Shown: in pieces, positions 1-64,000 of the stretch | Layout of the letters: each line of letters begins with the position of its first letter | How positions within the stretch are numbered: the first letter of the stretch is position 1 | NCBI RefSeq assembly: GCF_000429945.1 | Contig: NZ_KE386995.1 | Location: 1,238-65,237 of the forward strand | Source: Desulfogranum japonicum DSM 18378 | Lineage (GTDB): Bacteria; Desulfobacterota; Desulfobulbia; Desulfobulbales; Desulfobulbaceae | Length of the DNA: 64,000 nucleotides | Direction: 5' to 3' | Made by a program: the position numbers and the translations under genes | Notes under the pieces: generated by a model | The model's input: only the letters and a program-made list of their open reading frames with translations | The model's database searches: none | What the model was told of the DNA's origin: nothing

Positions 1-110
1 AAACATCCATTACCCGGCTACGGCTCGGTAGCTCATGGGAACCGCCTAGTGCGGACCCGCATGCTAGGTGGTGTGGGGGCTGGGGGAGAGATTCCCCCGG
101 CTACCCGATT
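1..110 (+). mobile_element. 3' end of a group II intron (domains V and VI)
   Basis: Positions 39-74 fold as a domain V hairpin. GAACCGCCTAG pairs with CTAGGTGGT, there is a two-base bulge (TG) on the 3' side, then a TGCG/CGCA distal stem with a four-base loop. Positions 75-106 form a second G-rich/C-rich hairpin of domain VI type, and the element ends in CTACCCGATT at about 109-110. This arrangement is the usual tail behind bacterial group II intron reverse transcriptases. The catalytic RNA core and the maturase gene must lie to the left of the window. The GACC loop is not a GNRA tetraloop, which is slightly unusual. The intron ends about six bases from the stop codon of the convergent minus-strand gene. 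Confidence 0.75.
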
Positions 111-115
111 AAGCC

Positions 116-1240
116 CTATTCTTTTATCAATTCATCGAAATTACGAGCTATTTCTTCAATATTCTTTCTGTCTTTCTCGGTAAGAAAGGTTTTAGGCATT
201 TTTACCAAACGAACCTGCTTGAAGTAACTTTCTGCAAATGAGTCAGATGGCTGTTTGCCAAAGGCAATATTTTGATAGAAAGACTTAAGAACAGTTTTGA
301 ATTCCGCCGGTTTTGTCTCCTCAAGTTTTGGCAGACTTTCAGAAAAGTATTCTCCCACTTCTTTAGGAAGGGATGGGATGTATAAAACTATAAAATTTAC
401 TGACAAACCGTCCTCTGGCACGGTCCCCTTGAATGTCCATTTGTGCTTCCCATCATCCTTTGTCGCTGACTCGGGATATATTGCTTCCCAAAATGTTGGC
501 CTCGTGAATTTGGGGAATTTGTCATCCGCTCCCTCGAGAAAATTATTTTTCTCTAGCTCCTTGTAAAAAGCCGATGCGTCTAGCTGAAATACTGCTTCGT
601 CAACAGAACCGGCCCAAGTATATGCTGTTTTAGTGATGTACCCGAAGTTGTAGCTTAAAGCTGGAAACAGTTTATCTATGGCTCTGAATTTTCTTCCCTG
701 TTCATCAAAATCTCTGAACACTGAATTCGCCGAACCTACGCCCATTAACATTCTGTAGGTGACAACAACCTCTTTTGACTCGTCAGGATCAAACTTGTTT
801 TGCCATGCAAATACCTTTTTGAATAATCCTTTAGGATCAAATTCTTTTTCAATAAGACCTTCTTTTAGTTCTGTCTTAATTTCGGTTCCGCCACTCACAA
901 CTTTGAAATGGAGGTTATCCAAAACATATTTTTCGTCTCCAAATCCCTGAAGATCAAGGAAGGGAAAGCCCATCTGGAGAGATACAATGTCTTTGGTTGT
1001 GTTCTTTAAATAAAATTTTGCTGTTACATTTGCCCAGGGAATGAATGGGACACCAAACCGCCCGCTGTTTTCATCTACTGATAATTTGATATCTACTCTT
1101 TCTCTAACCAATCGAATTTGATTGTTTTTTATTGGGATTACTTGATTGCCAGAACCATAGAACACGCCAGTATTGGCAAAACAGGTATTGGCAAGAAAGG
1201 CGCACAAAAATAGTGAGATAAACAAGGTGATTGTTTTCAA
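116..1240 (-). CDS. exported protein of unknown function (DUF4424-like?)
   Basis: 374 residues starting at a TTG codon preceded by AAGGAA at good spacing. Residues 1-22 form a signal peptide (hydrophobic core LFISLFLCAFLA, cleavage near CFA-N), so the protein is periplasmic or surface exposed. The mature part begins with an 'LVRERVDIKL' segment and continues with beta-rich sequence, a pattern that loosely recalls the DUF4424 family of secreted proteins. That assignment is weak. There are no membrane segments after the signal peptide, no cysteine clusters and no catalytic motif I can name. The C-terminal 60 residues are predicted helical and charged. It stands alone, with an intron end immediately downstream and a gene-poor stretch upstream. 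Confidence 0.7.
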   Translation of the reverse strand: MKTITLFISLFLCAFLANTCFANTGVFYGSGNQVIPIKNNQIRLVRERVDIKLSVDENSGRFGVPFIPWANVTAKFYLKNTTKDIVSLQMGFPFLDLQGFGDEKYVLDNLHFKVVSGGTEIKTELKEGLIEKEFDPKGLFKKVFAWQNKFDPDESKEVVVTYRMLMGVGSANSVFRDFDEQGRKFRAIDKLFPALSYNFGYITKTAYTWAGSVDEAVFQLDASAFYKELEKNNFLEGADDKFPKFTRPTFWEAIYPESATKDDGKHKWTFKGTVPEDGLSVNFIVLYIPSLPKEVGEYFSESLPKLEETKPAEFKTVLKSFYQNIAFGKQPSDSFAESYFKQVRLVKMPKTFLTEKDRKNIEEIARNFDELIKE

Positions 1241-2194
1241 GTTAGTTCCTTTTTTTGATGCTTAACAAGTAATTATGAAGTTTCTCGATAACACACACCT
1301 ATTCACAGGCCGGCAATTTCGGCCTACGTGCAAGCGCTAGCACGTGCTTCGGAATTACCCTCGATACAACTAATTTGAAACTCTGCGTGTAATCGACCAG
1401 TTAACGAACTAACTCTATAAAACAACTTGCCTCAAGCTTTGTCAATTTATAAACTTATCGTGCTCGATAACAGGCATCTATTGCATATTATGAAGTCGCT
1501 TTTTAACTGCATGAGACCTGTACTTGCTGGTCAAAGGAGAGTGAACGGCGAAAAGTACTGAGCTGAGTATGGTCAATCATGTTCTTATCGTTTTGAGCAG
1601 TTCGGCTGGATATAAATTATTAAGGAAAATTAAACATATATCCTGGGGATAGCCGTCAGAGGACAACATATGATAGATTATTGTGTTATCAAGCAGTTTA
1701 TGAATACATCGAAGTTCTTCAGGTAAGCTTAATAGGTCCTTACGGAAATCGTATTCAGCCGTAACTTCAATAAGAACCTTTGGTGCGATTTCCTTTTTTT
1801 AGGGTCTTCTTCGTGAGGAGATTCCAGTTCGGATATTTATTTTTCTGGTGTATGCGGATAACGAGCTTGATATTCTTGTGGTGCATAAAGCCTCCGTTGT
1901 GAATTGAATACTCTTGGTAGGAGCTTCAGTCCATAATAGAGGCTTTTTTTGTTAACCAATGGTATTTACAGCTTGTTCAACCATTTTTCCAGCATCCATC
2001 CTGTGTTGTCAATCATTGGTGTTGTTTAACCTGTAGCTTTTCTAGGTATATAGATGTGATAGTTCGGTAGCATCGTCGAAAAATTATGCATGCAAGATAC
2101 GTATATGGCAGTGCTTGTTTTTCTCTGTGTTGTGCTCTGATAAAAACCTCCTATCTTTGAACAACCATTCTGATGAATGGGGAGAAAATATTTG
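1241..2194. other. gene-poor stretch with possible gene relics
   Basis: No intact gene is visible in about 950 bases. Two short open stretches look like decayed coding sequence. About 1801-1909 (+) reads through a strand-helix pattern ending in 'NELDILVVHKAS', which vaguely recalls the C-terminus of RelE/ParE toxins. About 1576-1790 (-) is an open frame of some 70 codons closed upstream by a TAA in an A-rich run. Neither has a start codon with a ribosome binding site. The rest holds AT-rich spacer and small palindromes only. Confidence 0.4.
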
Positions 2195-5100
2195 TCATAA
2201 GGTTTTCGCTTTCACCATGTAATACAGCACAGGCACAGCCATGCGGCTGATGAGTAGCGATGCTATCTCACCAAACATAAGAGAAATGGCCAGTCCCTGA
2301 AATATGGGATCTGCCAGTATGACCGAGGCGCCCACTACAACGGCAAGAGCAGTTAGCAACATGGGGCGGAAACGAATTGCCCCTGCTTCAACCACAGCAT
2401 CTTTCAGGGATAAACCGTGGCTGATGCGAAGTTCAATGAAATCCACCAGGATTATGGAATTTCGCACCACAATTCCTGCACCGGCCATAAAACCGATCAT
2501 GGAGGTGGCTGTGAAAAAGGCATGTAATCCCCAGTGAGCCGGCAGAATACCAATGAGGGAGAACGGTATGGCAGCCATGACCACCAAAGGAGTGATGTAA
2601 TCTTTAAACCAGCCTACCATCAGCATATAGATAAGCACCATAACTACGCAGAATGCCATCCCCAGATCTCTGAAAACTTCCAGAGTAATGTGCCACTCGC
2701 CATCCCATTTCATGGAAGGTTCTGATTCGATAAAAGGTTGTGAAAGATTATAGATGCGGATGGGCTGGTCCTGTCCGCCATATTCTGATCCTGAGAGCTG
2801 TTTGAGTTGTTTGTTCATTTTCAGAATAGGATAAGCCGGGCTTTCCGCAGCACCGGCAACATCACCTGTTACGTAGATTACAGGGCGAAGGTTTTTCCGG
2901 TAGATAGGTTGATCAACCGGCTGCTCAGTGACTCGAACCAGTTCCCGGAGGGGAACCAGGGGAGCCTGAGGGCTGCTTGCAGACCTCAGGCCTATGCCTA
3001 ATAAACTGTCCACACGTGCACGCTGTTCACGGGGAAGTTGAAGGATAATGTTGATTTCTTCTTTGTCGCGAGGTTGGTGGTACAGGTCGATGGAGAGGCC
3101 TGAGAGACCTGTTTGTACAGCCCTGGTAACGGTCCCTTCACTGATTCCGTTGAGGGCCGCCTTTTCCTTATCCACCGTAATGACGGTTTTCATCCTCGGG
3201 TTTTCTCTATACCAGTCAATATCCACGACACCATCTGTATGGGCAAAAATATCCTTTACCTTGTTTGCAAGCCGTTCCCTGTCCGTGTCAGTGGGGCCGT
3301 ATATTTCTGCTACCAGGGTCTGAAGAACAGGAGGGCCTGGAGGTACTTCGGCTACAGCAACGGCAGCATGGTATTTTGCAGCGATTGCAGCAATTGCAGG
3401 TCGAACAGTTTTTGCAATGTCATGGCTTTGCCTGTCCCGGTCGCCTTTGGGTTTGAGATTTACCTGTATATCTGCCACTGATGGGCCGGAACGCATGAAA
3501 TAGTGCCTGACCAGACCATTGAAATTGTACGGCGAAGCTGTACCTGCATAAATCTGATAGTGAACCACCTCTTCCACGTTGGCAAGCTGTTCGACCATTT
3601 CTTTGGCAACCCTGGTAGTTTGCTCCAGTGTTCCTCCTTCGGGCATGTCGAGGATGATCTGAAATTCTGATTTATTGTCAAAGGGAAGCATTTTGACCTG
3701 CACCAGGCCGAAATAGACCATGGATGCGGAACCTAGCAGCAGGCAAATAATAACTAGAAAAAAAGTAAGGCGCCATTTGGTGGAGGCAAGTAGTGGGTCC
3801 ATCACCTTATGGTAGAGACGGGTGAAAAAATCATTTGGAGCATGATCATGGTCGTCTCCAGCGCTCTCTGCTGCGCCTTTTTTTCTTTTAAGGATATGAA
3901 TGGAGGCCCAGGGGGTAACTGTGAAGGCAATAACCAGTGAGAAAATCATGGCAGCGGAGGCGCCCACAGGAATCGGGCGCATATACGGTCCCATGAGACC
4001 ACCAACAAAGGCCATGGGCAGAATGGCCGCAATAACAGCCCAGGTTGCCAGAATTGTGGGGTTGCCAACTTCTATGACAGCTTCTACTGCTATTGTTTTT
4101 AAGGATTTACGCTGGTTGGATGGCAGTCGCATGTGCCGGACAATGTTTTCCACCACCACAATAGCATCATCAACCAGGATGCCGATGGAAAAGATAAGTG
4201 CAAACAGGGTAATACGATTTAAGGTATATCCGTACAGGTAAAAGAGCAGCAGGGTCAGTGACAGGGTGGAGGGGATGGCAAGGAGGACGATCATCGATTC
4301 ACGCCAGCCCAGGAAAAAGAGGATCAGAACCGCCACCCCGAATACTGCAATTCCCATATGGAACAGTAGTTCATTGGATTTTTCAGCAGCTGTTTCTCCA
4401 TAGTCTCTGGTAACTGTTACAGTGACTTCGTCGGGAATAAGGGTACCCTTAAGAGTATCGACTTTATGGAGCACCGTTTCTACCACATGTACAGCATTGG
4501 CACCCGGTCGTTTCGCTACGGACAGGGTTATAGCTGGTTCCATCTCAGGAGTACCGGCGCTGCCGTGGAAGACGTATGTTTGTGGTTCCTCAGGGCCGTC
4601 CAGGATAGTGGCCACTTCATCAAGGTACACAGGTTTACCACCATAGACACCGATAACAACTCTACCTATATCCCTGGCAGATTGAAGGAATGTACCTGTC
4701 TGAACAAGAATTTCCTGATTCTTAGCCTGGAGAACACCGGAAAACGATTGGCGATTGGCTTCTGTAAGGCTGTCGACAAGTTGTTCCGGGCTCAGATCAC
4801 GTGCGGCAAGGCGGAGTGGGTCAAACTGGATACGGACCTGTCGTCTGGTGCCGCCGATAATTTTCGTTTCTGCGACTTCAAAGATATTTTTTACAGAATC
4901 ATCCACTTCAGCGACCAGGCGACGGAGGGTGTAATGGTCATATTTTGAGGAGTGAAAGGTCAGTGCCAGGATTGGAACATCATCTATGGTGTGGGGTTTT
5001 ATCAGAGGCGGGGAAACCCCATGGGGAATGCGGTCAAAGTTGGTCTGCAGTTTTTGGTTGAGTCGGACTATGGATTCCTCCAGGTCGCGTCCAACATAGA

Positions 5101-5416
5101 AGCGTACCACCAGCATGGATTGCCCCGGCATTGATGTGGAGTAGATATATTCAACTCCTGGTAATTCGTAAAGCAGCTTTTCCATGGGGATAGAAACACG
5201 CTGTTCCACTTCTTTTGCTGTGGCTCCTGGCATGGAAACCAGAACATCAATCATGGGAACTTTTATCTGCGGTTCTTCCTCCCTTGGCAGTAAAGCCAGG
5301 GCAAGCAGGCCTAGAAGCAGTGAGGCCGCTATTCCAATTACTGTGAGTTTGGAATCAACAAAAGCAGCAGCAAGGCGGCCTGCAAATCCCGGGTGCTCTA
5401 TCTGTTCAGTATTCAT
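2195..5416 (-). CDS. RND efflux transporter permease (AcrB/MdtB-like)
   Basis: 1073 residues, the normal length for an HAE-type RND permease. It is an inner-membrane, proton-driven trimeric pump that moves substrates into an outer-membrane channel. The N-terminal helix is at about 24-43. Porter-domain sequence follows ([14 protein letters not shown] at 61-74). Helices 2-6 begin near residue 345, and the proton-relay pair D416-D417 sits in the TM4 motif [13 protein letters not shown] second porter domain and helices 7-12 follow, with [17 protein letters not shown] in TM10. Its start overlaps the adaptor stop by four bases (ATGA), so the two are translationally coupled. Substrate cannot be told from sequence; drug, solvent or metabolite export are all possible. 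Confidence 0.93.
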
Positions 5417-6432
5417 TGTGCTCTGCGAACCTCTTGCCCATTGATCAGAGGATGGGGCTTGTCGATGACGACTTCCTCACCCGGTTCAAGGCCACTGAGA
5501 ACCTCAACCAGTCCTTTAACCTGCATGCCTTTTCGGATCAGGCGAAGATATACCTGATTGTTCTGGACCACAAATACCCTGTCAAGCTGGCCTGAAGCAT
5601 CAATCGCACTTTCCGGTATATAGTAACCTGTCTGTACGGCGCCGGGGAGCAATACCCTGGCAAATTGTCCACTGCGCAGTTTTTCCTGAAGAGGCAGATC
5701 CAAAGTCACTGGAGCTGTTCGGGATGCAGGGTCTGCTGCCGGCGCCACTTCGGCCACTGTTGCCTGTGTGGTGACCCCCGCAGCCGGGATGGTGACCTGC
5801 AGTTTGTCTCCCGGATCAATGGTGAGCACAAGACTTTCCGGAACAGCGGTCCGCACCTGCAAGTGGGTATTGTTTTCGATGCGTAGAAGCCCCTGGCCGG
5901 GGGTGGCCAGATCCCCAACATAGGCTTGTTTTTTTGTGACTACACCTGTAAATGGTGCTGTAATGCTGGTGTAGCCAAGCATGGTATCCACTTCGATATA
6001 CGTTGCCTGGGCGAGATTATATTGATCCTGCATGGATTTGACTGTTTCTGGAGTGGTGGCATGTTTTGTCAGAAGTTTCTGTTCACGCTCAAGATTTCTT
6101 TTTGCCTGGCTCAGTTGTGCTTCAGCCTGTTTGAGTTTGGCTCCGAGTTCCCTGGCACTGATTTGAACCAGAAGGTCTCCCTTTTCCACTCGTGAGCCAA
6201 GAACAACCGGAATTTCAGAAATCGTTCCGGATATTTTGGCAGCTATGGTGGCCCTTTCAACCGCTTCGAGGGTTCCAACCACTTCCACAAGGGCAGGGAC
6301 GTGCTGTTCAGTAACAAAAGCGGTTGAGACTGTAATCGGTTGACCCTCAGGCAGATGACTTTCAGCTGCTATGATCGGGAGGGCAATGAACATTGCCGAT
6401 AACAGGCAAAGCATGCAGGTGATGTATTTCAT
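5413..6432 (-). CDS. RND efflux periplasmic adaptor subunit (membrane fusion protein)
   Basis: About 339 residues from the ATG at 6432; an in-frame TTG 12 bases upstream lacks a ribosome binding site. The signal peptide is [20 protein letters not shown] lipoyl/barrel-sandwich half with the typical [21 protein letters not shown] segment split by a short alpha-hairpin (about 95-140: [19 protein letters not shown]) is followed by [15 protein letters not shown]-like beta sequence and a C-terminal membrane-proximal domain. It bridges the inner-membrane permease encoded just downstream and the outer-membrane channel encoded just upstream. The four-base overlap with the permease start and the short gap to the TolC-like gene mark a single operon. 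Confidence 0.92.
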
Positions 6433-6447
6433 AGTCTGTACCAACGT

Positions 6448-7776
6448 CTACTTGTTGCTGAATTGATCGGCGCCATAGGCCCTTCGTAGGTCGGCTATGG
6501 CAATTCTTTTTGCGGCCATGGCCAGGGCACGGCGAACCTGGGCATCGGTGAGCCGGTTTTCTGTGTCAATAATGTCGGATGAAAGAATTACTCCCTCTTT
6601 AAATCGCGCACGGGATAAACGCGCACTTTCACTGGCTGACTCGACCATTATTCCGGTTACCTGTAGCCTCTTTTCCGCCTGTTGCAGACTGAGTGCAGCT
6701 TTTTCCTGCTCAAGGTTAATGGCAAGTTGGAGCTTGCGTAACTGTTCTCTAGCCTCGGCCAGGCGGGTTCGTGCTGATTCGACTTCAGAAGCAGTCCGCT
6801 TTCCGTTAAACAGGGTATAATCAAGCCGAATACCGGCAAACCAGGAGTCTCCATTTTCATCAAGTTCAAATCCCTGATCGACCTGATATGAGCCATAGGC
6901 TCCGGCTTTGGGATAATACCCGGATTGGGCCTTGCGTATACCTGCCTCAAGGGATTGGAGTGTTATTTCCATAGCCTTGAGTTCAGGCCTTTTCCATGAT
7001 TGATCAGCTGAGGGGGGTTGTTGGTCTATGCTTCCTGCCAGATCAAGTAATGGGTTGTCCCCTGTGAGGCCTAGCAGGTTAAGAAAGTTTCTTTTGGATA
7101 TTTCCAGGCCGTGCTGAGTCTGTATAAGATTTTCCCTGGCAAGAGATTGCTGAACCTCAAGGTTGAGAACTTCCTGCTTGAGAAGGTCTCCCTCCTCGTA
7201 ACGGGCCTGGGCAACTTGCAGTGAAGCGCCAAGGGCTTCCACTGACGACTCCCTGGCAAGCACAGTTTCCTGGGCCTGTACTATCGTATAAAACGCCTGA
7301 ATAATATGAAAATCCAACGTTGCAAGAATTGCCTGATGCTCCAATGTCCGGGCCTGAGTGTTGAGTTTGGCCATGGCAAGTCCAGCTTGATCTTCTCCTC
7401 CATTGTAAAGGGAATAGTGTATAGCTGTCTTCAGTTGGAGATCGTCGGTTTCACCGGGATCATTGAAATCGATGGAATTGTTAAAAGCTCCCTGGTTGAG
7501 AATATTGCCAAAAGAGTACATGGGGTTATTAGTACGAGCATACTCTGCCTGAAGGGTGACTTGAGGATAAAAGGCAGCCTGGGATTTTTGAACAAAAGCT
7601 TCGGCGTTGGCGATTCTCTGCATAGCAGCTTGTGCATCCGGGCTATGCGTGTGCGCAAAACCAACAGCTTCCTGAATCGTCCATGCTTTATGTTGCGATT
7701 CTGTACCGGCGGCCTGCAGAGTTGCCGGCAGGCAAGCAAGAAGGATGAAAAGAAACGATGCGTACAGTCTGACCAT
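6448..7776 (-). CDS. TolC-family outer-membrane efflux protein
   Basis: 442 residues from ATG at 7776. An open frame continues to 7920, but the upstream part is not signal-peptide-like, whereas MVRLYASFLFILLACLPATLQA is a clean signal peptide. AGGT lies about eight bases before this ATG. Two repeated OEP domains of long helices (ALEHQ.. / QVAQARYEEGDLLKQEVLNLE at about 180-210, SAESARLSRARFKEGVILSSD near 400) and short beta pairs (YTLFNGG/YTLFNGKRTASEVESA) are typical of TolC-type channels. First gene of a three-gene minus-strand efflux operon with the adaptor and the RND permease. Confidence 0.92.
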   Translation of the reverse strand: MVRLYASFLFILLACLPATLQAAGTESQHKAWTIQEAVGFAHTHSPDAQAAMQRIANAEAFVQKSQAAFYPQVTLQAEYARTNNPMYSFGNILNQGAFNNSIDFNDPGETDDLQLKTAIHYSLYNGGEDQAGLAMAKLNTQARTLEHQAILATLDFHIIQAFYTIVQAQETVLARESSVEALGASLQVAQARYEEGDLLKQEVLNLEVQQSLARENLIQTQHGLEISKRNFLNLLGLTGDNPLLDLAGSIDQQPPSADQSWKRPELKAMEITLQSLEAGIRKAQSGYYPKAGAYGSYQVDQGFELDENGDSWFAGIRLDYTLFNGKRTASEVESARTRLAEAREQLRKLQLAINLEQEKAALSLQQAEKRLQVTGIMVESASESARLSRARFKEGVILSSDIIDTENRLTDAQVRRALAMAAKRIAIADLRRAYGADQFSNK

Positions 7777-8165
7777 ATTTTTACCTGCAACGTAAGGGGT
7801 AACGGAGGGTACTGCAGTGTATGTCTGAAAGGGAGCCGAGGGACAGCTGGTGCAGCAATATAGAGATACCACGTCCCTGCTGAAATAGATATGTAGCATC
7901 GTTACACTGAAACTATCCACAGAGCCATATACTGTGAAAAAGTATAAGAAAAATAGTGATCAAAGTCTACCGTTTTTCTGGAATCTTCTTCTTTGCGAGG
8001 CCAGAAAATGCTGTCGATAAAAGTAACATACCGGCAACAGATTGAAGGGTCGGGAAGGCCTGGCCACGCCTGTGTACCCAAGAAAAAGCAGATAGGGATC
8101 TTGTCTTACTTTTTGAAGTGACTATTATTTTTCCTCGTCACTTTGAAAATCAATAAGGAGGAAAT
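7777..8165. other. divergent intergenic region between efflux operon and repeat-protein gene
   Basis: About 390 bases separate the divergent starts at 7776 (-) and 8166 (+). It must contain promoters for both. No consensus -35/-10 pair stands out enough to be called, and no repressor gene adjoins the efflux operon. The AAGGAGG immediately before 8166 is a strong ribosome binding site for the plus-strand gene. Confidence 0.4.
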
Positions 8166-8726
8166 ATGGCACAAATGCAGGGAATGTTGAAACGGATATT
8201 GAGCGCTTTACTGGTACTGGCGGTATTGTCTCTGGGAAGCATAGTCTGGGCCCAGGAAGAACCTGTAGCTGCACCTGTGCCCGAGCAGGGCAAATGGGAG
8301 AAGGCAGGCCAGGAAATCAAAGAGGCCGCAGGAGCTGTATCTGATGCAACCAAAGACAGCGCTGGAAAAACCTGGGAAAAAACCAAGGAAGTAAGTTCCA
8401 AGTCCTGGGAAAAAACTAAAGAGGTCAGCGGTGAATCATGGCAAAAGACCAAGGACGTAAGTGGAGAGGCCTGGGGAAAAGTTAAGGAGGAAACAGGTGA
8501 ATTTGCCGAGGAAGCCGGCGAAGCTTCTCAGGAAGCCTGGTCAAAGACCAAGGAAAAGAGTAAAGAGCTGTGGGATAAAGGGAAAGAGAAATTTTCAGAC
8601 TCACCTGAAGCTGCAAGTGGAGTAACTCCTCCTGAAGAGCCGGAGGTAAGTATGCCTGAGTCTCCCGAGGCGCCAACCGTTCCTGGAGAGGATGCCGGCG
8701 AGGCCGCTGAACAGAATAACAACTAA
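8166..8726 (+). CDS. exported 11-residue-repeat protein (LEA/apolipoprotein-like)
   Basis: 186 residues; AAGGAGG precedes the ATG. A signal peptide (LSALLVLAVLSLGSIVWAQ, cleavage near residue 29) directs export. Residues about 60-145 are built from an 11-residue amphipathic unit, W-x-K-T-K-E-V-S-G-E-S, with tryptophans exactly 11 or 22 residues apart. The unit recurs as KTWEKTKEVSS, KSWEKTKEVSG, ESWQKTKDVSG, EAWGKVKEETG and QEAWSKTKEKS. Such hendecad helices occur in LEA proteins and apolipoproteins and tend to lie on membranes or stay unfolded until dried or bound. The C-terminal 45 residues are acidic and rich in Pro, Glu and Ser. A role in envelope stress is only an inference. Confidence 0.8.
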   Translation: MAQMQGMLKRILSALLVLAVLSLGSIVWAQEEPVAAPVPEQGKWEKAGQEIKEAAGAVSDATKDSAGKTWEKTKEVSSKSWEKTKEVSGESWQKTKDVSGEAWGKVKEETGEFAEEAGEASQEAWSKTKEKSKELWDKGKEKFSDSPEAASGVTPPEEPEVSMPESPEAPTVPGEDAGEAAEQNNN

Positions 8727-8885
8727 CTTGGCACGCAGTTTCGCATGGCCTGTCTTCCGGCCGTATGTAAAGCAGGCACTCGTAAGTAACCTCAACTCCC
8801 ATTGCTCTTGGCGTAAAATAAGCAACGTGATGCTTTGTTTGAAAACATCCATGTATAAAAAGAGAAGAGACGTTACTGTATGACA

Positions 8886-8931
8886 GTTACCGGGCAGGGA
8901 CTCGTAGTGATCTACGGCAACTGTCCGGTAC
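8886..8931. other. imperfect hairpin downstream of the repeat-protein gene
   Basis: TTACCGGGCAG pairs with CTGTCCGGTAC across an inner segment that itself contains CTACG/CGTAG complementarity. There is no T-run, so it is not a standard intrinsic terminator. It abuts the dispersed repeat that starts at about 8932. Confidence 0.4.
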
Positions 8932-9018
8932 TAAGTGCCTGTCCATAAATGGTCTTTTCGGAGTTTGCAATTTTACCTGAACTTGAACAAAACTCCTCAG
9001 TTATGAACAGACACTAAC
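8932..9018. repeat. dispersed palindromic repeat, family 1, copy A (short)
   Basis: The left end CTAAGTGCCTGTCCATAA and the reverse complement of the right end GTTAGTGTCTGTTCATAA match at most positions, giving inverted ends. The same end sequence recurs at about 24904, 28531 and 41820 and, in variant form, at 15795, 52978 and 63837. The remaining stretch to 9152 is AT-rich and carries no gene that I can see. Confidence 0.6.
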
Positions 9019-9152
9019 CAGGCAGAATTTGTAAAATCTGCTCGTTCTGCAGGGGGATTTTTTCGAATTTAAAAAAAACAATGTTTTTCAGGATTACTCG
9101 ATAAACTTCATCGTTCTAACCCAATTAGCATGTAAGTCATGAGAAATGTCGG

Positions 9153-10541
9153 TTAGACCGAGTAACTTTGGTGGAGGGTAGGGATCTCAACCTCTGTATC
9201 CTCGAGCAGACTGCCAAGTGTTTCCTGGGATTTCTCTTCGCCATGAACCAGAAAGGTTCGTCCAGGTTTTCCCGTTTTTTTATGCCAGGTCACCAGTTCA
9301 CGCTGATCAGCATGAGCAGAAAAACCACCGATGGTATACAGGCTTGCATTGACATCTATTTCTTCTCGAAAAATGTTTACAGTTTCAGCACCATCAATGA
9401 TAGTACGTGCAAGCGTGCCTGTTCCAGCATAACCGACAAAGACCACCGCTGCTTCTTTGCGCCAGAGATTATGTCTCAGGTGGTGGCGAATTCTACCCGC
9501 TGTGCACATGCCGGACCCTGCAATGATCACAACACCTCGCATCTGCTTCAGGGCCATGGAGTCGGCGGTTTCCCTGGAGAAATTCAAACCGGGAATTTCA
9601 AAGGGATCGTTTCCCTTATCCAGGACTTCCCACGTTTCCTCGTCAAAACATTCCGGATGCCTGCGAAAAATTTCCGTGGCTGAAATCGCCATGGGGGAAT
9701 CCAGAAATACTTCAAGATCTCCAGGGAGCAACCTTTGTTCTACTCCCTCCCGCAGATAATAGAGAATTTCCTGGCTGCGCTCTAACGCAAAACTGGGGAT
9801 CAGGACATTTCCGTTTCTGGCAATGGTTGAATTGATAGCCTGATAGAGTTCATCAATGGAAGGCTCGAGGCTCTTATGGAGACGGTCGCCATAGGTGGAT
9901 TCCATTACCACTATGTCGCAATCAGGTGGTGTTGCCGGGTCCGGGATGATAGCACGCTCATTGTAACCCAGGTCGCCGGAGAACAGAATTCTTTTGGTGG
10001 ATCCATTATGAGTGTGTTCAACCAGAATCGAAGCAGAGCCGAGAATATGGCCGGCATCGTAAAAAGTTGCGGTTATACCTGGTGCCAGAGGAACCGCCAC
10101 TTCAAAATCGGCAATGTCTACGAAAAAGTCCAGGCTTCTGAGGGCATCCACGGTGGTGTAGAGAGGTTGAAAGGAGAGGTCGGTTTTATTGCGCTTGTTC
10201 TTTTTATATGCTCTGTATTTAGCTTCCTCCTCCTGTATGCGTGCGGAGTCCAGCATAACGAGTCGAGCCAGTTCCCTGGTGGCTGCCGTGGTAATTATTT
10301 TTCCTTTGAACCCATGCTTGACCAGTAAAGGAATACGGCCACAATGATCAAGGTGGGCATGGGTCAGCAGCAGGAAATCAATGGAGACGGGATCAAATCC
10401 GAAATCATTCCTGTTTTCTTCTTCCAGTTCTCTTTTTCCCTGATACATGCCGCAATCGATGAGTATCCGGGTTCCGTTATGTTCAAGATAATGGCAGGAC
10501 CCGGTTACGTTTCTGGCTGCCCCGTGAAATTCAAGTTGCAT
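9153..10541 (-). CDS. beta-CASP metallo-beta-lactamase-fold nuclease (RNA-processing type)
   Basis: 462 residues. The metallo-beta-lactamase zinc motif HAHLDH is at 61-66, with the GHILGSAS motif and further ligands downstream. The inserted beta-CASP region is marked by VVMESTYGDRLH and IPSFALERSQEIL. The C-terminal RMMBL part has FSAHADQREL and FLVHGE. The family (archaeal and bacterial aCPSF/YsiH-like proteins) cleaves RNA or acts as exonuclease in the cytoplasm. The N-terminal KH domains of archaeal CPSF are absent. It starts 11 bases after the stop of the OmpA-like gene and is probably co-transcribed with it. The exact substrate is unknown. Confidence 0.88.
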   Translation of the reverse strand: MQLEFHGAARNVTGSCHYLEHNGTRILIDCGMYQGKRELEEENRNDFGFDPVSIDFLLLTHAHLDHCGRIPLLVKHGFKGKIITTAATRELARLVMLDSARIQEEEAKYRAYKKNKRNKTDLSFQPLYTTVDALRSLDFFVDIADFEVAVPLAPGITATFYDAGHILGSASILVEHTHNGSTKRILFSGDLGYNERAIIPDPATPPDCDIVVMESTYGDRLHKSLEPSIDELYQAINSTIARNGNVLIPSFALERSQEILYYLREGVEQRLLPGDLEVFLDSPMAISATEIFRRHPECFDEETWEVLDKGNDPFEIPGLNFSRETADSMALKQMRGVVIIAGSGMCTAGRIRHHLRHNLWRKEAAVVFVGYAGTGTLARTIIDGAETVNIFREEIDVNASLYTIGGFSAHADQRELVTWHKKTGKPGRTFLVHGEEKSQETLGSLLEDTEVEIPTLHQSYSV

Positions 10542-10552
10542 TGTTGAAATAC

Positions 10553-11632
10553 CTATTTATTACGTATGGTTATTGTCACCCGGCGGTTAAGTTTCCGGCC
10601 GGCCTCAGTGTCATTGGAAGCAACAGGATCGGCAAAGCCGTACCAATATGTCAGCAGCCTGCTTTTATCTATCTGAAAATTGGTTTGCAGGTAGTTCTGA
10701 ATCCGTTCCGCGCGTCTTTTTGACAGTTCAATGTTGTATTCTTTGGTTCCGATATTATCCGTAAATCCAGAAAGAACCAGGTAGCTTTCTGGTTGTTTTT
10801 GCAGTGTCCTGCCCAGGGTATTGAGCGGTTTGAGGTATTCTGGTCGAATATTGGAGCGGTCAAAATTAAAAAGAACCGTGTTGAAATTGGAACTTCCGGT
10901 ATCCATGAACAGTTTGCCCAACAGGTGTTCCGGGTGGTTGTAGACAGTATCAAAATCAATAACCTGGGAACAGCTGTTGACAGATCCTATTTGATTCAGC
11001 AGTGCTTTGGCATCTTCATCTGTGGCACTGCTGATGATGGTGAAACAGACGTCAAATTGCTCTGCCAGTTTGCGAGCCTGTTCCATTGGCTGAGGTTCAA
11101 GCTCTGTAAAAGTGGAATCCTTGCCATCGCTGAAGAGAAAGACTTCGGTTCGGCCGGGAATCCCCAGTAAGTGTTCCAGTTTCATCAGCCCGATCTGTAA
11201 CATGGGCGGACCTTGTGGGATTTCAGGGAGTTGCTCAATAGCCTCTGCAAAGGATTGTTTTTCGTACCTGCTCAGTCTGTAGTAGGGGACGAAACCGCCT
11301 GGAGATCCATGGAGCCAGAGGCCTCCCTTCCAGTAGGGGTAGAGTCCTGTTTGCCATCCGAGATCGGGAAGCGTGCCGTTGCTTGTACGGATAATTTGTT
11401 TCTGCGCCTGAAGCCTGGTAAGCCCGGTGTCCCTGTATGGAACATCCATGGTTGTTGAAGGGTCGTATAAAATGAAAAAATTGTCCGCCATGCGAAGTAC
11501 GTCAGTATTCTGCGGCTTAAATGCTTGCAGATCCTCAGCCGCTAGAGTCTGCTGCGAGAACAGGAAACAGATGGCGGTAACAATCAGCAAAGTTCTCCAG
11601 AACATGGGAGCCATTGTGCGTGTTTGAGACAT
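10553..11632 (-). CDS. OmpA-domain protein with an N-terminal von Willebrand A-like domain
   Basis: 359 residues with AAGGAGG before the ATG. The signal peptide spans about 1-31 (cleavage after QQTLAA). Residues about 45-230 read as a VWA-like fold: 'FFILYDPSTTMDVPY' replaces the DxSxS metal site, so metal binding may be lost, and 'TEVFLFSDGKDST' follows. Residues about 245-359 are an OmpA/Pal peptidoglycan-binding domain: 'VLFNFDRSNIRPEY', 'LSGFTDNIGTKEYNIELSKRRAE', 'GRKLNRRVTI'. It is predicted to be periplasmic and to tether to peptidoglycan while the VWA-like part binds a partner. Genes for an HD hydrolase and a beta-CASP nuclease flank it. Confidence 0.85.
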   Translation of the reverse strand: MSQTRTMAPMFWRTLLIVTAICFLFSQQTLAAEDLQAFKPQNTDVLRMADNFFILYDPSTTMDVPYRDTGLTRLQAQKQIIRTSNGTLPDLGWQTGLYPYWKGGLWLHGSPGGFVPYYRLSRYEKQSFAEAIEQLPEIPQGPPMLQIGLMKLEHLLGIPGRTEVFLFSDGKDSTFTELEPQPMEQARKLAEQFDVCFTIISSATDEDAKALLNQIGSVNSCSQVIDFDTVYNHPEHLLGKLFMDTGSSNFNTVLFNFDRSNIRPEYLKPLNTLGRTLQKQPESYLVLSGFTDNIGTKEYNIELSKRRAERIQNYLQTNFQIDKSRLLTYWYGFADPVASNDTEAGRKLNRRVTITIRNK

Positions 11633-11701
11633 GGTCGGGCCTCCTTGGCGTTGATGGGTAGGTAGTGTATGTCCCTGAGGACAAGGAGCAATTTAGAAAT
11701 A

Positions 11702-12286
11702 TTATCCGTGCAATTGTTCTACATCACAGCAGCCCAGCTTTTCAGGGGTAATGGAAAGCCAGGAAAAAAGATGTTCCTCCAGCTGCAGACATTTATTGAA
11801 ATTTGAACAGATAAGAGCATGCCGTTTCGGGTCGTTTTTTCCGTAGCGTGTCAGGATGTATTCCAGCCGTTTATCCAGAGTTACCACCTCATCGTGGCGA
11901 ACGCGTTTGTCTGCATAATAAACGATTTCTCTAGCTGTGAAGTATCCCTGGGAATATCGTTTGGAATCATATGAAGGGAGAAGTACGTGTTCTTCGACAA
12001 TGTCTGCTACTTCCGGGTAGCCGCTGTCTCTGCACATTTCAGCACCCAACAGAGCATGGTTGCAGGATTCGTCCAGACATAGGGTTTTGGCAATATCATG
12101 GAGCAGGGCACCGGCAATAACAAGCCTTTGGTCTGGCAACGGCCGCGGTATGGCAGGGTTTGCCTGTAATTCAGTGAGAATTTCTTCAGACAGGCGGGCA
12201 ACGGTTAAAGAGTGTGCCCGGATATTGTCCAGCATGCCATGTTGTTCCATCAGCTTATAGCACTCTGCTTGATCAGGAATGCGCAC
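11702..12286 (-). CDS. HD-domain phosphohydrolase
   Basis: 194 residues from a GTG at 12286 with AGGAG at good spacing; a later ATG is not needed. The HD metal motif appears in order: H in 'IRAHSLTVARLSEEI', 'LLHDIAKT', a histidine in 'CNHALLGAEM', and D in 'YYADKRVRHDE'. This is the pattern of small stand-alone HD hydrolases acting on nucleotides or tRNA ends. It lies 20 bases after the hemE stop on the same strand. No regulatory domain is attached. Substrate unknown. Confidence 0.85.
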   Translation of the reverse strand: MRIPDQAECYKLMEQHGMLDNIRAHSLTVARLSEEILTELQANPAIPRPLPDQRLVIAGALLHDIAKTLCLDESCNHALLGAEMCRDSGYPEVADIVEEHVLLPSYDSKRYSQGYFTAREIVYYADKRVRHDEVVTLDKRLEYILTRYGKNDPKRHALICSNFNKCLQLEEHLFSWLSITPEKLGCCDVEQLHG

Positions 12287-12306
12287 CTTTCTTCTCCTCT
12301 CTTAAT

Positions 12307-13332
12307 TCATGGTTTACCACTCAGGCGGTGGACCGCATCAACGGCAATTCTTGCCTGATCAGGTGGGGTCTGGGGCTGGATACCGTGTCCGAGGTTGAAA
12401 ATATGGCCTTTAGCGTCTTTTGCATCATCAAGCAATGTGGCTATTCGTTTTTCCAATTCCTTTTGAGGGAGAAAAAGAGCGATGGGGTCAAGGTTACCCT
12501 GCACGGCATGATTGCCTACGCCGGCAATGGCATCCTTGATGTTTATGCGCCAGTCCAGCCCGAGTACATCAGCTCCGGCCGTTGTCGTATGGGGGAGTAA
12601 GGTAGCACCGTTGTTTGCAAAGTAAATGATCGGAACGTCTGTGACTTCTCGCAAATCCGCAATAATGCGCTGTACATAAGGAAGAGCAAATCTGAGATAA
12701 TCGACAGGTGCGAGAATACCTGCCCAGGAGTCGAAAATTTGCAAAGCCTGTGCTCCTGCCTTTGCCTGCGCCCGGAGATATTTACTGGTGCAGTCTGTTA
12801 TTTTATCCAGTAGGGAGCTGTAGAGCGTTGGATCCTGGAACATCATCCTTTTGGTTTTTAGAAAAACTTTGGAAGATCCGCCTTCAATCAGATAGGTCGC
12901 AAGGGTAAAAGGTGCACCGGAAAAACCAATAAGAGGGACATTGAGTTCTTTGCGAAGAAGGCGTATTGTTTCCAGGACAAAGGGCATGGATTCCTCCGGG
13001 TCAGGAACGTGGAGTTTGTTTACGTCGTCCTTGTTCCTGATAGGGTTGGGAAAAACGGGTCCAGCGCCCTCGTGAAACTCAAGTTTGAGGTTCATGGCTT
13101 CCATGGGGATAAGAATATCCGAAAACAGAATCGCGGCATCAAATCCAAAGATATCAATTGGCTGTAGCGTAACTTCTGTGCACAATTCAGGGGATTTGCA
13201 GAGTTCCAGAAACGATACTTTACCCCGAACTTTCTGGTATTCAGGGAGATATCGTCCTGCCTGTCTCATAAACCAAACTGGTGTGTATTCCGTTTGTTCG
13301 CCTTTGCACGCCTTGAGAAAGGTATCGTTCAT
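12307..13332 (-). CDS. hemE: uroporphyrinogen decarboxylase
   Basis: 341 residues, the family length. It decarboxylates the four acetate side chains of uroporphyrinogen III to give coproporphyrinogen III in the cytoplasm. Both family signatures are present: FMRQAGRYLPEY at 21-32 and 'GFSGAPFTLATYLIEGG' near 135-152. The active-site aspartate is in 'LFSDILIPMEAM' at about D72. AAGGA precedes the ATG. It follows the gene for a heme-pathway radical SAM enzyme by about 250 bases on the same strand. That enzyme belongs to the siroheme-dependent route, which does not need HemE, so the pairing is notable. Confidence 0.95.
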   Translation of the reverse strand: MNDTFLKACKGEQTEYTPVWFMRQAGRYLPEYQKVRGKVSFLELCKSPELCTEVTLQPIDIFGFDAAILFSDILIPMEAMNLKLEFHEGAGPVFPNPIRNKDDVNKLHVPDPEESMPFVLETIRLLRKELNVPLIGFSGAPFTLATYLIEGGSSKVFLKTKRMMFQDPTLYSSLLDKITDCTSKYLRAQAKAGAQALQIFDSWAGILAPVDYLRFALPYVQRIIADLREVTDVPIIYFANNGATLLPHTTTAGADVLGLDWRINIKDAIAGVGNHAVQGNLDPIALFLPQKELEKRIATLLDDAKDAKGHIFNLGHGIQPQTPPDQARIAVDAVHRLSGKP

Positions 13333-13579
13333 AGAATTCCTTAGTAGGTGTTATGGTAAGCGATTGCAGGAGATTTGTAGAAAATTCCAAGGTCGCTTAT
13401 TCCTTTTTGGGGCTAATGAACAGCCATACAAGAGTATAATTCAGGTATCTTCAAAGAGTATGATACGTCGTACTGTTCTGTTATGTTGTTTGTAATGTTG
13501 TGACGGGCTTGTTATTACTGATTGTACTTTGTGTTTCAGGAAAGTACATTTCAGGGATTGATTTTCTTTGTCGTCTGCA

Positions 13580-14644
13580 TCATTTTGCTGGTTTTATTCC
13601 CGGCTGATAGGCACAAAAAGGTTCTTGAGCCAAATAGTCCCCGCTAACCGCATAGGCTCGAGCCCGACAGCCTCCACACACCTGAATATATTCACAGCGT
13701 CCACAGGTACCTTTGTATTTTTCAAAGTCACGCATATCCAGTAAAAGAGGTGAGGTCTCCCAAATTTCTTTAAATGACTGCTGGGCAAGATTTCCTGCTG
13801 GCAGGGGGAAATAGCTGCATGGCAAAATATTTTTATCCACATCAATAAGGCAGATCAGCTGACCGGCCAGACACCCTTTGGATCCACCGGTGGAAAATTG
13901 CAGTGAACGCCGTTTGAATTTACTGCCTTCTTCTTTGGCTTTCTGTAAGACGATTCGGTAGTACTGGGGAGCACAGGTCGGACGTACAAGCAGGTCTGTT
14001 TCCTCTTTTTCCATGGCATAATGCCATTCAAGGATGTCTTCATACTCCGTTGCAGGGATGAGTTCTTCCATGATTTCCTCTCCCCGACCAGTGGGAACGA
14101 TCATGAAGAGATACCACGCCTTGGCTCCCAGTTTTTTTACCAGCTCATAAATTCGAGGCACTTCGCTTTTGTTGCGTTTGGTGAAACTGGAATTTACCAG
14201 AAAATCAATATTGTGTTCACGGAATAGACGAATGGCGTTCATCGTGCCTTCAAAAGCACCTGGCTGATTGCGGAAATTGTCATGAACATCTGCTGTGGCT
14301 CCGTCCAGACTCAATGAAACCATTTTGATGCCGGATTCTTTGATTGAGGAGCATGTCTGCGCATTTACCAGTGTCCCGTTAGTTGCCAGGCACATCCGCA
14401 TGCCCAGGTCTGTGCCATATTGGGCAATGTCGAAAACATCTTCACGGAGAAGCGGCTCACCACCGGATAGTACCATTACCGGATCAGCGTATCCATGTAT
14501 GTCTTCCATGATTGCTTTGGCTTCATCCAGGCTAAAATCCGGATGATTAATAACATCAATTTCTGAGGATGAGCGGCAGTGGACACAGCTGAGGTTACAA
14601 CGTCTGGTTATTTCCCAGGCAATCCATTTTGGGACAAAATCCAT
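13580..14644 (-). CDS. ahbD: radical SAM heme-pathway enzyme (AhbD-like heme synthase)
   Basis: 354 residues from ATG at 14644, chosen because GGAG lies six bases upstream; the open frame runs on to 14713 without support. CNLSCVHC at 16-23 binds the radical SAM [4Fe-4S] cluster, and '[13 protein letters not shown]' is the SAM-binding GGE motif. The C-terminal SPASM-like region carries further cysteines (CLAGQ..., 'LPCSYFPL', '[19 protein letters not shown]', 'EPFC') for an auxiliary cluster. The ending [21 protein letters not shown] is typical of AhbD, which oxidatively decarboxylates Fe-coproporphyrin III to heme b in sulfate reducers and archaea. The sister enzyme AhbC is the main alternative. 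Confidence 0.72.
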
Positions 14645-15236
14645 AGGTTTCTCCATAAATTCAAAGTAAAGAAGTCGAGCTAGGACTATATAGACTGGGC
14701 TCTTGACGGTCAACTTCTTTTGTGAAGCATGTGAAGCTGCTCAACAGCGGATGAGCTTGTTTTCTTACCAGAGATAATCACTTCCGTGACCAGAGACATT
14801 TTCGATTTGCAGTCCTAATTCACGCGCAACTCATCAATATTATGTCAACCGGTAGAGATTTTTTCATTCCTGGCGCTGAATTATTACCCCTGGGCTTGTC
14901 GAGAAGCGTATGATATGCCAAAATATTATAGAGTCGATAGAATGAGTTGTACTCCTGATTTTCATGATGGCAAGTTGCGATGGCGGAAAAGCTGTGAGGG
15001 ATGCTGTGATGTGTACTTGTTTTTTGCAGCTACTTGTTAAAAGTGGTTTGAATAATTACTTTTATTTAAAAGTCGGTATGTGGAAAGTATGTGTACAAAA
15101 TGAAATGTCTCTGATGCATGTGTGCTTTTGACCCTTTGCTGCCTTTGAGGGAAGATTCTTCTCAGTTTTACACAGTGATTGGCAGAAGTAGTGATTGTAT
15201 CATTGGATTTTAAGACATCAACCAAGGAGATACTGT
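14645..15236. other. divergent intergenic region
   Basis: About 590 bases between the divergent heme synthase and universal stress genes. It must hold both promoters, but none matches consensus well enough to call. It is AT-rich near 15040-15090. No conserved coding sequence or repeat of the two dispersed families is seen. The last 20 bases carry AAGGAGA, the ribosome binding site of the stress gene. Confidence 0.4.
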
Positions 15237-15722
15237 ATGCAGGAAATTAAAAAAGTGCTCACCCCTATTGATTTTTCAGATAACGCTGAAAAAATAGCCA
15301 GTGCTGCGGCATATATAGCTGGAACCTTCAAAGCCGAATTACATTTGATTTTTGTGGCGCAGAATTTTGAGGATTACAGCGGCTTCTTTGTTCCTCCCGT
15401 TAACCTTCCCAATCTGGAAGCTGAACTGTTTGAGTCTGCCAAGCAGCGCATGGTAACTTTTACCGAAGAGAACAAGAGTACTTTTGAAAATTATGAAGTC
15501 CAGGGAGTTACCAGTGAAGTCCTCTCTGGCGACGTGGCTGAAGAAATCCTTGACTATGCGAAAAAAAATGATATCCATCTCATTGTCATGGGGACACATG
15601 GTTACAAGGGACTTGAGCGTATTATGTTTGGTAGTGTGGCAGACAAAGTCGTGAAAACAGCATGTTGTCCGGTTATGACCATCAATCCGTACAGGACGGA
15701 ATGTGAAGAAAAACAAAAATAA
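15237..15722 (+). CDS. universal stress protein (UspA family)
   Basis: 161 residues from ATG at 15237, preceded by AAGGAGATACTGT; a longer open frame from 15195 has no ribosome binding site. The Usp fold starts with 'KKVLTPIDFSDNAEKI' and ends with the ATP-binding loop 'GTHGYKGLERIMFGSVAD' and 'CCPVMTI'. This makes it a nucleotide-binding Usp of MJ0577 type. Single domain and cytoplasmic. It is monocistronic, followed by a family 1 and then a family 2 palindromic repeat. Confidence 0.92.
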   Translation: MQEIKKVLTPIDFSDNAEKIASAAAYIAGTFKAELHLIFVAQNFEDYSGFFVPPVNLPNLEAELFESAKQRMVTFTEENKSTFENYEVQGVTSEVLSGDVAEEILDYAKKNDIHLIVMGTHGYKGLERIMFGSVADKVVKTACCPVMTINPYRTECEEKQK

Positions 15723-15794
15723 TTGATAATTTTCTGAATCCCTGAAAAAGTATTTTTGAGGCAAGGATCCAGAGTTAAGAAACCGTGATGCCCT

Positions 15795-15937
15795 AGGAGG
15801 TTGTCCGAGAATAGGAATTTTCGTTCAGCTCGAGGCAAACCTAAAAAAATACCACAGGTATATATATGATATTCCGAGGATATTTTTCAGGTTTAACGAA
15901 GATATGGGCGGAAATAACATTCTTGGACAGCCTCTTG
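15795..15937. repeat. dispersed palindromic repeat, family 1, copy B
   Basis: The left end AGGAGGTTGTCCGAGAAT and the reverse complement of the right end (AGAGGCTGTCCAAGAATG) are inverted repeats. The interior has GTTCAGCTCGAGGC, close to the GTTCAAGTTTGAGGC of copy E at 41821, and both share TATAGC/TATATATGATAT-type sequence further in. About 143 bases, with no coding capacity. Confidence 0.65.
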
Positions 15938-16031
15938 GTAAGTGCCCGGCCGTACATGCAGACGTTCATTGGAGAGCAGGCAAGGGGGAGTCTCCAAGGC
16001 ATTTTCAGGATGTAATAACCACAGGCGTATA

Positions 16032-16182
16032 AGGGTCACGGAACAATCTTGCTTGTCTCTCAACTCGGTAATGTCGTCGCGTCAATAGCTCAATACGGCC
16101 AGTATGGAACCATTGACGCGACGACGTTGCCAAACAGATATCCTACACAATTTTTGGATATTTATTATTTTTCGCGACCCTA
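16032..16182 (+). repeat. MITE-like palindromic element, family 2, copy 1
   Basis: Terminal inverted repeats AGGGTCACGGAACAA and AGGGTCGCGAAAAATAA (reverse complement of the right end). The core is a near-perfect hairpin in which GTCGTCGCGTCAAT pairs with ATTGACGCGACGAC. The flanking segment TCTTGCTTGTCTCTCAACT recurs in copy 2 (61671-61836, same orientation) and copy 3 (63068-63233, opposite orientation). About 150 bases, non-coding. Confidence 0.8.
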
Positions 16183-16309
16183 AGCCGAAATCCTGAGCAA
16201 TTTTGGATAGGTATTACTTGCTATAGACTCGGTTTGAAGAAGGTGCTTGGGGAAAACACAGTACAGCCTAGACGTATGGATGAAGGTTGTACTGTGTTTG
16301 TTGAAAAAA

Positions 16310-17359
16310 TCATGCAGGTAAAAACAAGGCTACGAGCCAGCGATGTTCAACCTCATTAGTTTGATCTGACGGGGGAGTATCCGGGGTAAATGCTCGTGTA
16401 AAAAGGGTGGCCGGGGAGACCCCTTGTACGGGATACACGAAGAGTTGAGCCTGTGAAGTGGTATTGTCCTGTTCTGCGGTCAATCCTCCTGGCAGAGGAA
16501 GAGGCGTTGATCCTGCTTCCGCGTGCGCCTTTTTGTTGATAGCGTTTAGCCAGAGAGAATGCAGTTCTGGTATAACTTCGAGGGTTGTTTTTTCCCGGTT
16601 GACGGGCAAGGGAAGGGGGATTCTGCAGGATGCATTGATGTCGAGGTGTCCTTCTTGCCGGGCTTTTTCTACAAGCATGTCAGCTGCGTCAACGGATTGT
16701 GTTACGAAAATTCTGCATTTTGAGGGGGGATTTTCTCCAAGGCACATGAGGCGGGTCCATGCCTTGAGACGATGCTTGAATCCAGGAGTGTCAGCTCGTA
16801 AATTGGCATGTTGCATGGACGCTGTGATAAACGTGTTTTCTGTTTCTTCGCGCAGCTCATGGAAAAGATCGTGCTGTTTTTCGTAAATTGTCTGTAATTC
16901 GTTTCTAATTTCTGCCTCTTCACGCTCTTGTATTTCTGCAATTTTTAGTATGAGTCTTGCCTGCCAAAGCATTTCGGTGAGTTTTTCTTCGTGTCGGTCA
17001 AGGGTCCGGGTGCGTGATAGATTTGTTTTAATACTGCTCAGCGATTCTGTCTTTCCGGCAGTGAGTTGGTCTCCGCCCATGTGAGCAAGCTGATTGACAA
17101 AATTTTCTCGGTTGTTTTCAATGTCGCGCAGCAGGGCATTGAAGCGTTCCCCTAAAGGACCAAGGGGAGCTGGAACAATAAACTGCAAACGTTTTCCGGA
17201 AAGGAGTTCTGAAACGAACGGTGTGGATTTTTCACAGGGGGAGTTAACGTTTTCTGTCGGCTTGAGGTAGACAAGAGCGGGGAAAACCTGTAGAAGGTGG
17301 CCCAGGAAATTTTCATTTACAACTGTTTGAGGAAAAATACAGGCTGATTCAACTGTCAT
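16310..17359 (-). CDS. conserved-looking protein of unknown function, coiled-coil centre
   Basis: 349 residues from the ATG at 17359, supported by TAAGG seven bases upstream; an open frame extends to 17449 but only mirrors the opposite gene. I do not recognise the family. Residues 1-100 are mixed alpha/beta. About 110-195 is helical and charged with coiled-coil character ('LSRTRTLDRHEEKLTEMLWQ', 'IQEREEAEIRNELQTIYEKQ'), and the C-terminal third is Pro-rich. There is no signal peptide and no transmembrane helix. Its start codon overlaps that of the divergent small membrane gene (shared CATG), so the two may be co-regulated. Confidence 0.65.
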   Translation of the reverse strand: MTVESACIFPQTVVNENFLGHLLQVFPALVYLKPTENVNSPCEKSTPFVSELLSGKRLQFIVPAPLGPLGERFNALLRDIENNRENFVNQLAHMGGDQLTAGKTESLSSIKTNLSRTRTLDRHEEKLTEMLWQARLILKIAEIQEREEAEIRNELQTIYEKQHDLFHELREETENTFITASMQHANLRADTPGFKHRLKAWTRLMCLGENPPSKCRIFVTQSVDAADMLVEKARQEGHLDINASCRIPLPLPVNREKTTLEVIPELHSLWLNAINKKAHAEAGSTPLPLPGGLTAEQDNTTSQAQLFVYPVQGVSPATLFTRAFTPDTPPSDQTNEVEHRWLVALFLPA

Positions 17360-17720
17360 GACGACCTTACGGGAAAAAATTACGTTTATACTTACAGCAG
17401 GTGCATACCTGCTCTTCCATCTTCGTTTGGGAGCGGACCTTGCTTCCACACTATATCATACATTATACCAGATGTTGTTGACAGCTCCATACGCTGTTGG
17501 TTTTACGTATATCCTGGTTATTGTTTTTCGAAAATTTTCAGGTAAGAAAAGAATCCCCTGGGATAGAATTCTACGTATATTTTTTACCTTGGGGATTCTG
17601 TTTGCTTTTTTCTTCGCACTCTATGAGTATGCTGCTCCTGGAAAAGGTCCTCTGGAAGCCAAGGATGATACTACGGACGTATCACGGTTCTTGCCTGATA
17701 GTGGCCGGAAGCCGCAGTAG
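17358..17720 (+). CDS. small integral membrane protein, unknown
   Basis: 120 residues. Two or three transmembrane helices are predicted ('ITFILTAGAYLLFHL', 'LLTAPYAVGFTYILVIVF', 'IFFTLGILFAFFFALYEY') with positively charged loops (FRKFSGKKR), followed by a hydrophilic tail. The ATG at 17358 overlaps the start codon of the divergent unknown gene. Only a weak GGCTG lies upstream, so translation may be inefficient or leaderless. The 3' end overlaps the convergent hexapeptide-repeat gene by 50 bases. No family recognised. Confidence 0.6.
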   Translation: MTTLREKITFILTAGAYLLFHLRLGADLASTLYHTLYQMLLTAPYAVGFTYILVIVFRKFSGKKRIPWDRILRIFFTLGILFAFFFALYEYAAPGKGPLEAKDDTTDVSRFLPDSGRKPQ

Positions 17721-18474
17721 TTGTCGGCATCAGGATACAGGACGGACCGAATACGGCACCGGGGCTGGTTACTGAGTTGCACCCGGTCTGACATTCATCA
17801 CCCATGATGGCACCGAATTTCCGCAGATCGGTCTTTATCGTGCCATTGCTGGTTTTGATCTCCACATTTCCTGGAATAAAACGGAAATTGGCACATTTTG
17901 TTCCGGCGCCGAGATTTACCTGGTTGCCAAGAATGGTATCACCAAGGTAAGCAAAATGACCGGCTTTGGCGTCGTTGAGGAATATGGAATGCTTAACTTC
18001 TGTGGCATGCCCTACGACGCAACGTTTGCCGATAATGCAGTGGCCACGTATATATGCACCCTGGCGTATTTCAGCCTGATCATCAATTATAGTCGGGCCC
18101 TTGATGTAGGCACCTGATTCAATGAGTACGCCTCGGCCAATGTTGATATTTTGACCAATCAGGGTGGCTCCTGCCATGATGATTGATGCACCCTCAAGGA
18201 TCTGTCCGTTTTCGCAGACATGAAGGGTGCCTTTGGTGGCATCGCCATAGGTGATGGTGCATTCCCTGGCATTACGCAATCTGCCGTTGTGTACGATGAA
18301 AGGACTTGTCAGGGGGACCCCATCGGAAAGGCACCTATGTATGAGAAAAGGGCTTGCTTTTTCTTGTGTATAACTTTTGAGTTTTTTCAGGACATCCCAT
18401 ACATAGGTACAGTCGTTGAAAATTTCTCGCTGGCTGAATTCGCTGAGGTCAAAAAAAGATTCCGGGTTAAGCAT
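17671..18474 (-). CDS. left-handed beta-helix (hexapeptide) sugar-nucleotide/acyl transferase-like protein
   Basis: 267 residues from ATG at 18474 with AGGA upstream; the longer frame to 18600 lacks support. Residues about 70-240 show hexapeptide periodicity ('GATLIGQNINIGRGVLIESG', 'IDDQAEIRQGAYIRGHCIIG', 'FAYLGDTILGNQVNLGAGT'), the left-handed beta-helix seen in the C-terminal half of GlmU and related sugar-1-phosphate nucleotidyltransferases. The N-terminal Rossmann-type uridylyltransferase domain is missing, so it is either an acyltransferase or a partner protein. 'GDECQTGCNSVTSPG' is a typical closing motif. The final 50 bases overlap the convergent membrane gene. Confidence 0.8.
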   Translation of the reverse strand: MLNPESFFDLSEFSQREIFNDCTYVWDVLKKLKSYTQEKASPFLIHRCLSDGVPLTSPFIVHNGRLRNARECTITYGDATKGTLHVCENGQILEGASIIMAGATLIGQNINIGRGVLIESGAYIKGPTIIDDQAEIRQGAYIRGHCIIGKRCVVGHATEVKHSIFLNDAKAGHFAYLGDTILGNQVNLGAGTKCANFRFIPGNVEIKTSNGTIKTDLRKFGAIMGDECQTGCNSVTSPGAVFGPSCILMPTTTAASGHYQARTVIRP

Positions 18475-18983
18475 ATCTGTATCCTGTTTGCAGAATGAGT
18501 GATAGACTATATATACAGTGAGTCCTGTATAATTGGTCACCGGCCAAATGTTCAAGTTAATTCTATGCAGATTATGCACTCGGCCACTGCTTGACTTCAT
18601 TTGTTGTCATGTTTACTGTGGTTTGGAAAAATTATCCGCACCAGAAAATAATCCTCTGGTGCCTAAGCAGTGCTCATCCAGAAACGGTATTTTAGAGTCT
18701 GACGCATAGCATGCGTGGCCAGCTTAGACTCAACATTGTGACGGGGAAATATTGAATTTTTACTGTATTTTAAATGGTTAAGTTGGGTGTTACATAGTGG
18801 TGATGTAGTGTTTTTACACCACAACTGAGTAAGAAAACATTTCTCAGGCAGGTCATGGTGATGCATTTCGGGCCTGGTTCTATCCGGAATTCTGTGTTTT
18901 ACCCTAGCCTGACTGTTGAGCTGGCCGACTGAGAGATTTTGCTATACCTCGTTTCTGAATAGACGCCAAGGAGGAGAAAAAGA
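18475..18983. other. intergenic region upstream of lon
   Basis: About 500 bases between divergent genes, holding the promoters of both. GCACCAGA/TCTGGTGC at 18640-18664 forms an eight-pair hairpin around a nine-base loop. I see no consensus heat-shock promoter for lon, although this spacing would allow one. AAGGAGGAG directly before 18984 is the lon ribosome binding site. Confidence 0.4.
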
Positions 18984-21413
18984 GTGGAATTTGACGATAC
19001 TTTGTCAAATAGCATGGACGATTTCGGTGAAAATCCAAAAGATCTGGAGATACCAGAATCGGTTCCTATGATGGCGGTACGAGATGTAGTTGTATTCAAC
19101 TACATGATTATTCCGCTTTTTGTAGGTCGTCCTGGGTCAGTTGAAGCCGTAAATGAAGCCATTAACGGTAATAAACTGTTAATGCTAGTGACGCAAAAAG
19201 ATGCGACTAAAGATGTACCTGAACCGGATGATCTTTACAAGGTGGGCATGGTGTCCATGATCATGCGAACCCTGAAGCTGCCAGATGGCCGATTAAAGGT
19301 GCTTGTTCAGGCTCTGTCAAAGGCGGAGATAAAAAAAGTTCTCCAAAAAGAACCATACTATCAGGTAGAAATTGATCTTGTAGAAGAACCTGAAGTAGAG
19401 GAGATCAGCGTTGAAATAGAAGCCCTGATGCGGACAGTCCGTGAACAGACAGAAAAGATAATGTCGTTGCGCGGAATTCTTTCTTCCGATCTCATGATGA
19501 TCATCAACAATATCGAAGAACCGGGTCGGTTAGCCGACTTGGTGGGCTCTAATCTACGCTTGAAAATCAGCGAGTCCCAGAAGATTCTTGAGACCATTGA
19601 TCCTATTGCGCGGCTCAGGCTGGTGGCTGACCTGCTCAATAAGGAGTTGGAGGTTTCCACTGTACAGGCGAAAATCCAATCTGATGCCAAGGAGGAAATG
19701 TCCAAAACCCAACGAGAGTATTTTCTGCGGGAACAGATGCAGGCCCTGAAGCGTGAATTGGGTGATGAGGACAGTTACTCTCAGGAGATAGAAGATCTGC
19801 GGGCAAGCCTGAAAAAGAAAAAGATGCCCAAATATGCCAAAAAGGAGGCTAAAAAACAGCTTAAGCGTCTGGAGATGATGCATCCTGATGCATCTGAAGC
19901 CACAATTGTCCGCACCTACATTGACTGGTTTCTGGATCTGCCCTGGAAAGACTCCACGAAAGATTGCCTTGACCTCAAGGTCGCGGCAGAAGTCCTGGAC
20001 AAGGATCACTACGGGCTGGACAAAATTAAGGAAAGAATTCTTGAGTATCTTGCTGTTCGTAAACTGAATGACAAGACCAAAGGACCAATTATTTGTTTTG
20101 CCGGTCCCCCTGGTGTTGGTAAAACTTCCCTTGGTCAGGCGATTGCAAAAGCCATGAATCGTAAATTTTATCGTCTTTCCCTGGGAGGAATGCGCGATGA
20201 AGCTGAGATTCGGGGGCATCGCCGGACATATATCGGTTCCATGCCCGGTCGGATCCTGCAGGGACTCAAAAACGTAAAGGCGAATAACCCCGTCTTTATG
20301 ATGGATGAGATAGATAAAATTGGTGACGATTACAGAGGAGATCCGTCATCGGCCTTGCTGGAAGTTCTCGATCCGGAACAAAACAGTAGTTTTTCAGATC
20401 ATTACATGAACCTGCCCTTTGATCTTTCAAAGGTTATGTTCATTACAACTGCCAACCGGACAGATACCATCCCCGGCCCGCTACTGGACAGGATGGAAGT
20501 TATTCAGCTCAGTGGTTATACTCTGGAAGAGAAAATGGCAATTGCCAAAAGGTATCTATTGCCGCGGCAGATAGCTGAAAATGGTATCAGGAACAGTCAT
20601 ATACGCCTGAATGATGCTATTTTGGAAGATATTATCCGGAGTTATACCCGGGAGGCTGGGGTTCGTAATCTCGAACGTGCCCTGGGCAAGGTTTGTCGAA
20701 AGATAGCACGAAAGGTGGCTGAAGGTGGAAAGGGGCCATATGCCGTTTCTGCCAATACGCTTATACGATACCTTGGACCTCCGAAATATCTGCCTGAAAA
20801 TGAAGTTGATGCTGTTGGACAACCGGGTGTTGCCATTGGCTTGGCATGGACCGAAGTAGGAGGCGAACTGCTTCATATTGAAACCTCCATTTTACCTGGT
20901 AAGGGAAAATTAATTCTTACCGGACAGCTTGGTGATGTAATGAAGGAGTCCGCACAGGCTGCACTCAGCTATTGTCGGAGTCGTAATACAGATTTGCGTG
21001 TGGAACCCAAATATTTTGATGAGATTGATATTCATATCCATGTGCCTGCCGGTGCGATTCCCAAAGATGGGCCTTCCGCCGGTATTACCATGACCACTGC
21101 GTTATTCTCTGCGATTCTGGGCAAATCGGTCAGCAAGAATTTTACCATGACCGGGGAAGTCACATTGCGGGGAAGGGTTTTGCCCATCGGTGGCTTGAAA
21201 GACAAAGCTCTTGCTGCCTTACGTGCCGGGTTGTCCAAAATAATTATTCCAGATGAGAATAAGAAAGATCTTGTAGAAATTCCCGAGGAACTGAGGAAAA
21301 AGATAACTTTTTATCCCGTAAAGCATATGGATGAAGTTATTCGCCTCACCCTCGGCTCTGAGACTGTGACAGCAGGTAAAAAGAAGAAGGTCAGTTCCAC
21401 TAAGAATAAATAA
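18984..21413 (+). CDS. lon: ATP-dependent protease La (Lon)
   Basis: 809 residues from a GTG with AAGGAGGAG upstream. Cytoplasmic AAA+ protease that degrades misfolded and regulatory proteins. The order is the N-terminal Lon substrate-binding domain (about 22-215), a coiled-coil linker (about 225-300), AAA+ ATPase with Walker A GPPGVGKT at 374-381 and Walker B 'VFMMDEIDKIG', then the serine protease domain with the catalytic dyad S698 (KDGPSAG) and K741 (GGLKDKAL). A lysine-rich tail ends the protein. The length is normal for bacterial Lon. A strong intrinsic terminator follows, so it is probably monocistronic. Confidence 0.98.
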   Translation: MEFDDTLSNSMDDFGENPKDLEIPESVPMMAVRDVVVFNYMIIPLFVGRPGSVEAVNEAINGNKLLMLVTQKDATKDVPEPDDLYKVGMVSMIMRTLKLPDGRLKVLVQALSKAEIKKVLQKEPYYQVEIDLVEEPEVEEISVEIEALMRTVREQTEKIMSLRGILSSDLMMIINNIEEPGRLADLVGSNLRLKISESQKILETIDPIARLRLVADLLNKELEVSTVQAKIQSDAKEEMSKTQREYFLREQMQALKRELGDEDSYSQEIEDLRASLKKKKMPKYAKKEAKKQLKRLEMMHPDASEATIVRTYIDWFLDLPWKDSTKDCLDLKVAAEVLDKDHYGLDKIKERILEYLAVRKLNDKTKGPIICFAGPPGVGKTSLGQAIAKAMNRKFYRLSLGGMRDEAEIRGHRRTYIGSMPGRILQGLKNVKANNPVFMMDEIDKIGDDYRGDPSSALLEVLDPEQNSSFSDHYMNLPFDLSKVMFITTANRTDTIPGPLLDRMEVIQLSGYTLEEKMAIAKRYLLPRQIAENGIRNSHIRLNDAILEDIIRSYTREAGVRNLERALGKVCRKIARKVAEGGKGPYAVSANTLIRYLGPPKYLPENEVDAVGQPGVAIGLAWTEVGGELLHIETSILPGKGKLILTGQLGDVMKESAQAALSYCRSRNTDLRVEPKYFDEIDIHIHVPAGAIPKDGPSAGITMTTALFSAILGKSVSKNFTMTGEVTLRGRVLPIGGLKDKALAALRAGLSKIIIPDENKKDLVEIPEELRKKITFYPVKHMDEVIRLTLGSETVTAGKKKKVSSTKNK

Positions 21414-21436
21414 TCTACTGTTTTTTTAAAGCCGTT

Positions 21437-21472
21437 AAAGCCTGGCAGGAGTATCCCTGTCAGGCTTTTTTT
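21437..21472 (+). terminator. intrinsic terminator after lon
   Basis: AAGCCTGGCAGG and CCTGTCAGGCTT form a GC-rich stem around AGTAT, followed by a T-run. Confidence 0.9.
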
Positions 21473-21682
21473 ATTCTTACCTGCCGAGCGTGAATAGACA
21501 GGCGATGTTTGAGGGTCCCTGACAAGCAAATGGATAAAATGAATTTGTCTTGCTGTGAGCATCCAATTTGCAAGTGTGCAACTCTTGTAGATTACAGCGT
21601 TTTCTTGTAAAAGTACGTTAAACTGCCCCTGATTTGATGTCATGGGGTATGAATTCCCATATATATAATCTGGTACCAGTAT

Positions 21683-22693
21683 ATGCGACGTCTTGTCTTT
21701 TGTGTTCTACTTCTCATAAGTTCAATGGTTATATGTGCTGCGGGTGCAGGGATTTGGCTGTACGCCTATGCCAGCAAACCCTCTCCAGGCAGTGGTACTG
21801 TCGTGGTTGAGATTCCTCAAGGGGCTGGTGTTCGCCGTATTGGAGAATTGCTGGAGGAAAAGCATATTTTAAAAAACGATATTCGTTACCTCATGCTTGT
21901 TCGCCTGACCGGCAGTGCCTCCCATTTGCGGGCTGGAGAATTTGAGCTTCATTATGGCTGGACCCCATTGCAGGTTTTACACCATCTCGAGCAGGGGAAA
22001 ATGTATTATCATTCTCTGACCATCCCCGAAGGGACGAACCTTGAAGATATTGTCGCTCTTTTTGCCAGCCAGGGATGGGGAAGTGGCGAGAAATTTGTTT
22101 CCTTTGCCAACTCAGAAGTGTTTTGCCGTTCACTGGGAATAGAACAGGGCTCCCTTGAAGGGTATCTTTTTCCTGATACCTATCATCTTGTTCGTGGTGA
22201 GATGGACGAACGTGAAATCCTGACAATGATGGTTCACCGGTTTCATAAGGTTTGGAACAGCTTGAGTGTACCGTCCGGATTCGCATTTGGCCGACACGAG
22301 GTTGTGATTCTTGCCTCGATTGTGGAAAAAGAGACTGGTTCTGCGCTGGAGAGGCCTCGTATTGCCAGAGTTTTCATCAATAGACTTGAAAAGGGAATGA
22401 GGCTGCAATCCGACCCCACAGTCATTTATGGCATGGAAAATTTTACCGGTGATTTGACCCGTGCAGACCTGCGAGAATCCACTCCTTACAACACCTATGT
22501 AGTGAGTGGCTTACCCGCCGGACCTATCTGTAATCCCGGTAAAGAGGCGTTGTCGGCAATACTTCATCCAGCCGAATCCGAGGCGTTGTATTTTGTCTCC
22601 AGGAATGACGGAACCCACGAATTTTCAACCACCCTAAAAGCTCATAACAGGGCTGTATTGAAGTATCAAAAAAATAGAAAAAGACCTAAATAA
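21683..22693 (+). CDS. mltG: endolytic murein transglycosylase MltG (YceG-like)
   Basis: 336 residues. It cleaves nascent glycan strands in the periplasm and so sets their length. A single N-terminal membrane anchor (LVFCVLLLISSMVICAAGAG) is followed by a LysM-like segment and the YceG catalytic domain. 'LASIVEKETG' contains the catalytic glutamate, and 'RLQSDPTVIYGM', 'STPYNTY' and 'GLPAGPICNPG' are family signatures. There is no good ribosome binding site before the ATG at 21683; no better start is visible. Confidence 0.95.
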   Translation: MRRLVFCVLLLISSMVICAAGAGIWLYAYASKPSPGSGTVVVEIPQGAGVRRIGELLEEKHILKNDIRYLMLVRLTGSASHLRAGEFELHYGWTPLQVLHHLEQGKMYYHSLTIPEGTNLEDIVALFASQGWGSGEKFVSFANSEVFCRSLGIEQGSLEGYLFPDTYHLVRGEMDEREILTMMVHRFHKVWNSLSVPSGFAFGRHEVVILASIVEKETGSALERPRIARVFINRLEKGMRLQSDPTVIYGMENFTGDLTRADLRESTPYNTYVVSGLPAGPICNPGKEALSAILHPAESEALYFVSRNDGTHEFSTTLKAHNRAVLKYQKNRKRPK

Positions 22694-22867
22694 CCTAATA
22701 ATCGCTTTGTTTTTGATTTTAATGATGTTAATGTCGGGCCATTCAGTAGACCATGAGCCACTGCAGGTCAGTATAGATTGGAGGTGGATACATTTTCTAA
22801 AGGGTACTGTGGTTTGAGTGGTCGTGGGATAAAACATGTAGCCTTAATTAAGGAGAAAGAAAGGGCA

Positions 22868-23068
22868 ATGTTGAAAGGAACTGTGAAGTGGTTTAACGAG
22901 TCTAAGGGGTTTGGGTTTATTGAGCAGGAAGAGGGTAGAGATGTATTTGTCCATTATTCGGCTATTACTGGAAGCGGTTTCAGGACATTGAACGAAGGAG
23001 ACAAGGTCGAATTTGAAATAGTTGATGGACCGAAAGGTCCTGCCGCAGCAAATGTGCTGAAACAATAG
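22868..23068 (+). CDS. cold-shock domain protein (CspA family)
   Basis: 66 residues from ATG at 22868; the open frame from 22778 is an artefact of the leader. The OB-fold nucleic-acid-binding motifs KGFGFIEQ (RNP1) and DVFVHYSAI (RNP2) are present with the usual start [10 protein letters not shown]. It acts as an RNA chaperone or antiterminator in the cytoplasm. AAGGAG lies 13 bases before the ATG and a second AAGGG is closer. A 170-base untranslated leader is possible, as is usual for csp genes. A hairpin and a strong terminator follow. Confidence 0.95.
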
Positions 23069-23079
23069 TACATGTGCAA

Positions 23080-23118
23080 GTCGTCCGGAGGGGTGTCTGG
23101 GGGGGGCAACCGGACGAC
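23080..23118 (+). other. hairpin between csp gene and its terminator
   Basis: GTCGTCCGG pairs perfectly with CCGGACGAC around a G-rich loop. There is no T-run, so it is probably an mRNA 3'-end stabiliser or processing structure rather than a terminator. Confidence 0.55.
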
Positions 23119-23128
23119 AGACAGAAGC

Positions 23129-23170
23129 AAGGCAGCTGCTGATATATTCAGTAGCTGCCTTCTTTTTTTT
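23129..23170 (+). terminator. intrinsic terminator after the csp gene
   Basis: AAGGCAGCTGCTGA and TCAGTAGCTGCCTT pair around TATAT and are followed by a run of T. Confidence 0.92.
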
Positions 23171-23250
23171 GTGGTATGCGGGACATGAGTTTGCAGGCAG
23201 GTATATGAGATTGCCTGTGTAGTATCAATTTTATTACAGTACATGAAGCC

Positions 23251-24879
23251 GTGAAAATAGCCCTTGTTCAGACCAATCCTATTATTGGCGCATTTGATAA
23301 CAATTTGCAGGCAGTCCTTTCCTGGATGGAAAAAGCCAAACAGGCCGGATGTGACCTCGTCATCTTTCCAGAGCTTACCCTGTGCGGATATCCCCCACAA
23401 GATTATTTGGAAAGGGAGTCTTTCCTTGTTGCCCACGACCGTGCTCTCGAAAAGCTGATTGATGCAACGGAGGGAATTACCTGTATAGTAGGCGTCCTGG
23501 AGCGCAGAACAGCCCCAGGGAAAAGCCTGTACAACTCAGCCTTTGTCCTGTCCGAGCGAAAAGTACAATACCGGGCAAGAAAGCAGTTGCTTCCCACCTA
23601 TGATGTGTTCGATGAAACCCGATATTTTGAAGCGGGAAAAGAGTCAACGGTTATTCCTTTTCAGGGACTGACTTTGGGATTGACGGTATGCGAAGATATC
23701 TGGTGGCATCAGCAGCACTATGCCTCAAACCCCATTGAAAATTTTCACCTCGGGCCTGTTATGCCTGATTGCCTTATTAATATCTCTGCTTCTCCTTATT
23801 ATCATGGCAAGTTGCGTGAACGTAACCAGATTTTCAGTGAATTGTGCCTTCGGCACAAACTTCCCCTTGTATATGTCAATCAGACTGGTGGTCAGGACGG
23901 ATTGATTTTTGATGGTCACTCCCTGGTGATGAATGCAAAAGGAGAAATCGTTTCAGCTGGTAAAGGTTTTACCGAAGAAATGCTGATTGTTGACAGCACG
24001 TGCTGGTCAGAGGATACTGCTTCAGTCGTTGTAGATGACTGCCTGGAGCACGTTGCCGATGCCCTTTGCCTCGGCGTGCGCGATTATCTGCACAAGACTG
24101 GGTTTCATAAGGCTGTGATTGGCCTTTCCGGAGGGATAGATTCTGCGATTACAGCGGCTATTGCCTGCACGGCTCTCGGACCAGAAAATGTTCTTTGTGT
24201 GGCCATGCCGTCTCCATATACCTCTCAGGCGTCCATAGATGATGCAAGACAATTGACAGAAAATTTTGGGTGCGATTTTGAGCTGCTTGCCATTGAAGGC
24301 ATTATGGAAACCTATTCCAAAACCCTTGAGGGGCTTTTCGCAGGTACCGATGAAGATGTCACTGAACAAAATATCCAGGCGAGAATACGTGGTAACCTGC
24401 TCATGGCCATTTCCAATAAACGTGGATCATTATTGTTGTCCACGGGAAATAAATCAGAAATGGCTGTGGGATACTGTACACTTTACGGAGATATGAGCGG
24501 AGGCCTTGCAGTACTTGCCGATGTGCCCAAAGTTATGGTATACAGGCTGGCGCATTTTTTCAACAGGGAGCGGGAGATGATTCCAGAGCGGATAATCACC
24601 CGGCCACCGACTGCCGAACTCAAACCCGATCAGTGCGATCAGGATGATCTTCCAGCTTATGAAGTACTTGATCCTATCCTGTGTGCATACCTGGAAGAAC
24701 AAAAAAGTGTTGAAGAAATTGTGAAGCAGGGGTTTGATGTTAAGGTAGTGCGTGACATTGTACGCCGGATACAGTTGAATGAGTATAAACGAAAACAGGC
24801 TCCTCTTGGGATTAAAGTGACCAGCAAGGCTTTCGGGCCTGGGCGCCGATATCCTGTTGTGCAGGGTTTTCGAGAATAA
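23251..24879 (+). CDS. nadE: glutamine-dependent NAD+ synthetase
   Basis: 542 residues from a GTG; an ATG eight bases upstream is out of frame. It amidates nicotinic acid adenine dinucleotide to NAD+ using ammonia from glutamine. The N-terminal carbon-nitrogen hydrolase (glutaminase) domain has its Glu-Lys-Cys triad: E41 in 'FPELTLCGYPP', K in 'ARKQLLPTYDVFDE' and C147 in 'VCEDIWW'. The C-terminal synthetase has the PP-loop SGGIDS at 293-298 and 'LLLSTGNKSEMAVGY'. Length and domain order match two-domain NadE of bacteria. Monocistronic, with weak ribosome binding. Confidence 0.96.
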   Translation: MKIALVQTNPIIGAFDNNLQAVLSWMEKAKQAGCDLVIFPELTLCGYPPQDYLERESFLVAHDRALEKLIDATEGITCIVGVLERRTAPGKSLYNSAFVLSERKVQYRARKQLLPTYDVFDETRYFEAGKESTVIPFQGLTLGLTVCEDIWWHQQHYASNPIENFHLGPVMPDCLINISASPYYHGKLRERNQIFSELCLRHKLPLVYVNQTGGQDGLIFDGHSLVMNAKGEIVSAGKGFTEEMLIVDSTCWSEDTASVVVDDCLEHVADALCLGVRDYLHKTGFHKAVIGLSGGIDSAITAAIACTALGPENVLCVAMPSPYTSQASIDDARQLTENFGCDFELLAIEGIMETYSKTLEGLFAGTDEDVTEQNIQARIRGNLLMAISNKRGSLLLSTGNKSEMAVGYCTLYGDMSGGLAVLADVPKVMVYRLAHFFNREREMIPERIITRPPTAELKPDQCDQDDLPAYEVLDPILCAYLEEQKSVEEIVKQGFDVKVVRDIVRRIQLNEYKRKQAPLGIKVTSKAFGPGRRYPVVQGFRE

Positions 24880-24903
24880 TATCTGCAGTAATAAGCAAAC
24901 AGG

Positions 24904-25008
24904 TAGTGCTTGTTTATAAATGGAGTGTTGAGTTGGGTAAGGCGCAGTAATGAGGTCCAGGTGCCGGGATTTTTACTGATACTCAATTTTCTTGTAGACA
25001 GGCACTAA
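24904..25008. repeat. dispersed palindromic repeat, family 1, copy C
   Basis: The left end TAGTGCTTGTTTATAAATGG and the right end, which reverse-complements to TTAGTGCCTGTCTACAAG, are imperfect inverted repeats. The left end matches copy A (AGTGCCTGTCCATAAATGG). About 105 bases, located just upstream of the cytochrome gene. Confidence 0.6.
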
Positions 25009-25090
25009 ACTTCCTGTGGAGCATCGCATGTGGTAAACGTATTTTTTACCATTTTTATTCAGAGAAAAATACGTTGAATACAGCCATACC

Positions 25091-26869
25091 ATGAATCGTC
25101 CATCTCGCCAGATACTTTCACTGCTAGTGTTTTTACCGGTCGTATTTTTGCTCACTGGTTATCTTGTGTATAGAGAGCGGAATATTGAGCGTCCTGAGCA
25201 GTTGACTGTCACCACAGCAGGACATGTGGAAATGTGTCTTAGCTGTCATAAAGATGAGAAGCTTGATACTGCCCATGACAGGACAGTTGTCGGGTGTTCG
25301 CCCTGTCATCTGGGAAATGCCTTGGCCGTGGATAAGGAAAAAGCACACACAGGTATGGTAATTAATCCCGGTGATTTGCGGGTAGTTACACAAACCTGCA
25401 GTGTTGAAGGCTGTCATTCTGCAGATGTACATAAGGTAAAAAATTCTCTCATGGCTACCAATCGAGGGATTTTAGCGACTTTATTGTATTACTGGGGAGA
25501 AACAGATACCCAGGATCTCGATCTTTCCATAGAGCAATTAATGGAGAGTGATAAGACTTCACCGGCACTGGATTATTTCAGAAAACTTTGTGCAACCTGT
25601 CATTTGTGGAAACAGAAAAATGATCTTCCCGGAGCGCCTGCATTTTTTAATGAAAAAGGTGGAGGGTGTTCAGCTTGCCATTACATTCCTGGAAAGGGGG
25701 AACAACGATCCACGGTGACAGACTTTGAATCTGGAGCTGGAGCTGGTACAGAAGGTGAAAAGCAGAAAAAGCCGCACCCGCAGATAATAGCCAAGGTGCC
25801 TGAGGAAAATTGTATCCGCTGCCATAATCGCTCAGGTCGTATCGGTTTGTCGTATATCGGTGTTTTTGAGGCAGAAGGATATGGTACACCCTATGAAAAG
25901 GGACAAGCCTCCGGCAATAAGCTGCCGGGTGACCGTTTTTACCTCGAACTTGCTGCTGACATTCATCATGTTCGTGGTATGGTGTGTATCGATTGCCACA
26001 CAAGGGATGAAATTATGGGTGACGGTACTCGGTATGCGCACTATGAACAGCAGCTGGAAATCAGTTGTCAATCATGTCACAGTCCAACGCCGGGGACAAC
26101 CCGAAAAGGAAAGTCCCTTGTTAATGTTTTAGAGAAAGGGAAAGCTTCCTTTCTTTATGGAAAAATTGATGGACGAGAACGTCCATTAAAACAGCCTAAA
26201 AAAGAGGTCTGTCTTTACCCGGGACATGACAGGGTAACCTGTGAAGCCTGTCATTCAACCTGGGTGCCGCAATGCTACGGTTGCCATGCCAAAAGAGATG
26301 CTCGAGAAAAGCATCTGGATAAGCTGAGTTTAGAGGAAACCACCGGTTGGTGGGAGGAAGGTAGAAGCTACATCCGTTATGAAAAACCTATGCTTGCTGT
26401 ATGGGGGGATGAGGTTGTCATCGTTACTCCTGGGTGCCAGGATATTGTGACACTCATTGATGACAAAGGAAAAGTGGAAGGAGGGATGAACAGGTTTACC
26501 ATGGCTGCAATTAATCCGCACACTACCCAGGCTGCCGGAAGAGGGTGCAAGGAGTGCCATGCTTCCTCCAAGACCGTAGGACTTGGTGAGGGCACCGTTA
26601 CTAAACGGAATGGGAAGTGGGAATTTCATCCAGTTGATCGCGGAGCCGATACCCTGAAAGGACGAACTGTGGGATTTGATAATTTTGTGACCATTGAGGG
26701 AAAACCTCTGCAATACGGATCACGAGAAAATCTTCGTCCGTTTAATCAGGAAGAGCTGCATCGCATTTTGCGGGTTGGTTTATGCCTGGAATGCCACGCT
26801 TCGTATGAGGACCCGGCATACAGAAATTATGATTGGAAAAAACCATGTCCTGTATACGAGGAACCTTAA
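25091..26869 (+). CDS. membrane-anchored multiheme cytochrome c
   Basis: 592 residues. An uncleaved signal anchor (LSLLVFLPVVFLLTGYLVY) places the rest in the periplasm. Eleven CxxCH heme-binding motifs are visible: CLSCH, CSPCH, CATCH, CSACH, CIRCH, CIDCH, CQSCH, CEACH, CYGCH, CKECH and CLECH. A twelfth possible site is CSVEGCH, with four residues between the cysteines. The spacing is irregular, unlike NrfA or tetraheme c3, and there is no obvious catalytic CxxCK. It probably shuttles or stores electrons at the outer face of the inner membrane. No reductase subunits adjoin it, so its partner is unknown. The ribosome binding site is weak. Confidence 0.92.
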   Translation: MNRPSRQILSLLVFLPVVFLLTGYLVYRERNIERPEQLTVTTAGHVEMCLSCHKDEKLDTAHDRTVVGCSPCHLGNALAVDKEKAHTGMVINPGDLRVVTQTCSVEGCHSADVHKVKNSLMATNRGILATLLYYWGETDTQDLDLSIEQLMESDKTSPALDYFRKLCATCHLWKQKNDLPGAPAFFNEKGGGCSACHYIPGKGEQRSTVTDFESGAGAGTEGEKQKKPHPQIIAKVPEENCIRCHNRSGRIGLSYIGVFEAEGYGTPYEKGQASGNKLPGDRFYLELAADIHHVRGMVCIDCHTRDEIMGDGTRYAHYEQQLEISCQSCHSPTPGTTRKGKSLVNVLEKGKASFLYGKIDGRERPLKQPKKEVCLYPGHDRVTCEACHSTWVPQCYGCHAKRDAREKHLDKLSLEETTGWWEEGRSYIRYEKPMLAVWGDEVVIVTPGCQDIVTLIDDKGKVEGGMNRFTMAAINPHTTQAAGRGCKECHASSKTVGLGEGTVTKRNGKWEFHPVDRGADTLKGRTVGFDNFVTIEGKPLQYGSRENLRPFNQEELHRILRVGLCLECHASYEDPAYRNYDWKKPCPVYEEP

Positions 26870-26967
26870 TTTGTCAGGAGTAATTGATTGAATGGTTGTG
26901 TCGTCAGTACAAAATTACATGAGCACAACATCTTTTACTCCATAATATTCCCAGAAGGAGAAACAGC

Positions 26968-28176
26968 ATGTCTTCAGAAATTATACAGCTTGCAGATAGA
27001 GTTCTGCAGGTCGCACCTTCCCCAACGCTTGCGGTCAATGCAAAGGCCAAAGCTCTGAAAGCTGCAGGTGCTGATGTCTTAAATTTCAGTGTAGGTGAGC
27101 CTGATTTTCAAACCCCTGATCATGTTTGTGATGCAGGAAAACAGGCCATAGATGATGGTCATACACGATACACCCCTGTTCCAGGCGTTCTTGAGTTGCG
27201 TGAGGCAATTTGTGCTCGCTTCAAGGCAGATCACGGCTGGGATTATGAGCCGGATCAGATTCAGGTATGTTGTGGGGGAAAACACGGGTTATACACTTCC
27301 TTTCAGGCTCTGCTCAACCCTGGCGATGAAGTGTTGATTCCTGCACCATACTGGGTATCGTACCCTCCCATGGTACAACTTGCAGGAGGAACTCCTGTGA
27401 TTGTGCCCTTGGATGAGAAAAGAGACTTTGATCTTAACCCTGATACGCTGGCAAGTTATGTAACTGATAAGACGCGCGCCATTGTCTTGAATAGTCCTTC
27501 TAATCCGACGGGTGCGGTTTTCTCAGCGGAAGCCTTGGCAGCAGTTGCTGAAATCATTCGCAAACACAAATTGCTTGTGATTTCAGATGATATGTATGAG
27601 ACTCTTATTTTTATGGAAGGTAAGTTGCCTCATATCCTTGATATTGCTCCCGACTTAAAAGAACAAACCTTGATTCTGAACGGAGTTTCCAAATCATTTT
27701 CCATGACTGGCTGGCGTATTGGCTATTCTGCCGGCCCTCTCCATCTTATCAAAGCGATGAATAAGATTCAGAGTCAGTCTACTTCAAATCCGGCGGCACC
27801 CTCTCAATATGCAGCATTGGCTGCTTTGACCGGACCCCAGGATTTTACAAAAATGATGATGAAATCATTCAGGCCAAGAAGACGGTTTATTGTCGATAGT
27901 TTCCAGGCAATGAAAGGAGTCAGTTGTGTCGAGCCTGCCGGCGCTTTTTATGTTTTTCCTAACTTTTCCAGCTACTATGGTAAAAAGAGTAAAAACGGTG
28001 AAATAACCGGTTCAGTTTCTCTGGCCGACTATCTTCTTGATGAGGCTCTGGTAGCAACAGTCCCTGGTGCAGCATTTGGATCTGATGAGTTTATCCGATT
28101 TTCTTTTGCCACTTCCATGGAAATTATCCATGAAGGCATGGAGAGAGTTACAAAAGCCCTTGAAGAATTAAAGTGA
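26968..28176 (+). CDS. pyridoxal-phosphate aminotransferase, class I/II (aspartate aminotransferase-like)
   Basis: 402 residues, AAGGAG before ATG. Fold-type I aminotransferase: 'FSVGEPDFQTPDHV' near the start, the substrate/PLP motif 'NSPSNPTGAVFS', 'ISDDMYE' (PLP-pyridine Asp), and the Schiff-base lysine in 'SKSFSMTGWRIGYSAG'. 'FIRFSFATS' near the end contains the carboxylate-binding Arg. The sequence pattern is that of subgroup Ib aspartate aminotransferases (AspC/AatA of bacteria), which interconvert aspartate and oxaloacetate. Related prephenate or alanine aminotransferases cannot be ruled out. A terminator-like hairpin follows. Confidence 0.92.
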   Translation: MSSEIIQLADRVLQVAPSPTLAVNAKAKALKAAGADVLNFSVGEPDFQTPDHVCDAGKQAIDDGHTRYTPVPGVLELREAICARFKADHGWDYEPDQIQVCCGGKHGLYTSFQALLNPGDEVLIPAPYWVSYPPMVQLAGGTPVIVPLDEKRDFDLNPDTLASYVTDKTRAIVLNSPSNPTGAVFSAEALAAVAEIIRKHKLLVISDDMYETLIFMEGKLPHILDIAPDLKEQTLILNGVSKSFSMTGWRIGYSAGPLHLIKAMNKIQSQSTSNPAAPSQYAALAALTGPQDFTKMMMKSFRPRRRFIVDSFQAMKGVSCVEPAGAFYVFPNFSSYYGKKSKNGEITGSVSLADYLLDEALVATVPGAAFGSDEFIRFSFATSMEIIHEGMERVTKALEELK

Positions 28177-28214
28177 TCTTCATTGGTTGAATGTGACGTC
28201 AACCTGCGATTACC

Positions 28215-28243
28215 GAAGCCGGGAGGGGTACCTTCCCGGCTTC
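28215..28243 (+). terminator. terminator-like hairpin after the aminotransferase gene
   Basis: GAAGCCGGGAGG and CCTTCCCGGCTTC form a strong stem. The T-rich tail is weak, so termination may be Rho-assisted. Confidence 0.6.
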
Positions 28244-28946
28244 CTCATACGTACCTGTGTAAAATTTCTTTTTTCCTCTATTCCCTTGTTTTTCTATACT
28301 GATTCGGCTATATAGCCCCTAAGGGTAAGTGTGGGTGTGTCATCTAGTCTCTCTGTTTCTTGCAGTACTATTGCTTAGCAGACTGTGCGTTGTCTGGTAT
28401 TTTTTGATAAAGCTTTTCCGTATTTCTACAGTAACTGTCGAGATTCTGTAATAGAGCAGGCGAACTGTCTGGGATAAGAACATGTCTTTTGGGAAAGTAC
28501 AGAATAGAGGAAGCAGCTCAAGTATTGGGCAGTATCTGTCCATAAAGGAGATGTTACGCTCGATGGTAAGGCATGTTCAAATTGTTACAATAGGCATATA
28601 GTTGATATTTTGAGGATAAACTTTTAAAGATAACAGGGCTGTCAGGCAACAAGGGCCATGTGTGGCCAGGTACTCGTTAGCAAACCCGATTAGCGCTGTC
28701 CTCTTCAAGTTTCTTTCCATGACCTTTTAGAAGAGATAGCCGGAACGTAGAAAGCTGCATATGTCTCTGGTAAGGTTTTGAAAATGCTGGGGCCTTTAAT
28801 GTTCAGCCCTTATGCGGGAACCATTATACCTGGCATACTCGATTTATCTGGAGCAGCCAGGCTAGCTGAATTTTTCTGCATTTGGCCGATAAGGGTAGCA
28901 ATCTTCCGCTTTTTCAAGAACATTCTGGGAAATATGCTTTAGGATA
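28244..28946. other. gene-free stretch containing repeat copy D
   Basis: Apart from the family 1 repeat at 28531-28673, no gene or RNA is recognised in about 700 bases. The open frames in the region are short, lack ribosome binding sites and have no protein-like composition. Confidence 0.45.
28531..28673. repeat. dispersed palindromic repeat, family 1, copy D
   Basis: The left end AGTATCTGTCCATAAAGGAG is close to copy E (AGTCTGTCCATAATGGAG). The right end GGCCAGGTACTCG matches copy E's right end GGCCAGGTACTTG, and ATATAGTTGATAT in the interior parallels TATAGCTGATAT in E. The ends are imperfectly inverted. Confidence 0.6.
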
Positions 28947-29921
28947 TCAGTTTTTTTTCTCGCTTTTATAGGTGGTTAGAAGAGATTGTAATTTTGAGGG
29001 AAATGTAAGGCACTCCTTGCCATTGAAGCTTTGCGCAACGACTTCACAAAAACTGAGAAATTCAGCCATGAGTTTGGTCATGATTTTGTCTTTGTGTTGT
29101 ATGATTCGCAGCTGACGTCGCATGTCAATGCCTTCAATGGGCAGTATGTTCAGCCAGCCGTGCTCGATCTCCTTACATACCGTGAGCATTGAGAGGCACG
29201 CGGCTCCGGTTCCCGATTCAACAGCTTTTTTGATGGCTTCGGTATGGCCTGTTTTTGTCATTACTTTCAATAATGATGCGTGCCTGCCAAGTTTTTTGGT
29301 GAAAATCTCAGCTGTTCCGGATCCTTCTTCCCGCATGACCCAACTTGTTTCTTTTAAATCGTCGGGAATTTTAAAAGTTTCCCTGTTTGCAAGTTTATGA
29401 TGAGGGTTAACAATTATCCCCAGTTCATCTTCGAACCAATTGGTGGCCACGAGAGAGTCCACGTTGATTTCACCTTCCACAAATCCCAGATCAGCTTCTC
29501 CTTTGGCAACAAGATGCTCAGCTGCCATGGTATTGACCACCAACATATTTATATGGGCTTCAGGATGAAGACGCATGAATGCACCGATAAGATATGGAAG
29601 CACATAATTTCCAATAGTCGAACTGGCCACTATTTCCAGTACTCCGGCTACAGAGTCACTTTGCTCTGTGAGCATGGATTCCACGTTGGCAACCTGATTA
29701 AGGATATTTTTAGCCAGGGGGAGAAGATACCGTCCCCGGTCATTCAGCAACAGGCTGCGACCATGACGATCAAATAATGGGCCTCCAAGCTGGTTCTCTA
29801 ATTCACCTAATGCCATACTGACAGCTGACTGGGTGAGAAACAGCTTTTTGCTTGCTCTTGTTACCTGCTGCGTTTCGGCGACAGCGATAAAAATTTCTAA
29901 TTGTCTAAAAGTGATCGCCAT
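28947..29921 (-). CDS. LysR-family transcriptional regulator
   Basis: 324 residues from ATG at 29921; the frame continues 33 bases upstream without a better site. The N-terminal winged helix-turn-helix is 'FRQLEIFIAVAETQQVTRAS' to 'LTQSAVSMALGELENQLGGP' (about 4-60). A linker helix and a periplasmic-binding-protein-like effector domain follow ('LEIVASSTIGNYVLPYLIGA' near 92-112). The overall pattern resembles the CysL-type LysR proteins common in sulfate reducers. It is divergent from the nuo operon and could regulate it, but nothing in the sequence proves this. Confidence 0.92.
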   Translation of the reverse strand: MAITFRQLEIFIAVAETQQVTRASKKLFLTQSAVSMALGELENQLGGPLFDRHGRSLLLNDRGRYLLPLAKNILNQVANVESMLTEQSDSVAGVLEIVASSTIGNYVLPYLIGAFMRLHPEAHINMLVVNTMAAEHLVAKGEADLGFVEGEINVDSLVATNWFEDELGIIVNPHHKLANRETFKIPDDLKETSWVMREEGSGTAEIFTKKLGRHASLLKVMTKTGHTEAIKKAVESGTGAACLSMLTVCKEIEHGWLNILPIEGIDMRRQLRIIQHKDKIMTKLMAEFLSFCEVVAQSFNGKECLTFPSKLQSLLTTYKSEKKN

Positions 29922-30083
29922 TGTATAACCCGGTATCAATGCGATTGAACGCAAGTATGATTGTAATTGAACTCAGGTTCTACCCTACCACTTTAATGGA
30001 ATTGGTCAATGATTTTTAGCAGAATGTGGCGATATTTGAGCACCACAAAGGAGTACCAAGTCAATAAGTTACGCGAATTTGAG

Positions 30084-30112
30084 TTGACAGAGGCTGAAAA
30101 TAGCAGTATACA
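30084..30112 (+). promoter_or_regulatory. sigma-70 type promoter of the nuo operon
   Basis: TTGACA at 30084-30089 and TATACA at 30107-30112 are separated by 17 bases, 66 bases before the nuoA start. The -35 is a perfect match and the -10 matches four of six. Confidence 0.65.
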
Positions 30113-30178
30113 TCTTAAGATGTGCTGATGGAAAATATCAGTTTAGCTGATGCAAAATAGAGCCTCGGGGAGGGGCAA

Positions 30179-30586
30179 ATGGATCAGATTGTACTAACAA
30201 ATATTGTTTATGTAACTATTTTTTTGATAGGAGCGCTTGCCTTCGGCTTTGGGCCAATAATTATTGTAAAGCTGTTGAGCCCGTCTTCCCACACTCGACA
30301 GGTAGCCGGCAAGACCGATCAGTTTATCGAATGCGGTATGGAGCCCATCGGTAGCGCATGGATCAGGTTCGGTATTATTTATTACCTTTATGCTCTTATC
30401 TTTCTCGCCTTTGACGTAGACGTCTTGTTTCTTTTTCCTGTGGCAGCTGTCTATAATAGCCCTGAAGTAGGGTTATGGGGTCTGGGTGAGGTTGTTCTTT
30501 TCGTAGGTATTTTATCACTGGCCGTAGTATATGCTTGGGTCAAGGGGGTATTTAAGTGGAATCGGAAAACGTACCGTCATCAATAG
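30179..30586 (+). CDS. nuoA: NADH-quinone oxidoreductase subunit A
   Basis: 135 residues, three transmembrane helices. Signature '[21 protein letters not shown]' contains the conserved Cys-Gly loop, and '[13 protein letters not shown]' carries the acidic residues of the E-channel. The subunit sits at the junction of membrane and hydrophilic arm beside the quinone site. GGGGAGGGG precedes the ATG. First gene of a continuous plus-strand run of 13 nuo-type genes. It overlaps nuoB by 31 bases. Confidence 0.96.
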
Positions 30587-31044
30587 TTCAATTTGCGCAG
30601 TTGGATAAACTCCTTAGTCTTGGCCGTGCAAATTCTTTATGGCCCATGACATTCGGGCTTGCCTGCTGTGCCATTGAGATGATGTGCACAGGCGGTTCAA
30701 GGTATGATATTTCCCGGTTTGGGGCAGAGGTGTTTCGACCTTCTCCCCGACAGAGCGATGTGATGATCGTCGCGGGTACCATCAATAAGAAGCTTGAGTT
30801 GGCTGTGAAGACTTTATATGATCAGATGCCCGAACCCAAATGGGTAATTGCCATGGGAAACTGCGCCATCTCTGGCGGGCCTTTTAAGGTCAAGGAAAAT
30901 TATAATGTGGTTGAAGGCGCAGATAAGCTTTTTCCCGTGGATGTCTATATACCGGGATGTCCTCCCAGGCCTGAAGCCCTTCTGGAAGGCATAATGACGT
31001 TGGAAGAAAAGATTACCGGGACACGTCGTTGGCCTAGAGTTTAA
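30556..31044 (+). CDS. nuoB: NADH-quinone oxidoreductase subunit B
   Basis: 162 residues from a GTG inside the end of nuoA, with GGGGG eight bases upstream. It binds the terminal iron-sulfur cluster N2 that reduces quinone. Ligands are visible as C37-C38 ('[10 protein letters not shown]'), C103 ('MGNCAISGG') and C135 ('[10 protein letters not shown]'). The length is typical. Peripheral arm, cytoplasmic side. Confidence 0.97.
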
Positions 31045-31065
31045 ACGTCCAATCAGGTGTTTTTC

Positions 31066-31587
31066 ATGAGTGTGATTGAAAGCGTGAAAGCCGCTATCGA
31101 GAAAGTTGTGCCGTTTTCAGAGACGGTAATCCCCGCTGATCCAGCAGGGGAGGGTGAAGAGCAGCAACCTGATCAGGTTGTACACAGCGCTGGCGCGAAG
31201 GAAGTTGATTTCGCTAAGACAGGGTGCAGTCTGGATGTACTTTGTACTGCTGAGCAAATCCTTGATGTTGCCCATGCTCTTGATGGTGAGCAGTTATTTA
31301 TAGAATCCATTGCCGGGGTGGACTGGCCGAAAGAAGATCAGATTGAAGTGGTATACACGTTCAGTCACTTTCAAGATTCTGATGTCAGGGTGATGGTTCG
31401 ACTCCGTGTACCAAGATCCGAACCTAAGGTGCCAACCATATCCAAAGTCTTTTCCGGGGCTGATTGGCACGAACGTGAAACGTATGACTTTTATGGCGTC
31501 GAGTTCACTGATCATCCAAACCTCATTCGTATTCTTCTTCCTGAAGATGCAGATTTTTACCCTCTGCGTAAGGATTATATGCCATGA
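31066..31587 (+). CDS. nuoC: NADH-quinone oxidoreductase subunit C (30 kDa)
   Basis: 173 residues from ATG at 31066, where AGGTG gives good spacing; a GTG nine bases upstream is possible. The N-terminal 45 residues are acidic and not conserved. The 30-kDa domain follows ('SIAGVDWPKEDQIEVVYTF') with the signature 'ERETYDFYGVEFTDHPNL' and 'LRKDY'. It overlaps nuoD by four bases (ATGA), and C and D are not fused here. Confidence 0.95.
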   Translation: MSVIESVKAAIEKVVPFSETVIPADPAGEGEEQQPDQVVHSAGAKEVDFAKTGCSLDVLCTAEQILDVAHALDGEQLFIESIAGVDWPKEDQIEVVYTFSHFQDSDVRVMVRLRVPRSEPKVPTISKVFSGADWHERETYDFYGVEFTDHPNLIRILLPEDADFYPLRKDYMP

Positions 31588-32705
31588 CACTTCCAGTTCA
31601 TTTACGCCACGATGAGACGTTTGTTCTCAATCTTGGCCCTCAGCATCCCGCGACTCATGGTGTGCTTCGAGTTAAATTGACCATGGATGGAGAGTATATA
31701 GTCAAGGCCGAACCTGTACTTGGCTATATACACCGAATGCATGAAAAACTTGCTGAAGCAGGTACCTATCCGCAGTTTATGCCAAACACGGCGCGGATGG
31801 ATTACCTTCATGCGCTGGCCTTCAATCACGGGTATGCTCTTGCAGTTGAGAAAGCTGCAGGTATCGAAGTTCCTGAACGAGCTGAATATATCAGGGTCAT
31901 CACTGTTGAGTTGAATCGTATTGCCAGTCATCTTCTCTGGTGGGCCGCCTTTCTTCTCGATCTCGGCGGTTTTACTCCATTGCTCTACGCCTTTGATGAC
32001 CGCGAACAGATAATAGACCTGCTCGAGCGTGTAACAGGATCAAGGCTTACCTACTGTTACATGCGTTTTGGTGGAGTGTACAATGATATCGATGATGAAT
32101 TTATCACCGGTACCCGTGATTTCATTACACGTCTGCGTAGTCGTATGCCTCGGATGTACCATGACCTTGTAACCCATAATATAATCTTGATCAAAAGAAT
32201 TAAGGATATCGGGTTTATCAGTGAGGAGCAATGTAGACGATACGGCGCTACCGGGCCGGTGGCACGTGGTTCCGGAATTAATTACGACGTGCGTAAGAAT
32301 GAACCGTACTCTGTCTACCAGGAATTTGATTTCGATGTGCCAGTATATTCGGAATGTGATTCCATGGCCAGGTATATGGTACGTATGGATGAAATCGAAC
32401 AGTCTCTTCGTATTATTGAACAGGCTCTCGATAAATTGCCAGATGGCCCTGTAATGGCTAAAAAAGTACCAAAAATACTCAAGCCTGGACTAGGATACCA
32501 CTATTCTGCTGTTGAAACAGCCAGAGGTTCCCTTGGGCACATGCTGGTCTGTAACGGTGATAAAAATCCATATAAACTCAAATTGCGCTCGCCGACATTC
32601 AGTAACCTGAGTTTGTATGGTGAAGTTGCAGAGGGAATGTTACTGGCAGATGCCTTGGCTTTTATGGGTAGTCTGGATCTGGTTATCCCTGAGATTGATC
32701 GATAA
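31584..32705 (+). CDS. nuoD: NADH-quinone oxidoreductase subunit D (49 kDa)
   Basis: 373 residues. The 49-kDa subunit forms the quinone pocket with NuoB. 'LNLGPQHPATHGVLR' carries the conserved His of the quinone site, 'GYIHRMHEKLAE' follows, and the C-terminus 'GSLDLVIPEIDR' is the family ending. NiFe-hydrogenase-type cysteines are absent, which identifies it as complex I rather than a group 4 hydrogenase. Coupled to nuoC by an ATGA overlap. Confidence 0.97.
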   Translation: MTLPVHLRHDETFVLNLGPQHPATHGVLRVKLTMDGEYIVKAEPVLGYIHRMHEKLAEAGTYPQFMPNTARMDYLHALAFNHGYALAVEKAAGIEVPERAEYIRVITVELNRIASHLLWWAAFLLDLGGFTPLLYAFDDREQIIDLLERVTGSRLTYCYMRFGGVYNDIDDEFITGTRDFITRLRSRMPRMYHDLVTHNIILIKRIKDIGFISEEQCRRYGATGPVARGSGINYDVRKNEPYSVYQEFDFDVPVYSECDSMARYMVRMDEIEQSLRIIEQALDKLPDGPVMAKKVPKILKPGLGYHYSAVETARGSLGHMLVCNGDKNPYKLKLRSPTFSNLSLYGEVAEGMLLADALAFMGSLDLVIPEIDR

Positions 32706-32725
32706 GTAAGCGAGAAGAGCTACCT

Positions 32726-33718
32726 ATGGACACAAGTATTTGGCGCCCGATTTTATATCTCATCGGCATAATGGTTTTTGCAGGCCTGAACGCAGCCTAT
32801 TTAGGTTGGTGTGAACGTAAAGGAGCCGGCAGAATTCAACGTAGAACAGGCCCCATGGAGGCCGGTTACGAAGGGCTGCTCCAGCCCCTTGCAGACGGTA
32901 TTAAACTGCTCACAAAGCAACTCCTGGTTCCCAGCGGTGCCGATGGAATTCTATTTCGGGTTGCTCCTGTTTTAGCTATGATTCCAGCGATTACCTCACT
33001 GGTTGTTATACCGTTTTCTGAAAATATCCAGGCAAGAGCCATGGAACTCTCGGTTTTGTTGCTCTTTGCCATTGCCTCCATCGCCATGATGGCAGTACTG
33101 CTTGGCGGCTGGGCCTCTGGAAATAAATATTCCGTCATTTCAGCTGCACGTGCGGTGTCACAGAATCTGGCGTATGAAATTCCCATGCTTCTAACTGTGA
33201 TCTGTATCGTCATGATCTCAGGTTCCATGAATCTTCGTGATATAGCCATGGATCAGCAGGGTGGATTTTGGCACTGGAATATATTTCGATTGGACAATTT
33301 CCACTTCCTGTACATGTGGGTAGCGTTCATTATCTTTTTCATATGTTCCATTGCAGAAACCAACCGCGCTCCCTTTGATATGGCTGAAGCTGAGAGTGAA
33401 CTGGTTGCCGGTTTCATGACCGAGTACAGTTCCATGGGTTTTGGCCTGTTCATGATGGGGGAATATCTTAACATTGTAGTTGGGGCTTGCCTTACAACGA
33501 CACTGTTTCTCGGCGGTTGGGACTGTCCGTTTGGTATGTTTCCCGGCGTGTGGTGGTTCATTATTAAAATTTATATCCTGATTTTTACATTTATCTGGAT
33601 ACGCTGGACCTACCCTAGAACGCAGATTTACAAATTGCTGAACCTCTCCTGGAAAATTCTCATCCCCTTTTCACTTGTCAATGTGCTGTTAACAGCCTTC
33701 TTCATCAAGGTATTTTGA
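32726..33718 (+). CDS. nuoH: NADH-quinone oxidoreductase subunit H
   Basis: 330 residues with about eight transmembrane helices. It connects the quinone chamber to the proton-pumping arm. Signatures 'AYLGWCERKGAGRIQRRTGP', 'GWASGNKYSVISAARAVSQ' and 'AETNRAPFDMAEAESELVAG' contain the conserved charged residues of the E-channel. It ends a few bases before nuoI. Confidence 0.97.
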   Translation: MDTSIWRPILYLIGIMVFAGLNAAYLGWCERKGAGRIQRRTGPMEAGYEGLLQPLADGIKLLTKQLLVPSGADGILFRVAPVLAMIPAITSLVVIPFSENIQARAMELSVLLLFAIASIAMMAVLLGGWASGNKYSVISAARAVSQNLAYEIPMLLTVICIVMISGSMNLRDIAMDQQGGFWHWNIFRLDNFHFLYMWVAFIIFFICSIAETNRAPFDMAEAESELVAGFMTEYSSMGFGLFMMGEYLNIVVGACLTTTLFLGGWDCPFGMFPGVWWFIIKIYILIFTFIWIRWTYPRTQIYKLLNLSWKILIPFSLVNVLLTAFFIKVF

Positions 33719-33720
33719 TT

Positions 33721-34161
33721 ATGAGTGGTTACTGGAACGATATCCTGGTTGGCAGTAAAAGTCTGGTGACCGGGCTGATGATCACTGCACGCGAATTTTT
33801 CAAGCCTGTGGTAACGGAGCAATATCCTTATGATGTGCCGGAAATGACCCCGCTCTTCAGAGGACATGTGGAACTCATTGCCAATGAGGAAACAGGCGCT
33901 CCTAACTGTATTGTTTGTATGGCCTGTCAAAGAGCGTGCCCATCGGACTGTATAACTCTTGCTGGTGAGAAAAAGGAGGGTGAAAAGAAAAAATCACTGA
34001 CCCAATACCAGCTTGATTTCACTAAGTGCAGTCTCTGTGGTTCATGTGTGGAAGCATGCAATTTTAATGCTCTGCAGTTTTCTAAAGAGTATAACTTATG
34101 CAGCTTTAACAAAGACGACTTTATTATTGATTTGGTCAAACGTCTGGAGGATCAAAACTGA
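33721..34161 (+). CDS. nuoI: NADH-quinone oxidoreductase subunit I (2 x [4Fe-4S] ferredoxin-like)
   Basis: 146 residues from ATG at 33721; an in-frame TTG six bases upstream is less likely, since AAGG sits 10 bases before the ATG. Cluster motifs are C63xxC66xxC69xxxC73 ('CIVCMACQRACP') and C103xxC106xxC109xxxC113 ('CSLCGSCVEACN'). The second motif ends in Asn instead of the usual Pro. These clusters N6a/N6b pass electrons to NuoB. With no NuoEFG encoded nearby, this subunit is a plausible docking point for ferredoxin or another donor. The stop overlaps the nuoJ start (TGATG). Confidence 0.95.
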   Translation: MSGYWNDILVGSKSLVTGLMITAREFFKPVVTEQYPYDVPEMTPLFRGHVELIANEETGAPNCIVCMACQRACPSDCITLAGEKKEGEKKKSLTQYQLDFTKCSLCGSCVEACNFNALQFSKEYNLCSFNKDDFIIDLVKRLEDQN

Positions 34162-34721
34162 TGCAGCCGCTAGTCTGCCCGTCGGGAACCCTACCATCTC
34201 TGTTTTCTGCGGAGGGATTTGCCGGTATTATTTTCCTGTTGACTGTGTTTCTGGTAATCAGCGGTGCTGTCATTGCTGTAGTCTCCAAAAGGCTTGTTCG
34301 CGCCGTAGCTGGCCTTGCAGTCTGCTTTACCGGCCTTGCCGGGGTATATTATTTTCTGCTCAGCCCTTTTGTGGCCATGATGCAGATGCTCATCTACGTC
34401 GGTGCGGTATCCATTCTCATTGCCTTTGGTATTATGATGGCTACTCCTGAAGATAAGATTACCCCGGACAACAAATATCTCTCTAAACTGATCGGACCGC
34501 TTGCCGGCTCTGTCGGAGCATTATTTTTTGCTGGCTTTTCCTTGCTTGCAGTGAAGACCGACTGGCAGGTGTTTCCGGAACACGCCGCTGCCGACGGGTC
34601 AATCAAGGCCGTCGGCATGACGCTGCTTACCACGCACTCAATGGTATTTGAGCTTATCTCAATCGTGCTTCTGCTCGCCATAATCGGTGCACTTGTTTTG
34701 GCAAGAAGAGGGAGGAATTAA
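34161..34721 (+). CDS. nuoJ: NADH-quinone oxidoreductase subunit J
   Basis: 186 residues, five transmembrane helices. 'MMQMLIYVGAVSILIAFGIMM' is the TM3 pi-bulge motif, and the C-terminus 'SIVLLLAIIGALVLAR' is typical. Part of the central axis between NuoH and the antiporter-like subunits. Starts one base inside the nuoI stop. Confidence 0.95.
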   Translation: MQPLVCPSGTLPSLFSAEGFAGIIFLLTVFLVISGAVIAVVSKRLVRAVAGLAVCFTGLAGVYYFLLSPFVAMMQMLIYVGAVSILIAFGIMMATPEDKITPDNKYLSKLIGPLAGSVGALFFAGFSLLAVKTDWQVFPEHAAADGSIKAVGMTLLTTHSMVFELISIVLLLAIIGALVLARRGRN

Positions 34722-34724
34722 ACC

Positions 34725-35063
34725 ATGCAGATGGTCCTTGAAATATTGAATCTGTATAATTGTATGTCCACCTACCTCATCATTGGAGCCATGCTGTTTG
34801 GGTTCGGGATCTATGGCTTGATGGTACATCGAACAGTGATTGGTATGCTGATTTGTGCAGAGTTTGTCCTTGCTGCCGCTTCGGTAAACTTTATGGCTTT
34901 TAGTCGATTTCTTGCCCCTGAACCTGCAATGGGCCAGATTTTTACATTGTTTATCATGGCCATAGCAGCAGCCGAAGCCGCCATTGCAGTCAGTATTGTG
35001 GTCGCTGTTTATCGAAATTATAAATCCATTGATGTCGAAGATCTCGGCGATCTACACGGTTAA
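34725..35063 (+). CDS. nuoK: NADH-quinone oxidoreductase subunit K
   Basis: 112 residues, three transmembrane helices with conserved glutamates ('GMLICAEFVLAAASVNF' and 'MAIAAAEAAIAVSIVVAVYR'). It links the E-channel to the first antiporter-like subunit. GGGAGG lies before the ATG. Normal length. Confidence 0.96.
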   Translation: MQMVLEILNLYNCMSTYLIIGAMLFGFGIYGLMVHRTVIGMLICAEFVLAAASVNFMAFSRFLAPEPAMGQIFTLFIMAIAAAEAAIAVSIVVAVYRNYKSIDVEDLGDLHG

Positions 35064-35078
35064 TCGGAGATACACACC

Positions 35079-36572
35079 ATGGAAGCCGTTTCCAATCCTA
35101 ACATTGTCGAGAACGTCAACCTGCTGCTGGCTGTGCTTATTCCCCTGTTCGGCAGTCTGGTGGTCATGAACCTGAAGAATAATCCGAATTTACGAGAGTT
35201 TGTCTCTTCATGTTCGTCTATTCTACTTTTTATCATTGTCCTTTCTTTTATTCCCAGTCTCAAAGAAGGCAAAATCCTGCAGTATGAAGTTTTCAGTCTT
35301 CTACCCGGCTTGTCTGTCACCTTGAGGGCAGATGGGTTTTCAATGATTTTTGCCTTGGTTGCGTCATCCCTGTGGACCATAGCCGTATTCTACTCCATGG
35401 GCTACATGCGGGCACATGACGAACCTTGCCAGACCCGCTTCAATGCGTGTTTTGCCCTCGCCATCTTCGGGGCAATTGGTGTCGCTTTATCAGACAATCT
35501 TTTTACCATGTATCTGTTTTATGAGATTGTATCTGTTTGCACATATCCATTGGTGGCACATCATCAGGATGAAGAGTCCTATTCCGGAGCAAGGAAATAT
35601 ATCATTTATCTGACGAGCACCGCCAAATTTTTCCTGCTGCCTGCAATAGTGCTCATCTATGTACTTACAGGGACCCTGGATTTTCCACATAACATTCTTA
35701 CTGGTATAATTCCATCTGATGCCAAGTCTTGGGTCGTGATTTTGCTGTATGTGTTCTGTATTTTCGGTTTTGCTAAAAATGGTGTCATGCCTTTTCACCA
35801 TTGGTTGCCTGGGGCAATGGTCGCGCCAACTCCTGTGTCCGCGTTATTACACGCTGTTGCTGTGGTTAAGGTAGGTGTCTTCTGTACCACAAGAACCATG
35901 CTCTACGTCTTTGGGCTGGACACTATGAATGCTTTAAATCTGGGTATTCCAACGGCGTATTTTGTAGGTTTTACAATCATTGCCGCATCTATTATCGCCT
36001 TATCCAAAGATAATTTGAAGGCGCGGCTTGCCTATTCGACTGTCAGTCAATTGTCCTACATTATCATGGGTGTTGCTCTACTCACTCCGCACGCCATTGA
36101 CGGCGGACTTATTCATATCGTCAATCATGCGTTTTCCAAAATAACGTTGTTCTTCTGTGCAGGCGCTATCTATATCGCAGCACATAAAAAGTATATTTCT
36201 GAAATGAGTGGGCTCGGTCGGACCATGCCATTCACCTTTGGAGCTTTTGCCATTGCTTCTCTTTCTATGATCGGTGCCCCACCCGTGGCAGGATTTGTAA
36301 CAAAATGGAATCTGCTGGTAGGATCAATGGAAGCTCATCAGGTTGGTATCTTGCTTATTCTCATTGCCTCAACGGTGCTGAATGTCGGCTATTTCGCTCC
36401 GGTAACCTATAAGGCCTTTTTTGGTAAACGGCCCGAGGGCGAACCAGAGACTGGAATTAAGGAAGCACCATTGAGTATGCTGATACCAATACTGATTGCA
36501 GTAACCATTTCCGTCATAATAGGTATTTTTCCCGGCTTTATGATGCAATTTGTTCAAATGGTGACAGGATGA
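35079..36572 (+). CDS. NuoL/MrpD-like antiporter subunit, first copy
   Basis: 497 residues, about 14 transmembrane helices. Proton_antipo_M signatures: 'YLFYEIVSVCTYPLVAH' (TM5 Glu), 'FGFAKNGVMPFHHWLPGAM' (TM7 Lys), 'APTPVSALLHAVAVVKVGVF' and 'KARLAYSTVSQLSYI'. It closely resembles MrpD-type cation/proton antiporter subunits and is about 110 residues shorter than a normal NuoL, lacking the C-terminal lateral helix. It occupies the nuoL position. GGAG precedes the ATG. It overlaps the following small gene by four bases. Confidence 0.9.
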   Translation: MEAVSNPNIVENVNLLLAVLIPLFGSLVVMNLKNNPNLREFVSSCSSILLFIIVLSFIPSLKEGKILQYEVFSLLPGLSVTLRADGFSMIFALVASSLWTIAVFYSMGYMRAHDEPCQTRFNACFALAIFGAIGVALSDNLFTMYLFYEIVSVCTYPLVAHHQDEESYSGARKYIIYLTSTAKFFLLPAIVLIYVLTGTLDFPHNILTGIIPSDAKSWVVILLYVFCIFGFAKNGVMPFHHWLPGAMVAPTPVSALLHAVAVVKVGVFCTTRTMLYVFGLDTMNALNLGIPTAYFVGFTIIAASIIALSKDNLKARLAYSTVSQLSYIIMGVALLTPHAIDGGLIHIVNHAFSKITLFFCAGAIYIAAHKKYISEMSGLGRTMPFTFGAFAIASLSMIGAPPVAGFVTKWNLLVGSMEAHQVGILLILIASTVLNVGYFAPVTYKAFFGKRPEGEPETGIKEAPLSMLIPILIAVTISVIIGIFPGFMMQFVQMVTG

Positions 36573-36847
36573 CCAATATAATCGAATTTCTCCAGGCTCA
36601 CCTCAAAGTTGTTATTTGGTGTTGCCTCGGTACGTTACTGGGTATAGCGCTGTTTTCTGTGAGTATTGATACAAGTCATGCCCATTCCTGGGTTGAACAG
36701 CATATTCCGGCATACTGGTCGTTGTTTGGTTTCATTGCTGCAGCGATTATAATTTTTGTCTCTCATTTAGCGGCAAAAGCCGGGCTTCAGGTTTCTGAAG
36801 ATTTTTATGAGCGATCAGTCATAAAAGGCGAAGAGGAAGAGCAATGA
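36569..36847 (+). CDS. small two-helix membrane protein of the complex I operon
   Basis: 92 residues with two predicted transmembrane helices ('VVIWCCLGTLLGIALFSV', 'WSLFGFIAAAIIIFVSHLA') and an acidic C-terminus (KGEEEEQ). The reading frame is locked in by ATGA overlaps at both ends, with the two antiporter-like genes, so it is certainly translated as part of the operon. No family recognised. It may be an accessory subunit that holds the two L-like proteins together. Confidence 0.85.
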   Translation: MTNIIEFLQAHLKVVIWCCLGTLLGIALFSVSIDTSHAHSWVEQHIPAYWSLFGFIAAAIIIFVSHLAAKAGLQVSEDFYERSVIKGEEEEQ

Positions 36848-38634
36848 ATAGTTTTATTCACCCCTCACTGCTCCTGATCATCGGAGCTCTTATTTTACCT
36901 GTTGTCAGGGGCCCGCTAAGAAAGGCATATCTCATTGCCGTTCCCATGCTGGCACTGATAGCTGTAGCCATGAATTGTACACTGGCCGACAATTTTGCCG
37001 TTTTCCAGTTTTTGGATTGGCAGCTTGTCTTTGGTCGGGTAGACAAACTTTCCTCTGTTTTTGCCGTTATTATGGCGGTGATTGCAGTAATAGGAACATT
37101 GTATGGCCTGCATGTGGACAGGGCCGGTGAACATATGGCTGCATGGTTTTATGTTGCCGGTTCCCTTGGAACCATTTACTGCGGTGACTATATCAGCCTC
37201 TTTTTCTTCTGGGAGATGATGGCGTTTGCCTCGGTTTTCCTGATATGGTTTCGGAGAAGAAAGCAGAGTCTCGCCGTCGGATATCGTTACCTCCTTATAC
37301 ATGCCATTGGCGGTATAATTCTTCTTGCTGGAATTATGCTCCGCTATCAGGCGGTGGGGAATATCGATTTTGACCTGATGGATATTGCTCATCCTGAGCC
37401 ATACACTTATCTGATCATGATCGGTTTTGCCTTGAATGCGGCGGTTGTGCCTTTACACTCTTGGCTGCCTGAAGCCTACTCGGAGGCTTCATTCAATGGT
37501 GCTATCTTTCTTTGTGCCTGTACAACCAAAACCGCTGTCTACACTTTAGCAAGGGCCTGCGCTGGCATGGATATACTCATCGTGCTTGGGGTAATTATGG
37601 CGCTTTATGGTGTGATCTATGCCATTTTAGAAAACGACATCAGAAAACTTCTTGCATGGTCCATTGTCTCTCAGGTCGGATACATGGTTGCCGGTGTTGG
37701 TATCGGCAGTGATATGGCCGTGAACGGTGCTGCTGCTCACGCTGTGGCACATATTCTCTATAAGAGTCTGCTGTTCATGGGAACAGGTTCTGTCCTCTAC
37801 ATGACCGGAAAAAGCAAGTTTACCGAACTTGGCGGTTTGTATAAAAAAATGCCTGCCACTTTCATCTTTACAGTGGTTGGTTGTCTGTCGATCAGTGCTG
37901 CTCCATTTTTTGCTGCCTATGCGTCTAAATCCATGATTATTACTGCCGGTTTTGAGGAGCATCTTTACTGGCCGGCGTGGTTATTGATGTTCGGTGCAAC
38001 CGGAACGTTTCTCTATAATGGATTAAAACTTCCGTATTTCCTCTTTTTTGGCAAAAACAACTGTAGTGACGCTACCTGGGAAAAGGCCGGAGATCCGACA
38101 TGGAATATGATGCTTGCCATGATCTTTGGATCCGCGCTCTGTGTAATAGTTGGCTCAGCCCCAGAGTTTTTGTACTCCATGTTGCCATATCCAGTGAAGC
38201 ATTATAGCCCGTTCACAGTGTATCATTTGATGGAAACGCTGCAACTTATGGGGTTTGCCGCACTTGCTTTCTTTTTGTTGAAGCGCTTCATGGAACCGAA
38301 GGATCGGGTTACAGTCGATATAGATTGGTTGTATCGAAATATTGGCGGGATTTTTATGTGGCTGGTTCGATACCCGATTCAGTGGTTCGATACCGTCTGG
38401 GGTGAGGCTTACCGTGTCGTTGGGCTACATTCTCTTATGTCAGCCAGTCGATTCTGGAGTTGGTTTGATTGGAATGTTATTGATCTTATCGTTGATGGTA
38501 TAGCACGTACTGTCCGTGCCATCGGCGGTAAGCTGCGTGTTGTGCAGAGCGGACAGGTTCAATATGTGATGTTTTATGCTTCAAGCCTTGCTGCGATTGT
38601 TTTGATTACTTTGATTGTTTACCATATTTCATAA
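36844..38634 (+). CDS. NuoL/MrpD-like antiporter subunit, second copy, with C-terminal extension
   Basis: 596 residues. The antiporter core has 'LFFFWEMMAFASVFLIWF' (TM5 Glu), 'AAVVPLHSWLPEAYSEAS', 'TTKTAVYTLARA' (TM8 Lys) and 'IRKLLAWSIVSQVGYM'. After about residue 460 there is an extra segment with amphipathic stretches ('DIDWLYRNIGGIFMWLVRYP', 'WSWFDWNVIDLIVDGIA') and a final helix, comparable in position to the lateral helix of canonical NuoL. It therefore probably takes the distal position. Coupled by ATGA to the small gene upstream. Confidence 0.88.
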   Translation: MNSFIHPSLLLIIGALILPVVRGPLRKAYLIAVPMLALIAVAMNCTLADNFAVFQFLDWQLVFGRVDKLSSVFAVIMAVIAVIGTLYGLHVDRAGEHMAAWFYVAGSLGTIYCGDYISLFFFWEMMAFASVFLIWFRRRKQSLAVGYRYLLIHAIGGIILLAGIMLRYQAVGNIDFDLMDIAHPEPYTYLIMIGFALNAAVVPLHSWLPEAYSEASFNGAIFLCACTTKTAVYTLARACAGMDILIVLGVIMALYGVIYAILENDIRKLLAWSIVSQVGYMVAGVGIGSDMAVNGAAAHAVAHILYKSLLFMGTGSVLYMTGKSKFTELGGLYKKMPATFIFTVVGCLSISAAPFFAAYASKSMIITAGFEEHLYWPAWLLMFGATGTFLYNGLKLPYFLFFGKNNCSDATWEKAGDPTWNMMLAMIFGSALCVIVGSAPEFLYSMLPYPVKHYSPFTVYHLMETLQLMGFAALAFFLLKRFMEPKDRVTVDIDWLYRNIGGIFMWLVRYPIQWFDTVWGEAYRVVGLHSLMSASRFWSWFDWNVIDLIVDGIARTVRAIGGKLRVVQSGQVQYVMFYASSLAAIVLITLIVYHIS

Positions 38635-38647
38635 GGGGAAGGAGGAA

Positions 38648-40168
38648 ATGGACGTCTTAGCGAATCTTAATGGGGGATTTCCCCTGCTCAGTTTCCTTAT
38701 ATTTTTCCCACTTGCAGGAAGCCTGGTGCTTTTTGTCTACCCCAAGGAAACATTTGCAAAATATTGGACCCTGGCTGTAACCATTATTACGGCCCTCATG
38801 TCTTTGGGACTTCTGTTTGGTTTTGATCGCACATCAACCAAATATCAGTTTGCAGAGTTGCATACATGGATACCGCAATTCAATATCAACTATGTTGTAG
38901 GTGTTGATGGCATATCCATACTTCTGGTTATTCTAACCACTTTTATCATGCCGTTTTGCGTACTTGCTTCGTGGAAGTATATTTCCAAGAGGGTGACAGC
39001 CTTTATGTTCTGTCTGCTGATTATGGAGACATCCATGGTTGGTGTGTTTGTTGCCCTGGATTTCATCTTGTTTTATGTCCTGTGGGAGTTCATGCTTATC
39101 CCAATGTATTTGCTGATTGCAATTTGGGGTGGCCCGCGCAAGGTGTATGCTTCCATAAAGTTCTTTCTCTACACTTTAGCCGGATCTGTACTGCTGTTAG
39201 TGGCAATTATTGCCCTGTACATGAAAAACGGAAGCTTTTTTATTCCGGACATGATGTGGAATGAGTATTCAATGGTTTTTCAGGTTCTTGTGTTCCTGGC
39301 ATTCTTTCTTGCTTTTGCCATCAAGGTGCCCATGTTTCCTGTCCATACATGGTTACCTGCCGCACATGTTGAAGCACCCACTGCAGGCTCTGTGATTCTG
39401 GCTTCTATTTTGTTAAAAATGGGTACATATGGCATGCTGCGTTTTTGCCTGCCAATCACTCCAGATGCTTCTCTGTTGCTCGCACCATACATTCTCTGGC
39501 TTTCCATTGCCGGTATAATTTATGGTGGTTTTACCGCTCTGGCCCAGCATGATATGAAAAAATTGATAGCATATTCCTCTGTTGGCCATATGGGGTTTGT
39601 GACTTTGGGTATTTTTGTTTTTAATGCTCAGGGTATACAGGGAGCTATCATGCAAATGATCAACCATGGTGTAACCACTGGTGCGCTGTTCCTTTGCGTG
39701 GGCATGATTTATGAGAGAACACATAGCCGTGAATTACGGTTGGCTACAGGTGTGGGAAAATTCATGCCTTGGTATGTAACTTTCCTCGTCTTTTTTTGTC
39801 TGTCCTCGTTCGGTTTCCCGGGAACCAATTCTTTTATCGGTGAATTTTTGGTTCTCGCCGGTACTTTTCGTGAGAATGAAATCCTGGCTTTAGCTGCAAT
39901 TCCAGGCGCCGTATTAGCTGCTGCCTACATGTTGCGTATGCTGCAGAAAATCGTTTGGGGTGGAACCGACAATCCAGATCAAAGTTATCTTACTGATCTG
40001 AATATACGAGAAATAGTTACGCTTGCTCCATTTCTCCTGTTTGTATTTTGGATTGGACTGGGGCCGGAGCCATTCATGAATTTAATGGATGCCTCTGTGC
40101 AGCAACTCGTTGATCAGCTTGGGCAGTGGCAGCAGCATCAGCATGTTGCTACGCTGCTTTTGCCATGA
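38648..40168 (+). CDS. nuoM: NADH-quinone oxidoreductase subunit M
   Basis: 506 residues from ATG at 38648 with GGAAGGAGG directly upstream; the frame begins earlier but without support. 'YVLWEFMLIPMYLLIAIWGG' (TM5 Glu), 'IKVPMFPVHTWLPAAHVEAPT' region (TM7 Lys), 'LLKMGTYGMLRF' (TM8 Lys) and 'LIAYSSVGHMGFV' are the standard NuoM signatures. Proton-pumping membrane subunit of normal length. Confidence 0.97.
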   Translation: MDVLANLNGGFPLLSFLIFFPLAGSLVLFVYPKETFAKYWTLAVTIITALMSLGLLFGFDRTSTKYQFAELHTWIPQFNINYVVGVDGISILLVILTTFIMPFCVLASWKYISKRVTAFMFCLLIMETSMVGVFVALDFILFYVLWEFMLIPMYLLIAIWGGPRKVYASIKFFLYTLAGSVLLLVAIIALYMKNGSFFIPDMMWNEYSMVFQVLVFLAFFLAFAIKVPMFPVHTWLPAAHVEAPTAGSVILASILLKMGTYGMLRFCLPITPDASLLLAPYILWLSIAGIIYGGFTALAQHDMKKLIAYSSVGHMGFVTLGIFVFNAQGIQGAIMQMINHGVTTGALFLCVGMIYERTHSRELRLATGVGKFMPWYVTFLVFFCLSSFGFPGTNSFIGEFLVLAGTFRENEILALAAIPGAVLAAAYMLRMLQKIVWGGTDNPDQSYLTDLNIREIVTLAPFLLFVFWIGLGPEPFMNLMDASVQQLVDQLGQWQQHQHVATLLLP

Positions 40169-40246
40169 AAGTTGTACAGTGAATAATGTTTTCTGTACAC
40201 AAATATAATTTCTGCAATATTGAAGAATATCGAGTAGGGCATATCT

Positions 40247-41668
40247 ATGATGGCTATACTTCCTGAACTGGTGTTGCTGTGTGGAGCAACCTTCTATTTT
40301 ATCGTCAGTCTGCTACCTTCGCCTGGTGTCAGGTTGCTGCGTGGCAGCAGCATTTTCATTGGACTGCTGGTTTTCGCCTCTGCCTGCCTCACATATGGTC
40401 AGGAGAGCACACTTTTTCATAACGCTTACGTTGTTGATAACTACACGCAGATGTTCAAGGTGCTGATAGGTTTTGCCCTGGCTGTGGTTATGATTTTCGG
40501 CGTTGAGCTCAGAGGAATCGAAAACAGCGTGCGTGCTGAGTACAGTATGTTCCTTTATCTAAGCGTGCTCGGCCTCATGATGCTTGTCAGTTCCGTTGAA
40601 CTGATAGCAATTTTTATCAGTCTCGAACTCTCTTCGTTTGCCCTTTATGTTATGGTACCCATGAGAGATGATAGTACCGGGACAAGAACGCAGATGGAGG
40701 CCGGCATCAAGTATGTTCTTTTTGGCGTTATGGCCACCGGATTCATGCTTTTTGGCATGAGTTATCTTTTCGGTTTGACAGGTTCAACCTATTTGCAGGA
40801 CATTATTCCTGCCCTCCAGGGGCTAGGTGGACAGCCTGCTGTCGTTGTTTCGGTTATCATGATCCTTGCTGGCTTCTTTTATAAACTCGCTGTGTTTCCC
40901 ATGCATTTTTGGGTACCTGATGTATATGAAGGAGCAAGTAACGAGACCACAGGCTTTATTGCAACTGTGCCTAAGCTTGGTGCTGTCGCTTTGTTAATTC
41001 GTTTGATGACGCTTCCCAGCGGACAACCTGAATTTTTAGTACAATTTCTTGGTGGAGTCGCTGTGTGTTCCATGTTCTACGGCAACCTTTGCGCTTTGGT
41101 TCAAAAAGACATTAAGCGTATGCTTGGGTATTCAGGTATTTCCCATGCCGGTTTTGTCGTGTTAGGGCTTTTAAGCCTTCGAGCTGAAGGATACGGATTA
41201 GCTATTTATTACATTGCAGGTTATGTGATTATGAATCTTGCCTGCTTCCTGGTTATCAGCGCTTTATCCCAACGAGGTGAAAATCTTCAGATTGATGATT
41301 TTAATGGATTGTATAAAAGGCAGCCGGTACTGGCTTTTATTTTGAGCGTCAGTCTGTTTGCACTTGCAGGCATTCCACCATTTGTAGGTTTTATGGGGAA
41401 ATTTTTCCTGCTTACTTCCACATTGCAACAAGATCACTTGATAATAGTCATTCTAGCCGCCATTAATACCGCGATTGCTATTTATTATTATCTATCAGTG
41501 GTTAAAGCCGCATATACAACTGATTCCAATGACGAACAGCCCGCAATACTGGTACCACCTATGACCCGCATAACCGGTCTTGTTCTGGTTGTTATGATTA
41601 TTTTGATGGGTACATTACCTTCAAAATTCGTCAACTTTGCTGGTTCGTTGGTCCAAAGTATCATGTGA
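40247..41668 (+). CDS. nuoN: NADH-quinone oxidoreductase subunit N
   Basis: 473 residues, about 14 transmembrane helices. 'AIFISLELSSFALYVMVPM' (TM5 Glu), 'KLAVFPMHFWVPDVYEGASN' (TM7 Lys), 'ATVPKLGAVALLIRL' and 'KRMLGYSGISHAGFVVLG' are NuoN signatures. Two adjacent ATG codons; the first is used here. It lies 78 bases after nuoM and is the last gene before a strong terminator. The operon has no nuoE, nuoF or nuoG. Confidence 0.97.
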   Translation: MMAILPELVLLCGATFYFIVSLLPSPGVRLLRGSSIFIGLLVFASACLTYGQESTLFHNAYVVDNYTQMFKVLIGFALAVVMIFGVELRGIENSVRAEYSMFLYLSVLGLMMLVSSVELIAIFISLELSSFALYVMVPMRDDSTGTRTQMEAGIKYVLFGVMATGFMLFGMSYLFGLTGSTYLQDIIPALQGLGGQPAVVVSVIMILAGFFYKLAVFPMHFWVPDVYEGASNETTGFIATVPKLGAVALLIRLMTLPSGQPEFLVQFLGGVAVCSMFYGNLCALVQKDIKRMLGYSGISHAGFVVLGLLSLRAEGYGLAIYYIAGYVIMNLACFLVISALSQRGENLQIDDFNGLYKRQPVLAFILSVSLFALAGIPPFVGFMGKFFLLTSTLQQDHLIIVILAAINTAIAIYYYLSVVKAAYTTDSNDEQPAILVPPMTRITGLVLVVMIILMGTLPSKFVNFAGSLVQSIM

Positions 41669-41691
41669 TGTGAATCGCATAGATGTATTTA

Positions 41692-41722
41692 AAAAGGCTT
41701 CCCAACGGGAAGCCTTTTTTTA
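41692..41722 (+). terminator. intrinsic terminator of the nuo operon
   Basis: AAAAAGGCTTCCC and GGGAAGCCTTTTT pair around AAC and end in a run of T. Confidence 0.93.
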
Positions 41723-41817
41723 TTTCCCAGAAAAACACTCTGTTTTTCTAGCCTTGGGCAAATGTTATTACTGCAAAGAGTTACTTGTTTGTTCAAACGA
41801 TATCATGAGATATCTTC

Positions 41818-41980
41818 GCTAGGAGTCTGTCCATAATGGAGATTTTTGTTCAAGTTTGAGGCGTGCGATAAATTTTATCACAGACGTATAGCTGATATCG
41901 GAGTCTGCGTTTACCTTTGAGGGTAAGATTTTGAGCATAACGCAAAAATTGAGCAAACAGGCTATTTATGGCCAGGTACT
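41818..41980. repeat. dispersed palindromic repeat, family 1, copy E
   Basis: The left edge CGCTAGGAGTCTGTCCATAA and right edge TTTATGGCCAGGTACTTG are imperfect inverted repeats. The interior has GTTCAAGTTTGAGGC and TATAGCTGATAT, shared with copies B and D. It lies between the nuo terminator and a decayed receiver domain. Confidence 0.65.
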
Positions 41981-42046
41981 TGCCAATCCCCAAAGAAAAG
42001 CCACTTTACAAAAGCAGAATCAGTAATAAGCCCATCGCCAAATCCT

Positions 42047-42360
42047 GCTGAAAGAATCTGAAGAGTGTTTCAAAGCACTGCATGCTGTTTCTTTGGAAAC
42101 AGAAGCCTTTGATCTTTATCGGGTGAGCCCTGCTCGCTTGATATGGTTGTAACTGATCAGATAATGCCGGATGTATCGGGGGAAGAATTGGTCAAGCAGG
42201 CGATGAAAAATACTTTGGAATTTCAGGTGATTATATGCAATGGTCACTTGGCAGTCCTTAATATGGAAAAAAGGAAAGCCTTGGACGTCCGGAACATGAG
42301 AAGGCAACCATTTAGTTACACAGAACGCATCCTGGCAATCCGAAATAGTATTGCCGGACA
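42047..42360 (+). pseudogene. decayed response-regulator receiver domain
   Basis: The frame from 42143 reads 'MVVTDQIMPDVSGEELVKQ', the phosphoacceptor region of a CheY-like receiver (D in VTDQxMP). It continues through 'FQVIICNGH' and 'EKRKALDVRNMRRQPFSY', the positions of the usual T/S-G and K-P motifs, and 'TERILAIRNSI', the last helix. Preceding codons in a different frame ('CFKALHAVSLETEAFDLYR') match the upstream half, so there is a frameshift around 42120-42142. No start, no upstream sensor gene and no output domain remain. Likely the tail of a hybrid histidine kinase or an Rpf-like regulator. Confidence 0.65.
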
Positions 42361-42437
42361 TTGGACTTCCTGGCCCAAACCTGCGTTTACCTGCAATGGT
42401 GAGTACAGGCCGGACCAGTACTCACCATTACTCCATG

Positions 42438-43694
42438 TTACGTATTGCTTATATCTTCCAGGCCAGGCGCAGGAAACTTAGCGCACAGATCACGTACCTG
42501 AGTAGCTATATCAGTTTGAAGAGCAGTATTTTCCGGATCAGCAATAACAGCATTCATCCAGTCGCCTATCTGTCGCATCTCCCGCTCCTTGAAACCACGA
42601 GATGTTACTGCACAGGAGCCCAGACGAATCCCACTTGGATCAAATGGTTTGCGTTTATCGTTTGGCACGGCGTTGTAGTTAAGAACGATTCCGGCCGCAT
42701 CAAGAGCTTTGGCTGCAATTTTACCGGTTACATCTTTATTGGTCAGGTCTACGAGCATCAAGTGGTTGTCTGTGCCTCCGGTAACCAGATCGAATCCGTG
42801 TCCATTCAGCGTTTCAGCCAGGGTTTTGGAATTGGCTACAATTTGCGCTGCATAGGCTTTGAATTCTTCGGTCGATGCCTCTTTTAAAGCTACAGCAATG
42901 GCGGCGGTGGTACTGTTGTGTGGTCCGCCCTGCAAGCCTGGAAAAACTGCCTTGTCAATGGCTTGTGCGTGTTCCTGTTTGCAGAGAATCATGGCACCAC
43001 GGGGGCCTCGCAGAGACTTGTGAGTGGTGGTGGTTACCACATCTGCATATGGAAATGGACTTGGGTGCGCACCGCCGGCAACCAGGCCGCTGAAGTGTGC
43101 CATATCTACCAGCAGGATCGCTCCCACTTCATCGGCAATTTCTCTGAATTTTGCAAAGTCAAGAATACGTGGATAAGCAGAGTGTCCGGCGATGATGACC
43201 TTTGGAGAGCATTCCTTGGCCTGTGCCCGGATAGCATCATAATCCAGGATGCCTGTTTCAGGATTAAGGCTGTAGGATACTGCGTTGAAATATTTTCCCG
43301 ATATGGAAACTTTGGCGCCGTGGGTTAAGTGGCCACCGTGGGGCAGCGCCATGCCCAAGATAGTGTCGCCAGGTTTAAGAAAGGCAAGATATACTGCAAG
43401 GTTCGCCGGAGAACCGGAGTATGGCTGAACATTGGCATGTTCTGCGCCAAATAATGCTTTTGCCCGTTCAATGGCCAGATTTTCAATCTGGTCGATGTAC
43501 TGTTGTCCTTCGTAATATCTTTTTCCAGCGTATCCTTCAGAGTATTTGTTGGTCAACACCGAACCTGTAGCTTCCATGACTGCAGCTGAGACATAATTTT
43601 CAGATGCGATCAGACGGATTTTTTCTGCCTGGCGTTTTTCCTCGTTTTGGATCAGGGCAAAGATTTCCGGATCCTGATTTTTTAAAAATTCCAT
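42438..43694 (-). CDS. glyA: serine hydroxymethyltransferase
   Basis: 418 residues, AAGGAG before ATG. It interconverts serine and glycine with tetrahydrofolate in the cytoplasm. The PLP-binding lysine is in 'VVTTTTHKSLRGPRGAMI', 'VQPYSGSPANLAVY' and 'HGGHLTHGAKVSISGKYF' are family signatures, and 'GTDNHLMLVDL' and 'SGIRLGSCAVTSRG' follow near the C-terminus. Full length. No glycine riboswitch motif was found in the upstream 200 bases. Confidence 0.98.
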   Translation of the reverse strand: MEFLKNQDPEIFALIQNEEKRQAEKIRLIASENYVSAAVMEATGSVLTNKYSEGYAGKRYYEGQQYIDQIENLAIERAKALFGAEHANVQPYSGSPANLAVYLAFLKPGDTILGMALPHGGHLTHGAKVSISGKYFNAVSYSLNPETGILDYDAIRAQAKECSPKVIIAGHSAYPRILDFAKFREIADEVGAILLVDMAHFSGLVAGGAHPSPFPYADVVTTTTHKSLRGPRGAMILCKQEHAQAIDKAVFPGLQGGPHNSTTAAIAVALKEASTEEFKAYAAQIVANSKTLAETLNGHGFDLVTGGTDNHLMLVDLTNKDVTGKIAAKALDAAGIVLNYNAVPNDKRKPFDPSGIRLGSCAVTSRGFKEREMRQIGDWMNAVIADPENTALQTDIATQVRDLCAKFPAPGLEDISNT

Positions 43695-44171
43695 ATACTT
43701 TCTCCTTGATTATCTCTGTCTCAACAGGGAGTATTGAGAGGTATTCGGTGAATTGACGCAAGTTATAACTGATTGCACTGGCCGTATATTGTCATGCAGG
43801 CTAAAAGATTAAAAATGATAAGACCGCATGGTCACATTAGTTGTGATGGCTTACGTGAAATAGAATGAGAGGTGATTCGCCCGAACAGTAGCATATCCCT
43901 GACTCAGGAACAATCCTATATATTAACCAAACTGCTGTCAAATGCACAGAATAAAATTGCCTTATCCCTCCAAGAGCTACTTTTACGGTTATTTGTTGTC
44001 AATGTGAAATGTTTGACCTTACATCTGAGGTGGTTATAATGAACAGCAGGCATTGATTTCTTATAAAGCTGCACTATTTTTTTAACGTCTCTTCTCTGTA
44101 TTTCCGCAACTCATAGTGGTTCGTATCAACAAGAACGGTGTCAGACACTTCGTTACTCAAGGAGGCTTGTT
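43695..44171. other. divergent intergenic region
   Basis: About 480 bases between divergent glyA and the dienelactone hydrolase gene; must hold both promoters. AT-rich, no repeat of the two dispersed families and no coding sequence that I can see. Confidence 0.4.
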
Positions 44172-44906
44172 ATGCGTACTTGTATCACACTTTTTTTCCT
44201 GTTGTTTTCCAGTTACTGTTTTGCACAGGGGACATCGGTAACCTACTTGGTGGGTGATAAGGAATTTGAGGGGTATCGCACTGCTCTGTTGGAGGGGCGT
44301 CCGTTGGTTATCCTGATTCATGATTGGGACGGCCTGACAGATTATGAAATTCAAAGAGCAAATATGTTGGATGCCCTCGGTTATGCTGTCTTTGTAGGTG
44401 ATCTGTTTGGTAAAGGTGTTCGTCCCACGGAGACGACAGAGAAAAGAGCGTTGACCCAATCCCTGTATGCCGACAGGGCATTAATGCGGCAGCGGCTCAC
44501 TGGTGTCCTGACAGCAGCCAGGCAGGAGGGTGGAAACGTAGATAATGCCGTGATTGCAGGCTACTGTTTTGGTGGTGCTGCTGTCCTGGAACTGGCACGT
44601 TCGGGAGTCCCATTGAAAGGTTTTGTGTCTTTTCATGGTGGTCTTTCAACTCCTGATAATCAGGATTATTCGGATGTACAGGGTGAGATTCTGGTTTTCC
44701 ACGGCACTGCTGACAAAGCAGTGGCCATGGAGGAATTTGCTGATTTGGCCGAGCATCTCGAGGCTCAAGGAATTCGTCACGAAATGACTACTTACAGTGG
44801 TGCTCCCCATGCATTTACTGTTTTTGGGTCTGATCGGTACAGGAAGGATGCTGATCAAAAATCCTGGCAGAGGTTTACTGCCTATTTACAGGCAACCCTT
44901 AAATGA
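44172..44906 (+). CDS. exported dienelactone hydrolase family protein
   Basis: 244 residues with AAGGAGG upstream. The signal peptide MRTCITLFFLLFSSYCFAQG is unusual for this mostly cytoplasmic family. The alpha/beta hydrolase core has the cysteine nucleophile C132 in 'GYCFGGAAVLELA', an acid in 'FHGTADKAV' and the catalytic His in 'SGAPHAFTVFG'. It is likely a periplasmic esterase or lactone hydrolase. Substrate unknown. It stands alone between glyA and the aldolase gene. Confidence 0.88.
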   Translation: MRTCITLFFLLFSSYCFAQGTSVTYLVGDKEFEGYRTALLEGRPLVILIHDWDGLTDYEIQRANMLDALGYAVFVGDLFGKGVRPTETTEKRALTQSLYADRALMRQRLTGVLTAARQEGGNVDNAVIAGYCFGGAAVLELARSGVPLKGFVSFHGGLSTPDNQDYSDVQGEILVFHGTADKAVAMEEFADLAEHLEAQGIRHEMTTYSGAPHAFTVFGSDRYRKDADQKSWQRFTAYLQATLK

Positions 44907-45188
44907 TTAGGGAACATCCTGTATATGTAAAAGCCGCATTTCTCGATGGGCTCAATACATTGTTGCGTTGTTAAATATACAGTACAAAGAGTTATGGGGA
45001 ACGCGGTATAGCTAAAAATAATCAAAACTCTAATGCAGTTTTATGTTTCCTGTCAGAATGCAGGATCCGCCTTTACCATGCATTATGACATAAATGTATA
45101 TGTTTCTGGGCAGTTTTGTGCAGAGGAAACTGCAGGCTAATCGCTGCTCGGGACTCCAATAATTCAGTATACCTTAAGAAGGAGTGTT

Positions 45189-46172
45189 ATGACTACACCT
45201 GTGAAATATAGTGAACTAGGTCTTGTGAATACTAAAGAAATGTTTGCCAGTGCCATGGCGGGAAAATACGCTGTGCCAGCATATAATTTCAACAATATGG
45301 AGCAGTTACAGGCTATTGTCCTTGGGTGTGTTCAGTCGAAATCACCCGTGATTTTGCAGGTTTCTGGAAGTGCAAGAAAATATGCCAATCCGATTATGCT
45401 CAGACATATGGTGGCTGGTGCTGTTGAAATGGCCAGGGCTGAAGGGAGTACTATTCCCATTGCCCTGCACCTTGATCATGGTGATAGTTTTGAATTGGCT
45501 CAATCCTGCATCGATAACGGCTTTTCTTCAATCATGCTTGATGGTTCCCATCACTCTTTTGATAAGAATGTCGAGCTGACCAGGCAGGTTGTGGAATATG
45601 CCCATGAACGTGATGTGACAGTTGAAGGGGAGCTTGGAGTTTTAGCCGGAGTGGAAGATGAGGTTTCCCATGAGACGTCTCATTATACCCGCCCTGAGGA
45701 AGTGGAGGAATTTGTCAGTCGTACAGGTGTGGATAGTCTTGCGATAAGTATTGGTACATCCCACGGTGCCTATAAATTCAAGGTCAAGCCAGGTGAAGAG
45801 GTGCCGCCGTTGCGATTTGATATCCTTGAGGAAATCGAGCAACTTCTTCCCGGGTACCCTATAGTACTACATGGGGCATCTGCTGTTATTCCCAAATATG
45901 TTGAAATGATCAACAAATTCGGTGGTAAAATGGAGGATGCGGTGGGTAACTCTGAGGAGCAATTACGTAGAGCAGCTGCCTCTGCTGTCTGTAAAATCAA
46001 TATAGATAGCGATGGGCGTCTCGCAATGACAGCCATCATTCGTGAGATTCTGACTCAAAAGCCCAGTGAATTCGATCCCAGAAAATATTTGGGTCCAGCT
46101 CGGGATGAGTTGATTAGAATGGTTAAAGAAAAAAACGAACTGGTATTGGGGAGTGCTGGAAGGGCAAAATAA
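45189..46172 (+). CDS. fba: class II fructose-1,6-bisphosphate aldolase
   Basis: 327 residues with AAGAAGGAG upstream. Zinc-dependent aldolase that splits or forms fructose-1,6-bisphosphate in glycolysis and gluconeogenesis. 'HLDHGDS' at 94-100 holds a zinc His and the catalytic Asp, 'SIMLDGSHHSFDKNVELT' follows, 'VEGELGVLAGVED' is a family signature, and 'AISIGTSHGAYKFK' and 'LHGASAVIP' hold further zinc and phosphate-binding residues. The pattern is closer to the FbaA-like B-type enzymes of anaerobes than to the E. coli A-type. Confidence 0.95.
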   Translation: MTTPVKYSELGLVNTKEMFASAMAGKYAVPAYNFNNMEQLQAIVLGCVQSKSPVILQVSGSARKYANPIMLRHMVAGAVEMARAEGSTIPIALHLDHGDSFELAQSCIDNGFSSIMLDGSHHSFDKNVELTRQVVEYAHERDVTVEGELGVLAGVEDEVSHETSHYTRPEEVEEFVSRTGVDSLAISIGTSHGAYKFKVKPGEEVPPLRFDILEEIEQLLPGYPIVLHGASAVIPKYVEMINKFGGKMEDAVGNSEEQLRRAAASAVCKINIDSDGRLAMTAIIREILTQKPSEFDPRKYLGPARDELIRMVKEKNELVLGSAGRAK

Positions 46173-46197
46173 CGACTTCAATACCGTTCAGCATATG

Positions 46198-46231
46198 TCC
46201 GGGGCACACTGTATATAAGCAGTGCCCCGGA
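46198..46231. terminator. shared hairpin between convergent fba and the acyltransferase fusion
   Basis: TCCGGGGCAC pairs with GTGCCCCGGA, a ten-pair stem lying in the 82-base gap between convergent genes. The tails are only moderately T-rich on either strand, so it may serve both as a weak bidirectional terminator. Confidence 0.6.
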
Positions 46232-46254
46232 ATTAGTTGTTTCAGTGTTTTAAT

Positions 46255-49200
46255 CTATGCAGCGAGCTTGCGTAACTGCTGGTAATCCGTTTTTCCTGTG
46301 CCAAGAAGAGGAATCTGTTCCAGCTGCACCACCCTGCGAATGTTGTGCAGACCCGATAAGCCAGCTTCCCGCAATCTCTTGTTGGCCATTTCCCTTGAAA
46401 GAGGCGTTGTGGTAAACAGAACCAGTTCCGGGCGCCCATCTTCTTCCGCAGTCTCCACAGCCAGGCTGGGGGTGTCTGAACTTCCCCGTTGTACTGCCAG
46501 GAGTGTTTCCTCGATGGCAGGCAGGGAAATCATTTCCCCGCCTATTTTTACGAACCGCTTTTTTCGACCACAGAACCGCAGGTATCCCTGCTCATTTTCC
46601 TGTACATAATCTCCCGTATTGTACCAGTTTTTTCCTGCAAAGTGACAAAAAGGACTCTTTGCTTCGCTGTTGAGATAGCCTGAAAATATGGACGGACCTC
46701 GCACCAGGAGGATGCCTTTACTCTCCTGAGGAACGCAAGCTGTAAGCGCATCGTTTACCAGAACATATTCCACAGAAGGTAATACCTGGCCAATGGTGCC
46801 CCATTGATGAGCAGCCGGAGTGTTAAGGCTTACAAGTGGTGAACATTCTGTAATTCCGTAACCCTCGCAAAGTATGGCATCGGGATTATGCATTCTGAGC
46901 TGTTCAAGTACCTGTTCCGGACATTTTTCTGCTCCTGTAAATATGCGCTGTACAGAATGTAATTGGTTATCTTTGCAAGCGCCTAGAATTCCCTGCAAAA
47001 AGGTTGGGGTTGTGATCAAGGTGGATACGTTGAATTCCTTAATGGTCTGGGACAGCAATGATGGTTCGGTTGGATTTGGAGAATACACTGTCCGCAATCC
47101 CAGGGACAGGGGCATGATAACTGTTCCAGCCAGGCCGAGTGAATGAAAAGGAGGAAGCATGCCCAGCAGGCAGTCCTTGCGTTGAAAACGGATAAGTGCA
47201 GCCATATCCCGCAGGTTACTCAAAAAATTGCCATGGCTTAACGGAACTGCTTTGGGTCGTGATTCAGAACCACTGGTAAAGAGGATTGCTGCTGTTTTGG
47301 CAGGTGTTATTTCTGCAAGTTTTTGAGGAAAGAAACGTGCACTGCAATACGCGCGTATTTTTTCCATTTTGCTGAGTGAGCGTTGAAACTGCTCCATAAA
47401 CAACCATCTAACAGGTAATTTTTCGTAGTCTGTGTTTTGTTGTGAACCTATTTTTTCCAGCATGGGCTTCGCAGAGATCACATGTTGGATGCCCGTTGTT
47501 TTCACAGCATGGGAAACATTGGCATATCCTGTAGTCCAGTTGAGCATAACTGGAGTCTTACCACTGAATACAACCGTGTAATATGCCAGCACACAGGCGA
47601 CAGACGGAGGCAGCATGATACCTACACAATCTCCTTGCATGTGTTGTATACGGGGCAAAAGGGCAAATATCCCAGTAATGAGTTGACGATACGTCAGGGG
47701 GCCGGACATCTGATCTGCCATGATCATGGAGTCTGGTTGCTTTTCAGCCTGATGCAGTAACAGTTTTGTGAGAGTTTCACCGGCAGGAACATGCAGTTCC
47801 CCTTGATCTGTATGTTTCCATTTTGCAGGAGCTGAAACTGCAGGTATGCTGCTTTCAGCCATTGGTATTCCTGCTGCTACCCGTATACAGTCGGTTACTG
47901 TTTCAAGTTGAGCTGGGTCAGGAATGGAAATGGCAAATTCCAGTTCCATCCAGGAGACCAATTCCATAATGGAGAGACTGTCTAAGGCCAGATCCCGGGT
48001 AAGAGACTGATGCCTGGTTACCATTGTACCTGTTACCTGCTGGATCTTTTCTATCACCAAAGTGGTGACGGAGTCATTTATATGCGTTTCCATCGTATGC
48101 TTTTCAGCCAATTCAGGTTCCGGGAGATTCTGCGGCAGTCTCCCTTGCCACCAATAATAGGGAACAAAGGTATTTGATTGGGGGGTGGCATTATAAAAGG
48201 CTTCGAGATATCTGTTGATTTCCTGACGACCATGCAATTTTGTAACCTCGAGATCTGCATAGCATTCAATGGTGACAGCCCTGCGAGGCATAAAGAATAG
48301 ACCGCTGCTCAAAAGACTTTTTAGATACATTCCTATATGTTTTTCCGGTTCGGGAGCGACGCCAGATGCCCGACTGAAACTGCTTCCCCATAAGCCACTG
48401 GTTCTGAGTAGAACCACTTGCGTTTCAGGTACTTGCTTAAGGATGTACTCCACAGCAGAATTACCTCCCAGAGATTCCTGCGAACTGCGCATAAGTTTTC
48501 CGCCGGGATAGAGAAGAATGTTTCCACCTTTTTTCATCGTATCAACAACTTCCTGCAGAGTTGCATGCACGTGGTTCATATCAGCCTGGCCACCGTAGCC
48601 TGGCCTGCGGAGAGCAATAGTGTTCAGCATGTGAGCAATGTGTCTGATAATTGGCCTTTCAACCTGTTCTGCTGCGGCCAGCGGACTTGGGCGGAACCTT
48701 CTGTAAAGAGTAGTAAGAACGATTACCGGATCAATCAGGGCAGGGTGGTTTGGAAGAAAAAGCACAGGCTTCCTGTTGTCTACCTTGAGTTCCTCCAATC
48801 CCTTGACAGTTATGCTGTATCTTGTTTTCAGTATGAGTCTGAGTAGAAATAGTATCAAAGAGGTAATCATTTTTTTTACTCCAGGTATGCATAGAAACAG
48901 TATCGCACTACAGCCATTCAATATTGCCAGCAACAGCATGGTTGTGCTGGGAGTAAATTGTTGCTGTAACATATTAAACAGGAGACCGGACAGGAGAATA
49001 GCCACAAAAGAGCAAAAACTCGCGGTAGCTAATGTTCGTCCTTTTTCTTCTCTGGGGGGACGAATCTGCAAAAAACTCGTGACAGGTATGAGAAACAATC
49101 CTCCGGCGATCCCAGAAAGAAGCAGGGAAGCTGCCATTGTATACCACTGCATGGGGGCTTGTGCAAATTTGGTGAGAGTAGCAGCGTAAAGGCCGGCACC

Positions 49201-50121
49201 CATTCCTAAAGCTCCCGGAGCGAGCCAGTGGGTCCACTTTTTGCTTGGTGAGGATTTGGCAGCCAGAAATGAACCGCAACATACGCCAAGCATCAACACC
49301 ATGGATAGCATGCTGGTACGGGTCTGGGAAAATTGAAATTCTTCTATGGCCATGGTGTTGATCAATAGAATTGTAAAGGAGGCTGTGAAATAAAAATAAG
49401 TGTTAGCAAGAATTGCCACAAATAGTTGTCGGTCTTTAGTCGTGCTGATCAGATCCTGAACAGAATTCAATGGTCCCAGCCATGGAAAAGATCGGGATGC
49501 AACTGCAGCCGGACCACTTTTAACGGCCAGACTGGCTGCAAATCCGATCAGAGAGCAACAGAGAACAATCCCTGAAACCAGATGCTGGGCGGTAATTCCA
49601 CGTGATGCCATGGCGTGGAAATCCAGGGTGCATCCGGCCAGGGCAACCCCCAGCAGAATTGCCAATGTTGATCCCAGTTTCAGGGCTGCATTTGCCTTGG
49701 GAACCTGCTCTGCAGGAAACAGTTCAGGGATGGTTCCATTAAGAGATGGTGAAAAGAGCGTTGACTGAGCTCCCATCATAAACACCATGGCCATAATGCA
49801 TTGCCACTGTCCTGTGATCATACCGAAGGCACCAACCAGCATGGCTACCACCTCCACCGCTTTTGCTGCAATGACAACCCTTTTTTTACTGAAACGATCA
49901 GCGCACCAGCCGCCCAGGGAGGCAAAGAGAATAAAAGGCGCTGCAAAAAGCATGGTTGCCCAGCCTTGAAGGTGGCTGAGGCCTGCGGTAACGGCCAATA
50001 GCATAGCCGCCTGCTTGAAGTAGTTATCGTTAAATACACCAAGGCAGTATGTTGCCGCCATGGCGAAAAAGGTTTTTCTGGTAACATGTGTTGCTGTTTG
50101 TCTTGCGATTATTTGGTTCAT
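46255..50121 (-). CDS. four-domain fusion: lysophospholipid transporter, acyltransferase, ACP, acyl-ACP synthetase
   Basis: 1288 residues. Residues 1-425 are an MFS transporter of LplT type with about 12 helices. About 435-640 is a PlsC acyltransferase with the H(x4)D motif in NHPALID at 458-464 and a 'LLYPGGKLMRSS' motif. About 677-752 is an acyl-carrier domain with the phosphopantetheine serine S715 in LALDSLSIMEL. About 780-1288 is an AMP-forming ligase with 'AILFTSGSESRPKAVPLSHG', 'GYGITECSPLVS' and 'YNTGDYV'. E. coli LplT plus Aas perform flipping and re-acylation of lyso-phosphatidylethanolamine as separate proteins without the carrier domain. Here the acyl group could be handed over internally. 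Inner membrane; convergent with fba. Confidence 0.9.
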   Translation of the reverse strand: MNQIIARQTATHVTRKTFFAMAATYCLGVFNDNYFKQAAMLLAVTAGLSHLQGWATMLFAAPFILFASLGGWCADRFSKKRVVIAAKAVEVVAMLVGAFGMITGQWQCIMAMVFMMGAQSTLFSPSLNGTIPELFPAEQVPKANAALKLGSTLAILLGVALAGCTLDFHAMASRGITAQHLVSGIVLCCSLIGFAASLAVKSGPAAVASRSFPWLGPLNSVQDLISTTKDRQLFVAILANTYFYFTASFTILLINTMAIEEFQFSQTRTSMLSMVLMLGVCCGSFLAAKSSPSKKWTHWLAPGALGMGAGLYAATLTKFAQAPMQWYTMAASLLLSGIAGGLFLIPVTSFLQIRPPREEKGRTLATASFCSFVAILLSGLLFNMLQQQFTPSTTMLLLAILNGCSAILFLCIPGVKKMITSLILFLLRLILKTRYSITVKGLEELKVDNRKPVLFLPNHPALIDPVIVLTTLYRRFRPSPLAAAEQVERPIIRHIAHMLNTIALRRPGYGGQADMNHVHATLQEVVDTMKKGGNILLYPGGKLMRSSQESLGGNSAVEYILKQVPETQVVLLRTSGLWGSSFSRASGVAPEPEKHIGMYLKSLLSSGLFFMPRRAVTIECYADLEVTKLHGRQEINRYLEAFYNATPQSNTFVPYYWWQGRLPQNLPEPELAEKHTMETHINDSVTTLVIEKIQQVTGTMVTRHQSLTRDLALDSLSIMELVSWMELEFAISIPDPAQLETVTDCIRVAAGIPMAESSIPAVSAPAKWKHTDQGELHVPAGETLTKLLLHQAEKQPDSMIMADQMSGPLTYRQLITGIFALLPRIQHMQGDCVGIMLPPSVACVLAYYTVVFSGKTPVMLNWTTGYANVSHAVKTTGIQHVISAKPMLEKIGSQQNTDYEKLPVRWLFMEQFQRSLSKMEKIRAYCSARFFPQKLAEITPAKTAAILFTSGSESRPKAVPLSHGNFLSNLRDMAALIRFQRKDCLLGMLPPFHSLGLAGTVIMPLSLGLRTVYSPNPTEPSLLSQTIKEFNVSTLITTPTFLQGILGACKDNQLHSVQRIFTGAEKCPEQVLEQLRMHNPDAILCEGYGITECSPLVSLNTPAAHQWGTIGQVLPSVEYVLVNDALTACVPQESKGILLVRGPSIFSGYLNSEAKSPFCHFAGKNWYNTGDYVQENEQGYLRFCGRKKRFVKIGGEMISLPAIEETLLAVQRGSSDTPSLAVETAEEDGRPELVLFTTTPLSREMANKRLREAGLSGLHNIRRVVQLEQIPLLGTGKTDYQQLRKLAA

Positions 50122-50171
50122 AACACTTTCCTTCCTGTGCGGGGATTGTACATATTGAGGTAAAGATTTTG

Positions 50172-50960
50172 TTACAGGCTGAATGATCCCTGGCGAAGAA
50201 ATGCCAGGGTTTGCTCTATGACATACGCATCATTCATGATGAATGTGTGCGCACAGGGTACTTTGATGAATGTGTCCTTTTGAGGTACAACGCCGTTACA
50301 CAATGTGCTTTTAACAGATACTTTGCCGTCATCCTCACCCGGAATCATGAGAGAGGTGATTGGATTATATGATTTTGTTCCAGCGATTATCCCTGTGGGA
50401 ACTGACGGTACAGACAGTTTTCGCACCAGCGCATTTGTAGAGGTGGAAAGCTGCAATGCAGCAGGGCCAAACAGGGTGCGAAAGAATGAATACTGGCCCA
50501 GTGCGTCAATTATCTCACTGCCCTGATTTGGTGGCGCGAGCATGACAATACGGTCCACCGGATCATTTGGATATTTTTCCAGGTAGGCCCGTGCAAGGAT
50601 CCCCCCCATGGAATGGGTTACCAGGTAGACTTTTGTATTCTGCGTATGCAGTTGAGCAATACGCGGGGCAAGGTGTAAATCGACCAACTGCTCTACTGGT
50701 AGTTTCCTTGAAGGGTAAGAGAGGTTGTAGACCGCATAGCCTTCCCTTGATAGGGCTTTGGATATGGTGTTCATGGAGCGATGACTTCTGCCTAAGCCAT
50801 GTAGCACAATGACGCTTACCTGATTTGGCTGGTTGTCTGTGCTTTTTGTGGTAAGGTTGTTCGGCGTCATATGATTGCATCCAGCAAGGAAGGCGATCGT
50901 ACTGACAAACAATGCGATCCTGCATTGCCTGCTGAACTGTATTTTTTCATGTGTGTGCAT
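50172..50960 (-). CDS. lipase-like alpha/beta hydrolase lipoprotein
   Basis: 262 residues from ATG at 50960, with GGAG seven bases upstream; the longer frame lacks support. The signal peptide ends in a lipobox LAGC with C28 as the lipidated residue, so the protein is anchored to a membrane. The alpha/beta hydrolase core has 'VIVLHGLGRSHRSM' (oxyanion strand), the nucleophile Ser in 'VTHSMGGILARAYL', an Asp in 'GEDDGKVSV' and the His in 'CAHTFIMND'. It resembles triacylglycerol or PGAP1-like lipases. It lies 50 bases upstream of the phospholipid-repair fusion on the same strand, which suggests a shared role in envelope lipid turnover. Confidence 0.87.
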   Translation of the reverse strand: MHTHEKIQFSRQCRIALFVSTIAFLAGCNHMTPNNLTTKSTDNQPNQVSVIVLHGLGRSHRSMNTISKALSREGYAVYNLSYPSRKLPVEQLVDLHLAPRIAQLHTQNTKVYLVTHSMGGILARAYLEKYPNDPVDRIVMLAPPNQGSEIIDALGQYSFFRTLFGPAALQLSTSTNALVRKLSVPSVPTGIIAGTKSYNPITSLMIPGEDDGKVSVKSTLCNGVVPQKDTFIKVPCAHTFIMNDAYVIEQTLAFLRQGSFSL

Positions 50961-51738
50961 GTATTGTCTCCTTTTGTGTTTGCAGGAATAAAGCACAATG
51001 CATGCCTGTTGCTATTTTCTGGTTTATATGCTTGAAAAAGCATCGTTTATTTTATGTTTGCCCCTTTTTAAGAGGAGGTGATGATTGTTGACTTTGTACA
51101 AATTGCGTCCATGGTGTGTACTTTTTATGTGTATAGAGAATGCCTGTGTCTGTATGGATAGGAAATATGACCTGACTGTGTTGGCACTTGCAGGCAGAGA
51201 CGAGCAGTGGCGGGAAGGTACATGAGGCACTGATCAATGATTGTAAAAAAAAATCCTTGTGACACAGGGGTTATCAGTCATGTCGCTCTTGTGCATCATT
51301 ATCTCCTTGCAGGCTTGTGTTAATTTCCGTAAAGTTAAAAAATGTAATATTGTCTCAATGCCACTTGCAGTCTTTGCAAAGAGCTTCTTATGCAACACTG
51401 TACTTGGTGTAATCGTATTGATATATTTTTGTTTTCTAAGGTGTATTGTTTTCCTGGCAATGGGGCAGGCCAACCGGAAAGCCCCTGACAGGTTGCATCA
51501 ATGGCGTTCAGGGTGTATTTATCAGAATTTTTTTCACATGCGTATCTGTATTGCTTTTCTGCGTGAATATGAACGGTGTTTGCACACCCGATATGCGATC
51601 TGACCAATCAGCGACGAGGAGACTTCTTTCTGATTGGTATTGGTGGACCGGTGCGCACCTGGCAGGTGAGAACTCCTGTCAGGATCAGAGAAAATACAGA
51701 TAGGTCAATGTGAGGGTGTTTAAAAAAGGAGAGTTGCT
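50961..51738. other. gene-poor stretch with two leader hairpins
   Basis: About 780 bases. A 114-codon open frame at 51259-51603 lacks a ribosome binding site and has cysteine/aromatic-rich composition unlike a real protein, so it is not called. Two hairpins precede the next gene: CCAATCAG/CTGATTGG at 51604-51637 and CCTGGCAGG/CCTGTCAGG at 51658-51683. They could be a leader structure or a weak terminator of an upstream transcript. Confidence 0.45.
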
Positions 51739-52980
51739 TTGGAGCATGTAGAAGTTGTTCTGACTGGTAGACTGTTGGATCAGGCTGATATGGCGATAGC
51801 CGTCGAAAAAATGAAAGCTATGACCGGGCTGGACGAAAGTAAGGTGCAAGGCTTGTTGACTTCTGGCAAGTCAACTGTTGTGAAGAGGAACATAACCCCG
51901 GAGATTGCAGAAAAATATTGCCAGGCTCTGGCGAAGTTGGGGATTGATGCCAAAATGCGTCCTGCAGGAGAGGTACCAACTAAAGAGACTCAAGCGATAG
52001 AGCAATCGGTTCGGTCAAAACAAACCGTCGAACGTGAGCAGCCACCAGCACAGGTTTCTCCCCAGAAGCAAACGAGACAAACACATCGGGCTCCCCTTTC
52101 TCAGAAGGTAAAAGATCCAGCAAATCCCTATGCTACACCTAAGGCTGAACTGGCCCGGGAAAAAGATAACAGCGGTTCTTGGAACACAATCCCAGGGAAG
52201 GTTTCCGCTTCCAGGGGATGGTCATGGATACTGGAAGCTATAAGCATGTTTCATCAGGAATTTTGGCTTTGGGTTCGTATGATATTGGTGATTGGTATTA
52301 TCAACATACCTCTTGCCTTTATTCCTGTTCTTGGCCAACTGGTTCTTTATCTCATCTCACCTGTTCTTGGCGCAGGATTGATGATAGCAGCTGATAAACA
52401 GGATCAGGGTGAGTCTCCGGGAACCTGGACCGTTTTCGCCGGATTTCGCCAACAGAGAAATCAGCTCCTGATGCTGGGCCTCTACCAAATCTTGTTTTTT
52501 GTCTCATTGGGTGTTGTTTCTTTCTTTATAGTAGGTGGTGGATTTCTGCGAAATATCCTGGCAGGTGTTGAGCCACAAATGACAGATGTGAGTATTACGG
52601 GCTTCATCATTTGCATGGTTATATTTTTTATTGCAATGTGCTTCTTTTTTGCAGCTTACTGGTTTAGTACCTGCCTGGTTGGGCTGGCTGGTTGTTCAGC
52701 CGGAAGTAGTCTGGCAGCAAGTTTTCGGGCAACAATGAAAAACTGGCTTCCATTTCTGGTTTACGGGATATGCGGGATCATAGCGGTTTTTCTCGGTGGA
52801 TTTGTGATATCTTTAGTCATTGGACTCATTGCGACGGGTCTGCAGTCATCGGCCATGGGGCCCAATATTGTGCTTATCGGTATCATGATGCTATTATGGG
52901 TTCTATTCGGCTTACCATGTACGGCGATCGTGATTCTATCTGTTTATACATCATATAAAGATATTTTTTATCGTGACTAG
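51739..52980 (+). CDS. membrane protein with BPSS1780-like domain
   Basis: 413 residues from a TTG with AAGGAG eight bases upstream. The N-terminal 75 residues form a small soluble domain ('VVLTGRLLDQADMAIAVEK', 'KVQGLLTSGKSTVVKRNIT'), a module that also occurs at the N-terminus of other delta-proteobacterial membrane proteins. A Gln/Thr-rich linker (about 80-145) follows. The C-terminal half has about six transmembrane helices and the BPSS1780-type opening 'VSASRGWSWILEAISMFHQE'. Function unknown. The stop codon TAG is formed by the edge of repeat copy F. It precedes the RDD-SpoIIM-MoxR operon by about 210 bases and may belong to it. Confidence 0.8.
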   Translation: MEHVEVVLTGRLLDQADMAIAVEKMKAMTGLDESKVQGLLTSGKSTVVKRNITPEIAEKYCQALAKLGIDAKMRPAGEVPTKETQAIEQSVRSKQTVEREQPPAQVSPQKQTRQTHRAPLSQKVKDPANPYATPKAELAREKDNSGSWNTIPGKVSASRGWSWILEAISMFHQEFWLWVRMILVIGIINIPLAFIPVLGQLVLYLISPVLGAGLMIAADKQDQGESPGTWTVFAGFRQQRNQLLMLGLYQILFFVSLGVVSFFIVGGGFLRNILAGVEPQMTDVSITGFIICMVIFFIAMCFFFAAYWFSTCLVGLAGCSAGSSLAASFRATMKNWLPFLVYGICGIIAVFLGGFVISLVIGLIATGLQSSAMGPNIVLIGIMMLLWVLFGLPCTAIVILSVYTSYKDIFYRD

Positions 52981-53162
52981 GAGTCTGTCGGAGAAAGCTC
53001 TTTTTTCCCATACTTATTGTTGTTTTCAGGAAATCAATGCTCGCAATATCATCTATATGCTGTGTTGAACTTTCTGAATATGATCAAACCTGAACATACA
53101 GAGCAATTTTCAAGTAAGTCTTTTGGAAAACTCTTCCAAAGAGCATGAGCATCCGACAGGGG
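52978..53162. repeat. dispersed palindromic repeat, family 1, copy F
   Basis: The left edge CTAGGAGTCTGTCGGAGAAA matches copies B and E. The right edge CATCCGACAGGGG is its imperfect inverse. AGCTCTT near the left end mirrors AAGAGC near the right end. It fills nearly all the gap between the BPSS1780-like and RDD genes. Confidence 0.6.
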
Positions 53163-53191
53163 CCGGTAACTGCACTTGAGCTGAATACACT

Positions 53192-53890
53192 ATGGTTTCG
53201 CCTACACATTCCACTGATACCTTATATTTCTATCAGACACCTGAAGGTGTCGAACTGGAGCTTGTACTCGCAGGCCCTGTTGTACGTGCCTGCGCCTGGG
53301 GAATTGACCTGTTGATTCGGGTGGGAGCATATATTCTTGCCGGAGTAGTTCTTGGCTTTTTCGGAGGCGTTGGCCGGGGAATGTGGTTTATTGGTATATT
53401 TTTGATTGAATGGTTTTACCCTGTGATTTTTGAAGCTGTGCAAGGGGCAACACCAGGTAAGAAGGTTATGGGGTTACAGGTTGTTATGGAGAACGGGACC
53501 CCGGTGGGTTGGACTGGAGCGCTTATCCGCAATTTGATGCGTTGCGTTGATTTTTTGCCTTTATGTAATTTTTTCGGTGTTATTTGTATTGTTGCCAGTT
53601 CCCGTTTTCAGCGTCTTGGTGATCTTGCCGCCGGCACCTTGGTGATGTACCGGCAGAAAGAACAGGCATCTTTTGTCATCCCTGAACGTTCTTCCAAACC
53701 CACACCACTGCCTTTGCGTGTAGATGAGCAACGTCTTATTCTTAATTTTTGTGAACGGAGTGGGCAGCTTTCAAGAGCCCGAACCGTGGAGTTGGCACGT
53801 CTTCTTCCCGAACTTCTCCAAACGTCTAAGCCGGTTGATGAGCTATATAGCTATGGCAACTGGTTTACCCGCGGGAGGGCTGGCCGGTGA
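53192..53890 (+). CDS. RDD-family membrane protein
   Basis: 232 residues. RDD domain with 'VVRACAWGIDLLIRVGAY' (the first conserved Arg/Asp pair), 'FEAVQGATPGKKVMGLQVV' and 'LGDLAAGTLVMYR', plus three transmembrane helices. The C-terminal 70 residues are soluble. RDD proteins often accompany SpoIIM and MoxR/DUF58 genes. First gene of a seven-gene run in which each gene overlaps the next by one to four bases. Confidence 0.9.
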   Translation: MVSPTHSTDTLYFYQTPEGVELELVLAGPVVRACAWGIDLLIRVGAYILAGVVLGFFGGVGRGMWFIGIFLIEWFYPVIFEAVQGATPGKKVMGLQVVMENGTPVGWTGALIRNLMRCVDFLPLCNFFGVICIVASSRFQRLGDLAAGTLVMYRQKEQASFVIPERSSKPTPLPLRVDEQRLILNFCERSGQLSRARTVELARLLPELLQTSKPVDELYSYGNWFTRGRAGR

Positions 53891-54861
53891 ATCAATCGTA
53901 TTTTGAACTATTGTACAAACAGAATTGGACTGAATTTGCCGAATTGTTGACGAAGCTTGAGTCACCAAAATCGGAGATTACTGCTGCGGAAAAAAATAGC
54001 TTTCCGGCATTGTATCGTCAGATGTGCAGCCAGTATGGTCTTGCAGCTGCAAGGCATTACAGTCCGGCACTGGTTGATCGCCTGCATCTCCTGGTTTTAC
54101 GTGGACACCGGCAGCTGTATAAAAAAAGAGGTGCTGGCGTTGGTCGTCTGGTGCATTTTTTCTGGATCTCTTTTCCTTCAACGTTTCGCAATTCCGTAGG
54201 TTATTTTTGGATTGCGTTATTGTTGTTTCTTGTTCCCGGGGCAATGGCCGGAACAATGTGCTACATCTATCCTGAGGCTACCTACAGCATTATGGGCGAG
54301 TCTCAGGTGGCATCCATAGAAGAAATGTATGACCCGGCAAATCATCAGGGACCGCACGGAAAGCAACGTGACGCTGAAGATGATTTCACCATGTTCGGCT
54401 ATTATATTTTTAACAATGTTTCCATAGGGTTTCGTACGTTTGCCGGGGGCATAATATATGGTGTAGGGACTGTATTCTTTTTGGTGTTTAATGGGATAAT
54501 GATAGGGGGAACAGCTGGCCATCTATCCCATGCACCGTTCGCATCTCTGTTCTGGCCCTTTGTAAGTGGCCATGGTGCTTTTGAGTTGACTGCCATTATT
54601 ATAAGTGGTGCAGCCGGCCTGATGGTGGGGGCTGGTCTGCTTTTTCCCGGTGAGTATCGGCGTCTCGATTCCTTAAAGCGAATTGCTCCCAGAAGTTTAA
54701 CCCTTGTCATGGGGGCAATGATTTTGTTGATTGTTGCAGCAATTGTAGAAGCATTCTGGTCATCCAGTGGTATGCCTGTTGTGGTGAAATATTGGGTTTC
54801 CGCCTGTAACTGGATCGTTGTATCGTGTTATCTAGCTTTGGCAGGGCGGAGAGTGAAATGA
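53887..54861 (+). CDS. SpoIIM-family (stage II sporulation protein M-like) membrane protein
   Basis: 324 residues starting at a GTG that overlaps the RDD stop (GTGA). About 100 soluble N-terminal residues are followed by five or six transmembrane helices: 'SVGYFWIALLLFLVPGAMAG', 'ISIGFRTFAGGIIYGVGTVF'-type segment, 'GHGAFELTAIIISGAAGLMVG'. The H/E-containing 'SGHGAFELTA' motif is characteristic of the SpoIIM/DUF95 family. The organism shows no sign of sporulation, so a general envelope role is likely. Confidence 0.9.
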   Translation: MNQSYFELLYKQNWTEFAELLTKLESPKSEITAAEKNSFPALYRQMCSQYGLAAARHYSPALVDRLHLLVLRGHRQLYKKRGAGVGRLVHFFWISFPSTFRNSVGYFWIALLLFLVPGAMAGTMCYIYPEATYSIMGESQVASIEEMYDPANHQGPHGKQRDAEDDFTMFGYYIFNNVSIGFRTFAGGIIYGVGTVFFLVFNGIMIGGTAGHLSHAPFASLFWPFVSGHGAFELTAIIISGAAGLMVGAGLLFPGEYRRLDSLKRIAPRSLTLVMGAMILLIVAAIVEAFWSSSGMPVVVKYWVSACNWIVVSCYLALAGRRVK

Positions 54862-55610
54862 AACTCCATGAGATTGTGATTCAGATTCGCCCTCGTACCC
54901 CCTATCAGGCCATGGACCTGGGGGTTCTTATGGCTAAAAGATGGTTTCTCCAGCTTGTAGGCTTATGGCTTGCTGCTGCACTCCCTTTACTGATCCTCTC
55001 TTTTATCTTGGGTTGGCTTCTGCCTGGAAAAATTTTAACCAATGCTTTTGTATGTTTTTGGATTCTCCACCCCATCAGCGAACCAGTGATGATTAGCTGG
55101 ATCGGCCCTGCACTGTTCGGGACTCCCCCTTCTTTTTTTACCACGCTCAAACGATGGCGTCAGGGTGTTTCCATTCTTCAGATAGCAGCCATTCTTTTCG
55201 GTCGTTTTAATCCCATGCGATCTTTTAATTATGCAGTACTGCAATTGGAGCAGTTGAGAGGAAAGCCTCGTAAACAGCGCTTACAGCAACTCTGTCAGAA
55301 TCAGGACGGAAGTCTGGTGCTCACCCTATGCTGTTTTGCACTGGAGCTTTTAATAGCCTGTTCGTTGTTTATACTCGGTGTGACTCTTATTCCTGAGGAG
55401 ATAAGATGGTTCACCACGGGGGAAGCCGCGTATGTGCTGGTAAGTTGGTTTCTTGTTGTTCTTTTTGTTGTTGCGACTCTTCTTGTTGCTCCTTTTTATG
55501 TCTGCATGGGATTTATGCTGTATATTTCCAGAAGAGTAGAGCTTGAAGCCTGGGATATAGAAATCGGATTCAAGGCTCTCAATGATCGACTCCACAAGGA
55601 GGCGGTATGA
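54858..55610 (+). CDS. membrane protein of the RDD/MoxR operon, unknown family
   Basis: 250 residues from ATG at 54858, overlapping the SpoIIM-like stop by four bases; the frame opens earlier but the overlap decides the start. About five transmembrane helices ('FLQLVGLWLAAALPLLILSF', 'LVLTLCCFALELLIACSLFI', 'VLVSWFLVVLFVVATLLVAP'). The C-terminus 'EAWDIEIGFKALNDR' resembles the ending of other membrane proteins in DUF4129 operons. Function unknown. Confidence 0.82.
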   Translation: MKLHEIVIQIRPRTPYQAMDLGVLMAKRWFLQLVGLWLAAALPLLILSFILGWLLPGKILTNAFVCFWILHPISEPVMISWIGPALFGTPPSFFTTLKRWRQGVSILQIAAILFGRFNPMRSFNYAVLQLEQLRGKPRKQRLQQLCQNQDGSLVLTLCCFALELLIACSLFILGVTLIPEEIRWFTTGEAAYVLVSWFLVVLFVVATLLVAPFYVCMGFMLYISRRVELEAWDIEIGFKALNDRLHKEAV

Positions 55611-56374
55611 AGCTGTGTCCATATCTCCTTACCTTTGTCTGTTCTTTTGTATTTATTGCTACTCTTTCAGGATTCTGTGCAGCAAATGTCCATACTCCTC
55701 AAGAGGCTGCTGTCCTTGTAGAGGATGTCTTTGCCGATGATGATTTTGGAACGACCAAAGAAGTCACACGCTGGGTTCCCATAGAAAAGGAAAAGAAGCT
55801 GGAGAAAGATTCGAGCTGGGACAGGTTCTTCGAGTGGCTTGGTGAAAAAGTACGCAAGCTATTTACTGGAATCAGTGAATATCATTTTTCATTGGCTCGG
55901 TTGTTTAAACTATTGGTCTGCATACTTTTCGGCCTTGGACTAGGCTATCTGGGGTATCGATATCGTCATCTCATACCGCTGGATAGATGGCATGGAAGCC
56001 AAAGGAGAGTGGTTTCAACTCCGGAGATGCTTTTTGGACTGGATGTTCGACCTGAAAGCTTACCGGATGATATTGTAGCCGTTTGCAGAAAGATGTTGGA
56101 AAAAAAAGAGTTTCGGCAAGCTATCGGGTTGCTCTACCGCAGCAGTCTTTCCTGGATGGTACACAGGCAGAATATGGTACTCGAAGGCTCTATGACTGAA
56201 AAAGAATGTGAAGCCATGGTGTCTTTGGGGCGTCCTGATGCTGAAGCAGCATATTTTCAAACCCTTACAGAACATTGGATCCGTACAGCCTATGGTCATC
56301 AGGTGTTTGAACCCGAGATCTACCATACTTTGCTGACTGGCTGGAAGCAATACTACGGAGACCTGAAAATATGA
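55607..56374 (+). CDS. DUF4129-domain membrane protein
   Basis: 255 residues coupled by an ATGA overlap. A signal peptide (to about FCAA), a periplasmic segment of 75 residues, one transmembrane helix near 105 ('LLVCILFGLGLGYLGY') and a cytoplasmic DUF4129 region ('FRQAIGLLYRSSLSWMVHRQ', 'TEHWIRTAYG'). DUF4129 proteins recur next to MoxR and DUF58 genes, and sometimes with transglutaminases. Confidence 0.85.
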   Translation: MKLCPYLLTFVCSFVFIATLSGFCAANVHTPQEAAVLVEDVFADDDFGTTKEVTRWVPIEKEKKLEKDSSWDRFFEWLGEKVRKLFTGISEYHFSLARLFKLLVCILFGLGLGYLGYRYRHLIPLDRWHGSQRRVVSTPEMLFGLDVRPESLPDDIVAVCRKMLEKKEFRQAIGLLYRSSLSWMVHRQNMVLEGSMTEKECEAMVSLGRPDAEAAYFQTLTEHWIRTAYGHQVFEPEIYHTLLTGWKQYYGDLKI

Positions 56375-57660
56375 AGTCTTCGCGTGCTCGTTTTCTCTCG
56401 CATCCAGCCCTATGGACCGGTGTGCTGGTATCATTATTTTGCTGTGGAGCATTGTATTGGTTTTTTCATAACTTTGAAAAGAAGAAATTCAAAGAAGAGA
56501 CTGGCCTTTCGATGGCTGCCCGTATTAATCCCTTTCTTGCCGCAGAAAGATATTTGGGGGCCTCAGGCTGTGATGTGGAAAGTTATGCAGGACGCGATTT
56601 ATTGACCAAACTTCCTCCGGCCGGTGATGTTATTCTTGTTCGTACATTGCCACGGGGAATCAGTGGAACCATTGCCGATCAGATTTATCACTGGGTCGAG
56701 GCCGGTGGGCATTTGATTTTTGTACCCGATTTTTCCAGTAGTGCAGAAGGACAGGTAAATACGTTATTACAAATGGTGGGCGTTGATATCATTGAAGATG
56801 AAAATGATTGTGATTGTTCAGAAGATGAAGATGAAGATGAAGATGAAGAGGATACCCCGGAGATTACCTATGATCATGATGTGGAAAACGTCTTGGTAAC
56901 CAGTCTGAAAGAATATCCAATAGAACTTTCATTGCGGAGTACCAGGCGTTTGCAAGACATTGCGGGAAATGCCAGTTTCAAAATAGGATCTTCTTACGAA
57001 CGGCGTCTGGTTGCACATGGAGATGAAGAGACTGTTGTTACCACAAAGAATCGTGACGGATCCTGGCTGCTTCAATATTCGGTCGGGGCAGGTAAAATCA
57101 CGGTGATGGCCGAGACAGCTTTGTTTACAAATTCCTCCCTTGATGCCTTTGATAATGCTTTTCTTCTTTCAGTACTAACCGAAAAACAAGGAAAAATCTG
57201 GCTGTTATATGCAAACAGCAGCGATAATTTCATGGTCATTGTATGGAGAAAAATTCCACGTACCATTATCTGTGCAGCTCTTCTTCTGTTGGTTGTTTTG
57301 TGGAGTGTACAACAGCGTGTTGGTCTGCCCAGAGAACTTGTAACGAATGAGCAGCGAAGTGTTTTACAACATATTGAAGCAGTAGGGCAATTTCTGTGGA
57401 AGGCAGACCACGCAGCAGAAATGTTACAGGAAAATAGAGCGGAACTGCTGGCTGGCATTACCAGGAGAGCAGGTCTTAACGGTGACAGCAAACATCAGCG
57501 GGAAAAATTATACAGTTGGATTATGCAGAAGACAACAATGGGCCAGGCGGAAATCGAGTTGGCTCTTTATACTGATATTCAAAGCGAACAGGAGCTTGTT
57601 GCAGCGTCACAGGCCCAGCAGAAGCTTGTTATTTTGTTGCAGGGAGAACGAAAAGTATGA
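56371..57660 (+). CDS. DUF4350-domain protein with an acidic repeat tract
   Basis: 429 residues coupled by ATGA. An N-terminal membrane helix (about 15-30), a periplasmic DUF4350/GATase-like domain ('LPPAGDVILVRTLPRGIS', 'WVEAGGHLIFVPDF'), a cytidine/aspartate-rich loop with the acidic tract DEDEDEDEED near 155, then a second membrane helix ('IICAALLLLVVLWSVQQR') and a cytoplasmic helical tail. The tract is encoded by five tandem GAAGAT units (56821-56850). The domain usually binds a partner of the MoxR/DUF58 system. Confidence 0.85.
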   Translation: MKSSRARFLSHPALWTGVLVSLFCCGALYWFFHNFEKKKFKEETGLSMAARINPFLAAERYLGASGCDVESYAGRDLLTKLPPAGDVILVRTLPRGISGTIADQIYHWVEAGGHLIFVPDFSSSAEGQVNTLLQMVGVDIIEDENDCDCSEDEDEDEDEEDTPEITYDHDVENVLVTSLKEYPIELSLRSTRRLQDIAGNASFKIGSSYERRLVAHGDEETVVTTKNRDGSWLLQYSVGAGKITVMAETALFTNSSLDAFDNAFLLSVLTEKQGKIWLLYANSSDNFMVIVWRKIPRTIICAALLLLVVLWSVQQRVGLPRELVTNEQRSVLQHIEAVGQFLWKADHAAEMLQENRAELLAGITRRAGLNGDSKHQREKLYSWIMQKTTMGQAEIELALYTDIQSEQELVAASQAQQKLVILLQGERKV

Positions 57661-58643
57661 CACAGAGTCAGGAGCCGTTGGAGGTTCAAATCCAACAGCA
57701 CATTCCCATCATTGCCCAAGTTGAAAAAGAAATATGCAGACATGTGGTTGGCCAAAACAGGGTTGTCCGTGAAATGCTCATAGGTGTATTGGCATCAGGC
57801 CATATCCTGGTGGAAGGAGTACCAGGATTGGGAAAAACTTTACTCGCCAGAGTTATGGCCACCATTCTGGGGGCAAAGTTCAGACGTATCCAGTTTACAC
57901 CGGACCTTATGCCCGGTGATATTACTGGGCATAGCCTGTTTGATGTGCAGAACAATCGTTTTACCATCCGCAAAGGACCGATTTTCAGCCATGTGGTTGT
58001 TGCTGATGAAATTAATCGTGCACCTGCAAAGACTCAGGCAGCCTTGCTTGAAGCCATGCAAGAGCAGCAGGTCACCATAGAAGGGAACACCTTTGCCCTC
58101 CAGCAACCCTTTTTGGTAATGGCCACGCAGAATCCAATCGAACAGGAAGGCACCTATCCTTTACCGCAGGCACAGATCGACCGCTTTATTTTTAAAATTT
58201 ATATTCATTATCCTGAGGTTGAAGATGAAAAGGACATTGTGCAACTTGCAACTTTTGGTGTTCGTGGGGATGGGCTGCAGACAGAAGAAGCCAAACCCCT
58301 TCTCAATTCTTCCACCTTACTTGAACTGCAGAACTGCCTCAGCCGGATGACCATTGATCAACAGGTGCTTGACTATATAGTTCGCATTGTGCGTGCCACC
58401 AGAAAATGGAATGGTATTGAATATGGCGCAGGACCAAGGGGAGGGATCAATCTCTTGCGGGCAGCCAGGGGGTGTGCTTTGTTGAATGGTCGTCATTTTG
58501 TCACTCCGGATGATGTGAAGGAGATGTCGCTGCCAGTTCTCCGCCATAGGGTGAAACTCTCCGCAGATGTTGAAATAGAGGGCTATACGCCTGATCAGAT
58601 TCTTATTGAACTTCTTGATTCCATAGAAACGCCACGTATCTGA
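57657..58643 (+). CDS. MoxR-family AAA+ ATPase
   Basis: 328 residues coupled by ATGA. Walker A GVPGLGKT at 54-61, Walker B 'VVVADEIN' at 113-120, sensor 1 'VMATQNPIEQEGTYPLPQAQ' and the AAA lid domain with 'GPRGGINLLRAARG'. MoxR ATPases act as chaperones that insert metals or remodel VWA/DUF58 partners. The stop overlaps the DUF58 gene by one base, the typical partner arrangement. Confidence 0.96.
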   Translation: MTQSQEPLEVQIQQHIPIIAQVEKEICRHVVGQNRVVREMLIGVLASGHILVEGVPGLGKTLLARVMATILGAKFRRIQFTPDLMPGDITGHSLFDVQNNRFTIRKGPIFSHVVVADEINRAPAKTQAALLEAMQEQQVTIEGNTFALQQPFLVMATQNPIEQEGTYPLPQAQIDRFIFKIYIHYPEVEDEKDIVQLATFGVRGDGLQTEEAKPLLNSSTLLELQNCLSRMTIDQQVLDYIVRIVRATRKWNGIEYGAGPRGGINLLRAARGCALLNGRHFVTPDDVKEMSLPVLRHRVKLSADVEIEGYTPDQILIELLDSIETPRI

Positions 58644-59947
58644 TGTTTTTTCCAACCAGACGACTCGCTGTTATACTCGTTTTCCTTCTATCTGGAGCAT
58701 GCCTGGCTGATTTCTGGCCTGCAGTTGCAAATTTCTGGGCTGTTTGTGCCGCTTTTGGCAGTGGTTTAGTGCTCCTTGATGCATGGAAGGGGTGGCAACC
58801 TGCAGACTTGGGTGTACAGAGACATGTGCGTCATAGTCTTTCGGTTTCCGGAAAAACAAAGGTGGAACTGGAGTTAACCAATAACGACCGGAGATCGTTG
58901 ACGATACAGTGTAAAGATCGCTGGCCCCAGGTTTTTGTTGCAGAAACAGTTCCTGCCCTGATCCTGCATCAGGGACAAAAGGTTATTGTCACGTACTCGC
59001 TGGAACCTCAGCAAAGGGGAGAGTATAGTGTGCCAGGCATTGATACCTTGATTGATTCGCCTTTTGGGTTGTGGAGAAAAAGGCGGCATTTTTCCTGTCT
59101 GGATAAGGTGCGTGTGTTTCCAAATTTTCGTGAACTCGGCAGATATTCGCTGTTGGCCACTCACCATCAATTAAGCCAGATGGGTATCAGAAAGCTGGTA
59201 CGTCGTGGTCAAGGCAATGAATTTCATCAACTGCGAGAATATCGTGTTGGCGATTCATTGCAGCAGATAGATTGGAAAGCCACATCCAGATACCGAAAAC
59301 CTATTTCCAAGGAATATCAGGATGAACGAGATCAACAGATTGTTTTTGTCCTGGATTGTGGCCGTCGTATGCGCCACAAAGAGCAGGGGAGAAGTCATTT
59401 TGATTACGCTTTGAACAGTATTCTTCTGCTGGCACATGTAGCTATTCGGCAGGGAGATAGCGTCGGCCTTTTTGCTTTTGGCCGGCAGACGACCTGGTAT
59501 CCTCCTCAAAAACGAGAAGATGCAGTACGCTCTCTCCTGTTAGCCATGTACGATCTATATACAACCGCAGATTCGGCAGATTACCGTAAAGCAACCAGCG
59601 ATCTGCTCTCCCGGCAGCATAGAAGGGCTCTTATGGTTGTTGTCACCAATAGTCGTGCGGAGGAACATGACGACGTACATGCCATGGTCAGGCAACTGCG
59701 GCGTCAGCATCTGGTTGTGGTGGCTGATCTGTATGAAAAGGAGTTGGATAAGTGCCTGGTTCATCCCGTTTTCAGCCTGCAGGACGCATTACGTTTACAG
59801 GCCTTGGTTCAGTATAAAAATACCCGAAAATTGCTCAAACTTCAACTGCAGCAGCTCGGGTGTCATGCACTGGATGTCACACCCGATAGATTACCTCCGG
59901 CTCTGGTCAATACCTATTTGGAAATTAAAAGTGCTGGAGCGCTGTAG
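58643..59947 (+). CDS. DUF58-domain protein (VWA-like MoxR partner)
   Basis: 434 residues. Two short N-terminal transmembrane helices, a beta-rich periplasmic segment ('LSVSGKTKVELELTNNDRR'), then the DUF58 motif 'GQGNEFHQLREYRVGDSLQQ' and 'IDWKATSRYRKPISKEYQDE'. A VWA-like fold follows with 'QIVFVLDCGRRM', in which DCGRR replaces DxSxS. It ends the operon; no terminator is obvious after it. Confidence 0.94.
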   Translation: MFFPTRRLAVILVFLLSGACLADFWPAVANFWAVCAAFGSGLVLLDAWKGWQPADLGVQRHVRHSLSVSGKTKVELELTNNDRRSLTIQCKDRWPQVFVAETVPALILHQGQKVIVTYSLEPQQRGEYSVPGIDTLIDSPFGLWRKRRHFSCLDKVRVFPNFRELGRYSLLATHHQLSQMGIRKLVRRGQGNEFHQLREYRVGDSLQQIDWKATSRYRKPISKEYQDERDQQIVFVLDCGRRMRHKEQGRSHFDYALNSILLLAHVAIRQGDSVGLFAFGRQTTWYPPQKREDAVRSLLLAMYDLYTTADSADYRKATSDLLSRQHRRALMVVVTNSRAEEHDDVHAMVRQLRRQHLVVVADLYEKELDKCLVHPVFSLQDALRLQALVQYKNTRKLLKLQLQQLGCHALDVTPDRLPPALVNTYLEIKSAGAL

Positions 59948-60603
59948 ACTGATGAAATGCTGCCGCTTCTGGTTGGCGCCTGTTTTTGAGATACTGTTTC
60001 TCAACTCCGCGGTCCCTATACGTTATGGCGGCTGGTAAAAGGCTCTGATGTCAACCATATGTCTGCTGTATATTCTTCTGCCCGCCATGCATTTGAACTG
60101 CAAATTTCGGATATGGGCAGACTCAAGCACAGGTAAGCAACAACGCTGGTGCAGGGCTGGTATTGCAATGTGAAGTGCTCCTGGTTACACGCTTGATAAT
60201 GAGAGCTGATTTCATACGGGCTGCCAAACTGCTATTTCTTCTTTTCAGGACGTGAAAAGTGCTCCCTTAGGTATTTATTTTCTTAGCCCTTTTATGTCGT
60301 ATGGAATGCTTTTTTCTTTTCCGGGGTTGGAAAAAACAGCAACTTGCGTTATGTTAGATATCCCAGGTTGAGTTGCTTTTTGTTCTTAGGGGAGAGGTAA
60401 TATGTGGTACCCGGGAGTTTGCTTGGCTGAATGTACAAAGCAGATGTCGGATTTATTCGGGACAATGCAGGAAGCGTAATCAATCAGAATGGTCTTCATT
60501 TGGCAAGTTTTCTCTACTCCTTGGAAAGATGTTAAGGGGTATGAGCAGATTGAGAGCAGGTGAAGAGTTTGAAAGCTGGAACAGTAAAAGGGTAAGGAGC
60601 GCT
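59948..60603. other. gene-free stretch
   Basis: About 650 bases. An open frame runs into the next gene from 60373 but its upstream codons show no protein-like pattern. No dispersed repeat, RNA gene or strong promoter recognised. The end carries AAGGAG, the ribosome binding site of the following gene. Confidence 0.4.
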
Positions 60604-61044
60604 ATGGGAGTACAATCACTTTTTTGTTATGGCACCCTGCAGTCACCCATGGTCATGAAGGCAGTCGTTGGGGCTGCTTTTTCTGGCAAGGAAGCAGTTT
60701 TGCACGGTTTTGCACGGTATCGCATTAAAAAAACTGAATACCCTGCAATTACGGCTGAAGAAGGGTCTTCCGTCAACGGTAAGATGTACTGGGATCTTGA
60801 TGAGGATGCCATTGCCAAGTTGGACGCTTTCGAAGGGGATAAATATGAAAGGGTTCCGGTAAAGGTAACTGTCGCTGGAGGTGAGGTGATCGATGCCTAC
60901 GCCTATGCCATCAAGCCAGAGTATCGCAAACTTCTTTCTGGTGACCCTTGGGATTTCGACAGGTTCCTGCAAAATGGCCTGGAACGATGGATCAATTGGT
61001 TTGTCGAAGATCGTAGAGATCTTTTCGACAGGGGAGATTTGTAA
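60604..61044 (+). CDS. gamma-glutamylcyclotransferase-like (AIG2/GGCT family) protein
   Basis: 146 residues from ATG at 60604, set by AAGGAG seven bases upstream rather than by the longer open frame. 'LFCYGTLQSPMVM' is the substrate-binding YGTL loop at the N-terminus, and 'LDAFEGDKYERVPVKV' contains the catalytic Glu region of the family. Members form 5-oxoproline from gamma-glutamyl dipeptides or release modified amines. The C-terminal 'FLQNGLERWINWFVEDR' is a helical extra. A terminator follows. Confidence 0.9.
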   Translation: MGVQSLFCYGTLQSPMVMKAVVGAAFSGKEAVLHGFARYRIKKTEYPAITAEEGSSVNGKMYWDLDEDAIAKLDAFEGDKYERVPVKVTVAGGEVIDAYAYAIKPEYRKLLSGDPWDFDRFLQNGLERWINWFVEDRRDLFDRGDL

Positions 61045-61080
61045 AATTTCCTTCGGCAATTTGTAGATCAGACGCGTTAT

Positions 61081-61117
61081 AAAGTCATCCTGGAATGATG
61101 TTCCGGGATGACTTTTT
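61081..61117 (+). terminator. intrinsic terminator after the cyclotransferase-like gene
   Basis: AGTCATCCTGGAA pairs with TTCCGGGATGACT around TGATG and is followed by a T-run. Confidence 0.92.
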
Positions 61118-61238
61118 TACTTTGGTCCAGGTGAGTGACCTTTGCGAATTGCCCTGAGAAGTATGTTTCATGATTGCTCAAGAAAAGCCATGGATGCGTA
61201 CCGATTTTGGCATTCTGAAAAATCATGGGAACTATAGG

Positions 61239-61598
61239 TTAAACGGCAATTCTTTTGTCAGCCTTAAGTTTTGGGTTGGCTCTGTATAACAGCACCATTT
61301 TGCCAATTAACTGGACCAGCTCACTGCTGGTATCCATTGCCAGGCTTTCAGCTGCTTCTTTTTTTCCTATGGGACAATTCTGTCCTATTTTTACTTTTAT
61401 CAACTCATGGGCATCCAGTGATGTGGAAACAGATCTGATTACAGGAGCTGTGATTCCTTCACGACCTATATACACTGCCGGAACAAGATGATGGCCCAGG
61501 CTGCGAAGTGATCTCCTTTGCTGACTTGAGAGTCGGGTATCTGGAGGATTTTGGGCTGCGGTAGAGTCGTCATGACTATTTTTTAATGCGTTATCCAT
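61239..61598 (-). CDS. yhbY: YhbY/CRM-domain RNA-binding protein
   Basis: 119 residues. Single CRS1/YhbY domain: 'LSSQQRRSLRSLGHHLVPAV', 'YIGREGIT', 'LDAHELIKVKI' and 'IGKMVLLYR'. It associates with pre-50S ribosomal subunits in bacteria. The N-terminal 20 residues are not conserved. It lies just upstream, on the opposite side, of repeat copy 2 of family 2. The ribosome binding site is weak. Confidence 0.9.
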   Translation of the reverse strand: MDNALKNSHDDSTAAQNPPDTRLSSQQRRSLRSLGHHLVPAVYIGREGITAPVIRSVSTSLDAHELIKVKIGQNCPIGKKEAAESLAMDTSSELVQLIGKMVLLYRANPKLKADKRIAV

Positions 61599-61670
61599 CT
61601 GAATGTAGGTATGTTAAAACTTTTTATAGTAAGGAACTTCCCACAGGTACACTGTGGAAAAATCCGGATT

Positions 61671-61836
61671 AAGGGGCACTGAAAAAATACATTATTCAAT
61701 CTTGCTTGTCTCTCAACTTGGTAACGTCGTCGCGTAAATGGCTCAATACGGTCAGTATGGAACCATTTACGCGACGACGATTACCAAATCGATATCCTAC
61801 GCAATTTTTGGACATGTAGTATTTTCAGGGACCCTA
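61671..61836 (+). repeat. MITE-like palindromic element, family 2, copy 2
   Basis: The terminal inverted repeats are AGGGGCACTGAAAAAATAC at the left and AGGGTCCCTGAAAATACTA in the reverse complement of the right end. The core GTCGTCGCGTAAATGG pairs with CCATTTACGCGACGAC, with TCTTGCTTGTCTCTCAACT before it as in copy 1. The right terminus supplies the TAG stop codon of the TraB-family gene. Confidence 0.82.
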
Positions 61837-63030
61837 ACCGAAAAGATTACTGACGATGCGATAACCTCCAACCCATGTGCCGATACTTGAACCTAGACCT
61901 GTGAGAAAAAACACCAGGAAAACCCGCAACAGTTTGTTTTTCCACCAACCCGAGAATTTGGAGATATCCTGTCCCACTTCTTCAAATTCCCTGACCACTG
62001 GCGGCTGGGTGAGAATCTGTACAAAAGCACAGACGTAGCCAGCACCGATGACAGGGGTTAAGCTGGTGATAGGAGCTGCTGCAAAGGCTGAAAATATCGT
62101 TGCAGGATGGGCTAAAGCAAAGATAGCGCCAATGGAACTGGGGATACCATTTGCCAGTATCCAGTAAAGTGCATTGGATCCCGCTTCAGTCGCACCCTGT
62201 TTTAAACCTATGAGTAGAATAGAGGTAATAATGAGTAGTGGAATGGACCAGCCTGCAACTTTCCACTTGCGAGAGACAGGGGGAATGGTGTTGATCTCTG
62301 CCATTCGCTCTTCATTGTTTTCATGGAGCCGTCGTGAGATACCAGCTACATGTCCGGCCCCTACGACGGCAACAATACGTGACCCCTCGGCAGACTTGAT
62401 TTTTTCCGCCATATATATGTCACGTTCATCAATGAGAACACGTTTTGTGTCCGGAAAAGTTTGGCCAAGTTCTTCCATGAGCTCGGAGAGAACATCCTTC
62501 TGGCGTAACTCACAGAGTTTTTCTTCATCAATCGTGGTACTGTCAAAGAGACTTGCAACCATGGTTGAGAGGAGATACATTTTTTTCCATAATCCTGTTT
62601 CTCTCCAAGCTCTTCTCAGGGTTACCCTCACATCGCGATCACATAGATCCACAGGGATGGAAAATGTCTCTGCTGCCCGGGCGGCAGTAAGAAGTTCCGT
62701 GCCTGGTGCTATGCCGATCTGACTGCCGAGTTTTTTCTGGTATGCGGAAAGCACAAGATTTACAAATAAGGTTGCCAGTTGCTTATTGCGGATAATTTGT
62801 TTCAGATCCAGATTCTTCCAGCTTTTGCTTTCAGAAAGTGCCGTGTATCGTTTTTCATCCAGCTCAATACATACTCGATCAGGTTGTTCATGCTCAATAA
62901 TGGACGCTACCAAATCCGCTGACTGCTGGGAAATATGTGCCGTACCAACGAGAAGTATAGTTTTCCCGTCGATATCATGGCAGGTGACGTCTTGTGGATA
63001 GTCGTTATGGTGTTGAGGTTCGTGCGTCAT
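61834..63030 (-). CDS. TraB/PrgY-family protein
   Basis: 398 residues. 'ILLVGTAHISQQSADLV' (the GTAHxS motif near 29-34), 'PDRVCIELDEKRY', 'DRDVRVTLRRAW' and 'VVGAGHVAGISRRL' are the TraB-domain signatures shared with the pheromone-shutdown protein PrgY and with archaeal and eukaryotic homologues, proposed to be peptidase-like. The C-terminal 150 residues have four or five transmembrane helices. Function in bacteria without pheromone plasmids is unknown. It is flanked by two family 2 repeats in opposite orientation, and its stop codon lies inside one of them. Confidence 0.9.
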   Translation of the reverse strand: MTHEPQHHNDYPQDVTCHDIDGKTILLVGTAHISQQSADLVASIIEHEQPDRVCIELDEKRYTALSESKSWKNLDLKQIIRNKQLATLFVNLVLSAYQKKLGSQIGIAPGTELLTAARAAETFSIPVDLCDRDVRVTLRRAWRETGLWKKMYLLSTMVASLFDSTTIDEEKLCELRQKDVLSELMEELGQTFPDTKRVLIDERDIYMAEKIKSAEGSRIVAVVGAGHVAGISRRLHENNEERMAEINTIPPVSRKWKVAGWSIPLLIITSILLIGLKQGATEAGSNALYWILANGIPSSIGAIFALAHPATIFSAFAAAPITSLTPVIGAGYVCAFVQILTQPPVVREFEEVGQDISKFSGWWKNKLLRVFLVFFLTGLGSSIGTWVGGYRIVSNLFG

Positions 63031-63067
63031 ATTCTACTTTTTAATAAATGATCATTTGCGAAAGTTA

Positions 63068-63233
63068 AGGGTCGCGGAAAATAATACATATCCAAAAAAA
63101 CGTAAGATATCGGTTTGATAACGTCGTCGCGTCAATGGTTCCATACTGGCCCTATTGAGCCCTTGGCACGACGACCTTACCAAATTGAGAGACAAGTAAG
63201 ATTGGATAATTTATTTTTTCCGTGTCTCTAGGG
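63068..63233 (-). repeat. MITE-like palindromic element, family 2, copy 3 (inverted)
   Basis: Reads as the reverse complement of copies 1 and 2: AGGGTCGCGGAAAATAATAC at the left, then ACGTCGTCGCGTCAATGGTT, and AATTGAGAGACAAGTAAGAT, ending in a T-rich stretch before CCGTGTCTCTAGGG. The core palindrome is less perfect here (GCACGACGACC on one side). Confidence 0.8.
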
Positions 63234-64000
63234 CAAGATTCCTCTTTACGTTAGGAAGAATGTTTTTCTTATACATGCGTCAGTGGCAGGCCTATATATA
63301 TTCGTCTCTATGGAGAAGTGAAAACAGGATACGTCCGCAAGAATATAGGCGTGAATTGGTAATAAAGCAAGTCGTAGAGAGTGGCTGGTGTTTGTGAGAA
63401 ATATGCAAGGCATCACAGGACACGCTTGATTTTTCGGAAAGTACAAACAACACTTCAGAACGAAAAATTTTACAGGGGTATAGTCACAGCAAAGACGCTA
63501 AAGCAAGATGTGTAGCAGTGGCGACGGAGTGTTTGCATGTACATGATCTTTGCATTGTATTTCTGTAGTATGTCTAAAATTTTATACTGGGAATATCAGG
63601 TATATACCTGAAGTAAGATTTGGAGTGACTGCTTACAGTGCCCCTGATCCTTCCGCGACCAGACTGGTTTATGTATGGGACAATACATTACGCCAGCCTG
63701 CTGGCGAAAACCTCAGGTACCCTGAAAGCAGTTACAAATACAGGAAGGGTTCCAGATGTAGTCACTTACACTATGGGGAGTTACGATTTGAAGTATACAT
63801 TGATCGGAGAAAAAAAGTTATTCACGGACATGCTCCAGGAAGGCTGTTCGAGATTACCCTTTTCCCCTGATAGGTGTTTCTTAGGAAAAAGCGTGCTCGC
63901 ACTATTGAGTGGATGGCCGTGTTTATTTTTCTAATCTGTCTTGACCTGTGAAAAAAATCTTTCAGACAGCCTCCTAACCTTTTTTTATAACCAGTTTAGT
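63234..64000. other. gene-poor right end
   Basis: Mostly non-coding. A short open frame from a GTG at 63638 reads 'WFMYGTIHYASLLAKTSGTL', 'TGRVPDVVTYTM' and 'SYDLKYTLIGEKKLF' and then runs into a family 1 repeat. It may be the remains of a gene, but there is no ribosome binding site and no recognised family. Nothing else is supported. Confidence 0.4.
63837..63974. repeat. dispersed palindromic repeat, family 1, copy G
   Basis: The left end AGGAAGGCTGTTCGAGATT parallels copy B's AGGAGGTTGTCCGAGAAT. The right end, reverse-complemented, reads TTAGGAGGCTGTCTGAAAGA. The last residues of the open frame above are encoded by this element. Confidence 0.55.

Follow-up and report, generated by a model that had tools for sequence, protein, structure and literature searches.

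A complex I gene cluster of Desulfogranum japonicum in which L1-S-L2 replace NuoL and the second antiporter-like subunit is probably not a normal fourth pump

How pumping is divided among the antiporter-like subunits of complex I is an open question, and a gene cluster of Desulfogranum japonicum DSM 18378, a sulfate-reducer-type bacterium, raises it in a direct form: with four antiporter-like subunits encoded, does the complex pump one more ion? The window, by which we mean the whole stretch of DNA analysed, comprises 64,000 nt of assembly GCF_000429945.1 (NZ_KE386995.1 positions 1,238 to 65,237, forward strand), and positions are given within it. We favour, with a probability of roughly 55%, the reading that the product is a complex I, without NuoEFG in the cluster, in which an antiporter-like protein (L1), a small membrane protein (S) and a second antiporter-like protein (L2) replace NuoL, L1 being the working core and L2 a distal subunit that is not a normal pump, so that the stoichiometry would be about ordinary.

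The cluster was contiguous and read A-B-C-D-H-I-J-K-L1-S-L2-M-N, with all genes on the plus strand. The first part comprised nuoA (30179..30586; PF00507), nuoB (30556..31044; PF01058), nuoC (31057..31587; PF00329), nuoD (31584..32705; NCBIfam NuoD models), nuoH (32726..33718; NCBIfam NuoH, 322.3 bits), nuoI (33715..34161, listed with a TTG start; Fer4 matches and 98.5 bits to TIGR01971, below its cut-off of 113.05), nuoJ (34161..34721; PF00499) and nuoK (34725..35063; PF00420 and NCBIfam NuoK models). After L1 (35079..36572), S (36569..36847) and L2 (36844..38634) came nuoM (38648..40168; TIGR01972, 615.8 bits) and nuoN (40247..41668; TIGR01770, 364.1 bits). The ORF list placed the nuoM start at a TTG at 38615, which is probably too early, as AGGAGG and then the likely ATG start at 38648 lie downstream. 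No nuoE, nuoF or nuoG was found among the scanned proteins of the cluster and its flanks (Pfam, NCBIfam), and of the five PF01512 (NuoF) matches in the same genome none lay on the window's contig.

No nuoL was found between nuoK and nuoM, all of the cluster's antiporter-like proteins falling below the NuoL cut-off (NCBIfam NDH_I_L, 407.5 bits; L1 215.7 and L2 154.7 bits), and this bears out an earlier sequence-only reading that nuoL is replaced by two antiporter-like genes and a small membrane gene. The coordinates and lengths that it gave for L1 (497 residues), the two-helix protein S (92) and L2 (596) were exact on re-reading, and the ATGA overlaps that it described were present at both junctions, L1 stop/S start and S stop/L2 start. 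Its description of the two larger proteins as MrpD-like agrees with the NCBIfam models whose cut-offs they exceeded (L1, PRK08375.1-1, 814.4 versus 663 bits; L2, PRK12668.1, 694.9 versus 564 bits), both of which are named antiporter subunit D; this is a database label, however, and L1 shares the TM8 His of NuoL/MrpA.

Of 80 related loci, 71 had the L1-S-L2 order, with K-L1-S-L2-M-N complete in 63 and A to N complete in 50, and because the order recurs in this way the arrangement is not due to chance. Culturable relatives such as Desulfogranum mediterraneum and Desulfobulbus elongatus carry the cluster as well. The remaining nine loci had L2-M-N (two of them with S as well) and no upstream L1 match. 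Both L1 and S were located in 74 loci, and in 68 of these they overlapped by exactly 4 bases. The S protein itself had no Pfam or NCBIfam match at E 0.001, and its structure model had a mean pLDDT of 75.6 and a pTM of 0.44. A tblastn search of S against plasmids returned one weak match (E 0.8), so relatives of S were located by position and then by profile. The profile, built from 28 S proteins, matched 41/42 S ORFs in complex I contexts and 18/18 in Mrp contexts, with controls at no more than 8.0 bits; locus L129, where an L1 fragment had been taken as the ORF, was omitted, and L169, where no S was found, was scored as a miss. As the complex I ORFs partly share genomes with the profile, the Mrp-context ORFs are the real test. 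S is a conserved partner of L1 and L2, which it may join to one another.

Two antiporter-like genes where one is expected could also mean that L1 and L2 are alternatives, occupying the NuoL site one at a time in two forms of the complex. We regard this as very unlikely indeed: L1 has no lateral helix, as the sequence-only reading had also noted, the gene overlaps suggest equal production, and in each of two different host complexes L1 and L2 co-occur, separated by a conserved S.

The second of these hosts is the Mrp antiporter. In many Desulfobacterota, Mrp clusters end in L1-S-L2 of the same L1 and L2 families, with S kept in nearly all of the L1/L2 pairs read; unlike the window, these clusters have mrp genes ahead of the triad and an L2 tail that is not NuoL-like. 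Together with the NCBI names for L1 and L2, this is the ground for supposing that L1-S-L2 form or join a separate cation/proton antiporter and merely share the complex I operon. That reading is very unlikely. A Pfam scan of 20 proteins from 23251 to 46172, a region whose smaller ORFs were only partly scanned, found no MrpB, C, E, F or G genes, and the cluster has no other NuoL. Elsewhere in the genome, antiporter-like genes occurred only within a canonical nuo cluster and as two genes grouping with HyfB and HyfF. As the sequence-only reading had proposed, the antiporter-like subunits encoded in the cluster number four (L1, L2, M and N).

The C-terminus of L2 also speaks against a separate antiporter, a possibility that the sequence-only reading had itself named as one that would undo its proposal. 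A profile of the NuoL tail scored 23.4-74.9 bits in 44/44 L2 proteins from complex I contexts (the window's included) and at most 3.4 bits in 19/19 from Mrp contexts (one of them unscored); two L1/L2 pairs whose context could not be assigned (L148_14550 and L187_7849) were left out of the context counts. On a tree of the L2 core the context switched between complex I and Mrp five times, and tail type agreed with context in 4/4 independent pairs, although with so few switches the sign test gave p 0.125. The L2 C-terminus follows the host complex despite these switches. The C-terminal extension of L2 was earlier proposed to supply the lateral helix that L1 lacks; this part of the proposal holds, but the extension is not of unrelated sequence, being a recognisable NuoL-type lateral-helix/TM16 tail.

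The ORF, NCBIfam match, model and structural alignment of L2 point to a TM15, a lateral helix (residues 493-573, 38320..38562, a region of low model confidence) and a TM16. The spacing from D-x-x-Y to Q-x-G was 46-48 in 18 of 21 measurable NuoL proteins (of 25), and 71-72 in L2, a value shown by 69 of the 71 proteins measurable among 76 and, in another set, by 28 of the 30 measurable among 41. The offset of the D-x-x-Y motif between E. coli NuoL and L2 was 48, which matches the offset seen structurally with five E. coli chains at residues 512-514 of the model; with other E. coli NuoL chains the structural alignment ended further out, at offsets of 43-48, and a plain alignment put the motif elsewhere. 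The model was weak here, with block pLDDT values of 43-66 from residue 491 onward. If the motifs are equivalent, the lateral helix of L2 would be about 25 residues longer than that of NuoL, a gain that fits the expectation for four antiporter-like subunits in line, and to this extent the helix spacing is consistent with the earlier count of four. The hydropathy distance from TM15 to TM16 was dropped as a measure of helix length, being noisy and loop-dependent (L2, 106-119 in 62/117, with most others at least 145 and apparently mis-parsed; NuoL, 97-111 in 20/25); it was only slightly greater in L2, since in NuoL the helix follows a longer loop. L2 C-termini from Mrp contexts were not shorter, though Mrp has one antiporter-like subunit fewer, so a simple ruler fails in that setting. 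In the complex I setting L2 would lie at the tip of the arm as the fourth antiporter-like subunit, and its TM15, a lateral helix longer by about one subunit and TM16 would strap the row L2-L1-M-N.

L1 carries the NuoL-type residue set E149, K233, H258, K264 and K409, invariant in 71/71 L1 proteins of related loci (the window's included). In 59 L1 proteins of a phylum set (again with the window's) the sole change was one K264 to Thr. Of 60 regions chosen by hand for that set from matches above the L2 cut-off, 59 were used, the other being an uninformative stretch of 10 bases; weaker L2 proteins are therefore absent from it. By the TM5 Glu, TM7 Lys, TM8 His/Lys and TM12 Lys of a pumping antiporter-like subunit, that single TM8 Lys to Thr apart, L1 qualifies and, with every checked proton-path residue retained, would do the work of the NuoL core.

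L2 differs at one site. In antiporter-like subunits the TM5 Glu forms a pair with the TM7 Lys, a position that corresponds to K229 of E. coli NuoL. There L2 has Asn198 (codon 37435..37437), which the sequence-only reading overlooked. This position was Asn in 76/77 L2 proteins and Ser in one, Asn in 44/44 complex I and 19/19 Mrp L2 proteins and Asn in the 30/30 top phylum loci, these sets overlapping. When 33 antiporter-like proteins were compared at this site, the five L2 had Asn and the other 28 Lys, and the lysine was retained in L1 (71/71 and 59/59), M (66/66), N (75/75) and canonical NuoL (25/25). L2 keeps its TM5 Glu (Glu124), TM8 Lys (K229) and TM12 Lys (K362), each invariant in 63/63, and so has the TM8 Lys with TM12 Lys/Glu feature of a pumping subunit and lacks the TM5 Glu/TM7 Lys pair. 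Since the Asn replaces a lysine that L1, M and N keep, L2 is a doubtful fourth pump, and as the Asn is fixed where the partner of the TM5 Glu should be, L2 is probably not a normal one. Because L2 lacks this lysine, the complex would most likely pump about the same number of protons as an ordinary complex I. The earlier suggestion that the added subunit might alter ion stoichiometry is, as it was put, unsupported.

The three invariant residues argue against a dead subunit, and they also favour the reading in which L2 is a true fourth pump, with Asn198 and hydration standing in for the lysine and one more ion moved per cycle. In the same direction, 5 to 6 ions have been proposed for the rhizobial and Manganitrophaceae complexes (PMC9040806), and one model runs the proton paths around the TM8 and TM12 lysines, leaving the TM7 Lys itself off the path (PMC7419157). 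We nevertheless consider a true fourth pump unlikely, as the same source calls the TM7 Lys essential and absolutely conserved (PMC7419157), and purified Nqo13 K232Q, a variant that removes the charge of the TM5-TM7 ion-pair lysine, was incapable of NADH:UQ oxidoreduction (PMC9802314). In addition, L2 has the fixed Asn whether its setting is complex I or Mrp, suggesting that the loss of charge was itself selected. Stoichiometry was reported unchanged in every catalytically competent variant of the Nqo13 study, so it need not reveal that a residue has been lost (PMC9802314). The absence of one charge of the Lys/Glu pair, and the sharing of the triad with Mrp antiporter clusters, could alternatively indicate that Glu124 and Asn198 form a sodium site and that the added length serves to bind or conduct Na+, making the arm partly Na+-coupled; the data here do not separate Na+ from H+, and we consider this the least likely of the readings weighed.

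In trees from quick searches with SH-aLRT support only, L1 and L2 formed two separate clades, each at 100; the L1 clade also contained one Mrp protein of Rhizobium rosettiformans. The deep position of L1 was not settled by the trees. L1 and L2 as recent tandem duplicates of each other or of NuoL were considered and set aside given the two clades, but AU tests rejected none of four groupings (L1 with NuoL/MrpA/HyfD, p 0.465; L1 with MrpD, 0.089; L1 with L2, 0.185; L2 with NuoL/MrpA/HyfD, 0.35). The L1 and L2 of one cluster sometimes had different histories.

Two MrpD-like proteins in place of NuoL are known from the green complex I of rhizobia (PMC9040806, PMC7415380, PMC4967309) and the arrangement was previously published for rhizobia and Manganitrophaceae (PMC9040806). 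On three Sinorhizobium/Ensifer plasmids we found homologous L1, S and L2 in the order J-K-L1-S-L2-M-N (51-52% identity to the window's L1, 45-46% to its L2). Those clusters differ from the window's in having nuoE and nuoF, with nuoG in two of the three stretches, and in placing A to F after N, where the window is collinear from A to N; the NuoG of green complex I has an extra FeS cluster (PMC4967309). The next two comparisons are by published description. Complex_I_3 of 'Ca. Manganitrophaceae' likewise has two MrpD-like subunits, akin to the rhizobial ones, but differs in having a second NuoM, which makes five antiporter-like subunits, and a helix insertion of 26 aa relative to the rhizobial form; its authors link the added lateral-helix stretch to the added subunit (PMC9040806). 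The 2M complex I (Chadwick et al. 2018) also has a fourth antiporter-like subunit and a lateral-helix insertion of similar size, with a second NuoM as the extra subunit and NuoL kept (PMC9040806, PMC7784846); the window instead has one NuoM, L1-S-L2 for NuoL and a fourth subunit minus its TM7 Lys. The gain of about 26 residues in 2M may be set beside the spacings of 71-72 and 46-48, which come with low model confidence and a TM15-TM16 distance that differs little. In the parts of the literature available to us we found no description of the L2 Asn, the S protein or the L1-S-L2 arrangement in Desulfobacterota, and neither structural nor biochemical work on an L1-S-L2 complex; there was no solved complex of this type among the 50 VIA-align matches listed, which carries no evidential weight. 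The triad at the end of Mrp clusters, the host-matched L2 tail, the longer motif spacing in the helix and the L2 TM7 Asn are new here.

These data may describe a pump that looks longer without clearly pumping more: a fourth copy minus one key lysine, maintained in many lineages and two different machines. We tentatively suggest, at slightly under even odds, that L1-S-L2 is an exchangeable distal module of complex I and Mrp antiporters, its parts also exchanged singly, in which the input coupling pair of L2 is permanently neutralised and the lateral helix refitted to each host. If so, complex I would exist in a form whose number of pumped ions does not follow its number of antiporter-like subunits, and where the literature counts a 'fourth' or 'fifth' pumping subunit in green complex I and its hybrids, the count would be one too high. 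The stoichiometry of such a complex bears on whether every antiporter-like subunit translocates one ion, or ions leave by a single exit while the other subunits relay charge. It also bears on the energy accounting of sulfate reducers and of rhizobial nodules, for which the extra subunit has been taken to mean an extra pumped ion.

On contig C21 the genome also encodes a canonical complex I, which has homologs of L, M and N. Its single NuoL, with a 640-residue open frame, exceeds the cut-off of NDH_I_L, and a NuoF-like gene lies about 5 kb upstream. Outside bacteria, a haloarchaeal plasmid Mrp cluster ends in L1-L2 of the same families, with Asn at the L2 TM7 site, and is unlike the window in having no S gene. 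Its L1 is 582 aa long, and a fusion of S to L1 was considered there and rejected, as the S profile gave no significant match and the additional residues form a charged, His-rich insert.

The complex I cluster of the window read nuoA-B-C-D-H-I-J-K, L1, S, L2, nuoM, nuoN, where L1 (497 residues, 35079-36572, forward strand) and L2 (596 residues, 36844-38634, forward strand) are antiporter-like subunits and S (92 residues, 36569-36847, forward strand) is a two-helix membrane protein; no nuoE, nuoF or nuoG was found in this cluster. The coordinates given to these three genes in the sequence-only reading were confirmed on the sequence, as were the overlaps it had described, with both the L1/S and S/L2 junctions reading ATGA. 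The order L1-S-L2 was found in 71 of 80 related loci, extending to K-L1-S-L2-M-N in 63 and complete from A to N in 50, and the other nine had L2-M-N (two also with S) with no L1 match upstream. Elsewhere in the same genome (5.8 Mb, 124 contigs), contig C21 carried a second cluster with canonical NuoL, M and N, with a NuoF-like gene approximately 5 kb upstream, and contig C58 a gene pair grouping with HyfB and HyfF.

In outline this arrangement is already known, having been published for other bacteria. PMC9040806 reports two MrpD-like subunits instead of NuoL in green complex I, in certain rhizobia, and a related Complex_I_3 in Manganitrophaceae; the rhizobial complex is reported to be upregulated in symbiosis (PMC7415380). 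Exactly this J-K-L1-S-L2-M-N order recurred in Sinorhizobium meliloti, S. medicae and Ensifer adhaerens, on plasmids whose proteins were 51-52% (L1) and 45-46% (L2) identical to those of the window, and whose 84-residue S counterpart, annotated as hypothetical only, aligned along S to its C-terminal REDYYD. Unlike the window, these plasmid clusters contained nuoE and nuoF (two of the three also showed nuoG), and their gene order also differed, so the window cluster is a sister variant of the rhizobial clusters and no copy. Within the phylum, a complete complex I with fused BCD occurs in four classes (PMC12361115), and the available part of that account of the phylum's complex I contains no L1-S-L2 arrangement.

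L2 scored above the NCBI cut-off in 173 of 395 Desulfobacterota genomes, and the 59 regions surveyed around such matches yielded 61 L1/L2 pairs, of which complex I clusters accounted for 41 and Mrp antiporter clusters for 18, the remaining 2 having no assigned context. The usual order of the Mrp clusters, with variations, was mrpE-F-G-(mbhD/mbhE or DUF4040)-B-C-D-L1-S-L2. Six genomes read (G008, G195, G240, G325, G343 and G385) had both forms, and in G385 (region L147, 1-19001) an Mrp cluster ending L1-L2 directly adjoined, on the same strand, a complex I cluster that had an L1-S-L2 set of its own; on a haloarchaeal plasmid, L1 and L2 came after Mrp genes, with no S in the cluster. A profile built from 28 S proteins (match at E <0.001 for 10,000 sequences) matched 41 of 42 S reading frames from complex I clusters, 18 of 18 from Mrp clusters (at least 35.1 bits) and both without assigned context (at least 32.9 bits), with controls (1240 shuffled sequences, 130 NuoK/NuoA) reaching 8.0 bits at most. 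From these cluster orders and the S matches in both contexts, the triad therefore occupies the place of NuoL or of the N-terminal half of MrpA. One rearranged cluster (L171, genome G197) had L1-S-L2 after nuoM and nuoN rather than before, and in two complex I-type clusters from small genomes (L160 and L181, approximately 1.8 Mb) hydrogenase-like matches (hyfG, hyfA) were interspersed with the nuo genes.

Against a profile built from the last 66 residues of canonical NuoL, its tail, L2 scored 23.4 to 74.9 bits in 44 of 44 complex I clusters (41 from the phylum, the window and two rhizobial) and 3.4 bits or less in 19 of 19 from Mrp clusters (18 from the phylum and one haloarchaeal; one without a score). 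In a tree of the L2 core (first 455 residues only), context changed five times, at least four changes being forced by well-supported branches, and the tail switched together with the host in four of four independent pairs, few events (sign test, p 0.125) which suggest that the lateral-helix tail follows the host complex. The L2 cores of L160 and L181 lay within an Mrp group, yet came from complex I clusters and had NuoL-type tails with a spacing (residues from the D-x-x-Y motif to Q-x-G before TM16) of 72, and those of L140, L144, L156 and L159 lay within the window's complex I group, yet came from Mrp clusters and were without the tail.

L1 and L2 formed separate, well-supported clades in a joint tree (rooted by midpoint, with long branches present), with complex I and Mrp members mixed in each. 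The deepest L1 members and the first L2 branch sat in Mrp clusters, which, with this intermixing, suggests that these genes moved into complex I from Mrp and passed between the two more than once. For L140 and L156, L1 grouped with Mrp L1 proteins and L2 with the window, and for L160, L1 grouped with those of complex I and L2 with Mrp; parts of the triad therefore seem to have been exchanged separately at times.

The lateral helix of L2 looks longer than that of NuoL by approximately 25 residues. Among canonical NuoL proteins the spacing could be measured in 21 of 25, and 18 of these had 46-48 residues. In L2 it was 71-72 residues, both in a set of 76 (69 of the 71 that could be measured) and in a set of 41 (28 of the 30 that could be measured). 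A plain alignment put the motif at another place than this count does. At a helix rise of 1.5 Å per residue the extra length is 37.5 Å, roughly what one antiporter-like subunit measures across. Helix insertions of 26 residues, a similar length, are discussed in PMC9040806. The AlphaFold2 model of L2 (mean pLDDT 82; block means only 43-66 from residue 491 onward) had NuoL chain 8e9g_L as its top VIA-align match (Z 44.6, rmsd 6.2, 534 aligned), tied with rows within 1 of it, MrpD chain 7qru_D among them. Five E. coli NuoL chains aligned to model residues 512-514 against chain residues 560-562, an offset of 48 also given by the D-W-L-Y motif (E. coli NuoL Tyr545, L2 Tyr497); in other E. coli NuoL chains the alignment ended further out, with offsets of 43-48. 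The hydropathy-based TM15-TM16 distance, for which the parse failed for many L2, differed little between L2 and NuoL because the NuoL loop before the helix is longer, and L2 tails from Mrp clusters were no shorter, despite one subunit fewer.

Where E. coli NuoL has K229 (the TM7 Lys), L2 has Asn198, found in 76 of 77 L2 proteins (Ser in one) and in 30 of 30 of a further, overlapping set; by context, again in overlapping sets, it was present in 44 of 44 from complex I and 19 of 19 from Mrp clusters. The TM7 Lys was kept in M (66/66), N (75/75) and canonical NuoL (25/25), and among 33 antiporter-like proteins Asn occurred in 5, every one an L2, and Lys in 28. L1 kept Glu149, Lys233, His258 and Lys409 without exception in both sets (71/71 and 59/59), and a single L1 departed from Lys264. 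An Mrp cluster on a Peptoclostridium plasmid (L096, 7314-12253) had an L1-like protein and then a different third antiporter-like protein, which keeps the TM7 Lys, groups elsewhere and was ruled out as an L2. The TM12 residue was swapped in a few related loci (NuoM Glu to Lys, 2/66; NuoN Lys to Glu, 6/75), and misassigned reading frames may explain some of these swaps.

PMC7419157 describes the TM7 Lys as essential and conserved without exception, and locates it at the coupling points between subunits, together with the TM5 Glu and the TM12 Lys of the neighbouring subunit; according to PMC9802314, catalysis was blocked in Nqo13 when the Lys of the ion pair lost its charge (K232Q), stoichiometry was unchanged in every competent variant, and the role of the helix in that complex was purely structural. 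Provided that the PMC7419157 coupling scheme holds, an L1/L2 contact would be without the usual charge switch, so that L2 would not receive the drive of a fourth pump. All 63 L2 proteins compared retain the TM5 Glu, TM8 Lys and TM12 Lys. That L2 is a true fourth pump we consider rather unlikely. We give a probability of roughly 55% to this reading as a whole, in which NuoL's work most likely falls to L1, L2, placed beyond L1, supplies the strap, and S joins the two; we infer how the subunits are ordered along the arm, what S does and the stoichiometry. In the literature covered, partly available and with the two founding papers outside its scope, we found no description of the Asn fixed in L2, the conservation of S, the presence of the triad in Mrp clusters as well, the host-matched tail or the spread in Desulfobacterota.

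The window cluster was flanked, on the opposite strand, by a LysR gene upstream and a serine hydroxymethyltransferase gene downstream. The LysR-type regulator (28947-29954, reverse strand) is divergent from nuoA and adjoins it, and the same neighbours recurred in 36 of the 80 related loci, only 57 of which extend to nuoA; it may therefore control the complex. Upstream of it, a 592-residue protein (25091-26869, forward strand) with several cytochrome c7/c3 Pfam matches is likely a multihaem cytochrome. The window also encoded a 1288-residue fusion (46255-50121, reverse strand) of MFS transporter, acyltransferase, PP-binding and AMP-binding domains, which we take to be of the type known from lysophospholipid uptake and re-acylation.
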